Virus record (IMG/VR): IMGVR_UViG_3300017530_000053
Location: 1 to 28,214 of that record
Strand: one strand, 5' to 3'
DNA: 28,214 nt
Origin: a virus
Below, in pieces: positions 1 to 28,214 of the stretch. The position numbers and the translations under genes were made by a program. The notes below the pieces were generated by a model. That model was not told the DNA's origin. It saw only the letters and a program-made list of their open reading frames with translations, and did not search any database. Numbering within the stretch: position 1 is the stretch's first letter; the number at the start of each line of letters is the position of its first letter.

Positions 1-520
1 CCTTCGTGAATCCCGTGGTGGCGGCCTGGGCAGCTACCTCTGCAATATCGAACGCATCGGCAGTGCCAAAACCCGCCTGCACGATGTCGTACATGCCTTC
101 TGCGATCTCACCCGCCGTTTGCCCAAATAACCTACCCGTGCGGGCGGCATTCAACAAGTCATCATTGAGTTGTTTAATGACTTCATCACTATCCTTGGTG
201 ATCGATTGAACCTTGCGGAGCGCGTCATCAAGGAGGAATAATTCGGCACCAGCAGCCCCGATAGTCTGGCGGAACGTGATCAGAGCTTGATACAAGCTGG
301 CGAACATGATGCCCGCCTTGACCTGCTCGCCGACAGTCCTTCTAAGGTTCGTGAAGAAGCCCTTAGTAGCGGTAGTCGCTTTATTCATTCCGGCTGCGAC
401 ATTCCCAGTCGCACCGCCGACACCATTCAAAGCATTCCGCGCCTGGGTTGACGCTCTTTGAATGTTACTGGCAAAACCGCGAATATCCGCGATCAGTCGG
501 AGCCGGGCAGTAAGTTCAGC
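1..520 (-). CDS. Tail tape measure protein, N-terminal part (runs off the left edge)
   Basis: The minus strand is open from an ATG at 520 to the window edge, giving about 173 residues that begin MAELTARLRLIADIRGFASN. The text continues with an Ala/Thr/Gly-rich helical segment and a FFTNLRRTVGEQVKAGIMFASLYQALITFRQTIG stretch, then helices typical of phage tail tape measure N-termini (broken here only by the window end). Tape measure proteins set tail length and lie inside the tube. Position supports the call: it directly follows the two tail assembly chaperone frames, the standard order in long-tailed phages, and overlaps the end of the upstream frame by 5 bases. The remaining, usually very long, part is outside the window. 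Confidence 0.8.
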
Positions 521-908
521 CATTTTCTTCCTTCCGCTTGCTCTTTTCGATAGACGTGATCGGGATCAACGGTGGGGCTGTGGCCTTGCCCAATGCGATA
601 TCCGAGAGCAGTGGCGCATTAGGGGCGCGCACATTACCCTTCGAGTCCACTGTGTGATTGGAATGGCTGTTGCCACCACTGGTGACGGTGCCTGTCGCAA
701 TTACGCCCGTGTACTCGCCTTCTTCTTCGTCATCGCCAAGCTGCGCCCACAGCGTCTCAGACGCCTCCTGGGACATCATGCCGCTGGCTAGAGCTAGTTC
801 CCACCGACGCTCGTTACGCTCACGGATGGCCCGGTAGCGGCCAAGTAGCCGAAGTTGAGGCATCGTCCAGGACATAACCTGGCGGATGTCCCGGCTATAG
901 GCGGCCAT
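516..908 (-). CDS. Tail assembly chaperone, T-frame (gpGT second domain)
   Basis: This 130-residue frame follows the G-frame and precedes the tape measure gene, the place of lambda gpT. It is Gln/Arg/Glu-rich at the start (RQVMSWTMPQLRLLGRYRAIRERNERR) and ends in a Thr/Ser/Asn-rich tail. The ATG at 908 has only a weak ribosome site. The same frame is open upstream through 998, where a TTTTTTC slippery heptamer sits in the G-frame. It is therefore probably made mainly as a G-T fusion by -1 frameshifting, so the ATG may not be used. The family role, by analogy with lambda, is to chaperone the tape measure and tube proteins during tail assembly. Confidence 0.75.
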   Translation of the reverse strand: MAAYSRDIRQVMSWTMPQLRLLGRYRAIRERNERRWELALASGMMSQEASETLWAQLGDDEEEGEYTGVIATGTVTSGGNSHSNHTVDSKGNVRAPNAPLLSDIALGKATAPPLIPITSIEKSKRKEENG

Positions 909-934
909 CGCCGCCTCAACATCAGCACCGATCC

Positions 935-1447
935 CTAACTGCTGTTGCTTTCGCCCACCGTCAGGTTCCCCTTCAATTCCTGGAACAGCCCGAAAAAATC
1001 CTGGGCGATGCTGCCTACATCATTCTGCTGGATGAAGGTGCGAAGGATACCGAAGGCTTCCTTCGGGCGGAGATTCGCCTTTAGGTACGCCTCCGGCGCG
1101 TCCAAGATTGCAGCCGCGATTCGCGGCATGGCACGTGGTAGTGTGGCGATGATGCGGACGAAGCTCGTCAGCACTTCTCGATCAGAGACAAGGCTCTTGG
1201 CGGCCGACTCCACATCAGCAACCTCACCACTCGCGGTGGCCGCCGATGTAGTGGCGGTATCCATGAGCTTGTCAAGCAGATCGCCCTTACCGCTAGCCAG
1301 CACTTCATCGACGATGACATCCATGATGTCGGCCAGTCGATCAAGCGTTGCCGGTTCCTGTTTGAACGTCTGATCGCCGATCTCCCAGGTTACGGTTTCG
1401 GGAGCTAGCACCTTCAGATCGTTCTTGGCTGCACTCTGCTTAGCCAT
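935..1447 (-). CDS. Tail assembly chaperone, G-frame
   Basis: A 170-residue, mostly helical acidic protein starting MAKQSAAKNDLKVLAPETVTW. It has a ribosome site (GGAGG, 9-10 nt upstream of ATG). It lies just upstream of the T-frame and tape measure gene, the location of lambda gpG. Known gpG-like proteins bind the tape measure protein and recruit tube subunits, and a few percent of ribosomes shift to make gpGT. The frameshift signal here is at 992-998, near the end of the G-frame, as in other phages. The sequence itself is not strongly recognisable, so the function rests on order, size and the slippery site. Confidence 0.8.
   Translation of the reverse strand: MAKQSAAKNDLKVLAPETVTWEIGDQTFKQEPATLDRLADIMDVIVDEVLASGKGDLLDKLMDTATTSAATASGEVADVESAAKSLVSDREVLTSFVRIIATLPRAMPRIAAAILDAPEAYLKANLRPKEAFGILRTFIQQNDVGSIAQDFFGLFQELKGNLTVGESNSS
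992..998 (-). other. Candidate programmed -1 frameshift slippery site TTTTTTC
   Basis: On the minus strand the G-frame reads GAT TTT TTC. This places TTTTTTC in the canonical X XXY YYZ phase. Slipping by -1 gives TTT TTT C and enters the T-frame, which is open from here to the end at 516. Both P- and A-site Phe tRNAs can re-pair. A second weaker option (G GGG AAC) lies 24 nt further down in the same phase. Confidence 0.75.
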
Positions 1448-1470
1448 TGTTCGTTCCTCCCTCTAATAAG

Positions 1471-1971
1471 CTACGCCTCACCCGTGTGAGACAAAGCAAG
1501 CTTCTTCGAACGGGGGCCGATAACGCGCTCCGGGACTCCGGCCGCGCGGCGCTTCCTAGTTTGGTACTTGCGTGCACGAATTCGCACACATTCTTGACAA
1601 TAACGCCTACCCACATAAACCCGTGTATTAGTCCCATCAAATGGGTGCCCGTACAGGCAATGCGTCTTTCGCGCATTCTTGGCGGATGGGCCATTACCAC
1701 GCAGAATGTTCTCTCGATTCGTCACAGTTTCCAAGTGCCTGTAGTTCACACAGAGACGGGTATCACACTGATGATCGATGACCAAACCATCCGGGATGGG
1801 GCCGATGTGTAGCTCGTAAGAGAAGCGGTAAGCACGAATCATCCCGCCCAGGAGTCTCATTTGCCCGTATCCATCTCTATCTTGTGGCCCCGTCCACAAC
1901 CAGCAATCATTGTCGGCCACCTCATACTGGGCCTCGAATTGTTCCCGTAGCCGCATGAATAGGTTGTTCAT
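1471..1971 (-). CDS. HNH homing endonuclease
   Basis: 166 residues. The N-terminal part has the W-L-W-T-G/GYG strand pattern seen in phage HNH proteins. The core contains IDHQC.....CVNYRHLE (about residues 64-82) and the NRENILRGNGPSAKNARKTHC segment, followed by a GHPFDGTNT/CQECVRIRARKYQ zinc-binding tail. These are free-standing HNH nucleases that cut DNA at cognate sites and spread by repair. It sits between the gp10-like gene, starting 2 nt after it, and the chaperone G gene. Its first 90 bp are nearly identical to those of the HNH gene at 7548-8006, so the two are recent paralogues. Confidence 0.9.
   Translation of the reverse strand: MNNLFMRLREQFEAQYEVADNDCWLWTGPQDRDGYGQMRLLGGMIRAYRFSYELHIGPIPDGLVIDHQCDTRLCVNYRHLETVTNRENILRGNGPSAKNARKTHCLYGHPFDGTNTRVYVGRRYCQECVRIRARKYQTRKRRAAGVPERVIGPRSKKLALSHTGEA
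1886..1953 (-). repeat. 68-bp block identical to 7921-7988 (shared HNH gene start)
   Basis: The two HNH genes share a perfectly identical 68-bp stretch encoding most of LREQFEAQYEVADNDCWLWTGP, while the rest of each gene has diverged. The same block is at 7921-7988. Confidence 0.9.
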
Positions 1972-1972
1972 A

Positions 1973-2473
1973 TTATCCTCTGGGGGCCGTAGCGAACTCC
2001 TGTAGGATTACCAACATGATCTCCTGCTCCAACATGGCCTCCGCTTCTGGTACGGCAATGGCCACGAACGGACGTGCTTGCGGCTGATTAACGCCATCGT
2101 GCACGAACGCCGCGTAGCTGACCCAAGAACCGATGTCGGAGGATAGAGTGCCGCCAGATGCCTCCACAACCGACTCTGGCACCGTGGCTGCCAAGTCCAT
2201 ACCCCCGTGGGCACGGCCTTCATCGGCACTGTGGTCGGCGTCCGGGAGAGCGGCGTGCACAGAGCGCATCAGCGTGTACGTGCGCGCATAGCCGCCCGCT
2301 TGGGGTGGTTGGGCATAAACCATGTTCTGTAGATGGCCTCGAATGGTGTCTTGGGTGCGGATGGCGGCGCGGCCTAGACCTCGACCCACAATTGGCTCGG
2401 CACGAGTGCCGAGACGGTTTAGGAAGTCTAGGCTCTCTTTCAGGCCAGACCACTTAGCACGAAATACGGGCAT
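1973..2473 (-). CDS. HK97 gp10-like tail completion/head-tail protein
   Basis: 166 residues. The C-terminal half has the family pattern with a conserved aromatic, YAAFVHDGVNQPQARPFVAIAV, preceded by an Arg-rich helix (GRGLGRAAIRTQDTIRGHLQ) and the TLMRSVHA strand. HK97 gp10 family proteins act at the head-tail junction or tail end during assembly. The gene follows the 121-residue paralogue gene and precedes an HNH gene. In most phages gp10-like genes come before the tail tube gene, whereas here it lies after the tube gene, so the usual order is rearranged. Confidence 0.75.
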   Translation of the reverse strand: MPVFRAKWSGLKESLDFLNRLGTRAEPIVGRGLGRAAIRTQDTIRGHLQNMVYAQPPQAGGYARTYTLMRSVHAALPDADHSADEGRAHGGMDLAATVPESVVEASGGTLSSDIGSWVSYAAFVHDGVNQPQARPFVAIAVPEAEAMLEQEIMLVILQEFATAPRG

Positions 2474-2529
2474 TAGGAGAATCCTTCACCGGCAGAGATT
2501 GAGCACCTCTGCTGGGTATTGATGAAGGG

Positions 2530-2895
2530 TTAGTGGATGGGGCCGAGGTTTTCCCAAGCGTGCACGGTGTCGTCGGTGTCAAGGCGCTGAGCGTCCGTTG
2601 CCGACGCGTTGTAGAGGCGAAGCTCCTGGCGCATCTGCTGGCTATGGCCCGCGAGCCATGTCAGGAATGCGGCAATGGTCGGAGCAATCTGGATACCGTT
2701 CGCGTCCACCAGTTGCTCAGCTAGTCGATTGCGGGCGTTGCCGCTCGTTTGCGCCTGGAAGGTGGCCTCGACCAGCGCCGATACCAGACCCAGGTAGATC
2801 GCTTCCTCTGCGTCATCGATGTTCGCCAACGGCTCGAACGTTTCGGCCACCGTCGTAATTTCGGCTTCACCGGCCCAGGCTGCTGCAAGTCCCAT
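2530..2895 (-). CDS. Conserved 121-residue protein, paralogue of 14175-14540
   Basis: The protein begins MGLAAAWAGEAEITTVAE and ends ENLGPIH. It is highly helical, with a SGNARNRLAEQLVDANG core. It has a strong ribosome site (TAGGAGG) before the ATG. A second copy in this window (14175-14540) has the same length, the same start (MGLAA.yAGEAE), the same SGNARNRL.E.L.DANG core and the same end (LGPvH). I do not recognise the family. Its place between the tail tube and gp10-like genes suggests a virion or assembly component, but this is inference only. Confidence 0.85.
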   Translation of the reverse strand: MGLAAAWAGEAEITTVAETFEPLANIDDAEEAIYLGLVSALVEATFQAQTSGNARNRLAEQLVDANGIQIAPTIAAFLTWLAGHSQQMRQELRLYNASATDAQRLDTDDTVHAWENLGPIH

Positions 2896-2922
2896 GATCC
2901 TTTACCTCCTACTGAGCAGCGG

Positions 2923-3002
2923 CTACACGATCAGCTTGTGGAGCCGGCCCCTCGCCGTACCGAGTTCATCCCAAGCGCATGACTCTTTGATTCGTTAGAC
3001 AT
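2923..3002 (-). pseudogene. Remnant of an HNH endonuclease N-terminus
   Basis: After a good ribosome site (GGAGG), an ATG at 3002 opens MSNESKSHALGM. Then a 1-nt shift reads GTARGRLHKLIV before a stop at 2923-2925. This matches, with the frameshift, the start of the intact HNH protein at 19965-20477 (MSNE...LLGMPHGTASNRLRKMLL). Nothing of the catalytic part follows; the next gene starts at 2895. It looks like the scar of a lost endonuclease between the tail tube and the 121-residue gene. Confidence 0.55.
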
Positions 3003-3040
3003 TCGAGACCTCCGTCCCATATCTGATTAGCCGTTAGCCT

Positions 3041-3655
3041 CTAGTTCAATTCGACACCCACCTGGAACAGCGTTCCACGGTCGCCGCGCGTCAGGTCTGC
3101 GATGGCCTTGAACGTGACCTTGAGCAGCGTGTCGCCCGTCTTCGTGTATCGGGCCGCCGCCGATTCGCTCTGGTACGCCTGGTGCAGAAGCACGTAAGTG
3201 TATCGCTGGTCAACGCCCGACGTGTTCGGGATCGGGGCAACCAGGACGACTGCCTGAAGCGTTACCTCACCGGCTCCGGCGGCGATACCGAGGATGCGAC
3301 CACCCTCGTGAATGTCCATCGTGGCGGCGTCACCAGGAGCGGCAACGTTCGCCGTCAGCACCATCGCGGCCAGGAAGTCGTTGATGTTCGCCTGGCTGTA
3401 CTCCTTCATCGTGAACTCAAGCTGCGCCGACTCCTCCGTGGCGAAGACGTCCACAGCGGCGAGCGACTGCTCAGCCATGACCTCGAAGTACGTGACCTCG
3501 TAGGTGAAGACTGCCTCACCTTCAGTCAGTCCAACTTCGGTGCCCGTCGCGGGCACACCATTGGTGATCGTGAGCGCGACGCCCTGCGCGGGCGGAGTCA
3601 CGCCCATGTAGATGCGACCTGCGCCGACTCGGATGTTTGCTGCGGTAAGAGCCAT
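3041..3655 (-). CDS. Major tail tube protein
   Basis: 204 residues, beta-rich, beginning MALTAANIRVGAGRIYMGVT. Sequence features fit tube proteins: alternating hydrophobic strands, the segment EGEAVFTYEVTYFEVMAEQSLAAVDVFATEESAQLEFTMKEYSQANINDFLAAM (a common tube-protein pattern of target-value strands then a helix), and a late FKAIADLTRGDRGTLFQVGVELN. It is the likely repeating subunit of the tail tube. It lies between the repeat protein gene upstream and the HNH remnant downstream. A ribosome site (AAGGAGTAAA) precedes the ATG. The call rests on fold-like pattern and context, not a strict motif. Confidence 0.75.
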   Translation of the reverse strand: MALTAANIRVGAGRIYMGVTPPAQGVALTITNGVPATGTEVGLTEGEAVFTYEVTYFEVMAEQSLAAVDVFATEESAQLEFTMKEYSQANINDFLAAMVLTANVAAPGDAATMDIHEGGRILGIAAGAGEVTLQAVVLVAPIPNTSGVDQRYTYVLLHQAYQSESAAARYTKTGDTLLKVTFKAIADLTRGDRGTLFQVGVELN

Positions 3656-3660
3656 GACTT

Positions 3661-4284
3661 TTACTCCTTATCTTCGTTGTCGCCGTCGTCGTCAGCCTCA
3701 ACTGGATCGGGTGCGCTTTCCTCCGGCTCCGGCACCGGCACCGGCTCCTCTGGTGGAGAGGCTTCCGGCTCTTGATAGGACGGCTTCACACCACCGTTAT
3801 CGAATTGCGGCCGTTCCGGTTCGTCGACACGGGCCTTGAGACTCGCCGCACCGTTATCGAATTGCGGCCGTTCCGGTTCGTCGACACGGGCCTTGAGACT
3901 CGCCGCACCGTTATCGAATTGCGGCCGTTCCGGTTCGTCGACACGGGCCTTGAGACTCGCCGCACCGTTATCGAATTGCGGCCGTTCCGGTTCGTCGACA
4001 CGGGCCTTGAGACTCGCCGCACCATTCTCGAATTGCGGCCGCCTCGGCTGGTAGTCCTCCGCGCGGCATAGGCGCTGACGCCATTGCCAATCCCATTCGT
4101 AGAAGAACCAGTCAACGTCCTCACCCGCAATCTGGAACGCGGCACGTGGCTTGATCTCGTATACGGTGCCGCTTGGCGCGACGGCCCGGACAAGGATGTC
4201 ACCATCCGGGTCGAAGATCGCTCCAACCGCCGATGGCTGGACAGCCGCCGGGGGCGCTGCGCTATTAGTCTTGCGTCGAGGCAT
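3661..4284 (-). CDS. Virion-associated protein with 19-residue tandem repeats
   Basis: 207 residues from the ATG at 4284, chosen because AGGAGAGGAG lies just upstream; a longer in-frame start at 4326 would overlap the promoter. Residues 1-85 form a small domain (VGAIFDPDGDILVRAVAPSG...FFYEWDWQWRQRLC). Four units of the 19-residue repeat RPQFDNGAASLKARVDEPE follow, the first with FENG, and a fifth partial unit. The tail is very acidic and Pro-rich (PEEPVPVPEPEE...DNEDKE). The gene lies next to the tail tube gene and behind a promoter. I do not know the function. The repeats may be a flexible linker or extension on the tail tube or an adjacent structure. Confidence 0.8.
   Translation of the reverse strand: MPRRKTNSAAPPAAVQPSAVGAIFDPDGDILVRAVAPSGTVYEIKPRAAFQIAGEDVDWFFYEWDWQWRQRLCRAEDYQPRRPQFENGAASLKARVDEPERPQFDNGAASLKARVDEPERPQFDNGAASLKARVDEPERPQFDNGAASLKARVDEPERPQFDNGGVKPSYQEPEASPPEEPVPVPEPEESAPDPVEADDDGDNEDKE
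3793..4041 (-). repeat. 57-bp in-frame tandem repeat, four copies plus a partial
   Basis: Units start at 3793, 3850, 3907 and 3964 with a period of exactly 57 bp and appear identical base for base. A fifth partial and diverged unit begins at 4021. Each encodes 19 residues of the protein at 3661-4284. Perfect conservation suggests recent expansion or ongoing slippage. Confidence 0.95.
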
Positions 4285-4304
4285 AGCTAGGCTCCTCTCC
4301 TTTA

Positions 4305-4349
4305 ATCGTATTCGGCCAGGCTTCAATCCGCAACGGTTTGTGCCACTTC
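4305..4349 (-). promoter_or_regulatory. Phage promoter R1 with GAAGTGGCACAAA box
   Basis: Reading minus strand: GAAGTGGCACAAA at 4349-4337, -35-like TTGCGG (4333-4328), exactly 17 bp, then TACGAT (4310-4305), then a leader with AGGAGAGGAG and the ATG at 4284. It begins 1 nt after the TAG stop of the tail terminator gene and would drive the repeat protein and tail tube genes. Confidence 0.75.
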
Positions 4350-4350
4350 G

Positions 4351-4797
4351 CTAGGATGGCAACAGAGCCACGGCTCCCACCTTGCAGTGATAGACGGAGA
4401 CCGAGTGCCAGACCTTCTGATCGACCTCGTAGGCGCGAGTCGAAGGCCCTTCCTGAACACAGAACCACGCCAGCATATCCGTGGTGGCGATGTCTGCTCC
4501 GTCCAAGATGTTCCGAACGCGATCCTCAATCTGATCGGGCTGGTCGCTATCCGTGTCCCGGCCGAAAACGTGAATCTCCAAGCGAATCTCGCGGATTGCC
4601 TGCGTTTGCTGGGTATCATCGGCGACATCCGACAGCTTGTTGAACGTGACCCAATAGCGGTTCCGCAGGGCCGCTTCACTGTGAAACTGGACGTAGGTAT
4701 GGTAGATGTGCGGATCATCCGTGTCGCCGCCCAGTAGCGCCCGAAGCTGCGCATCCGCGTCCAGAAGAGCAAAGATGGACTGGTAGAGCACCAACAC
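4351..4797 (-). CDS. Tail terminator / tail completion protein
   Basis: 148 residues, starting with GTG at 4797. The pattern IFALLDADAQLRALLGG.....HIYHTYVQ....RNRYWVTFNKLSD....QAIREIRLEIHVFGRDTDS..DQIEDRVRNILDG...Y.VDQKVWHSVSVYHCKV fits DUF3168-type tail terminators, which cap the tube and join it to the head. Position (after head closure-region genes, before the tail tube) supports this. Its GTG overlaps by one base the TAG stop of the LAGLIDADG gene upstream, so the two are translationally coupled. Confidence 0.75.
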   Translation of the reverse strand: MLVLYQSIFALLDADAQLRALLGGDTDDPHIYHTYVQFHSEAALRNRYWVTFNKLSDVADDTQQTQAIREIRLEIHVFGRDTDSDQPDQIEDRVRNILDGADIATTDMLAWFCVQEGPSTRAYEVDQKVWHSVSVYHCKVGAVALLPS

Positions 4798-5237
4798 TAT
4801 GCCGCACCCGCGTGATTAAGATACGAAGAAGCTAGAACAAATCCACGGCGCAGTGCCGCAACTTGTGCAGGGTCGTCTCCGCGACGAAGGTTCCCGCGCT
4901 GTTCCCACGCCTCCATCGCCAACCACGCTTGGGCCGCCTTAATGCGCAAGTGCTGCCTCAATACCTGCAAAACCCCAATGGCTGCCTGGCCGTCAATCAT
5001 CCAGACAAAGACCTTCCGACGACCGATCATCTTTCGGTTGGCAACAACGCGGCCGCCGAAGACATCTGCCAACCATCGCACAATCGGTTCATACGTGTTC
5101 GTCACTTGAAGCCGAACCAAGAAACTCGGCACTAGCAACGGATTCCATCGCCGAGGACTTTGGGTGACAGTAATGCTCCCGTCGGCATCCACCAGCCCGG
5201 CCGTATAGACCCAATCGTCGTGGGATGGATACATCAT
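4797..5237 (-). CDS. LAGLIDADG homing endonuclease (single motif)
   Basis: 146 residues with the motif TAGLVDADGSI near residues 12-22, followed by the beta strands and helix of the family (VRLQVTNTYEPIVRWLADVFGGRV, then KVFVWMIDGQAAIGVLQVLRQHL...KAAQAWLAMEAW). With one motif it should act as a homodimer, like I-CreI. It sits between a 118-residue structural gene and the tail terminator, with no sign of an intron or intein, so it is free-standing. It is a paralogue of 6208-6645, and both share the IKAAqAWL.mE.W and sYLN.aG ending. Confidence 0.9.
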   Translation of the reverse strand: MMYPSHDDWVYTAGLVDADGSITVTQSPRRWNPLLVPSFLVRLQVTNTYEPIVRWLADVFGGRVVANRKMIGRRKVFVWMIDGQAAIGVLQVLRQHLRIKAAQAWLAMEAWEQRGNLRRGDDPAQVAALRRGFVLASSYLNHAGAA

Positions 5238-5251
5238 CAGCCCCTCTAGGG

Positions 5252-5608
5252 CTACAGCACGCTCAAAGCGAACACACGGGCATTGGCGCTCACAGCGTCG
5301 TAGTCGATCTGCACGGTGCCGTCGCTCTGGTTGTACAGCAGTGGCGGGAACGGGCCGAGCACGCCCACGGCGTCGACCGCGACCGTGAATGCGGAATCGT
5401 TCTGGATACGGCTGTATGGATCGGCGACCTGCTGGACGGTGATAGCCGTTGCCTGGACGGAGGCCGCGCCCATGCCATTCACGTACACGACGATGACGTT
5501 CCCGGCGGCATTCGCAAACTGCGCATCGTTGCCCGCAACCGGCGTATCCAACGTTGGCGCAACGCCAGCGCGGACAGTGTTGGTAAGAGTGATAGTATCT
5601 CGACCCAT
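5252..5608 (-). CDS. Putative structural protein (118 residues)
   Basis: A beta-rich protein, MGRDTITLTNTVRAGVAPTL..., with alternating Val/Ile strands (GNVIVVYVNGMGAASVQATAITVQQVADPY...FTVAVDAVGVLGPFPPLLYNQSDGTVQIDYDAVSANARVFAL). This looks like a small jelly-roll or decoration domain. It lies between the head closure and tail terminator genes, 3 nt after the 45-residue gene, with an AAGGAG ribosome site. The role in the virion, perhaps head decoration or joining, is inferred from position and composition only. Confidence 0.7.
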   Translation of the reverse strand: MGRDTITLTNTVRAGVAPTLDTPVAGNDAQFANAAGNVIVVYVNGMGAASVQATAITVQQVADPYSRIQNDSAFTVAVDAVGVLGPFPPLLYNQSDGTVQIDYDAVSANARVFALSVL

Positions 5609-5611
5609 GAT

Positions 5612-5749
5612 CTACTCCTTCTGCACGTCTGAGGTCTTCAGTGGCAGGCCCCCACCGTTCGACTTGGCCTCGCCACGGGCGAACGTGACGCGCTTGCCAT
5701 CGGGCGTGCGCCGACCTCCGGTCTTCTTTCCATTGAGCTTGGTTGCCAT
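5612..5749 (-). CDS. Small basic protein, 45 residues
   Basis: Starts ATG at 5749 after a strong AGGAGGAG ribosome site and reads MATKLNGKKTGGRRTPDGKR.. to KTSDVQKE before TAG. It is Lys/Arg/Gly rich. It is the first gene behind promoter R2, and its stop codon lies 3 nt before the next start. There is no recognisable domain; it may be a small nucleic-acid or virion protein. Confidence 0.7.
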   Translation of the reverse strand: MATKLNGKKTGGRRTPDGKRVTFARGEAKSNGGGLPLKTSDVQKE

Positions 5750-5766
5750 GATGTTTCTCCTCCTCT

Positions 5767-5811
5767 ATTGTAAGCTGGCCGCGCTGTCGCCGCGAGGGTT
5801 TGTGCCACTTC
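5767..5811 (-). promoter_or_regulatory. Phage promoter R2 with GAAGTGGCACAAA box
   Basis: Minus strand: GAAGTGGCACAAA from 5811, whose first G is the last base of the upstream gene's TAG stop; -35-like TCGCGG (5795-5790); 17 bp; TACAAT (5772-5767), an excellent -10. AGGAGGAG and the ATG at 5749 follow. Confidence 0.75.
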
Positions 5812-6218
5812 TACGGCTCGCCACCTCGGTTCACCCACGGCTCGCTCTGCTGACTATAGGACTCAACCCGTAGATACTGGTGATGGCCCCGACCCGCCGC
5901 GTCCAGCACCGCCATAACGCGATAGACCCGGAGCGGGCTGGTGCCCTCCTCTTCGATGAGATCATCAAGTTGAGCGTCCCCGCCGTTTACAGGATCGCCT
6001 AGCCAGAGCCGGTACTCATCGACGCGCATCAAACCGCCGGGCTTCGGGCGCTGGGTCGGCGGAGGCAGATTCGATAGTACGTGCGGCTGGATGGTGCCAG
6101 GGACGCCGGTGGCGATGGCCACGGAATCGGTCTCGGAGACCGAGCCGGAGGCCACTACGGCGCGTTGCCTGCGCCGAATGGTGAACAGCGAGTTGAAGCC
6201 CATCAACCTACGCGGCAT
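5811..6218 (-). CDS. Head closure protein (head-tail connector)
   Basis: 135 residues. MPRRLMGFNSLFTIRRRQRAVVASGSVSETDSVAIATGVPGTIQPHVLSNL.. then LDDLIEEEGTSPLRVYRVMAVLDAAGRGHHQYLRVE. Small beta-rich head closure proteins (SPP1 gp16/HK97 gp7 group) have this size and strand-rich pattern. It directly follows the head-tail adaptor, apart from the inserted LAGLIDADG gene, as expected for head closure. The start may be ATG at 6218, overlapping the endonuclease end, or ATG at 6203. Function is from size, context and pattern. Confidence 0.65.
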   Translation of the reverse strand: MPRRLMGFNSLFTIRRRQRAVVASGSVSETDSVAIATGVPGTIQPHVLSNLPPPTQRPKPGGLMRVDEYRLWLGDPVNGGDAQLDDLIEEEGTSPLRVYRVMAVLDAAGRGHHQYLRVESYSQQSEPWVNRGGEP

Positions 6219-6645
6219 TGTCTGGCCCTACACGATTGAGATAATGTGATGCTGCCAAGAACCCTTGTCGTAGAGCCTGTTCCTCTACAGGCATTCGCGC
6301 TCCACGGCCGCCACGCCGGATCGTCCGTTGTGCCCAGTATTCGAGAGTAAGCCACGCCCGTTCAGCCTTGATCAGCAGCCGAGGCCGCAGACGCACCAAC
6401 AGATCGATGGCGGCTTGGCCTTGCAGCAACCAACGATAACACGTCTTGCGGCCAGCCGTCGCTGGATTATATGGATAAGCCCGTCCACCAAAGTTCTTCA
6501 CCAACCAATCCATGATTCCCTCGTCGGTATTCGATACTGCGAGTCCGGGTACAATGTTGTAGGTCTGATTATGGCCGCCACTGAGCAAACTAACCGTACC
6601 ATCAGCATCAACCAACCCGGCCAAGTATGCCAATTTCTCACTCAT
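6208..6645 (-). CDS. LAGLIDADG homing endonuclease (single motif)
   Basis: 145 residues beginning MSEKLAYLAGLVDADGTVSL, so the motif is at about residues 8-16. The following AVSNTDEGIMDWLVKNFGGRAYPYN...CYRWLLQGQAAIDLLVRLRPRLLIKAERAWLTLEYW is typical of the single-motif family. Its start overlaps the end of the adaptor gene (6642) and its end overlaps the start of the head closure gene, so it was fitted into an operon without spacers. It is a paralogue of 4797-5237. Confidence 0.9.
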   Translation of the reverse strand: MSEKLAYLAGLVDADGTVSLLSGGHNQTYNIVPGLAVSNTDEGIMDWLVKNFGGRAYPYNPATAGRKTCYRWLLQGQAAIDLLVRLRPRLLIKAERAWLTLEYWAQRTIRRGGRGARMPVEEQALRQGFLAASHYLNRVGPDNAA

Positions 6646-7544
6646 CGCAGGGCCACTTGCCTGTAAGGCTCTAGGAGCATCTGTGCCGCATCAGGGATGA
6701 AGGGGTAGCCAGAACCACTCTCGCCCTGCGTCTTAGCACCGTAGGTGACGCTGTAGGAGCCGATCATGAAGCCGCCAACGCCGGTCACACCCTCTTCGTT
6801 CTGGCGTCGGGCCGCGATCAGTGAGGCCGTAATAATTGCCACCGCTAGCTCGATTTCCTGATCGAGCGCCACCGTAAGCAATGAGACTGCTGCGCCGGTC
6901 AGATGCGCGATGGCGACCTCGTTCATCTGTGCCGCGCGCACGACCGTCAGCGTGTTGGCCACGATGGCGTCAATCCACATAGATTCTGCGCCGATCTGGA
7001 TCACATCATTGACGGCCAAGCCGGAGGCATCAGCCACATCAACGTCCGTCTCCGAGTTGTCGAGCACCTCGGCGGTCGTCGTATTCGCCACATAGGACAC
7101 ACCAATAGGCTGTGCACCTCGTTGGCCGCCGCCCGTCTTGTACGTTAGCTCGGCTACGACCTCGGTCAGCCCCAGAGACACAAGCTCCGCCGATAGGCCC
7201 ACGGCCGTCGCCAGCGAGACTACTTCGACATAGCCGCCCTGGTTATTCGGGAACATATCAGGCGGATTGATGTCCGCCGTCTGGCCGCCTCCGATATGGA
7301 GCCGTAGCAGACGGGCCGCGTGCACTGGCAACACCGTTGGGTAGAAACGACGAGCATCCGTCCAGCGCTGGCGCTCAATCATCGTGCTGACAGCGAAGCT
7401 GCCGTGGATGTAGCTGTCGGCCATACGCGATGCTTGGCGCACATAATCTAGGATGTCGGCATCAACGATTCCGGTCAAATCCAAGCCAGTAAGATGATTA
7501 CGAAATTGCTGAGCCGTAAGATAGGCCGTACCCATGAGGGCCAT
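6642..7544 (-). CDS. Head-tail adaptor (connector) with inserted beta domain
   Basis: 300 residues. The N-terminal helices (MALMGTAYLTAQQFRNHLTGLDLTGIVDADILDYVRQASRMADSYIHG) and the C-terminal helix ending ...IPDAAQMLLEPYRQVALR fit the gp6/gp15-like adaptor family, which binds the portal ring. Between them, about residues 140-225, is an added beta domain (DVDVADASGLAVNDVIQIGAESMWIDAIVANTLTVVRA), a type of insertion often seen in phage structural proteins. Its length is greater than minimal adaptors, about 100 residues, because of this insertion. It sits between the capsid gene (plus an HNH gene) and head closure gene. Confidence 0.75.
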   Translation of the reverse strand: MALMGTAYLTAQQFRNHLTGLDLTGIVDADILDYVRQASRMADSYIHGSFAVSTMIERQRWTDARRFYPTVLPVHAARLLRLHIGGGQTADINPPDMFPNNQGGYVEVVSLATAVGLSAELVSLGLTEVVAELTYKTGGGQRGAQPIGVSYVANTTTAEVLDNSETDVDVADASGLAVNDVIQIGAESMWIDAIVANTLTVVRAAQMNEVAIAHLTGAAVSLLTVALDQEIELAVAIITASLIAARRQNEEGVTGVGGFMIGSYSVTYGAKTQGESGSGYPFIPDAAQMLLEPYRQVALR

Positions 7545-7547
7545 GAT

Positions 7548-8006
7548 TTATACCTCCACTTTCGAACGGGCTCGATAACGGCGTTGGCGTTCGGTGGCCG
7601 TATTGCGACTCACAATTCGGCGGCATTCCCGGCAATGCCGCTCGCCGTTATGGGCATAAGTATTTTCCTCGTCGAAGGGATGCCCATTAACGCACTGCGA
7701 TTTACGAGCGTTCTGGGCTGACGGACTTTCGCCACGAAGCACGTTCTCGCCTGACGTAACTGACTCAAGATGGGCATAGTTCACGCAAGCACGACTGCGG
7801 CATAGGTGATCGAGGACTAGACCCTCTGACACCGGGCCGACATAAAGCTCATACGAGAGACGGTGCGCCCGGACAGAGCCACCAAGAACCATCATATGGC
7901 CATAACCGTCAGCGTCAATCGGCCCCGTCCACAACCAGCAATCATTGTCGGCCACCTCATACTGGGCCTCGAATTGTTCCCGTAGCCGTGTGAGTAAATC
8001 GTTCAT
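7548..8006 (-). CDS. HNH homing endonuclease
   Basis: 152 residues with the same organisation as 1471-1971: CWLWTGP.DADGYG, VLDHLCRSRACVNYAHLE (HNH core), SGENVLRG..SAQNARKSQC and a C-terminal GHPFDEENTY...CRECRRI zinc motif. It lies between the capsid gene and the adaptor gene, 3 nt upstream of the latter, behind a hairpin terminator and an extended -10. Its first part is 68 bp identical to 1471-1971. Confidence 0.9.
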   Translation of the reverse strand: MNDLLTRLREQFEAQYEVADNDCWLWTGPIDADGYGHMMVLGGSVRAHRLSYELYVGPVSEGLVLDHLCRSRACVNYAHLESVTSGENVLRGESPSAQNARKSQCVNGHPFDEENTYAHNGERHCRECRRIVSRNTATERQRRYRARSKVEV

Positions 8007-8027
8007 GTTATGACCCTCCTCGCGGCC

Positions 8028-8033
8028 AGTATA
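8028..8033 (-). promoter_or_regulatory. Extended -10 promoter TGCTATACT
   Basis: Minus strand TGC TATACT directly follows the terminator hairpin and is followed by GAGGAGGG and the HNH ATG at 8006. No good -35 is seen, so it would depend on the extended -10. It could restart transcription for the HNH gene and the adaptor after the capsid terminator. Confidence 0.45.
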
Positions 8034-8039
8034 GCAAAT

Positions 8040-8066
8040 GGGGCAGGGCGTTTGATGCCCTGCCCC
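8040..8066 (-). terminator. Hairpin after the major capsid gene
   Basis: A perfect 10-bp inverted repeat (GGGGCAGGGC / GCCCTGCCCC, 7-nt loop) lies 33 nt downstream of the capsid stop. Only a short ATTT follows on the minus strand, so it may be a partial terminator or mRNA-stabilising hairpin. Confidence 0.55.
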
Positions 8067-8098
8067 ATGAGGTTTCCACTACGGCCTAGCCGCTAGGT

Positions 8099-9382
8099 TT
8101 AGGTCACACGGAGCTTGGCGGTGAAGTTCGGAACGCGGACAGCGACTCCGAACATTCCTACCAAAATGTACAACTTGGTCAGGGCACCAGTCACACCGAG
8201 CGGAAGCTCGATGACGGTCGGCGTGTCGCTACCGAGGTACGGCATCGATACAACGCTCTCGTCCAGGAGGAAGGCGTCGCTGATGCCCGCGTCGGCACCA
8301 ACCGTGTACACCGTCCAGTCAGCGCCCGGCACCTTGATGACAGGGACAACGCCGGAACCGGACAGGTTCACGCCGGTAACGTTCGGCAGACCCGGAACGA
8401 CCTCGACCCGCTCGCTCTCGATGAAGCGACGGAACGGCTGGAGTTCGTTCTCGAACTGAACGGCGTCGGCGACTCGCATCATGACGACGCTGGACATTCC
8501 GCCGAGGTTGACCGACAGGGCGTCAGCCTGATTCAGACCTTCCAGAATGGTGTCCGTACCGAGGGCGCGGATGTTCGCCGCCGGAATCGTTCGACGGAGA
8601 CCGTCGAAGGAGTTGGCGTCGTACAGTCCGTCAACCGTGTTCAGGGTGCCAGCGACGACGGTGGCGTTGCCCTGGAGGTAGGTCTGCTGTAGCTGCGCGG
8701 CGATAGCCTCGATGCCGAAGCTGATCTCCTGCTGCTCCGTGTTCCACGGCATTCCACCAGCCGTAACCGAGAGTTGCTGCTTGAGAGACGTACCGACTCG
8801 CAGGGCCAGCACAGCGATGTTGCTGGTTGCCCGCGTGTACACGCTCTGGCTGTCCGGGACGGCGGCCGTCTCAGCGATGTAGGTCGCTGCCGGTCGCGCG
8901 TCAACGCGCTGGAACGTGTGAACGAGACCATTCGCCGGAACCTTGTCCACTCGCGCGAACGCCGGGAAGCGCCGCACAAACGCCGCGTAGATCAGCGGCT
9001 CCAAGTCCTGACGGATCAGGACGTTACCGCTCACGGTGTCGATGAACTTGGCGAAGACCTCGTCATCGAGAATCTTCTGCTTAGTGTGATCGTTCGCCCA
9101 AGCCGCGAACGGGACGCCTGCGCCTTGTGCCGAGCCGTACTCAAGCTGGTCGCGGATTGCGGCCTTTAGTTGAGCCGGAGGCAGCGCGAGCGCCTTGGCT
9201 CGCACCCTTTCAATGTCCAGAGCGCGAGTGCGCTGGACACCGCGAACAGTGCCGCCCTCCTCGTGGGTTGCATCCTTGGCCGCGTCGGATGGAGACGGGG
9301 GCTGGCTCAGGCCAGCGATGCCCTTGTTGATCTCATCCAGGCGTTCAACGACGGCGTTGATGTCGAAGTCTTCGTCAGCCAT
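8099..9382 (-). CDS. Major capsid protein (HK97 fold)
   Basis: About 427 residues from MADEDFDINAVVERLDEINK; an alternative start is GTG 6 nt upstream. The N-terminal 110 residues are helical and charged, a delta-domain-like scaffold region (LDIERVRAKALALPPAQLKAAIRDQLE). The rest follows HK97-fold order: LEPLIYAAFVRRFPAFARVDKVPANGLVHTFQRVDARPAATYIAETAAVPDSQSVYTR..VALRVGTS (spine and beta strands), a long helical middle, and the terminal ..VGMFGVAVRVPNFTAKLRVT. The gene follows the protease/scaffold gene, apart from an HNH insertion, behind promoter R3 with AGAAGGAG. A separate N-terminal delta-like domain next to a full separate scaffold is worth noting. Confidence 0.85.
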   Translation of the reverse strand: MADEDFDINAVVERLDEINKGIAGLSQPPSPSDAAKDATHEEGGTVRGVQRTRALDIERVRAKALALPPAQLKAAIRDQLEYGSAQGAGVPFAAWANDHTKQKILDDEVFAKFIDTVSGNVLIRQDLEPLIYAAFVRRFPAFARVDKVPANGLVHTFQRVDARPAATYIAETAAVPDSQSVYTRATSNIAVLALRVGTSLKQQLSVTAGGMPWNTEQQEISFGIEAIAAQLQQTYLQGNATVVAGTLNTVDGLYDANSFDGLRRTIPAANIRALGTDTILEGLNQADALSVNLGGMSSVVMMRVADAVQFENELQPFRRFIESERVEVVPGLPNVTGVNLSGSGVVPVIKVPGADWTVYTVGADAGISDAFLLDESVVSMPYLGSDTPTVIELPLGVTGALTKLYILVGMFGVAVRVPNFTAKLRVT

Positions 9383-9384
9383 GA

Positions 9385-9858
9385 TCACTTACTCCTTCTG
9401 CTGGGGATCGGGCGGCGCGAAACGGGCCATCCGCTACTAACTCCATTATCTGTTGATAAGGGCCTGGCCGCAAGGCTTTGTGCCACTTCCGCTCTCTGCA
9501 CACATTCCTCATCCCACTGGCGTCGGCCAATTTCGTACTCGTACAGGATGTTATGGTTGTAGCAGCGGACATCCAGGTCTTCCAGTGATCGCTGCCCGGA
9601 GTTGATTGCTCGATAAAGAGCAGCACCAGGACTTGCACCATTTGCCCGCTCCTCATGCCCATCCCCGTTCTTGTGATTGATTACGAGTAATCGAAGATCG
9701 GATTCACCGCACATCACACATTGGCCACCCAACATTGCAAGCGCTCTGGCCTTCACATTCCTACCATATTGCCGTTGGTGCCGCTTTCTGGATTCCGGGT
9801 TATCCCGATTCCAAGCCATCGCCACTTCGCGCTTGTGGGCCAGGTCTGCGTAAGGCAT
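9385..9858 (-). CDS. HNH endonuclease inserted between protease and capsid genes
   Basis: 157 residues; its ATG overlaps the TAA stop of the protease gene. The core is LGGQCVMCGESDLRLLVINHKNGDGHEE (zinc CxxC and N-H-K-N-GDG), LYRAINSG, LDVRCYNHNILYEYE. This is a different HNH subtype from the other HNH genes here. The last 34 residues (from EVAQSLAARP) lie on a duplicated copy of the protease 3' end and on promoter R3, so this tail is probably a by-product of insertion, not a domain. The stop overlaps the ribosome site region of the capsid gene. Confidence 0.85.
   Translation of the reverse strand: MPYADLAHKREVAMAWNRDNPESRKRHQRQYGRNVKARALAMLGGQCVMCGESDLRLLVINHKNGDGHEERANGASPGAALYRAINSGQRSLEDLDVRCYNHNILYEYEIGRRQWDEECVQRAEVAQSLAARPLSTDNGVSSGWPVSRRPIPSRRSK
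9390..9489 (-). repeat. Diverged duplicate of the protease-gene 3' end (copy B)
   Basis: This segment parallels the last 92 bp of the protease gene (9858-9950). Both start GAAGTGGCACAAAGCCTTGCGG, then have 33 (here) or 34 unlike bases, then share GCGGATGGCCCGTTTCGCGCC. One frame ends RMARFAPPDPQQKE here and RMARFAPPESE there. Confidence 0.8.
9445..9489 (-). promoter_or_regulatory. Phage promoter R3 with GAAGTGGCACAAA box (capsid gene)
   Basis: Minus strand: GAAGTGGCACAAA (9489-9477), TTGCGG (9473-9468), 17 bp, GATAAT (9450-9445). It lies 63 bp upstream of the capsid ATG and inside the 3' end of the HNH frame. Confidence 0.7.
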
Positions 9859-10790
9859 TATTCACTTTCGGGTGGCGCGAAACGGGCCATCCGCTCAACG
9901 ACCCTGGCATCCAATGCCGGGTACTGTTCCGCAAGGCTTTGTGCCACTTCGCCCTCGCGCGTGGTGATGGTCTTGAGCGGAAGCTCCATCATCGCTTCGA
10001 GCACCTGCTGCATGTACTTGAGGGCCTTGTCCTGCTGTTCGACCTTCTCCTGGAGTCGCGTGTTGGCATCGGCAGTAGCCTCGGCCGAGTCGCCGATCTC
10101 CTTGACCTTGGCCGTCACGGCGTCGAGACCGTTCTGGGTGCAGGATGCCGCGTCCTTGGCAGCGATGAGGGTGTGCAAACTGGTGGCGAGATCGAACTCC
10201 TCATTCGGCTCCACGTCCTTGTCGGAGTCCAAGTTGTCCGTAATCTCATCCCAGGTATCCTCGATGAATGCCTGCCAGGACTCGATGACCTCCTTACCTT
10301 CCTTGGCACGGTTGCCCGCGCTCAGGTCGGTGTTCAGGAAAATCGGGATCAAGTTGTTGAGAGCAACGTAGAGGCCCGTGAACATCTTGTCGATGAGCGC
10401 GTCGGCTGCCTGGTCAGCGGTAACGTCGTCCTCGAAGTCACCCTTCGACTCGGACTTGTCGCCTTCCTCCTTGTTCTCGTCGGTCTCAGCCGCGTCCTCC
10501 TTGCTGTCGGACTCCTCAGACTCGTCGGAGTCATCATCGTCGTCCTTGCTGTCGGAGTCGTCGGAGTCGCCGGAGTCGTCGGAGTCGTCGTCATCCTTGT
10601 TCTCGGACTCACCCTTGGCCTCCGGCTTCTCGGCTTCGTCCTCTTCCTCCGGCTCCTTGGCCGCGGTGTCCTTCTCCTCCGGCTCCTCCTCGGAACCGTC
10701 ATCGCCCGCGTCGGCCTTGGCCTCGCCGTTCTCTGCGGTCGCGGCAGCCGCTTCCTGGGCGGCGCGCTCCTCGTCACTGATGTCAGCCAT
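9858..10790 (-). CDS. Nested capsid scaffold protein (in-frame internal start)
   Basis: Within the protease gene an in-frame ATG at 10790 (residue 399, MADISDEERAAQEAAAA) is preceded by AAGGAGG and an 8-nt spacer, a strong ribosome site in the middle of a coding region. The product would be about 310 residues: an Ala/Glu start, an acidic Asp/Ser-rich middle and a C-terminal coiled coil (TRLQEKVEQQDKALKYMQQVLEAMMEL), as in phage scaffolds. Lambda C/Nu3 is the known precedent for a scaffold nested in frame in a protease gene. Use of this start is an inference from the ribosome site. Confidence 0.65.
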   Translation of the reverse strand: MADISDEERAAQEAAAATAENGEAKADAGDDGSEEEPEEKDTAAKEPEEEDEAEKPEAKGESENKDDDDSDDSGDSDDSDSKDDDDDSDESEESDSKEDAAETDENKEEGDKSESKGDFEDDVTADQAADALIDKMFTGLYVALNNLIPIFLNTDLSAGNRAKEGKEVIESWQAFIEDTWDEITDNLDSDKDVEPNEEFDLATSLHTLIAAKDAASCTQNGLDAVTAKVKEIGDSAEATADANTRLQEKVEQQDKALKYMQQVLEAMMELPLKTITTREGEVAQSLAEQYPALDARVVERMARFAPPESE

Positions 10791-11984
10791 TTCGTTGGCC
10801 TCCTTTTCCTCCGGCCAGGTTGCCTTGTCGAATGCCGGAAGCTCGTTGGCGATGACGCTCTGCGCCATCAACGCATCTGCAATCTCTAGCTCGGAGTTGA
10901 GCCAGCCATCGTCCTTTTCGCGCTCCCACGGAGCCTTTTCGTCGAACTGCGAGTAGTGACGAGCAATGTGTGACTTCACGCGCCCCACTTCGCCCTCCGG
11001 GATATTTACTCCGCCTCGCCCGCCCTGGAGAACCACGGCGGCGGCAACAGCGCCTCGGAATACCACCACGAAACTGTCGTTCACGATGTCGTGGTGCGGC
11101 AGCTTATAGGCACCGAAGTTCTCGCGGTTTTCGGAGTCGAACCAGGCGAAACCGGTGCGGTACTTATTCCAGTTGATGGCGAACGCGAGCGGGCCACCGG
11201 CCCAAATTCGCAGCCGCTTGACAGCGGGGGCGCGTTGCCAGGCGCGATCTCGTGGGGCCTTCGCAGGGCTATGCCCACCGACGACTCCCTTACCCTCAAT
11301 CTCCAACTCCTCAAACGGAGCGGCCACGGCCTCCTTACCAACCCCAGCCGTCGCAACCAACCACGGCCGGGCCGAGATTTCGTCTTCGTCAAAATCGATG
11401 GCCCCACGCTCGAACAGGGACTTAACCGCCTCCTGCGTCCACGCGGTCTGATTGGCCGGGACGCCGACGATAGACGCCTCCAACGGGATGACGCCAGAGA
11501 TGTCGACGATTCGCTTCCCGAAATCGTCTTCGTCATCGGACTTCTCGGCCTCGGTGACGATCACGCCGACCGAGACACCGAGTCGGGTGCCGTTCAAGAC
11601 GTATTCATACGTCTGGACGGCCAGGGGGTTGCCGGTCTCGACGCGGATCACCATATCGAGATCGAGGCGACCCTCCCGCTTGACTAGCTCGGCCTTCGTG
11701 ACCACGCCGAAGACGTCCTGGGGCACCTTATAGGAATGGTTCAGGAAGATCAGCTTACCGACGAAGCCTTCCTTCATCTGCTTGAGGGCGTTCGTCGTGA
11801 AGCGGTCGGCCTCCAGATCGATGGCCGTGCTGGATGCGGTGCATAGCACCATCGGGCACTCGCCATCGCCATCGTCGTCGTGGGCCTTCATCGCCTCCGT
11901 GAACATGAAGAAGTCAGGCTGACGCACGTCCGGTGCGTAAGCCTGGCGGTCAGCCACGGCGGTTGGAGTAGTCTTCGTTGCCAT
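9858..11984 (-). CDS. Prohead protease fused to scaffold domain
   Basis: 708 residues. Residues about 1-210 match the HK97-type (S78) prohead protease pattern: FLNHSYKVPQDVFG with candidate catalytic His83, NGTRLGVSVG with candidate Ser138, and IPLEASIVGVPANQTAW. Residues about 260-380 form a second domain (WFDSENRENFGAYKLPHHDIVNDSFVVVFRGAVAAAVVLQGGRGG..HIARHYSQF..PWE) often attached to these proteases. From about 400 comes a Glu/Asp/Ser-rich region and coiled coil, the scaffold. It cleaves scaffold and capsid N-termini during head maturation. Promoter R5 precedes it. An internal start (10790) may give scaffold alone. Confidence 0.85.
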   Translation of the reverse strand: MATKTTPTAVADRQAYAPDVRQPDFFMFTEAMKAHDDDGDGECPMVLCTASSTAIDLEADRFTTNALKQMKEGFVGKLIFLNHSYKVPQDVFGVVTKAELVKREGRLDLDMVIRVETGNPLAVQTYEYVLNGTRLGVSVGVIVTEAEKSDDEDDFGKRIVDISGVIPLEASIVGVPANQTAWTQEAVKSLFERGAIDFDEDEISARPWLVATAGVGKEAVAAPFEELEIEGKGVVGGHSPAKAPRDRAWQRAPAVKRLRIWAGGPLAFAINWNKYRTGFAWFDSENRENFGAYKLPHHDIVNDSFVVVFRGAVAAAVVLQGGRGGVNIPEGEVGRVKSHIARHYSQFDEKAPWEREKDDGWLNSELEIADALMAQSVIANELPAFDKATWPEEKEANEMADISDEERAAQEAAAATAENGEAKADAGDDGSEEEPEEKDTAAKEPEEEDEAEKPEAKGESENKDDDDSDDSGDSDDSDSKDDDDDSDESEESDSKEDAAETDENKEEGDKSESKGDFEDDVTADQAADALIDKMFTGLYVALNNLIPIFLNTDLSAGNRAKEGKEVIESWQAFIEDTWDEITDNLDSDKDVEPNEEFDLATSLHTLIAAKDAASCTQNGLDAVTAKVKEIGDSAEATADANTRLQEKVEQQDKALKYMQQVLEAMMELPLKTITTREGEVAQSLAEQYPALDARVVERMARFAPPESE
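9929..9950 (-). repeat. GAAGTGGCACAAA box R4, inside the protease coding end
   Basis: The same 13-bp box and TTGCGG (9934-9929) occur here, coding EVAQSLAEQ. At the 17-bp position the hexamer is GATGCC, a poor -10. It may be a defunct promoter overwritten by coding sequence, or the parent of copy R3. Confidence 0.7.
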
Positions 11985-11998
11985 GATCGTTCTCCTTC

Positions 11999-12043
11999 AG
12001 TTTACGAGTGTAGGCCGCGTTGCGCTACGGTTTGTGCCACTTC
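11999..12043 (-). promoter_or_regulatory. Phage promoter R5 with GAAGTGGCACAAA box
   Basis: Minus strand: GAAGTGGCACAAA (12043-12031), TAGCGC (12027-12022), 17 bp, TAAACT (12004-11999), then GAAGGAGAA and the protease ATG at 11984. It starts 1 nt after the TAG stop of the portal gene. Confidence 0.65.
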
Positions 12044-12044
12044 A

Positions 12045-13604
12045 CTAATCGGGATCGTCGATTTCTTCTCCCGACTCATCGAGGTAGACTTCGTGCTCAA
12101 CGACGATGGTCTCCGGCTCGGCGGCCGCGGCCGCGCGCGCACCCGTTACGGGCGTACCGACGCTATGAGCGGCCCCGGTGCCGAGAATGAGCGGCGCAGC
12201 CTGAAATAGCCCTTCCAGGTAGCGCTTCTGCTCTTCGGTCTCGGTTGGCATCTGCCCGCCAATCATCTCCAGCGGCATCGCGCCGATTGGCGTCATGACC
12301 ATAATGATGTCGCCGCCCTCGATCGGCTCGAAGCCGTCCTCGGCACGTACCTCGTTGATCGTTCGCCACGGGAAGCCCGCGACGGCGTAGCGGTTGTAGT
12401 CCGCCTGGTCACGGGTGCTCTTGGCCGACTTCATGCGGTACTTGAACGTCAGGTTGAGGATGTTTGCCGAATGCAGCTTGCGGAAGACGTCGACGTGGTC
12501 TCGCGGATTGACATGCGTCAGGGCAACGGCCAGGCGCAGCATCGGCTGATCGATCTCGCCCGCGTAATACATCTGCTTGGCCTTGGTGCGGGCAAAGTCC
12601 GCGATCACCTTAGCGTTGATCTCCTCCTCGATCAGTCGGAGGAGCGGCTTGAGACCGCGATCCTCGCTCAACTCCTGCTGCGTCGTGGCATTAGCGCGGT
12701 TCACGTCGAAAGTGATACCCAAGTCCTGCGGGGCGATGCCGAATACGGCCGCGATCTTGCGTAGCAGGTAGACCTGCCACTGCATGTACTGCATGTCGCG
12801 GGCCGTCTGACCAAGCCTCATGAATTCCGGGTTCTTGACGCCACCGATGATGCCCATCTGCTTCTTACCCGCGACCTCGGCGTCCCAGTACATGCGGAAC
12901 GAGTCAACGGTGTGCGCGCCCACATTCTCGCCGAGGTTCAGGATGCCGTTCGGCGAATGTTGCTGCACCATGCGCTTGTTGAAGTCACGGGCCTCCAGGT
13001 CAGCGTCGATGGTGGCCTTCAGTGCCTCCAATGGCGAGAAGCCGTCCACGCGATGCGAGGTCGGGTTTGCCATCATCAGGACGATCTGCGTATCAAGCAG
13101 ATTGGAGACGAACACGTTGTTCGGCCACCACTCATAGCGCGGCTCACTGGGATCGCCGCTCCAACGTGGGCGCGTGCGAATGCTTGCGCCGTCCACCAGA
13201 TGCAGCGACGTTGGGAACCCGCCGACCGTAATCTCCTTCTCAATCACGCCCCGGTCGAGTACCAGGATGTCCTCGATCACCGGCTCGATCAATGCGCGGA
13301 AGGTCTTCTGTCGGTTGTTCGGGTGTAGGAGCATCAACTCAATGGTTGCCTGCAACTGCGGATCGAACTTGGCCTGGTCGTCGATGGGAATGACGCTCCA
13401 CGATGATTGAGAGACTTGGACGCGGCGGTGGTTGATGGCTGCACGCACCCATTCCGAGGTGTCCGCCCAATGTCGTAGCTGGGCGGCCTGCACCTTGCCG
13501 CCGGTCCGCGCCGAAGCGCGGCCGCCGAATGGGTGCACGCGATCAGGAGCCGTGACCTGCTCCTTGACCACAGTCTCGGTTGGTGCCGGGCCAACATTGA
13601 ACAT
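12045..13604 (-). CDS. Portal protein
   Basis: 519 residues. Motifs follow the phage portal family: LRHWADTSEWVRAAINHRRVQVSQSSWSVIP at the start, an aromatic wing region, DFNKRMVQQHSPNGILNLGENVG, LRKIAAVFGIAPQDLGITFDVNRANATTQQELSEDRGLKPLLRLIEEEIN, and an acidic, Ala-rich C-terminus. It forms the dodecameric ring at one vertex through which DNA is packaged. The order terminase, small genes, portal, protease, capsid is standard. The start is ATG at 13604; the gene before ends 11 nt upstream. Confidence 0.9.
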   Translation of the reverse strand: MFNVGPAPTETVVKEQVTAPDRVHPFGGRASARTGGKVQAAQLRHWADTSEWVRAAINHRRVQVSQSSWSVIPIDDQAKFDPQLQATIELMLLHPNNRQKTFRALIEPVIEDILVLDRGVIEKEITVGGFPTSLHLVDGASIRTRPRWSGDPSEPRYEWWPNNVFVSNLLDTQIVLMMANPTSHRVDGFSPLEALKATIDADLEARDFNKRMVQQHSPNGILNLGENVGAHTVDSFRMYWDAEVAGKKQMGIIGGVKNPEFMRLGQTARDMQYMQWQVYLLRKIAAVFGIAPQDLGITFDVNRANATTQQELSEDRGLKPLLRLIEEEINAKVIADFARTKAKQMYYAGEIDQPMLRLAVALTHVNPRDHVDVFRKLHSANILNLTFKYRMKSAKSTRDQADYNRYAVAGFPWRTINEVRAEDGFEPIEGGDIIMVMTPIGAMPLEMIGGQMPTETEEQKRYLEGLFQAAPLILGTGAAHSVGTPVTGARAAAAAEPETIVVEHEVYLDESGEEIDDPD

Positions 13605-13615
13605 TGAGCGTAGTC

Positions 13616-14065
13616 CTATCCAAACAACGAGGCGTCGGCCGAGTAAGCGTAGGTGGGGGCCGTCGCGCCGGTAAGCACGACTCGAATCCTGATCGCGCTA
13701 CCTAGTGGCAAGTCAACGGAGGTGTCGTCAGCAAGCGTCCCGTCAGTCGGAGTGATGACTGCGACGCCTGCCGCCTTCGGGCCGATACCAATCAGCCGCG
13801 TCGCCGTCGTAATCGGCTCGTCGGCATTGGCGAAGTGGGCGTTTGCCACGTCGGCCCACGAGCCGTCAGGGAGTTGGGTCTGGATGTAGAAGTCGACTTC
13901 GTCATCAGCGTCCGCCATGATAAGCTCCGTCACGCTCAGTTGAACAACCGCCGTGGCGAAGCCTTCGGTATCGATCTCCGGTGACGTGTCGGCCACCACC
14001 AAGTTGCCGGACGCGGCGCGGAGCAGCGCGTCCTTGACACGAAACAATCGGACTGCTTCAGCCAT
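13616..14065 (-). CDS. Conserved phage protein of unknown role (149 residues)
   Basis: MAEAVRLFRVKDALLRAASGNLVVADTSPEIDTEGFATAVVQLSVTELIMADADDEVDFYIQTQLPDGSWADVANAHFANADEPITTATRLIGIG...PLGSAIRIRVVLTGATAPTYAYSADASLFG. A beta-rich fold is likely: alternating strands and a DFYIQTQLPDGSWADVA motif found in several small phage structural proteins. It lies between the second paralogue gene and the portal gene, with GGACGGAG before the ATG. It is probably a virion protein but I cannot place it further. Confidence 0.8.
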   Translation of the reverse strand: MAEAVRLFRVKDALLRAASGNLVVADTSPEIDTEGFATAVVQLSVTELIMADADDEVDFYIQTQLPDGSWADVANAHFANADEPITTATRLIGIGPKAAGVAVITPTDGTLADDTSVDLPLGSAIRIRVVLTGATAPTYAYSADASLFG

Positions 14066-14097
14066 GTTCTACTCCGTCCTATTCCATGAAATACGAC

Positions 14098-14127
14098 AGC
14101 GGCAGCGAAATAGTCTCCGCTGCCGCT
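14098..14127 (-). terminator. Hairpin between two structural genes
   Basis: A perfect 10-bp stem (AGCGGCAGCG / CGCTGCCGCT) with a 10-nt loop lies between the paralogue gene and the next gene. On the minus strand it is followed by GTCGTATTTC, a weak U tract, so it may attenuate transcription or protect mRNA. Confidence 0.45.
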
Positions 14128-14174
14128 ATGATGCGTCGGTGATCGCTGAAACAACCACGGCGGCAGTGGGCGGC

Positions 14175-14540
14175 CTAGTGAACCGGGCCGAGTTGCGTCC
14201 AGTCGTGGTTATCGCCGTCCGTCGCCAGAAGCTCCGCCGGCGTCAGACCGGCGATGGTGTTCAGAAGCTCCGTGCGGCACTGCCGGGCTTGGTTGCCAAT
14301 GTCCCGCAGTAGCGCTGCGCACGCCGGTGCGTTGGCATCGCCGTTGGCGTCGAGCAGTCGCTCGCCCAGGCGGTTTCGAGCGTTGCCACTGATGTTCGCC
14401 TGGTACATGGCCTCGATGAGCGTAGCGAATACGCCCAGGATGACGGCTTCTTCCGCGTCGTCGACATTCACCTCCGGCTCGATGCGATCCATCACGATGT
14501 CCATCTCGGCTTCGCCTGCGTAAACTGCTGCAAGTCCCAT
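14175..14540 (-). CDS. Conserved 121-residue protein, paralogue of 2530-2895
   Basis: MGLAAVYAGEAEMDIVMDRIEPEVNVDDAEEAVILGVFATLIEAMYQANISGNARNRLGERLLDANGDANAPACAALLRDIGNQ... to DWTQLGPVH. Same length and same signatures as the protein at 2530-2895, so a duplicated gene family sits at both ends of the structural module. A strong ribosome site (AAAGGAGG) precedes it. Helical with no known motif. The two copies have diverged outside the SGNARNRL core and the two ends. Confidence 0.85.
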   Translation of the reverse strand: MGLAAVYAGEAEMDIVMDRIEPEVNVDDAEEAVILGVFATLIEAMYQANISGNARNRLGERLLDANGDANAPACAALLRDIGNQARQCRTELLNTIAGLTPAELLATDGDNHDWTQLGPVH

Positions 14541-14566
14541 CTTAGTCCTCCTTTGTTATGCCTGCG

Positions 14567-15088
14567 TTATGCAGTCTCGATGTAGAACAGGTAGAAGTCT
14601 GCCTGTCCAGCCGTCACAACCTGGCCGCCAATCGTGAAGATCACGTCACGCGCAACAGTCGTCAGCGGCACAGCCGCTTCGGCGACCGCACCCCAATACT
14701 GGTGGATACCTGCATCCCACGGGTTGCTTGCGTCCGCAACAGCGATAGCCGCAATCAGGTCAGCCGCCGCCTCCACGCCGAAGGCAACGGTGCCGGCGTC
14801 GGCGCCAGCGGTCGTGAACGTAACGAGCACGTTGGCGACAACACCGACAACGAGCGCGTCGGCCGGAATGCTCGTAGCCGCAAACAAGTTGATCGCGCCA
14901 ATGGCTCCGCCGTCGTCGGCGAAGTTATACTGAACGCGGGCAATCTTCAGGCCGATACCGGCCGCACCGCCCTCGGCAATCGGATCGAGGACATCCGCTG
15001 GCAGGATGGAGTTATCGGCAATCTCGGCGCTGTCGATGAAGAGGCCGCCGCCCAGCGGTAGATACTTTCGTAGTGGTTGCACAGGCAT
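14567..15088 (-). CDS. Putative structural protein (173 residues)
   Basis: MPVQPLRKYLPLGGGLFIDSAEIADNSILPADVLDPIAEGGAAGIGLKIARVQYNFADDGGAIGAINLFAATSIPADALVVGVVANVLVTFTTAGADAGTVAFGVEAAADLIAAIAVADASNPWDAGIHQYWGAVAEAAVPLTTVARDVIFTIGGQVVTAGQADFYLFYIETA. Low Cys and a beta pattern ending ..DVIFTIGGQVVTAGQADFYLFYIET resemble head fibre or decoration domains with a jelly-roll-like end. AAGGAGAACAATC precedes the ATG. The role is inferred from composition and position in the head module. Confidence 0.75.
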   Translation of the reverse strand: MPVQPLRKYLPLGGGLFIDSAEIADNSILPADVLDPIAEGGAAGIGLKIARVQYNFADDGGAIGAINLFAATSIPADALVVGVVANVLVTFTTAGADAGTVAFGVEAAADLIAAIAVADASNPWDAGIHQYWGAVAEAAVPLTTVARDVIFTIGGQVVTAGQADFYLFYIETA

Positions 15089-15099
15089 GATTGTTCTCC

Positions 15100-15339
15100 T
15101 TATCGTTGTCCGAAGTGCGCGATTCGCATCAGGCCCAATGCCTTTTCAACGACTCGGCTCTCCATTCGTTTGTTGGCCACCTTGTTCACCCATTCCTGAA
15201 ATGTCAGGTCAGGGTGCGCGTCAACCGTGACAAACTCTGCCAAGTAGTCTGGCACCAATCTCGGGCCGTCGCGGAAGGAAACAATGTGCCCTTCCTGCGG
15301 CGTCACGTTAGGGTGGATTCGTGCTGACTGCCTGTCCAC
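15100..15339 (-). CDS. Conserved small protein (79 residues), leaderless start
   Basis: Starts with GTG at 15339: MDRQSARIHPNVTPQEGHIVSFRDGPRLVPDYLAEFVTVDAHPDLTFQEWVNKVANKRMESRVVEKALGLMRIAHFGQR. There is no ribosome site, but the GTG lies 6 nt after TAAGCT, the -10 of promoter R6, so it is read as a leaderless mRNA. The C-terminal third is helical. Function unknown. It sits between the 59-residue gene and the structural gene. Confidence 0.65.
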   Translation of the reverse strand: MDRQSARIHPNVTPQEGHIVSFRDGPRLVPDYLAEFVTVDAHPDLTFQEWVNKVANKRMESRVVEKALGLMRIAHFGQR

Positions 15340-15345
15340 GATCTC

Positions 15346-15390
15346 AGCTTACGACGGCCAGAGCGGCTACGCAACGGTTTGTGCCACTTC
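15346..15390 (-). promoter_or_regulatory. Phage promoter R6 with GAAGTGGCACAAA box, leaderless
   Basis: Minus strand: GAAGTGGCACAAA (15390-15378), TTGCGT (15374-15369), 17 bp, TAAGCT (15351-15346), GAGATC and then GTG at 15339. It lies 8 nt after the TAA of the 59-residue gene. Bases from TAAGCT to GTG differ in only 2 of 15 positions from the promoter at 25011-25025. Confidence 0.75.
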
Positions 15391-15398
15391 GATTCGGG

Positions 15399-15578
15399 TT
15401 ATTCGGCCTCGGCGTGGGCGGCAATCGTGTCCGCCAGTCCTCGCTTGATCTCGCGGGCGGCGGTCTCTTTCAGACCGCGCATGATCCGCGCCTGTTGGCG
15501 CGGCGACAAGGCGGCAGCACGGCGTAGTTGCCGGGCACCTAGCGGCTTGCGGCGAGCGTAGGGATTTCGGGTGGGCAT
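15399..15578 (-). CDS. Small basic protein (59 residues)
   Basis: ATG at 15578, 11 nt after the terminase stop, preceded by TAGGAGG. The sequence MPTRNPYARRKPLGARQLRR.. AHAEAE is Arg/Ala-rich and helical, with a basic N-terminus and a moderately acidic end. It may bind nucleic acid or act in packaging, as it directly follows the large terminase gene, but no domain is recognised. Confidence 0.7.
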   Translation of the reverse strand: MPTRNPYARRKPLGARQLRRAAALSPRQQARIMRGLKETAAREIKRGLADTIAAHAEAE

Positions 15579-15589
15579 GTGTTGACCTC

Positions 15590-17092
15590 CTAGCCGAAGC
15601 TCGGTTCAGCGAGATTACGGGCCTCGTCGCTCTGACGCACAGCATACCTCGTAGCGTCGAGAAGGTGATTGTTTCGGTCGAGGGGCACCTCGCCAATGGT
15701 TTCACCGAACTCGTCGTAGGGATAGCAATAGCTGTTTTGCTCAAAGGCCCAATGGATGAGGTTATTGAACACCAACAGATGGCCGGACTTCAGCAATGAG
15801 CCAACCTCAATCAGCCCAGCGAGCTTTGAATCAGCCTTAAATACCATCGACTCCGGGAATCGGGCCTGTACATCGTACATGGTCTCTGGTTTGGACGGGT
15901 CGACGAAAATACGTCCGATATTCTCGCACTCGTCCGTGGCCACAAACTCCTTCGCGTCCTCATCCCACTTCTCGACCTGCGACATTGCGGTGATGGCATC
16001 CAACATCTCATGCGGAGAACGCCATCGTTCATTAGGTGCAGCGATGTCCGGCGCGCAAGCCAAGTAGAACTCGCGGTAGATGTACCAGATTTCCGGTTCG
16101 AATGGATCATAGGCGATCCAGACAGCCGCGAACTTGTCCCTGCCGCCGTGCGTCGGGTCGATACCGATGAAGCGCGGCCAGTGCGCCGGAATCTCGATCG
16201 GATCGATGTACGTGCAATCTGGATACACGAGACCTTGCGGCTTCTCGAACTCCGCCTCATACATCATCCTGAAGTACCACACCGGAAGCAGTCGCTTCAG
16301 GCGCGCCTCCTCCTCCAGCGAGAAGTACGGATTGACGATGGATGGGAAACGAACGACCAGCGTATCCTGATCTTCGCCGGTCTCGGCGCGCTTGATGATT
16401 TCCGTCAGCCAGGGCGCGCCCGCCATGTAAGGTGTGGTCGTGATCAGGAGTCGGCCTTCGCCGTGAAGTCGCTGGGAGGTGATGTGGTAGATCGCCGGAT
16501 CGCGTACCTGTCCGCCCTCATCGATCCAAGCGGCCTCCAGGCGTGCGCCCTGAAGACGGTGACGGCGCTCGGCGGAACCGGCGTAAATCTGGACGTTGTA
16601 ACCGACAGGCCGGAGATCGATGCGCAAGTCCTGCTTGTTGAGGATTGTCTCTTCGGAGCAGCCGAACTTCGCACACAAGAAGCGCACCATGCGGGCGATC
16701 CCGACCGTGGCCTGGCGCATCATCTGGAGCGTTGGCCCAACGATGCCGAACAGGTACTCGGTGCCTTCCTCGCCCTCAGCGACCTTCTTCTCGATCTCTC
16801 GCCAGAGCCAGTGGGGGCCGATATGCGACTTGCCGCCCTGCGACCCCGCCAGGAGAATCAGGTTCGGCGTCTCCATGTCGAACCAGATGGGCTTCTGTCC
16901 CCAATGCGGGACGAGTTGCGCTAACAGAGGGCCGGACTTGAGAGCGTCGCCCAGCACGCGGCGTGGACGGCGTACCTCGACGACATTGCCTTTGACGCTG
17001 TATGCGTCCGTCGGCAACCGGAGGTTGCCATTGGCAGTCGAGACGTAGGTCTTCTTACGAACGACTTTCAACTTCGCGGGTGAGCTAGTCAC
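15590..17092 (-). CDS. Terminase large subunit
   Basis: 500 residues from GTG at 17092 (VTSSPAKLK); the longer frame from 17128 runs over the promoter and is rejected. Walker A is GSQGGKS at residues 83-89 and Walker B is AAWIDE with D191-E192, followed by LLITTTPYM (motif III). The RNase H-like nuclease domain begins IGIDPTHGGRD with Asp312. It docks on the portal and pumps and cuts DNA. The gene starts the leftward structural block and is driven by a leaderless promoter. The first four residues (VTSS) are shared with the plus-strand gene at 18262 because of the duplicated promoter. Confidence 0.92.
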   Translation of the reverse strand: MTSSPAKLKVVRKKTYVSTANGNLRLPTDAYSVKGNVVEVRRPRRVLGDALKSGPLLAQLVPHWGQKPIWFDMETPNLILLAGSQGGKSHIGPHWLWREIEKKVAEGEEGTEYLFGIVGPTLQMMRQATVGIARMVRFLCAKFGCSEETILNKQDLRIDLRPVGYNVQIYAGSAERRHRLQGARLEAAWIDEGGQVRDPAIYHITSQRLHGEGRLLITTTPYMAGAPWLTEIIKRAETGEDQDTLVVRFPSIVNPYFSLEEEARLKRLLPVWYFRMMYEAEFEKPQGLVYPDCTYIDPIEIPAHWPRFIGIDPTHGGRDKFAAVWIAYDPFEPEIWYIYREFYLACAPDIAAPNERWRSPHEMLDAITAMSQVEKWDEDAKEFVATDECENIGRIFVDPSKPETMYDVQARFPESMVFKADSKLAGLIEVGSLLKSGHLLVFNNLIHWAFEQNSYCYPYDEFGETIGEVPLDRNNHLLDATRYAVRQSDEARNLAEPSFG

Positions 17093-17131
17093 GGACCAAT
17101 AATACCTTTTCCGGGCCGGCCTTGTCAACCG
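17081..17131 (-). repeat. 51-bp inverted copy of the promoter-start block (left copy)
   Basis: This 51-bp sequence reads on the minus strand exactly as 18223-18273 reads on the plus strand. It contains TTGACA (17128-17123), 18 bp, TATTAT (17104-17099), 6 nt and the GTG start at 17092, and the first codons. The two copies face outward. Confidence 0.95.
17099..17128 (-). promoter_or_regulatory. Leaderless sigma-70-type promoter of the terminase gene
   Basis: TTGACA-N18-TATTAT followed by TGGTCC and GTG. The expected transcription start, 7 nt past the -10, is the G of GTG, so the mRNA has no leader. No ribosome site is present, consistent with this reading. Confidence 0.75.
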
Positions 17132-17135
17132 GCCC
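17113..17135. promoter_or_regulatory. Inverted repeat across the divergent -35 boxes (operator candidate)
   Basis: GGGCCGG (17113-17119) and CCGGCCC (17129-17135) form a perfect 7-bp inverted repeat with a 9-bp centre, overlapping the -35 elements of both divergent promoters. The plus-strand copy at 18223 lacks one arm. Confidence 0.5.
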
Positions 17136-17151
17136 GCGACTGTGATAGGCT
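17122..17151 (+). promoter_or_regulatory. Promoter for the 17160-18202 operon
   Basis: TTGTCA (17122-17127), 18 bp, TAGGCT (17146-17151), then 8 nt to the ATG at 17160. The expected start leaves almost no leader and no ribosome site is seen. Its -35 overlaps the opposed terminase promoter's -35. Confidence 0.5.
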
Positions 17152-17159
17152 GTCAGCGT

Positions 17160-17789
17160 ATGGCTACGAAATCTCATCTACCGATCAGCGCTCACGTTCG
17201 GCTCAACCAACTACGTCGCCTCAAGCAGCTACGGGAGCAAACGGATGGACTGACCGCGCAGCAGCGGTCTCTGGCTGATCGGGTCTTCGGTGGCGCGTCA
17301 CTCGATGTGCTGCGGCGCCAGGCGATTGAGGAGTTGGTCGCGTCGGGTTATCTGGATGAAGAGATCAAGATGACGCTCGCTGACCCGGAATCGCCTTACA
17401 GCATTCTCATCGAGGGCCTGAAGCCGGAAGCCATCCCCGACACTCTTCGATCAGTCATTCGAAAGATTAGGACGGCGAAGAAAACGCGGAGTGCTGAGCA
17501 GGCCCGTGACGAGTATGTCCAAACGCAGCGTCGGCTCATTGATGCGACCTGGGTTACGTTGGACGAAGCGGGCGCGGCGCATCACAAGTCGCTGCTGGAA
17601 TTCATTGATGAACGGAGCCGGGCCGCCGCCGAGGCGGAAGGCATTGTGTTCACTCGCGCCGGACGTAGTAGTACCAAGCGCCCCGAACCAGAGGAGCAGC
17701 CGGAGGAAGAGGAGGACGCCCCGGTTGGCGATGATGATTCCAAGCCGAATTGGGAGGAGGAGTTTACGCCTGATGAAACTGACGATTAG
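17160..17789 (+). CDS. Hypothetical protein, possible small terminase subunit
   Basis: 209 residues from ATG at 17160. MATKSHLPISAHVRLNQLRRLKQLREQTDGLTAQQRSLADRVFGGASLDVLRRQAIEELVASGYLDEEIKMTLADPES.. is a helical N-terminus with an HTH-like LDVLRRQAIEELVASGYLDEEIKMTL stretch. A long helical middle with Arg/Lys follows, then a very acidic end (PEEQPEEEEDAPVGDDD). Small terminases combine an HTH and an oligomerising helix. It stands divergent from the large terminase, and that location alone suggests the idea. The family is not recognised with certainty. Confidence 0.75.
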   Translation: MATKSHLPISAHVRLNQLRRLKQLREQTDGLTAQQRSLADRVFGGASLDVLRRQAIEELVASGYLDEEIKMTLADPESPYSILIEGLKPEAIPDTLRSVIRKIRTAKKTRSAEQARDEYVQTQRRLIDATWVTLDEAGAAHHKSLLEFIDERSRAAAEAEGIVFTRAGRSSTKRPEPEEQPEEEEDAPVGDDDSKPNWEEEFTPDETDD

Positions 17790-17982
17790 GAACGACCGTA
17801 TTCAGCCCGTGCCGTTCACCATTACCGACCGGCCGGTCGAGGTGAAGACGTCGAGCCTCGGTGCTGCCCCGGACACGGTGCCGCCCATGAGCACCCTGAC
17901 TCTTCACGTGCAGGAGGGCGACGTGATCGTACTCCAGCAAGAGGGCGGCATCACTATCGAGAAGGAGGAAGTCGATGGCTAA
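17773..17982 (+). CDS. Small protein (69 residues)
   Basis: ATG at 17773 after GGGAGGAGGAG, overlapping the previous gene's end in another frame. MKLTIRNDRIQPVPFTITDRPVEVKTSSLGAAPDTVPPMSTLTLHVQEGDVIVLQQEGGITIEKEEVDG is beta-rich and ends overlapping the next ATG. The short strands with LTLHVQEGDVIVLQQEG resemble a cupin-like or small beta-barrel tip, but I cannot assign a family. Confidence 0.75.
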   Translation: MKLTIRNDRIQPVPFTITDRPVEVKTSSLGAAPDTVPPMSTLTLHVQEGDVIVLQQEGGITIEKEEVDG

Positions 17983-18202
17983 AGAACCACTGAACCTAAC
18001 GGCGCGTGTCATCGCCTACGGAGCCTTCGGGGCCACGGTGTCCCTGACCGCGGCCATGCTAGGACTACATGCTCTGTTCACGTACCTGGGCCTGGACGAC
18101 GGCGGTACCGTGAAGGACTTGCTGGTCGTGATGGTCGGCTCTGTGACGACCACGTTGGGTATGGTGATCGCGGCGCTGTTCGGCAGCCATGCGCCCGACT
18201 AG
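17975..18202 (+). CDS. Two-helix membrane protein, holin candidate
   Basis: 75 residues. MAKEPLNLTARVIAYGAFGATVSLTAAMLGLHALFTYLGL and VKDLLVVMVGSVTTTLGMVIAALFGSHAPD are two hydrophobic segments (about residues 12-36 and 47-68), each long enough to span a membrane, with a short polar loop. Small two-span proteins next to phage morphogenesis genes often act as holins. No endolysin is found in the window, so the call is tentative. The ATG overlaps the previous stop. Confidence 0.7.
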   Translation: MAKEPLNLTARVIAYGAFGATVSLTAAMLGLHALFTYLGLDDGGTVKDLLVVMVGSVTTTLGMVIAALFGSHAPD

Positions 18203-18222
18203 CACTAGACCCTAGACAAAGG

Positions 18223-18273
18223 CGGTTGACAAGGCCGGCCCGGAAAAGGTATTATTGGTCCGTGACTAGCTCA
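18223..18273 (+). repeat. 51-bp promoter-start block (right copy, outward)
   Basis: Identical over 51 bp to the reverse of 17081-17131. It holds TTGACA (18226-18231), 18 bp, TATTAT (18250-18255), 6 nt and the GTG at 18262. It acts as a leaderless promoter for the gene at 18262. Confidence 0.95.
18226..18255 (+). promoter_or_regulatory. Leaderless promoter for the zinc-ribbon gene
   Basis: TTGACA-N18-TATTAT, then TGGTCC and GTG at 18262. The GTG is at the expected start site, so the transcript should be leaderless. Confidence 0.75.
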
Positions 18274-18663
18274 TCTAAGAAGCGAGGGTTTTCCGTTGAA
18301 GCACGCCGCACGGAGCTAAACAGGGCACTCCGCAAGCCACGACGGATTCTTTGGGCACACTGCCAGCATCACGGCGGCGGGTACTACTTCTATGACGTGA
18401 AAATCCACCTGCGTCATGATGCAGACCCCGACTTGCGGCAGGTCAAGGCCCTGTGCATGTCATGCGGGAAGAACTCCATCTTCTTCGTCGGCGCGGACGA
18501 GCTAGACGAACACCGTTACAGCCCCATCCAACTCTGCCAGTGCGGCCTCCCCTACGACCATCAGTCTCCCCCCCGCGAATTCCTCCAGCAATACAACGCC
18601 GCACCCGTCCCCTGTCGCCCCTCGACCAATGGCAACCAAGCCAACCGCTTGACGATCTCATGA
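18262..18663 (+). CDS. Zinc-ribbon protein of unknown function
   Basis: 133 residues from GTG at 18262 (VTSSSKKRGFSVEARR), not from the longer ATG-like start that would run into the promoter. The middle carries LWAHCQHHGGGYYFYDVKIHLRHDADPDLRQVKALCMSCGKNSIFFVGAD.. with CMSCG and, further on, QLCQCGLPYDH: two metal-binding knuckles. These may form a zinc finger for binding nucleic acid or protein. The first four residues are those of the terminase because the promoter block was copied. Confidence 0.75.
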   Translation: MTSSSKKRGFSVEARRTELNRALRKPRRILWAHCQHHGGGYYFYDVKIHLRHDADPDLRQVKALCMSCGKNSIFFVGADELDEHRYSPIQLCQCGLPYDHQSPPREFLQQYNAAPVPCRPSTNGNQANRLTIS

Positions 18664-18797
18664 AGGAAGGCGCGACGCCGCGCCGGACACCGGTACTCGA
18701 TACCCCGGCGATCACCAAGGCCATAATCGAATGGTTTCAGAACAAGAGCCGGTGTCGCGCTGTCGCCCCTGTATCCTCGACCGACTGGAGCCGTTGA
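18660..18797 (+). CDS. Possible small ORF (45 residues) overlapping the tRNA cluster end
   Basis: ATG at 18660 overlaps the TGA of the zinc-ribbon gene (ATGA coupling). MKEGATPRRTPVLDTPAITKAIIEWFQNKSR.. ends TGA at 18795-18797, inside the opposite-strand tRNA-Thr. The helical ITKAIIEWFQNKS segment is protein-like, but the length is short and evidence is only coupling. Confidence 0.35.
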   Translation: MKEGATPRRTPVLDTPAITKAIIEWFQNKSRCRAVAPVSSTDWSR

Positions 18798-18861
18798 TGG
18801 GACTCGAACCCACAATCTCTGCTTTACGAAAGCAGCGCACGACCAGTTGTGCTTCAACGGC
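18786..18861 (-). tRNA. tRNA-Thr(CGT)
   Basis: Acceptor GCCGTTG/CAACGGC with encoded CCA. The anticodon stem CTGCT/AGCAG has loop TTCGTAA (anticodon CGT). Last member of the cluster; immediately follows tRNA-Leu(TAG) in transcription. Confidence 0.9.
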
Positions 18862-18947
18862 TGGTAGCCTCGGTGGGATTCGAACCCACACGCCGTTTCC
18901 GGCCGGAGCTTCTAAGGCTCCTACGTCTCCCGTTCCGTCACGAGGCT
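18862..18947 (-). tRNA. tRNA-Leu(TAG)
   Basis: Acceptor AGCCTCG/CGAGGCT, A73 and CCA encoded; stem GGAGC/GCTCC with loop CTTAGAA (anticodon TAG); long variable arm typical of Leu. Confidence 0.9.
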
Positions 18948-19033
18948 TGGTACGCTTGGCAGGACTCGAACCCTCAAGCCCTGGTGGGCACACGGTTCTG
19001 AGCCGTGCGTGTTTGCCGTTTCACCACTCACGC
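18948..19033 (-). tRNA. tRNA-Leu(CAG), weak acceptor stem
   Basis: Anticodon stem CACGG/CCGTG is perfect with loop CTCAGAA (CAG), and the variable arm is Leu-like. The acceptor pairs badly (GCGTGAG against CAAGCGT, two mismatches and two wobbles), and the T stem has an A-G mismatch. Its function is doubtful. Confidence 0.65.
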
Positions 19034-19122
19034 TGGTGCCAGGGGAGGGATTCGAACCCCCGTAGTCCTTTCGAACGCCTGCTTTACAGGCAGGTGCTTT
19101 TAGCCAACTCAGCCACCCTGAC
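19034..19122 (-). tRNA. tRNA-Tyr(GTA)
   Basis: Acceptor GTCAGGG/CCCTGGC, A73, CCA encoded; CCTGC/GCAGG with loop CTGTAAA (GTA); long variable arm. Confidence 0.9.
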
Positions 19123-19196
19123 TGGAACCCCAGATCGGACTCGAACCGATGAACTCTACTTGGAAGGCAGATATGTTCCCTCTACATCACTGGGGC
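19123..19196 (-). tRNA. tRNA-Gly(TCC)
   Basis: Stem TCTGC/GTAGA with one wobble, loop CTTCCAA (TCC); acceptor GCCCCAG/CTGGGGT and encoded CCA. Confidence 0.9.
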
Positions 19197-19273
19197 TGGT
19201 ACGGGTGACAGGAATCGAACCTGCAACGGTCGGCTTAAAAGGCCGCTGCTCTACCTAGTTGAGCTACACCCGC
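19197..19273 (-). tRNA. tRNA-Lys(TTT)
   Basis: Loop CTTTTAA gives anticodon TTT; D, T and acceptor arms (GCGGGTG/CACCCGT, CCA) are regular; one mismatch at 27-43. Confidence 0.9.
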
Positions 19274-19342
19274 TGGTAGCGCTGACGGGATTCGAACCCG
19301 CGCCGTCGCGTTTACAGGACGCTTGGCAACCAGTTATCCGGC
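19274..19342 (-). pseudogene. Degenerate tRNA (Thr-TGT-like)
   Basis: Only about 69 nt. The 3' half is normal (T arm GCGGG..CCCGT, CAGCGCT, A, CCA), but no matching 5' acceptor (AGCGCTG) exists and the D arm is not normal. The anticodon loop CCTGTAA has C at position 33. It looks like a tRNA that lost its 5' part, yet it keeps zero-spacer borders with both neighbours. Confidence 0.55.
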
Positions 19343-19430
19343 TGGCGAAGGGTGAGGGATTCGAACCCTCGAACGGTTGCCCGTTAGCGGTTTAGCAAAC
19401 TGCCGCCTTAATCCACTCGGCCAACCCTTC
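19343..19430 (-). tRNA. tRNA-Ser(GCT)
   Basis: Acceptor GAAGGGT/ACCCTTC, G73, CCA; anticodon GCT in loop TTGCTAA; long variable arm. Confidence 0.9.
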
Positions 19431-19506
19431 TGGAACCCTCGACAGGATTCGAACCTGCGACCATCGCGTTCGAAGCGCGGCACTCTGTCCACTGAGTTAC
19501 GAGGGC
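19431..19506 (-). tRNA. tRNA-Arg(TCG)
   Basis: Loop CTTCGAA (TCG); acceptor GCCCTCG/CGAGGGT; encoded CCA. Confidence 0.9.
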
Positions 19507-19584
19507 TGGTAGCGGAGGGGGGATTCGAACCCAGCCGGTCTGCGGCTTATGAGGCCACCGAGATAACCACTTCTCTACCCCGCT
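19507..19584 (-). tRNA. tRNA-Met(CAT) (elongator or Ile2-type)
   Basis: Acceptor AGCGGGG/CTCCGCT, A73, CCA; loop CTCATAA (CAT). The 1-72 pair is intact, so it is not initiator-like. A CAT tRNA could also be lysidine-modified Ile2, which sequence alone does not settle. Confidence 0.88.
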
Positions 19585-19658
19585 TGGAGGCTCCTACGGG
19601 AATCGAACCCGCGTCTGGTGCTTGAGGGGCACCCGTCCTGCCGTTAGACGAAGGAGCC
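19585..19658 (-). tRNA. tRNA-Glu(CTC)
   Basis: Acceptor GGCTCCT/AGGAGCC; GGTGC/GCACC with loop CCCTCAA (CTC); CCA encoded. Confidence 0.9.
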
Positions 19659-19737
19659 TGGTCAGGGTAGGTAGATTCGAACTACCGATCTTCTGGTTCC
19701 AAACCAGATGGGGACGGCCTGACTCCCCTATACCCTG
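19659..19737 (-). tRNA. tRNA-Pro(TGG)
   Basis: Acceptor CAGGGTA/TACCCTG; TCTGG/CCAGA with loop TTTGGAA (TGG); CCA encoded. Confidence 0.9.
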
Positions 19738-19814
19738 TGGTCGGAGAAACAGGATTCGAACCCGCGGCCCCCGCATCCCGAATGCGGTGCGCTACCAAGC
19801 TGCGCCATTCTCCG
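19738..19814 (-). tRNA. tRNA-Pro(CGG)
   Basis: CCGCA/TGCGG with loop TTCGGGA (CGG); acceptor CGGAGAA/TTCTCCG; encoded CCA. Confidence 0.9.
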
Positions 19815-19890
19815 TGGTCAGCGGGCCCGGATTTGAACCGGAACTAGCAGGGCCACAACCTACTGTGCTGCCGTTACACTACCGCGCTGA
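19815..19890 (-). tRNA. tRNA-His(GTG)
   Basis: GTAGG/CCTGC with loop TTGTGGC (GTG). The 5' end has a U opposite A73 where normal His tRNA has G-1; one C-C in the acceptor. Confidence 0.85.
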
Positions 19891-19964
19891 TGGAGCCTTC
19901 AGACGGATTCGAACCGTCGATTCCTCGATACCAACGAGGCGGTCTACCTCTAACCTATGAAGGC
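19891..19964 (-). tRNA. tRNA-Thr(GGT)
   Basis: CCTCG/CGAGG with loop TTGGTAT (GGT); acceptor GCCTTCA/TGAAGGC. Its G1 directly follows the TAA stop of the HNH gene. Confidence 0.9.
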
Positions 19965-20477
19965 TTATTTATTTTTCCTATAACGCTCACGTTCGTAAGT
20001 GTTATTCTTTTCTTGATTCCTTTTCTTCCATACGGCGACAGCACGACGATTTGATTCTGGATGGCGTTTCTTAGCATCTCGCCCGTGCCGATTCGCGCAC
20101 TCCCGGCATCTCCTATGGCCACGAGTATCGATGATTGTATTTTCCGCATCATACGGATGCCCTTTTGGGCAATGTTCCTTCATCCGACTTGCTTTGCCGC
20201 CTCCGTTTCCCGCTCCGATATTGCACCGCAAATGGCTGAAGGCGATGTTCGTTAGATCGAAGAATCTCGCTTTCGGGTCTGGAGCAGATTGCCACGGCTT
20301 CTTGTGCTCGATGGACAGATCGTCGATGCTGTCGATTCGGGTGTTGCACCGGAAGCAGTAGTTCCTCCGCGCCTCCTGAATCATCTGCCACAAGAGCATC
20401 TTCCGCAAGCGATTGCTAGCAGTGCCGTGAGGCATTCCCAGCAGCCGATTTTTGATGCGGTTGCCTTCGTTAGACAT
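19965..20477 (-). CDS. HNH endonuclease inside the tRNA cluster
   Basis: 170 residues. MSNEGNRIKNRLLGMPHGTASNRLRKMLLWQMI is the usual start of this phage HNH group. CFRCN...LSIEHKKPW....DLTNIAFSHLRCNIG carries the CxxC/H/C core, and the C-terminal CPKGHPYDAENTIIDTRGHRRCRECANRHGRDAKKRHP is a second zinc and DNA-binding part. A GGAGG ribosome site lies upstream. It begins 32 nt after the tRNA-like 3' end and ends flush with tRNA-Thr. It is the intact relative of the remnant at 2923-3002. Confidence 0.9.
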   Translation of the reverse strand: MSNEGNRIKNRLLGMPHGTASNRLRKMLLWQMIQEARRNYCFRCNTRIDSIDDLSIEHKKPWQSAPDPKARFFDLTNIAFSHLRCNIGAGNGGGKASRMKEHCPKGHPYDAENTIIDTRGHRRCRECANRHGRDAKKRHPESNRRAVAVWKKRNQEKNNTYERERYRKNK

Positions 20478-20508
20478 TATGAACCTCCGTTCATTGTCCG
20501 ATTATTTT

Positions 20509-20898
20509 TGGTCGCAGCCGCCGGAGTCGAACCGGCGCGAAGTACCCCACCGCATAATTTTCAATTCGAGTGACTGGCGTTAAACCGCCTTCTGTTCTAT
20601 GCCTGCATCTCTCTAGCTAGCGCAGTCGTCTCTGGACTACCCGCTGCACATACGCCGCCGTAAATCGGTTCCCCTTTTCACACGACCTCCGTGTCTCCGG
20701 GTCATGGCAGGGCCGGTGCCCCGCTCGCCGTAGTCGCTGTTGGCATCATCTCGCCGGTTTCATTCCCGACGGCCTGCCTTATTAGGGACAGGTACGTTGT
20801 CCAGACGACGGGCGGATTTTTCCCTGGGGCCTCGTGGTTCAAGCGCCTTGCGGCTCCCACCAGGCGATCCAGCACAGGCTTGCCCGGTCACTCGCAAT
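20509..20898 (-). ncRNA. Structured RNA region with tRNA-like 3' end (tmRNA-like, unproven)
   Basis: The 3' end has a perfect T arm (GCCGG TTCGACT CCGGC), GGCTGCG, A and CCA at 20509, preceded by ATGCGGTGGGGTACTTCGC, resembling the GGnnnTTCG stretch before the T arm of tmRNA. Upstream are hairpins (GGCG/CGCC at about 20578-20591, ACACG/CGTGT at 20682-20696, GGCAGG/CCTGCC around 20705-20778) and an ALP-ending frame. The 5' partner of GGCTGCG is not found, no GGnTTCGAC 5' domain exists, and G3-U70 for alanylation is absent, so tmRNA is unproven. No protein-coding gene is visible here. Confidence 0.3.
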
Positions 20899-20947
20899 TG
20901 GTAGCCGGTTGCGGAGTCGAACCGCATGATGTCACCCGACACCGGCT
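20899..20947 (-). ncRNA. Mini-tRNA 1: acceptor and T arm only (49 nt)
   Basis: Perfect acceptor AGCCGGT/ACCGGCT, A73, CCA, perfect T arm TGCGG/CCGCA with loop TTCGACT, and only 14 nt between (a possible GTC-GGGT-GAC mini-hairpin). No D or anticodon arm. It abuts tRNA-Arg(CCT) upstream. Confidence 0.7.
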
Positions 20948-21024
20948 TGGTACTCCCGGAGGGATTCGAACCCCCGACCCTCGGTTTAGGAAACCGTCGC
21001 TCTATCCAATTGAGCTACGGGAGC
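20948..21024 (-). tRNA. tRNA-Arg(CCT)
   Basis: Loop TTCCTAA (CCT); acceptor GCTCCCG/CGGGAGT, A, CCA encoded. Confidence 0.9.
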
Positions 21025-21072
21025 GAGTTGCCCTGTGGAGATTCGGACTCCTAAGCGCCAAGCGCCAGGGCA
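21025..21072 (-). ncRNA. Mini-tRNA 2: acceptor and T arm only (48 nt)
   Basis: Perfect acceptor TGCCCTG/CAGGGCA, then A and CTC instead of CCA; T arm GGAG-TCCGAAT-CTCC (one mismatch at its base); a 13-nt connector with a GCGC-TTG-GCGC mini-hairpin. Fills the space between two tRNAs exactly, with no spacer. Confidence 0.65.
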
Positions 21073-21145
21073 TGGCACCTCCGGTGGGATTCGAACCCAC
21101 GTCTGCGCGGTTTAGAAGACCGGCACTCATCCATTGAACGGAGGC
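21073..21145 (-). tRNA. tRNA-Arg(TCT)
   Basis: Loop CTTCTAA (TCT); acceptor GCCTCCG/CGGAGGT, G73, CCA. Confidence 0.9.
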
Positions 21146-21221
21146 TGGTGAGCGATGAGGGAATCGAACCCCCGGCATCCTGGATGTAAGCCAGGCGCTC
21201 TGGCCTCTGAGCTAATCGCCC
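21146..21221 (-). tRNA. tRNA-Val(TAC)
   Basis: CCTGG/CCAGG with loop CTTACAT (TAC); acceptor GGGCGAT/ATCGCTC; CCA encoded. Confidence 0.9.
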
Positions 21222-21296
21222 TGGTGGAGCCAGCGGGAGTCGAACCCGCATCATCCTGCTTGCAAGGCAGGCGTAATCCCGTTATACCACAGCCCC
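21222..21296 (-). tRNA. tRNA-Ala(TGC)
   Basis: CCTGC/GCAGG with loop CTTGCAA (TGC); acceptor GGGGCTG/TGGCTCC; CCA. The first tRNA transcribed. Confidence 0.9.
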
Positions 21297-21309
21297 TTGT
21301 CGACAAGAC

Positions 21310-21329
21310 GACCACCCTATCGGGCGGTC
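21310..21329 (-). other. Hairpin in the leader of the tRNA transcript
   Basis: GACCGCCC-GATA-GGGTGGTC (8 bp with one G-U) lies between the promoter and the first tRNA. Confidence 0.5.
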
Positions 21330-21336
21330 TGTTCCT

Positions 21337-21365
21337 AATGTAACGGATCGCGGAACAATTGTCAA
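21337..21365 (-). promoter_or_regulatory. Promoter of the tRNA cluster
   Basis: Minus strand TTGACA (21365-21360), exactly 17 bp, TACATT (21342-21337): a strong sigma-70 promoter with a short leader before tRNA-Ala. Confidence 0.8.
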
Positions 21366-21395
21366 GGGGACTTTCTTTGGAAAACTTTTCGACGA

Positions 21396-21989
21396 TCAGC
21401 GCCGTCGCGTCCGCCCGCGTCGCCGGAGACGCTTGGGCACCTCACCGCTAGTCTGATAATCCCTGATCTCCTGGGGCGTCATCTCCTCAATGTGTTCGTG
21501 CAGGAAGAAGTTGTATGGGGGGAGCGGCGGCTCCTCTTGTGCGCCGTACAGCGCGGGCCGGAGCACCATCTTACCCTTGGCCATCACGTCCTTGCCGCGC
21601 GTACCTTGTTCCCCCTCAAACATGCCGTCCTCGTACCAGAGTACGAACGCCTGATTCTCCTGGGCCTCAGCCAGACAGGAGAAATGGCGGCCGCACCAAT
21701 CGAAGCCGTCGTCTCGCACCTCGCTGTGATTACCGTCGCCACCAGGGTTGGAGCAGTGCGGCGCTTCGCACGGGTCGTCGGTCGTGTGCAGATCGGTCGT
21801 ACCATCCCAAGCGTAGACACGGAAGCACGGCCGATACCAAACCTGCGCCTGGTTGGGGTCGCGGCGCGGCGGTTTCTGGCCGCCGAACCGTCGCCAGATG
21901 TTGCGGAAGCCGGGGAAGGACGGGCGAATGAGATTTGCGACTGCGGACGGGATCGGCCCGTCGCCCCGACGTTCTTCTTTGTCAGGCAT
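21396..21989 (-). CDS. Hypothetical protein (197 residues)
   Basis: MPDKEERRGDGPIPSAVANLIRPSFPGFRNIWRRFGG.. then a Cys/His-containing middle (DPCEAPHCSNPGGDGNHSEVRDDGFDWCGRHFSCLAEAQ) that could hold zinc, an aromatic FVLWYEDGMFEG segment, and a basic C-terminus RLRRRGRTRRR. It starts 8 nt inside the previous frame's end and is the last gene before the tRNA promoter. I do not recognise the family. The Cys/His cluster and basic tail hint at nucleic-acid contact. Confidence 0.75.
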   Translation of the reverse strand: MPDKEERRGDGPIPSAVANLIRPSFPGFRNIWRRFGGQKPPRRDPNQAQVWYRPCFRVYAWDGTTDLHTTDDPCEAPHCSNPGGDGNHSEVRDDGFDWCGRHFSCLAEAQENQAFVLWYEDGMFEGEQGTRGKDVMAKGKMVLRPALYGAQEEPPLPPYNFFLHEHIEEMTPQEIRDYQTSGEVPKRLRRRGRTRRR

Positions 21990-22227
21990 CGCGGAATGCT
22001 TCCTCGACCGTCAGGTAGCGGCCGTCTTTGTACGTGATTGACTGCTTCCACCAGTCGGCGGCATTCTCCAGGCCGCCGATGCAATCATTGTTGGCCTCCG
22101 CAACTGACAGCGGGTAAGCGCACTGCTCGGTACAGGCGCGGCAGTTGCCGACGCTCATCGGGATGCCGGGCAATGCGTAGACGAAGACCTCGCCTAGCGC
22201 CCCGCAGGTTTCGCAAGTCCCGCTCAT
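21982..22227 (-). CDS. Small cysteine-rich protein (81 residues)
   Basis: ATG at 22227 (MSGTCETCGALGEVFVYALPG), overlapping the TGA of the HNH gene by ATGA. The pair CETCG..NCRACTEQC has four or more Cys and suits a small zinc ribbon. A longer frame upstream (from 22284) runs inside the HNH gene and is not chosen. It follows the HNH gene and overlaps the next gene by 8 bp, so all are co-translated. Confidence 0.7.
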   Translation of the reverse strand: MSGTCETCGALGEVFVYALPGIPMSVGNCRACTEQCAYPLSVAEANNDCIGGLENAADWWKQSITYKDGRYLTVEEAFRDA

Positions 22228-22676
22228 CTTACCGTGTCCTCTCTGGCTACGGCTCGGCGCTGACGTTGAGCCACACGTCGACAATCGCGGCAGTCGCGGC
22301 CGCCGTTATTTCTGTTAATGAGATTTTCTCCACTTAGAGAATGCCCACGCAAACAATGTATTTTGCGTGCGTGCCAGGCCGTGGGGCCATCACCCCGAAG
22401 GACGTTCTCGCCCCGTGTCACCGGCTCCAAGTGGGCTGGGCGGACGCAGTTATGAACGCGGCATTGGTGATCGATGGTAAGGCCAGCGGGGATCGGGCCA
22501 ACAAGCAACTCGTAGGCATAGCGGTGGGAGCGCACCAATCGCTTACCGTCCCAGAATATACCATAGCCCCGGCTAGTGGCACCTTGCCAGAGCCAGCACG
22601 TCGACGTCTTCTGAACCTTGGCCCAGAAGCGAGCCTCGACGGACTGTAGGTGGCGTTGGTAGACTCCTTTGGGCAT
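22224..22676 (-). CDS. HNH homing endonuclease
   Basis: 150 residues: TCWLWQGATSRGYGIFW, IDHQCRVHNCVRPAHLEPVTRGENVLRGDGPTAWHARKIHCLRGHSLSGENL and C-terminal CRDCRRVAQRQRR. This is the same subtype as 1471-1971 and 7548-8006 but without their identical block. Its start overlaps the stop of the metal-binding gene upstream. Confidence 0.9.
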   Translation of the reverse strand: MPKGVYQRHLQSVEARFWAKVQKTSTCWLWQGATSRGYGIFWDGKRLVRSHRYAYELLVGPIPAGLTIDHQCRVHNCVRPAHLEPVTRGENVLRGDGPTAWHARKIHCLRGHSLSGENLINRNNGGRDCRDCRRVAQRQRRAVAREDTVR

Positions 22677-23383
22677 TAAGTTTTCCTTTTCCTTTTACCT
22701 TTCCTTTTGCGCTTCGCCTTCTGGGGCTTGGGCCGCTCCATTAGCGGGATCATCTGATCGCGCTGGACGGGCTGGAACTTGTATGAACAAAAGTCGATGC
22801 CCTCCACGTCCAGCGGATGCTCCGGGTAGGGCGCACACATTTTCGGTTGCTCCGGCGTCCCGAAGAGGGTGCACAGTCCATCCTCCAACTTGGTGCAGGG
22901 GACGGGCACGTAGGCCAGCAGTTGTTGGCTCAATCGCCGGAGCAGCGTAATCCCATGCGTCTCCAGCCAGGCCACCCACTCATCGAAGTCCGTGGGCGGC
23001 TCGCCCTTGGCCTCGATGGGCGTGGTCGTCGTCAGGAGACCGCCCGGCGACTGGAACATATAGACCTCGTGTAGCGTGAGCCAGTATTCCCAGTCGTCAC
23101 CTCCGGCCTTGCCCCGCGCGCGGGGATCAATCGGAAGGACAATCTGGCCGTGGACGACGCCCTCGAAGTCCTCGTGCTCCAGCCCCTCGACCTGAATCGG
23201 TACGACGAACGCCTCACAGCACGCACCGCAGCCGGAGGTACACCCACCTGTCCGTAAATAACCAACCAACTCCTCGGATTCTGTAATGATAGGCGGAAAG
23301 AGCTTAATTTCATCGGCCTGGAGCCGCGAAGGATCAAAACGCGCAGGCTTCCCGACCGTCGGGTAATGATCAAGGATCGTCAT
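22676..23383 (-). CDS. CxxCxxCC metal-binding protein (YkgJ-like)
   Basis: 235 residues. [17 protein letters not shown] carries the C-x-x-x-C-x-x-C-C cluster, and further on [39 protein letters not shown] carries the second conserved cysteines and the MC..YP..P motif of the YkgJ/UPF0153 zinc- or iron-chelating family. The end is very basic (RKGKRKRKT). Known family members have no firm function. Two HNH genes lie immediately before and after it, overlapping its ends. Confidence 0.8.
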
Positions 23384-23835
23384 AATGCAGCCCTTACCAG
23401 CAACTTTTTTCCGCGCTGACGTTGATAATGACGGCGCATACGATCACGATTGCATGTCCGACATCTTCGCCGGTTAGTGGGATCGATGTACAGGTTGTCA
23501 CCCGACAGCGGATGATCCTGGGGGCATTCAGTCTTAGATGTATTCTGGTTACGATGGCGGCCCTTACTCACTGAGTCCCGCACATTGTCCGCGTTGGTGC
23601 CAAGGAAGAGGTGAGCAGGTCTCACACAGAGGCGGTTGTCGCAGTGGTGACAGACCTGCATCCCTTCGGGGATGGGGCCGTAAGTTAGCTCCCATACAAA
23701 ACGATGTGCTCCGATGTGATGGCCGTTAATCCAGAATTGACCATACCCGGTATCACTCTTGCCCGCCTGCCAAATCCAACACTCCTCCACCTGTTCAACC
23801 TTGGCCCAGAAGCGCTGCTCTGTTGTTGTTTTCAC
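23380..23835 (-). CDS. HNH homing endonuclease
   Basis: 151 residues: [53 protein letters not shown] (HNH core), [34 protein letters not shown]. The D/N variant of the loop (GTNADNV) matches the common phage HNH form. It starts 3 nt after the upstream gene ends and its stop overlaps the start of the metal-binding gene. Confidence 0.9.
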
Positions 23836-23838
23836 GGA

Positions 23839-24153
23839 CTAAATCCCCCGACGGATGTCACGCACAGTACCATAGAGGTTCGCGCTCGCCTCGATGTTCA
23901 TCCGCATCGCGTCGCTGGGCATTCGTGCGCGCCGTGAGCGTGGTGGCGCGGTGAAGGACATTACGCCGCTCGTCTTGTAGAAGCGCACCATCACCACCTT
24001 GCCCCAGACCTTGACGAAGACCTCGTCCCCGTCCGGCCCCACGAAGGTAACGCCACTGTGCTTCGGGATGCGGTTCTCGCCATTGGCCCCGCGCTCGGAG
24101 CCAGAGTGCAACGTCCAATCGACGCGGGTGTCGTTGAAGACTACCACCTTCAT
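23839..24153 (-). CDS. Hypothetical protein (104 residues)
   Basis: ATG at 24153 (MKVVVFNDTRVDWTLHSGSERGANGENRIPKHSGVTFVGPDGDEVFVKVWGKVVMVRFYKTSGVMSFTAPPRSRRARMPS..); GTG 6 nt upstream is the alternative. The N-terminal 65 residues are short beta strands with alternating Val, like a small immunoglobulin-like domain. The rest is basic. It heads the leftward accessory operon. No family recognised. Confidence 0.7.
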   Translation of the reverse strand: MKVVVFNDTRVDWTLHSGSERGANGENRIPKHSGVTFVGPDGDEVFVKVWGKVVMVRFYKTSGVMSFTAPPRSRRARMPSDAMRMNIEASANLYGTVRDIRRGI

Positions 24154-24165
24154 CGGCACAAGCCC

Positions 24166-24194
24166 TTGCCGAGTTCTTGGCCGCGTGATACGAT
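24166..24194 (+). promoter_or_regulatory. Promoter of the coiled-coil gene, near-leaderless
   Basis: TTGCCG (24166-24171), 17 bp, TACGAT (24189-24194), and then 9 nt to the ATG at 24204. The expected start leaves about 3 nt of leader. Confidence 0.55.
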
Positions 24195-24203
24195 GACAGT
24201 GCT

Positions 24204-24566
24204 ATGACCCCTCGAAAGAAGAATCCAATGACGCCGAACAGTGGCCGTGCAACCGTCCGCGACGTGCTGGCGGCCGTCATCGGCTTGAACGAGCGAATCG
24301 ATGACGTGAACCAGCGAATTGACGGCTCGATCAACGCCCAACAGGCCCTCTCGAATCAGATGACCGAACTCAATACGTGCATGGTCAAGTTGGAACGAAC
24401 GACGAATTCCCGCCTGCATGAGATGGAGGCGGACATTACTACGCTCAAGCGTCCGTGGCTGCTCTTGAAGTCCGGCTGGTCGAAGGCTCTTGCCGTCGGC
24501 GGCTTCACGGCTGCTGTCACCGGCACCATCGTCCGGCTGGAGTTGTGGCGCTACTTGCCGCTCTAA
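24204..24566 (+). CDS. Coiled-coil and C-terminal membrane protein
   Basis: 120 residues. The middle (VRDVLAAVIGLNERIDDVNQRIDGSINAQQALSNQMTELNTCMVKLERTTNSRLHEMEADITTLKR) is a long coiled coil. A hydrophobic segment (WSKALAVGGFTAAVTGTIVRLELW) near residue 90 could span the membrane. This plan resembles haemolysin XhlA-type phage proteins linked to lysis, but the membrane segment is weak. It overlaps the end of the opposite-strand gene by 4 bp. Confidence 0.7.
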   Translation: MTPRKKNPMTPNSGRATVRDVLAAVIGLNERIDDVNQRIDGSINAQQALSNQMTELNTCMVKLERTTNSRLHEMEADITTLKRPWLLLKSGWSKALAVGGFTAAVTGTIVRLELWRYLPL

Positions 24567-24970
24567 TTGCACGAAATCAACCACTCCCCATCCACTAGCT
24601 CCATCGTTGCCGCCCTTGGCACCAACAGGCCCGGCGGCAGGGCGAGGCCGAGCAATGCCTTGACACCGTTATCGTGGAACCACACTTCTTCGACGCGGAA
24701 GGCGCGGGCGAAGGAATAGCCGTTGTCCTCTAAGTCACCCACCGCTGCATCCATCCCCTCCGGGTCGATCTGGCAGCGCTCCGTGATGTAACTGTTCGCC
24801 AACTCCCAGTCCCGTTCGTCCAGGGCCGTGAGGTGTGCCGCAAACGTTTGGCGCGGGCCAGGCTCCGGGTCAGCTTTCCGGGGCGTATTGATGAGCAACA
24901 AGAGAGCAATGAGTAGGCCCCCGAAAAGGAGCGCCCCAGCAAATAGCGTTCGACGAATACAGATGTCCAT
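24563..24970 (-). CDS. Membrane-anchored or secreted protein, leaderless
   Basis: 135 residues from ATG at 24970 (MDICIRRTLFAGALLFGGLLIALLLLINTPRK), which is 6 nt after TATGAT, so leaderless; the longer frame start at 24994 is rejected. The N-terminal hydrophobic helix acts as a membrane anchor or signal. The rest (TFAAHLTALDERDWELANSYITERCQIDPEGMDAAV..) resembles DUF4878/NTF2-like small domains that follow a membrane anchor, ending MELVDGEWLISCN. It is exported or anchored outside the cytoplasm; the role is unknown. Confidence 0.75.
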   Translation of the reverse strand: MDICIRRTLFAGALLFGGLLIALLLLINTPRKADPEPGPRQTFAAHLTALDERDWELANSYITERCQIDPEGMDAAVGDLEDNGYSFARAFRVEEVWFHDNGVKALLGLALPPGLLVPRAATMELVDGEWLISCN

Positions 24971-24976
24971 GCACCC

Positions 24977-25005
24977 ATCATAGCGGGTTGACACAACGAA
25001 TACAA
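24977..25005 (-). promoter_or_regulatory. Leaderless promoter, minus strand of the divergent pair
   Basis: TTGTAT (25005-25000), 17 bp, TATGAT (24982-24977), GGGTGC, ATG at 24970. Confidence 0.7.
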
Positions 25006-25016
25006 CATCTTATGCT
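24988..25016 (+). promoter_or_regulatory. Leaderless promoter, plus strand of the divergent pair
   Basis: TTGACA (24988-24993), 17 bp, TATGCT (25011-25016), GAGATC, ATG at 25023. It overlaps the divergent promoter. Confidence 0.75.
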
Positions 25017-25022
25017 GAGATC

Positions 25023-25202
25023 ATGAGCGAAAATGATAGCCCTCTAACCGCCGCCTGCTACTTCTGTAATCAGGAAGTCGACGTCGACGAGTACCTGTGC
25101 CACGGCTGCGGTGAAGTCATCTGCGACGATTGCTCCGACCCGACATGCGCCCTGCGGGATGAGCACCATCCGCAAGATTATCAGGCGGAGAACGACGCCT
25201 GA
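25023..25202 (+). CDS. Small zinc-finger protein, leaderless (59 residues)
   Basis: Reads MSENDSPLTAACYFCNQEVDVDEYLCHGCGEVICDDCSDPTCALRDEHHPQDYQAENDA. There are four CxxC-type knuckles and a final H-H, suggesting a two-zinc cross-brace finger. No ribosome site precedes the ATG, which is 6 nt after the -10. It could bind a host or phage protein or nucleic acid. Family not recognised. Confidence 0.75.
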   Translation: MSENDSPLTAACYFCNQEVDVDEYLCHGCGEVICDDCSDPTCALRDEHHPQDYQAENDA

Positions 25203-25332
25203 TGACGGGCAGCATACGGGTCGGAGTGTAGGGATATTTCGTGCGCTGGTCAATGGGCTACTAGCTGGTACGTTGCCGTGTATTCAAACTCCATCCCTAG
25301 AATACATAAAGCCACCGAAAAGTATTTGCTAA
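25203..25332. other. Convergent intergenic region, no gene seen
   Basis: 130 bp between a plus-strand and a minus-strand gene end. AT-richer near 25290-25335. I see no hairpin with a U tract and no clear promoter. Confidence 0.5.
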
Positions 25333-25584
25333 CTATGCTCTGCGATCAGCAGGATTTCGATACCTATCCCGCACCACTTCAGCATGAGCGGTCATCGCGG
25401 CCCGGCTGCGTGCCTGCTCTTCTTCCTCAATCACCTTTAGCTCGGCGGACTGTTCCTGGCTCGCAGCCTGAGCAACCAATCGTTCCGTCAGCCATTCCTC
25501 AACTGTAGAAAAACCCTGCTCGCCAGCGAGTTCTTGCAATCTGGCCTGTAGCCTAGCAGTAATCGTGATGGATAGTTGTGGCAT
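25333..25584 (-). CDS. Small protein with ribbon-helix-helix-like start (83 residues)
   Basis: MPQLSITITARLQARLQELAGEQGFSTVEEWLTERLVAQAASQEQ.. has the short strand, helix, turn, helix pattern of ribbon-helix-helix proteins (strand SITI, then two helices). A long charged helix follows (LKVIEEEEQARSRAAMTAHAEVVRDRYR). Its ATG lies 1 nt after the stop of the tail fibre gene. It might be a small DNA-binding regulator or a fibre chaperone. The sequence alone does not choose. Confidence 0.7.
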   Translation of the reverse strand: MPQLSITITARLQARLQELAGEQGFSTVEEWLTERLVAQAASQEQSAELKVIEEEEQARSRAAMTAHAEVVRDRYRNPADRRA

Positions 25585-25585
25585 G

Positions 25586-27238
25586 TTACGGCTCCGTAGC
25601 TACTACCTGTGCTGCCCCGCTTTCAAAGAGGCACATGAGTCGTTGCCGTCCCCCGGCTCCGCCAGTATCGATATAGAGCGATGCCATACCCACCAAGGCG
25701 GTAGGAGTAGAAGTCTCTCGCATAAACTGGCGGCCCTCGTGATCGAGATGCCAGAGGGATGTGCTTTGGTTTCCGTACTGGAACGGCCTTCGAAGAGTTG
25801 CGGTAGTTACCTCATCGAATTCATCGATCTGGATGCCCCGAACTTCGTCGCTCGCAGCGTCACACCAGGAGGTCGGATCGTTGATCTTGATGGACGTGTA
25901 GTCAATAGCCAGACCGTTCACGGCAGTCGTGGCCGCAATGAGCACGCCAATTACGTCCCTCGTGACCTGACCTGACGCACCGCCCATTGCAGCCGTGTCA
26001 ATCCGCACCCCAATCAGGTCGGCCTTGTCGTTAGGGCCACTGTGCTGAACTTCGAAGTTCAATCCATAGCCGATAGCCAGAGTGCCAGCATCCGCACTGC
26101 TGTTCATGTTCCCGCCCATGCCTGCCGAAACGGAGAAGGCGGTTGTCGCGGGCGTTACGTCAGTCGCCAGTACCTCAAGACCAGCGGAGAAGAAGTTGTT
26201 AGCTCCCCAATTGAACTCGTGTTGGACAAGGAGTCCATAATGATCGTTCAGCGTCAAGTTGTTCCCGATACCCGAATAGTCATCAGCACTCAGCCGTCCG
26301 GTAATGGCAAGATGCGCAGCAGCAGCGGCAGGGCTGCCTTGAAGGAGGAACCGTTCCGTACCAAACACGTCCATACGCACGATGTCGTCATCTGCGCCTT
26401 CCTCCACATCAACCTTGGTATCACCATCAGCGTCGACAATTGAAGTACCCCCGCCTCCTCCCGCACCTTCAAGGGACACAGTTGTACCGACATTTGTGCG
26501 GACACTGAGTTCACCTGTGGCGCTGTCGGCGAAGAGGCGGCGAGTACCGGCCGCAGGGTTAGCTGGAACAGCAATACCAGTGAGGTCAATATAGTTGTCC
26601 CTGAACGTAATACTCTCGACGGTCACACCAGCATTGAGCGTATGCTCATTGATGGTATCGGCCAGCAGTGCGTTAGTGAGATCAAGTGGGTTAGCGGCCT
26701 CGACTGCGGTAATTGCCTCGGCATCTGTGTACTTGGCATGGTGAACACCAGCGATAGCCGCATGGACAGCGATGTCGCCTAACGCCTCATAAAGCAAATC
26801 AGCGTCCGCTTGCAAGAACGAGACGTGATGGGGTGCCGCATCACCAATCGCCGTATGCTCTGCGTCCCGCATAAGACCAGCAGGGAGATCGGCGTCTACC
26901 AGCGCGCGGAACGTGGGATCGACCGCTCCACCAGCGGCCGGGCCAGCAAATACCAAATTCGCGGCCTGAACGTCTAGGGTGAGTTGCTGGACGGTTAGTC
27001 CTAGGAGAATGTCGGCATCAGCGGCAAGAGTTACGGGATCATGACCGGCTCCTCCGCTGCCCACAGGCCCTTGCCAGACGGCTGCGCCAACCGCAACGTC
27101 GGCCGCAATGAACACATCGTCCGTCGCGGTATTGATCCAGATCGTCCCGACATCGAACCCTGCGCCGGAGTCGTCATTGACCGTCGGGTTGGCGACCTGC
27201 TCTTCAACAGGGCCGAAGATGTGCTGGGTAAGGGCCAT
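25586..27238 (-). CDS. Putative tail fibre / virion appendage protein
   Basis: 550 residues. MALTQHIFGPVEEQVANPTVNDDSGAGFDVGTIWINTATDDVFIAADVAVGAAVWQGP is the typical start of phage fibre proteins with a TIWINTATD..VFIA motif. The middle has repeated DADLP/HHVSFLQADAD and NPLDLTNALLADTINEH segments of fibre shafts. A GGGGGTS linker at about residue 265 joins a beta-rich C-terminal part that would form the tip (NFSAGLEVLATD, GYGLNFEV, DYTSIKIND). The protein probably recognises the host or forms a virion appendage. It is far from the tape measure gene, on the other side of the tRNA cluster. Confidence 0.8.
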   Translation of the reverse strand: MALTQHIFGPVEEQVANPTVNDDSGAGFDVGTIWINTATDDVFIAADVAVGAAVWQGPVGSGGAGHDPVTLAADADILLGLTVQQLTLDVQAANLVFAGPAAGGAVDPTFRALVDADLPAGLMRDAEHTAIGDAAPHHVSFLQADADLLYEALGDIAVHAAIAGVHHAKYTDAEAITAVEAANPLDLTNALLADTINEHTLNAGVTVESITFRDNYIDLTGIAVPANPAAGTRRLFADSATGELSVRTNVGTTVSLEGAGGGGGTSIVDADGDTKVDVEEGADDDIVRMDVFGTERFLLQGSPAAAAAHLAITGRLSADDYSGIGNNLTLNDHYGLLVQHEFNWGANNFFSAGLEVLATDVTPATTAFSVSAGMGGNMNSSADAGTLAIGYGLNFEVQHSGPNDKADLIGVRIDTAAMGGASGQVTRDVIGVLIAATTAVNGLAIDYTSIKINDPTSWCDAASDEVRGIQIDEFDEVTTATLRRPFQYGNQSTSLWHLDHEGRQFMRETSTPTALVGMASLYIDTGGAGGRQRLMCLFESGAAQVVATEP

Positions 27239-27462
27239 TAGAAGGCGTCCGTTTCCTCACTAAAGATTCGGCCGTCCTGAATCCAAATCCGCTGGATTTG
27301 CCGGAGCACGCCACCGGCTCCAACCCCGAAGGTATTTTCAATGTAGTCATCCTGCATATGCGCGTGTTCGATTTCCCCCGCCGGAATGTCATCGCCGCCG
27401 ATCCACCCGAACACAATCGGAGGACTCCACTTCCCCGCCCACAATCGTCTAAGACTAGGCAT
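27238..27462 (-). CDS. Small protein before the tail fibre (74 residues)
   Basis: MPSLRRLWAGKWSPPIVFGWIGGDDIPAGEIEHAHMQDDYIENTFGVGAGGVLRQIQRIWIQDGRIFSEETDAF. Its stop TAA overlaps the ATG of the fibre gene, so the two are coupled. Trp-rich start, then a His/Asp patch. It may be a virion or fibre-assembly factor. No domain recognised. Confidence 0.7.
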   Translation of the reverse strand: MPSLRRLWAGKWSPPIVFGWIGGDDIPAGEIEHAHMQDDYIENTFGVGAGGVLRQIQRIWIQDGRIFSEETDAF

Positions 27463-27796
27463 CAGTCACCAGCCCTCTCGAACGAAGTCGGTGGCGCAGC
27501 TGCGCAACCGCCGTTTCTGATTTCCCGACCCGGATTTCGAAGTCTTGGAGCCGTTTCTCCATCTTCGCAAGCCGTAACTGGTAGTCCTCTTGCAGCGCTT
27601 CGAGCGCGGCCGCCCGCTCGCGGGTCTTTTTGATCGTCTCGTCGCGCCTGCGCTGACGGCTGATCATGCCCAGGATCGCGGGCATGTTCGCCTTGCGCCA
27701 CATCCGGTACAGCCAGCCCGTGATCCAGGCCGAGGGTACGCCCAGGGCCATGACATAGAGCAATAGCTGACCGACTTCCCATGACGCCCATTCCAT
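27455..27796 (-). CDS. Membrane segment plus coiled-coil protein (113 residues)
   Basis: ATG at 27796 with GGAGGA before it (an upstream in-frame ATG at 27868 has no ribosome site). MEWASWEVGQLLLYVMALGVPSAWITGWLYRMWRKANMPAIL.. is a hydrophobic segment of about 20 residues. Then a basic coiled coil RQRRRDETIKKTRERAAALEALQEDYQLRLAKMEKRLQDFEIRVGKSETAVAQLRHRLRSRG follows. It may be a membrane-anchored structural or lysis protein. It overlaps the next gene by 8 bp. Confidence 0.7.
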   Translation of the reverse strand: MEWASWEVGQLLLYVMALGVPSAWITGWLYRMWRKANMPAILGMISRQRRRDETIKKTRERAAALEALQEDYQLRLAKMEKRLQDFEIRVGKSETAVAQLRHRLRSRGLVTDA

Positions 27797-27826
27797 ACAC
27801 AGTCCTCCGTCCACAGTATATAGTAT

Positions 27827-27856
27827 ATAGTACCACGCCACCGTGTTGCTCAGCAA
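27827..27856 (-). promoter_or_regulatory. Possible promoter before the coiled-coil gene
   Basis: TTGCTG (27856-27851), 18 bp, TACTAT (27832-27827) on the minus strand, followed by a TATATAC repeat and GGAGGA. The AT-rich box stands out in the GC-rich region. Confidence 0.4.
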
Positions 27857-27864
27857 GGGACAGG

Positions 27865-28214
27865 TCACGTCAATGCTGGCGGCATTGTTGGCGATCTATC
27901 CGAGGCTGCACGAGGCATAGGCAAAAGTAGTGTACTGGGGAGCGACCAGGGGGTGTCAGGCCCGGTCGCTCCTGCTCCATTGCGGGCCGGGGCCGGCCGC
28001 GCTCCATTTCCTATTCCTATTCCGGCCCGATTACGATGACGATGGCCATGGCCCGCAACCGTGACCGGCGCTTTTTTCCGGGCCCGAATCTCCCTGCTCC
28101 GTGCTCCCCCGCCCGAATAAGTAGTGACCATTCCGTATCCGTAAGAGTGGTGCCGCTTCATGTCCGCCGGTAGGTACTCGCCGGGACTTTTCGGGTAGGG
28201 GGGGTGGTAGGGGG
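27865..28214 (-). CDS. Possible 3' part of a gene entering from the right edge
   Basis: The frame is open from the window edge to a TGA at 27865-27867. Its first part (YHPPYPKSPGEYLPADMKRHHSYGYGMVTTYSGGGARSREIRARKKAP) is protein-like. Its second part is a low-complexity Gly/Ala/Pro/Arg stretch, crossed by a strong hairpin (27939-27972). The coding status is uncertain. It may be a Gly-rich structural protein or non-coding sequence. Confidence 0.35.
   Translation of the reverse strand, partial: PYHPPYPKSPGEYLPADMKRHHSYGYGMVTTYSGGGARSREIRARKKAPVTVAGHGHRHRNRAGIGIGNGARPAPARNGAGATGPDTPWSLPSTLLLPMPRAASDRSPTMPPALT
27939..27972. terminator. Strong hairpin
   Basis: GGAGCGACC and GGTCGCTCC form a perfect 9-bp stem extended by a G-U and GGG/CCC. 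On the minus strand, CTACTTTTG follows some 15 nt later. It may terminate whatever is transcribed leftward from the edge. Confidence 0.5.

Follow-up and report, generated by a model that had tools for sequence, protein, structure and literature searches.

Conserved upstream boxes at fixed distance from −10 hexamers suggest a clade-specific class of late promoters in uncultured phages

To our knowledge, hardly anything is known of how uncultured phages exert late control. Late promoters that require a phage activator are familiar from P2/P4 (Ogr/Delta) and Mu (C/Mor), and the activator sites of these phages are dyad-like. In T4 middle promoters a phage box in the −35 region substitutes for the host −35 (PMC6024815), and phiEco32 and 7-11 carry a few well-conserved promoters in the virion cluster and host-type promoters elsewhere (PMC4331800). 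Here we analysed a stretch of 28,214 nucleotides from an uncultured phage (positions 1–28,214 of IMG/VR record IMGVR_UViG_3300017530_000053; the window) and compared it with two relatives, G001 (103 kb, 82–86% protein identity to the window phage) and G002 (54 kb, 63% identity). All three contigs are possibly incomplete. Read from sequence, the window and its relatives most probably share a clade-specific class of late promoters in which a box-bound activator would replace the −35 for the host RNA polymerase (probability roughly 0.75).

As the initial annotation had noted, six exact copies of the 13-mer GAAGTGGCACAAA lie on the minus strand within the virion-gene block (Table 1). Dinucleotide shuffles, with up to two mismatches allowed, gave a mean of 0.43 box matches, and none of 100 shuffles reached six. 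Every copy is followed after three nucleotides by a −35-like hexamer. This hexamer had been described as TTGCGG-like; the exact TTGCGG occurs in only three of the six, and the consensus is TnGCG. None of the six box sites passes a sigma-70 consensus scan, and at none is there a TTGACA-like −35 adequate for it, as expected if the promoters need help. The proposed −10 hexamers were found exactly 17 nt past the −35-like hexamer at five copies; the copy at 9950 has GATGCC at this position and thus no −10. Among 61 offsets, this was the only one to show a −10 signal (best-offset p = 5e-5): out of 6 positions, TATAAT was matched on average at 3.83 for the window and 4.0 for G001, against about 2.5 at the next best offset. 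Four of six TAnnnT hexamers at one offset were not reached in 20,000 draws. When a weight matrix spanning all 45 nt of the element was applied, the six sites scored at least 46 and everything else in the window at most 10.6. The hexamer keeps a fixed distance to the box, whereas its distance to the start codon varies from 6 to 62 nt, and this locking to the box counts in favour of a promoter class. The positions relative to genes were likewise as first described: four boxes (4349, 5811, 12043 and 15390) begin 0–8 nt past a stop codon, and the box at 9489 lies within the HNH frame, at its 3′ end. The earlier gene names fared less well: "protease/scaffold", "tube" and "capsid" have no family match here; portal and TerL do.

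Table 1. Box elements, TTGACA promoters and genes in the window, with orthologous sites in the two relatives
Feature	Position	Strand	13-mer	−35-like hexamer	Hexamer after 17 nt	Context	Orthologous sites
Box promoter 1	15346-15390	-	15378-15390	TTGCGT	TAAGCT	GAAGTGGCACAAA-ccg-TTGCGT-N17-TAAGCT; predicted start = GTG of 79-codon gene, leaderless	G001 38206, G002 39782; both GTG 6 nt past −10
Box promoter 2	11999-12043	-	12031-12043	TAGCGC	TAAACT	Portal/708-codon gene border; ATG 14 nt past −10	G001 29599 (TACACT), G002 36110 (TATTTT)
Box copy 3	9906-9950	-	9938-9950	TTGCGG	GATGCC	Inside 3′ end of 708-codon gene, upstream of HNH	
Box promoter 4	9445-9489	-	9477-9489	TTGCGG	GATAAT	Inside HNH 3′ end, upstream of presumed capsid gene	G001 27614 (single copy there, GATACT), G002 34169 (CATCCT)
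Box promoter 5	5767-5811	-	5799-5811	TCGCGG	TACAAT	ATG of 45-codon gene 17 nt past −10	G001 24242 (TAAACT), G002 30959 (TAATAT, 1 nt shorter)
Box promoter 6	4305-4349	-	4337-4349	TTGCGG	TACGAT	ATG of 57-bp-repeat gene 20 nt past −10	G001 22773 (TACGAT), G002 29641 (TAATCT)
TTGACA-N18-TATTAT before TerL	17099-17128	-				GTG 6 nt past −10; part of inverted repeat	
Second copy of TerL-type TTGACA promoter	18226-18255	+				Original place; leaderless GTG gene downstream	G001 41033
TTGACA-N17-TACATT	21337-21365	-				Upstream of tRNA array; class without box	Conserved, G001 46847
TerL gene, longest frame	15590-17128	-				phrog_2, 2e-29	
79-codon gene, GTG start	15100-15339	-				Downstream of box promoter 1	
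Portal gene	12045-13604	-				phrog_2662, 8.5e-46	
708-codon gene	9858-11984	-				Downstream of box promoter 2; no family match	
HNH endonuclease gene	9385-9858	-				Between duplicated promoter regions	
Presumed major capsid gene	8099-9388	-				Position and conservation; no family match	
45-codon gene	5612-5749	-				Downstream of box promoter 5	

The composite element (13-mer, TnGCG, 17 nt, −10) is kept at the same places and with the same spacing in both relatives, and this comparison supports the promoter reading well. G001 has six copies, five of them at the window's places, and every copy reads GAAGTGGCCCAAA, with the same A-to-C change against the window box at all six; its hexamers are TAnnnT or GATACT at the identical distance. 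G002 has GGGGGCACAA at five of the window's places; the gene borders correspond, and the distance to the −10 is the same or 1 nt shorter. Between orthologous sites of the window and G001, identity is 92% in the box, 95% in the linker, 88% in TnGCG and 87% in the −10, compared with 58% in the spacer and 53–54% in the flanks. Several of the predicted promoters thus share a box that is conserved relative to its surroundings and evenly spaced from the −10, as in an activator-dependent phage promoter class. The orthologous hexamers vary yet stay TAnnnT (TACAAT/TAAACT, TAAACT/TACACT, TAAGCT/TAGGAT). A −10-like hexamer is present at five of six sites in the window, six of six in G001 and four of five in G002 (one of those 1 nt closer), and conservation of the box without a linked −10, the outcome that would have spoken against promoters, did not occur in G001 or G002. 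The exceptions count against the promoter reading: one of the six window copies lacks a −10, and G002 has one spacing shortened by 1 nt and one CATCCT. Within a genome the box has changed at every copy, so its reader is probably a trans-acting factor, and the pattern suggests that the protein reading the box changed along with it. Such a change in step is also what a repressor, or a factor of the host, would produce.

One alternative is a repressor that acts on the asymmetric 13-mer to halt virion-gene transcription in lysogens. The stoperators of L5-like mycobacteriophages are likewise 13-bp asymmetric sites, oriented with transcription and near gene borders and stop codons (PMC9283540). These hallmarks are all found here, and a repressor too would leave a change in step. 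However, all sites but one are tied to a −10 at one spacing, TAnnnT across the three phages, and they are confined to the virion block: G001 has six sites in 103 kb, where stoperators would be expected at 20 or more sites genome-wide, mostly promoter-free and with a cognate repressor gene. In addition, the conserved stretch runs past the 13-mer into TnGCG, giving a block of 21 bp, and the G001 proteins that were scanned yielded no repressor-like family. We therefore regard a stoperator function as unlikely.

The region around the HNH gene bears on another alternative, in which the sites are simply sigma-70 promoters of the host whose −35 is weak, and the box is accidental or repeat-derived, copied around and bound by no protein. 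Two direct-repeat pairs flank this gene, the boxes at 9489 and 9950 are a duplication around it, and the −10 and spacing are indeed sigma-70-like. Still, copying does not readily explain how one relative came to carry an identical substitution at six places and the other relative a different box, when spacers vary from site to site, and the box is at least as well conserved as the −10, which makes this account hardly tenable. Following insertion of the HNH gene, GATAAT stands in the copy ahead of the presumed capsid gene and GATGCC in the other; this is counted for a promoter class, and the copy at 9950 is likely a decayed duplicate.

The same phages also contain a separate class of host-type TTGACA promoters, which serve tRNAs and other genes. 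The TTGACA promoter before TerL in the window occupies the place of the sixth box promoter of G001 (39946), which again counts for the box elements being promoters. At the 15390 site a GTG lies exactly 6 nt past the hexamer in all three phages, as at the TTGACA promoters, which points to a genuine −10 and a leaderless transcript from the predicted start. A TAnnnT-type −10 at fixed spacing is thus combined with a start point that, placed from sequence, lies 7 nt downstream. At 12043, a start 7 nt past the −10 would remove the Shine-Dalgarno sequence and leave an 8-nt leader, which counts against the promoter reading.

Could a dedicated sigma factor read these sites? A phage sigma or sigma-like subunit might recognise the box as an extended −35 together with TAnnnT, with no separate activator. 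The long, strictly conserved upstream element, its fixed −10 distance, the multiple copies at virion genes and the change in step would all suit this account, and phiEco32 and 7-11, which resemble our phages in their few conserved virion-cluster promoters and host-type ones elsewhere, rely on a phage-encoded sigma at theirs (PMC4331800). Their tAATGTAtA element, which that sigma reads, is −10-like, though, whereas here the −10 is ordinary and the novelty lies upstream. Moreover, the −10 and its distance to the start are the same as at the host-type TTGACA promoters, and models of sigma-70 region 2, region 4 and region 4_2, run with positive controls, found no sigma gene in the window, G001 or G002, contigs that are possibly incomplete and in which a diverged sigma could escape. 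A phage sigma is thus improbable, but the foremost of the alternatives. By far less credible is the use of host sigma-54 with an enhancer-binding protein at TGGCAC-N5-TTGC, even if TGGCAC...TTGC is seen at several sites and G002 36110 has the exact GG-N10-GC. This strict spacing is required, but all six window sites and the G001 sites retaining the GC have GG-N11-GC, two G002 sites have no downstream GC, and TGGCAC is TGGCCC at all G001 sites. The conserved hexamer 17 nt downstream has no place in a sigma-54 promoter, and neither the phages nor one related genome record yielded a sigma-54 gene.

In the preferred reading, a box-bound activator working with host RNA polymerase, the six elements would form one promoter class for virion genes, five with an intact −10, and would probably be used late in infection. 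The core would be a −10 of the usual housekeeping type (TAnnnT), recognised by the host enzyme, with transcription starting 7 nt downstream. The degenerate host −35 (TnGCG) would give way to a block of 21 bp, GAAGTGGCACAAAnCnTnGCG, which spans roughly −51 to −31. A DNA-binding protein that acts in trans, most likely phage-encoded, would recognise this block and recruit or re-target the polymerase through a sigma or polymerase contact, as T4 MotA does. Like the initial annotation, we infer an activator or alternative specificity subunit touching the −35. The T4 middle promoters share with these sites a phage-specific box in the −35 region, the use of host RNA polymerase with sigma-70 and several copies per genome (PMC6024815). 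They differ in that the MotA box is centred at −30, whereas the block here is longer and further up, its sequence is unrelated and it serves virion genes, not middle genes; neither MotA nor AsiA is among the Pfam matches of the scanned proteins of G001, a possibly incomplete genome. The P2/P4 and Mu systems likewise use host polymerase for virion genes and have an activator site that covers a weak −35 or lies immediately upstream of it, but their sequences are different and their sites dyad-like, and no Ogr/Delta or Mor family is among the G001 Pfam matches.

By family, no recognisable activator or regulator gene was found, including in the 103 kb of G001. A search for a T7-type RNA polymerase gave no match, with the control genomes also silent, and Pfam scans of G001 proteins contained no such family. 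Three candidate regulators were considered and rejected. A clade-restricted 197-residue protein (21396-21989) has cysteines that are not all conserved, and its AlphaFold model (mean pLDDT 43) was unusable; the Cys-pair genes at 18262-18663 (+) and 22676-23383 (−) were unsupported in this role.

That the promoter class is not described holds for the box as far as we searched, since the literature yielded no paper on it and only unrelated chance strings; it does not hold for an activator box replacing the −35, given the T4 middle promoters. The principle is therefore known, and the box and its presumed regulator appear to be new. It seems to us an even call that the clade encodes a factor from an undescribed family, either a late-transcription activator or a sigma-remodelling protein, and that this factor changed its DNA specificity at least twice among relatives, with the whole promoter set following (GTGGCACAAA, GTGGCCCAAA, GGGGGCACAA). 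If true, this would be a natural series of matched factor/promoter pairs, in which one promoter is conserved within a coding region and another yields a leaderless transcript. Late control is unusually legible from sequence here, as positions can be assigned to the box, the −10 and the start point. Re-specification in step in three related phages makes the regulator findable, as its DNA-contacting part should differ, and offers a ready-made test of a regulator and its entire site set changing together. Together with the factor that reads them, box and −10 could also be used for orthogonal expression.

The box promoter class was found in three contigs only, the window, G001 and G002, and this small number counts against the promoter reading. 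In more distant relatives (33–43% identity), a de novo repeat search of the loci around the capsid gene detected no equivalent border box, and a related locus in an Anaerolinea MAG has no box. A scan of IMG/VR with a second pattern returned G001 four times and two unrelated contigs. The 18-nt core alone matched 40 loci, nearly all with a single match and taken as chance; one locus, L025, has three clustered matches.

The initial annotation described six identical copies of a 13-mer, GAAGTGGCACAAA, five of them with a -10 hexamer at fixed distance. All six were found on the minus strand at the positions given there, far above chance. The spacing is the same throughout, and all but one of the hexamers resemble a -10. 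Aligned on the 13-mer (the box), the sites read 13-mer, N3, TnGCGn, N17 and hexamer, and the offset of 26 past the 13-mer was the sole outstanding one among 61 tested (p = 5e-5 over all offsets). Sigma-54 promoters are contradicted, as neither this spacing nor the downstream hexamer fits. Trained on the window sites and those of one relative, a weight matrix scored the six sites at least 46 and the remainder of the window at most 10.6; high site scores are expected from such training, and the result is the gap.

The 28-kb IMG/VR virus contig carries HNH endonucleases and a tRNA array, and its 4-16 kb block had no DNA-level match among 50,697 phage records. Using the presumed capsid, terminase and portal genes we recovered three IMG/VR relatives, G001 (103 kb), G002 (54 kb) and G003 (24 kb), with protein identities to the window of 82-86, 63 and 34%. 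The virion blocks of the window and G001 are collinear, and G002 has the gene order of the window. The composite element, which had been proposed for a search in related phages, is present at orthologous places in G001 and G002. All six G001 boxes read GAAGTGGCCCAAA, one identical substitution in every copy; five share their places with the window and the sixth precedes the terminase large subunit gene (TerL). G002 has its own version of the box, GGGGGCACAA, at five gene borders orthologous to those above. Measured from the first G of the GG doublet, the hexamer follows at 34 nt throughout the window and G001 and at four places in G002; the remaining G002 site has 33 nt (G002 hexamers TAGGAT, TATTTT, CATCCT, TAATAT and TAATCT). 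Between the window and G001, identity is 0.92 in the box, 0.95 in the linker, 0.88 in TnGCG and 0.87 in the -10, versus 0.53 in the upstream flank, 0.58 in the spacer and 0.54 in the downstream flank, values that trace a promoter outline. Most orthologous hexamers with differing letters keep TAnnnT. In G002, a second, imperfect box (L066, GAAGGGGGACAAA) lies immediately upstream of the 30959 box and looks like a cross between the G002 box and that of the window.

That all sites within a genome changed alike makes it unlikely that the box is a repeat simply copied around; such a change reads as the trace of a specificity change in a trans-acting reader. Concerted change alone would fit an activating or a repressing reader. 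We took stoperator-type sites seriously, since stoperators (PMC9283540) are likewise 13-bp, asymmetric, oriented and border-placed; however, the box sites are few, absent elsewhere in G001 and locked to a -10. This lock argues for a reader that activates rather than represses. No repeated box was seen in more distant capsid-gene relatives (33-43%), and searching the whole of IMG/VR for the complete composite pattern yielded four places in G001 and, beyond that, hits in just two contigs, both unrelated. Judged from these comparisons, the class is therefore restricted to the clade and probably young.

A separate host-type class, TTGACA-N17/18-TAnnnT, occurs at non-virion genes. Its places match between the window and G001 at the tRNA array, at a divergent gene close to TerL and at one further site. 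Boxes are restricted to virion genes. There, TnGCG occupies the expected -35 position and none of the box sites passes a sigma-70 scan, so the box appears to have taken over the -35 function. Activator-dependent late promoters have an activator in place of the -35. T4 middle promoters, too, combine a box and host polymerase with an activator replacing the -35 (PMC6024815), the working principle proposed for the box class. The present box, its position and its predicted reader match none of these promoters. The principle is known, the box appears to be new, and the regulator may belong to a new family.

At the 15390 site, a GTG start codon lies 6 nt past the hexamer in the window, G001 and G002, a spacing also seen at TTGACA-type promoters in these phages. 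On the simplest reading the gene is leaderless: its transcript would begin at the G of GTG, at the usual distance from a true -10. With one exception, the sites have a purine at the predicted +1.

Coordinates of features in the window and its relatives
Feature	Genome	Position	Strand or sequence
Boxes	window	4349, 5811, 9489, 9950, 12043, 15390	minus
57-bp units	window	3792-4041	
HNH region before the presumed capsid gene	window	9385-9950	
Portal	window	12045-13604	
Terminase	window	15590-17128	
15390 start	window		TAAGCT gagatc GTG
Orthologous start	G001		TAAGCT gagggt GTG
Orthologous start	G002		TAGGAT cgggac GTG
TTGACA-type promoters with GTG	window	17128, 18226	TATTAT tggtcc GTG
TTGACA-type promoter with GTG	G001	41033	TACTAT ggccct GTG
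Inverted segment	window	17081-18188	
Inversion with repeats	window	17072-18282	
60-nt inverted repeat	window	17072-17131 / 18223-18282	
Small-terminase-like gene (probable)	window	17142-17789	plus
tRNA array	window	18786-21296	
HNH gene in array	window	19965-20477	
TTGACA promoter of array	window	21365	
197-residue protein	window	21396-21989	
Imperfect box (L066)	G002	30965-30977	minus
18-bp repeat	G001	about 22.3 kb	
tRNA array (apparent)	G001	42.7-46.8 kb	

Two natural rearrangements involve these promoters. One window segment is inverted relative to G001, bordered by a 60-nt inverted repeat (93%) with a TTGACA promoter in both ends. TerL stands behind a box promoter in G001 and behind a TTGACA promoter in the window, where it has apparently captured TTGACA/TATTAT and its first codon may be a GTG at +1. 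This switch supports a promoter role of the box element but falls short of proof, because G002 has the uninverted order yet no box at TerL. The 1.1-kb inversion puts a probable small-terminase-like gene on the plus strand, and the duplicated promoter of the repeat is TTGACA/TATTAT. The second rearrangement concerns an HNH gene inserted between the 708-codon and presumed capsid genes. On either side of it are direct repeats, in two pairs of 28 and 22 nt, which contain the box and have thus duplicated it. A -10 is present in the capsid-side copy (GATAAT; GATACT at the single G001 site) but not in the copy before HNH, which has GATGCC.

We infer that the box sites are active promoters, used late, and that their reader is an activator rather than a sigma. 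Most likely phage-encoded, this protein would bind a 21-bp block spanning roughly -51 to -31 and recruit the polymerase of the host to a -10 of the ordinary kind. That a phage-encoded sigma reads the promoters is improbable, as sigma-70 regions 2, 4 and 4_2 were absent from the window, G001 and G002, possibly incomplete contigs, with positive controls; the same holds for the sigma-54 DNA-binding domain. A search for T7-type polymerase gave no match, nor did its control. When G001 reading frames, both called and additional ones, were scanned against Pfam and PHROG, they gave replication genes (family A polymerase, RecA, RuvC, single-strand binding protein and topoisomerase) and one weak EthR_C match (E 0.002); no convincing activator or repressor was found in this possibly incomplete contig. 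A 197-residue protein, clade-only among the loci fetched, has an invariant basic C-terminus, VPKRLRRRGR.

The tRNA array of the window comprises about 17 genes with an HNH gene inside, and ARAGORN placed a doubtful tmRNA within it; G001 seems to carry a larger array. Within the gene behind promoter 6 (the 4349 site) lie five copies of a 57-bp unit. Roughly at the corresponding position G001 has another repeat, of 18 bp, which points to rapid turnover of the repeat unit.
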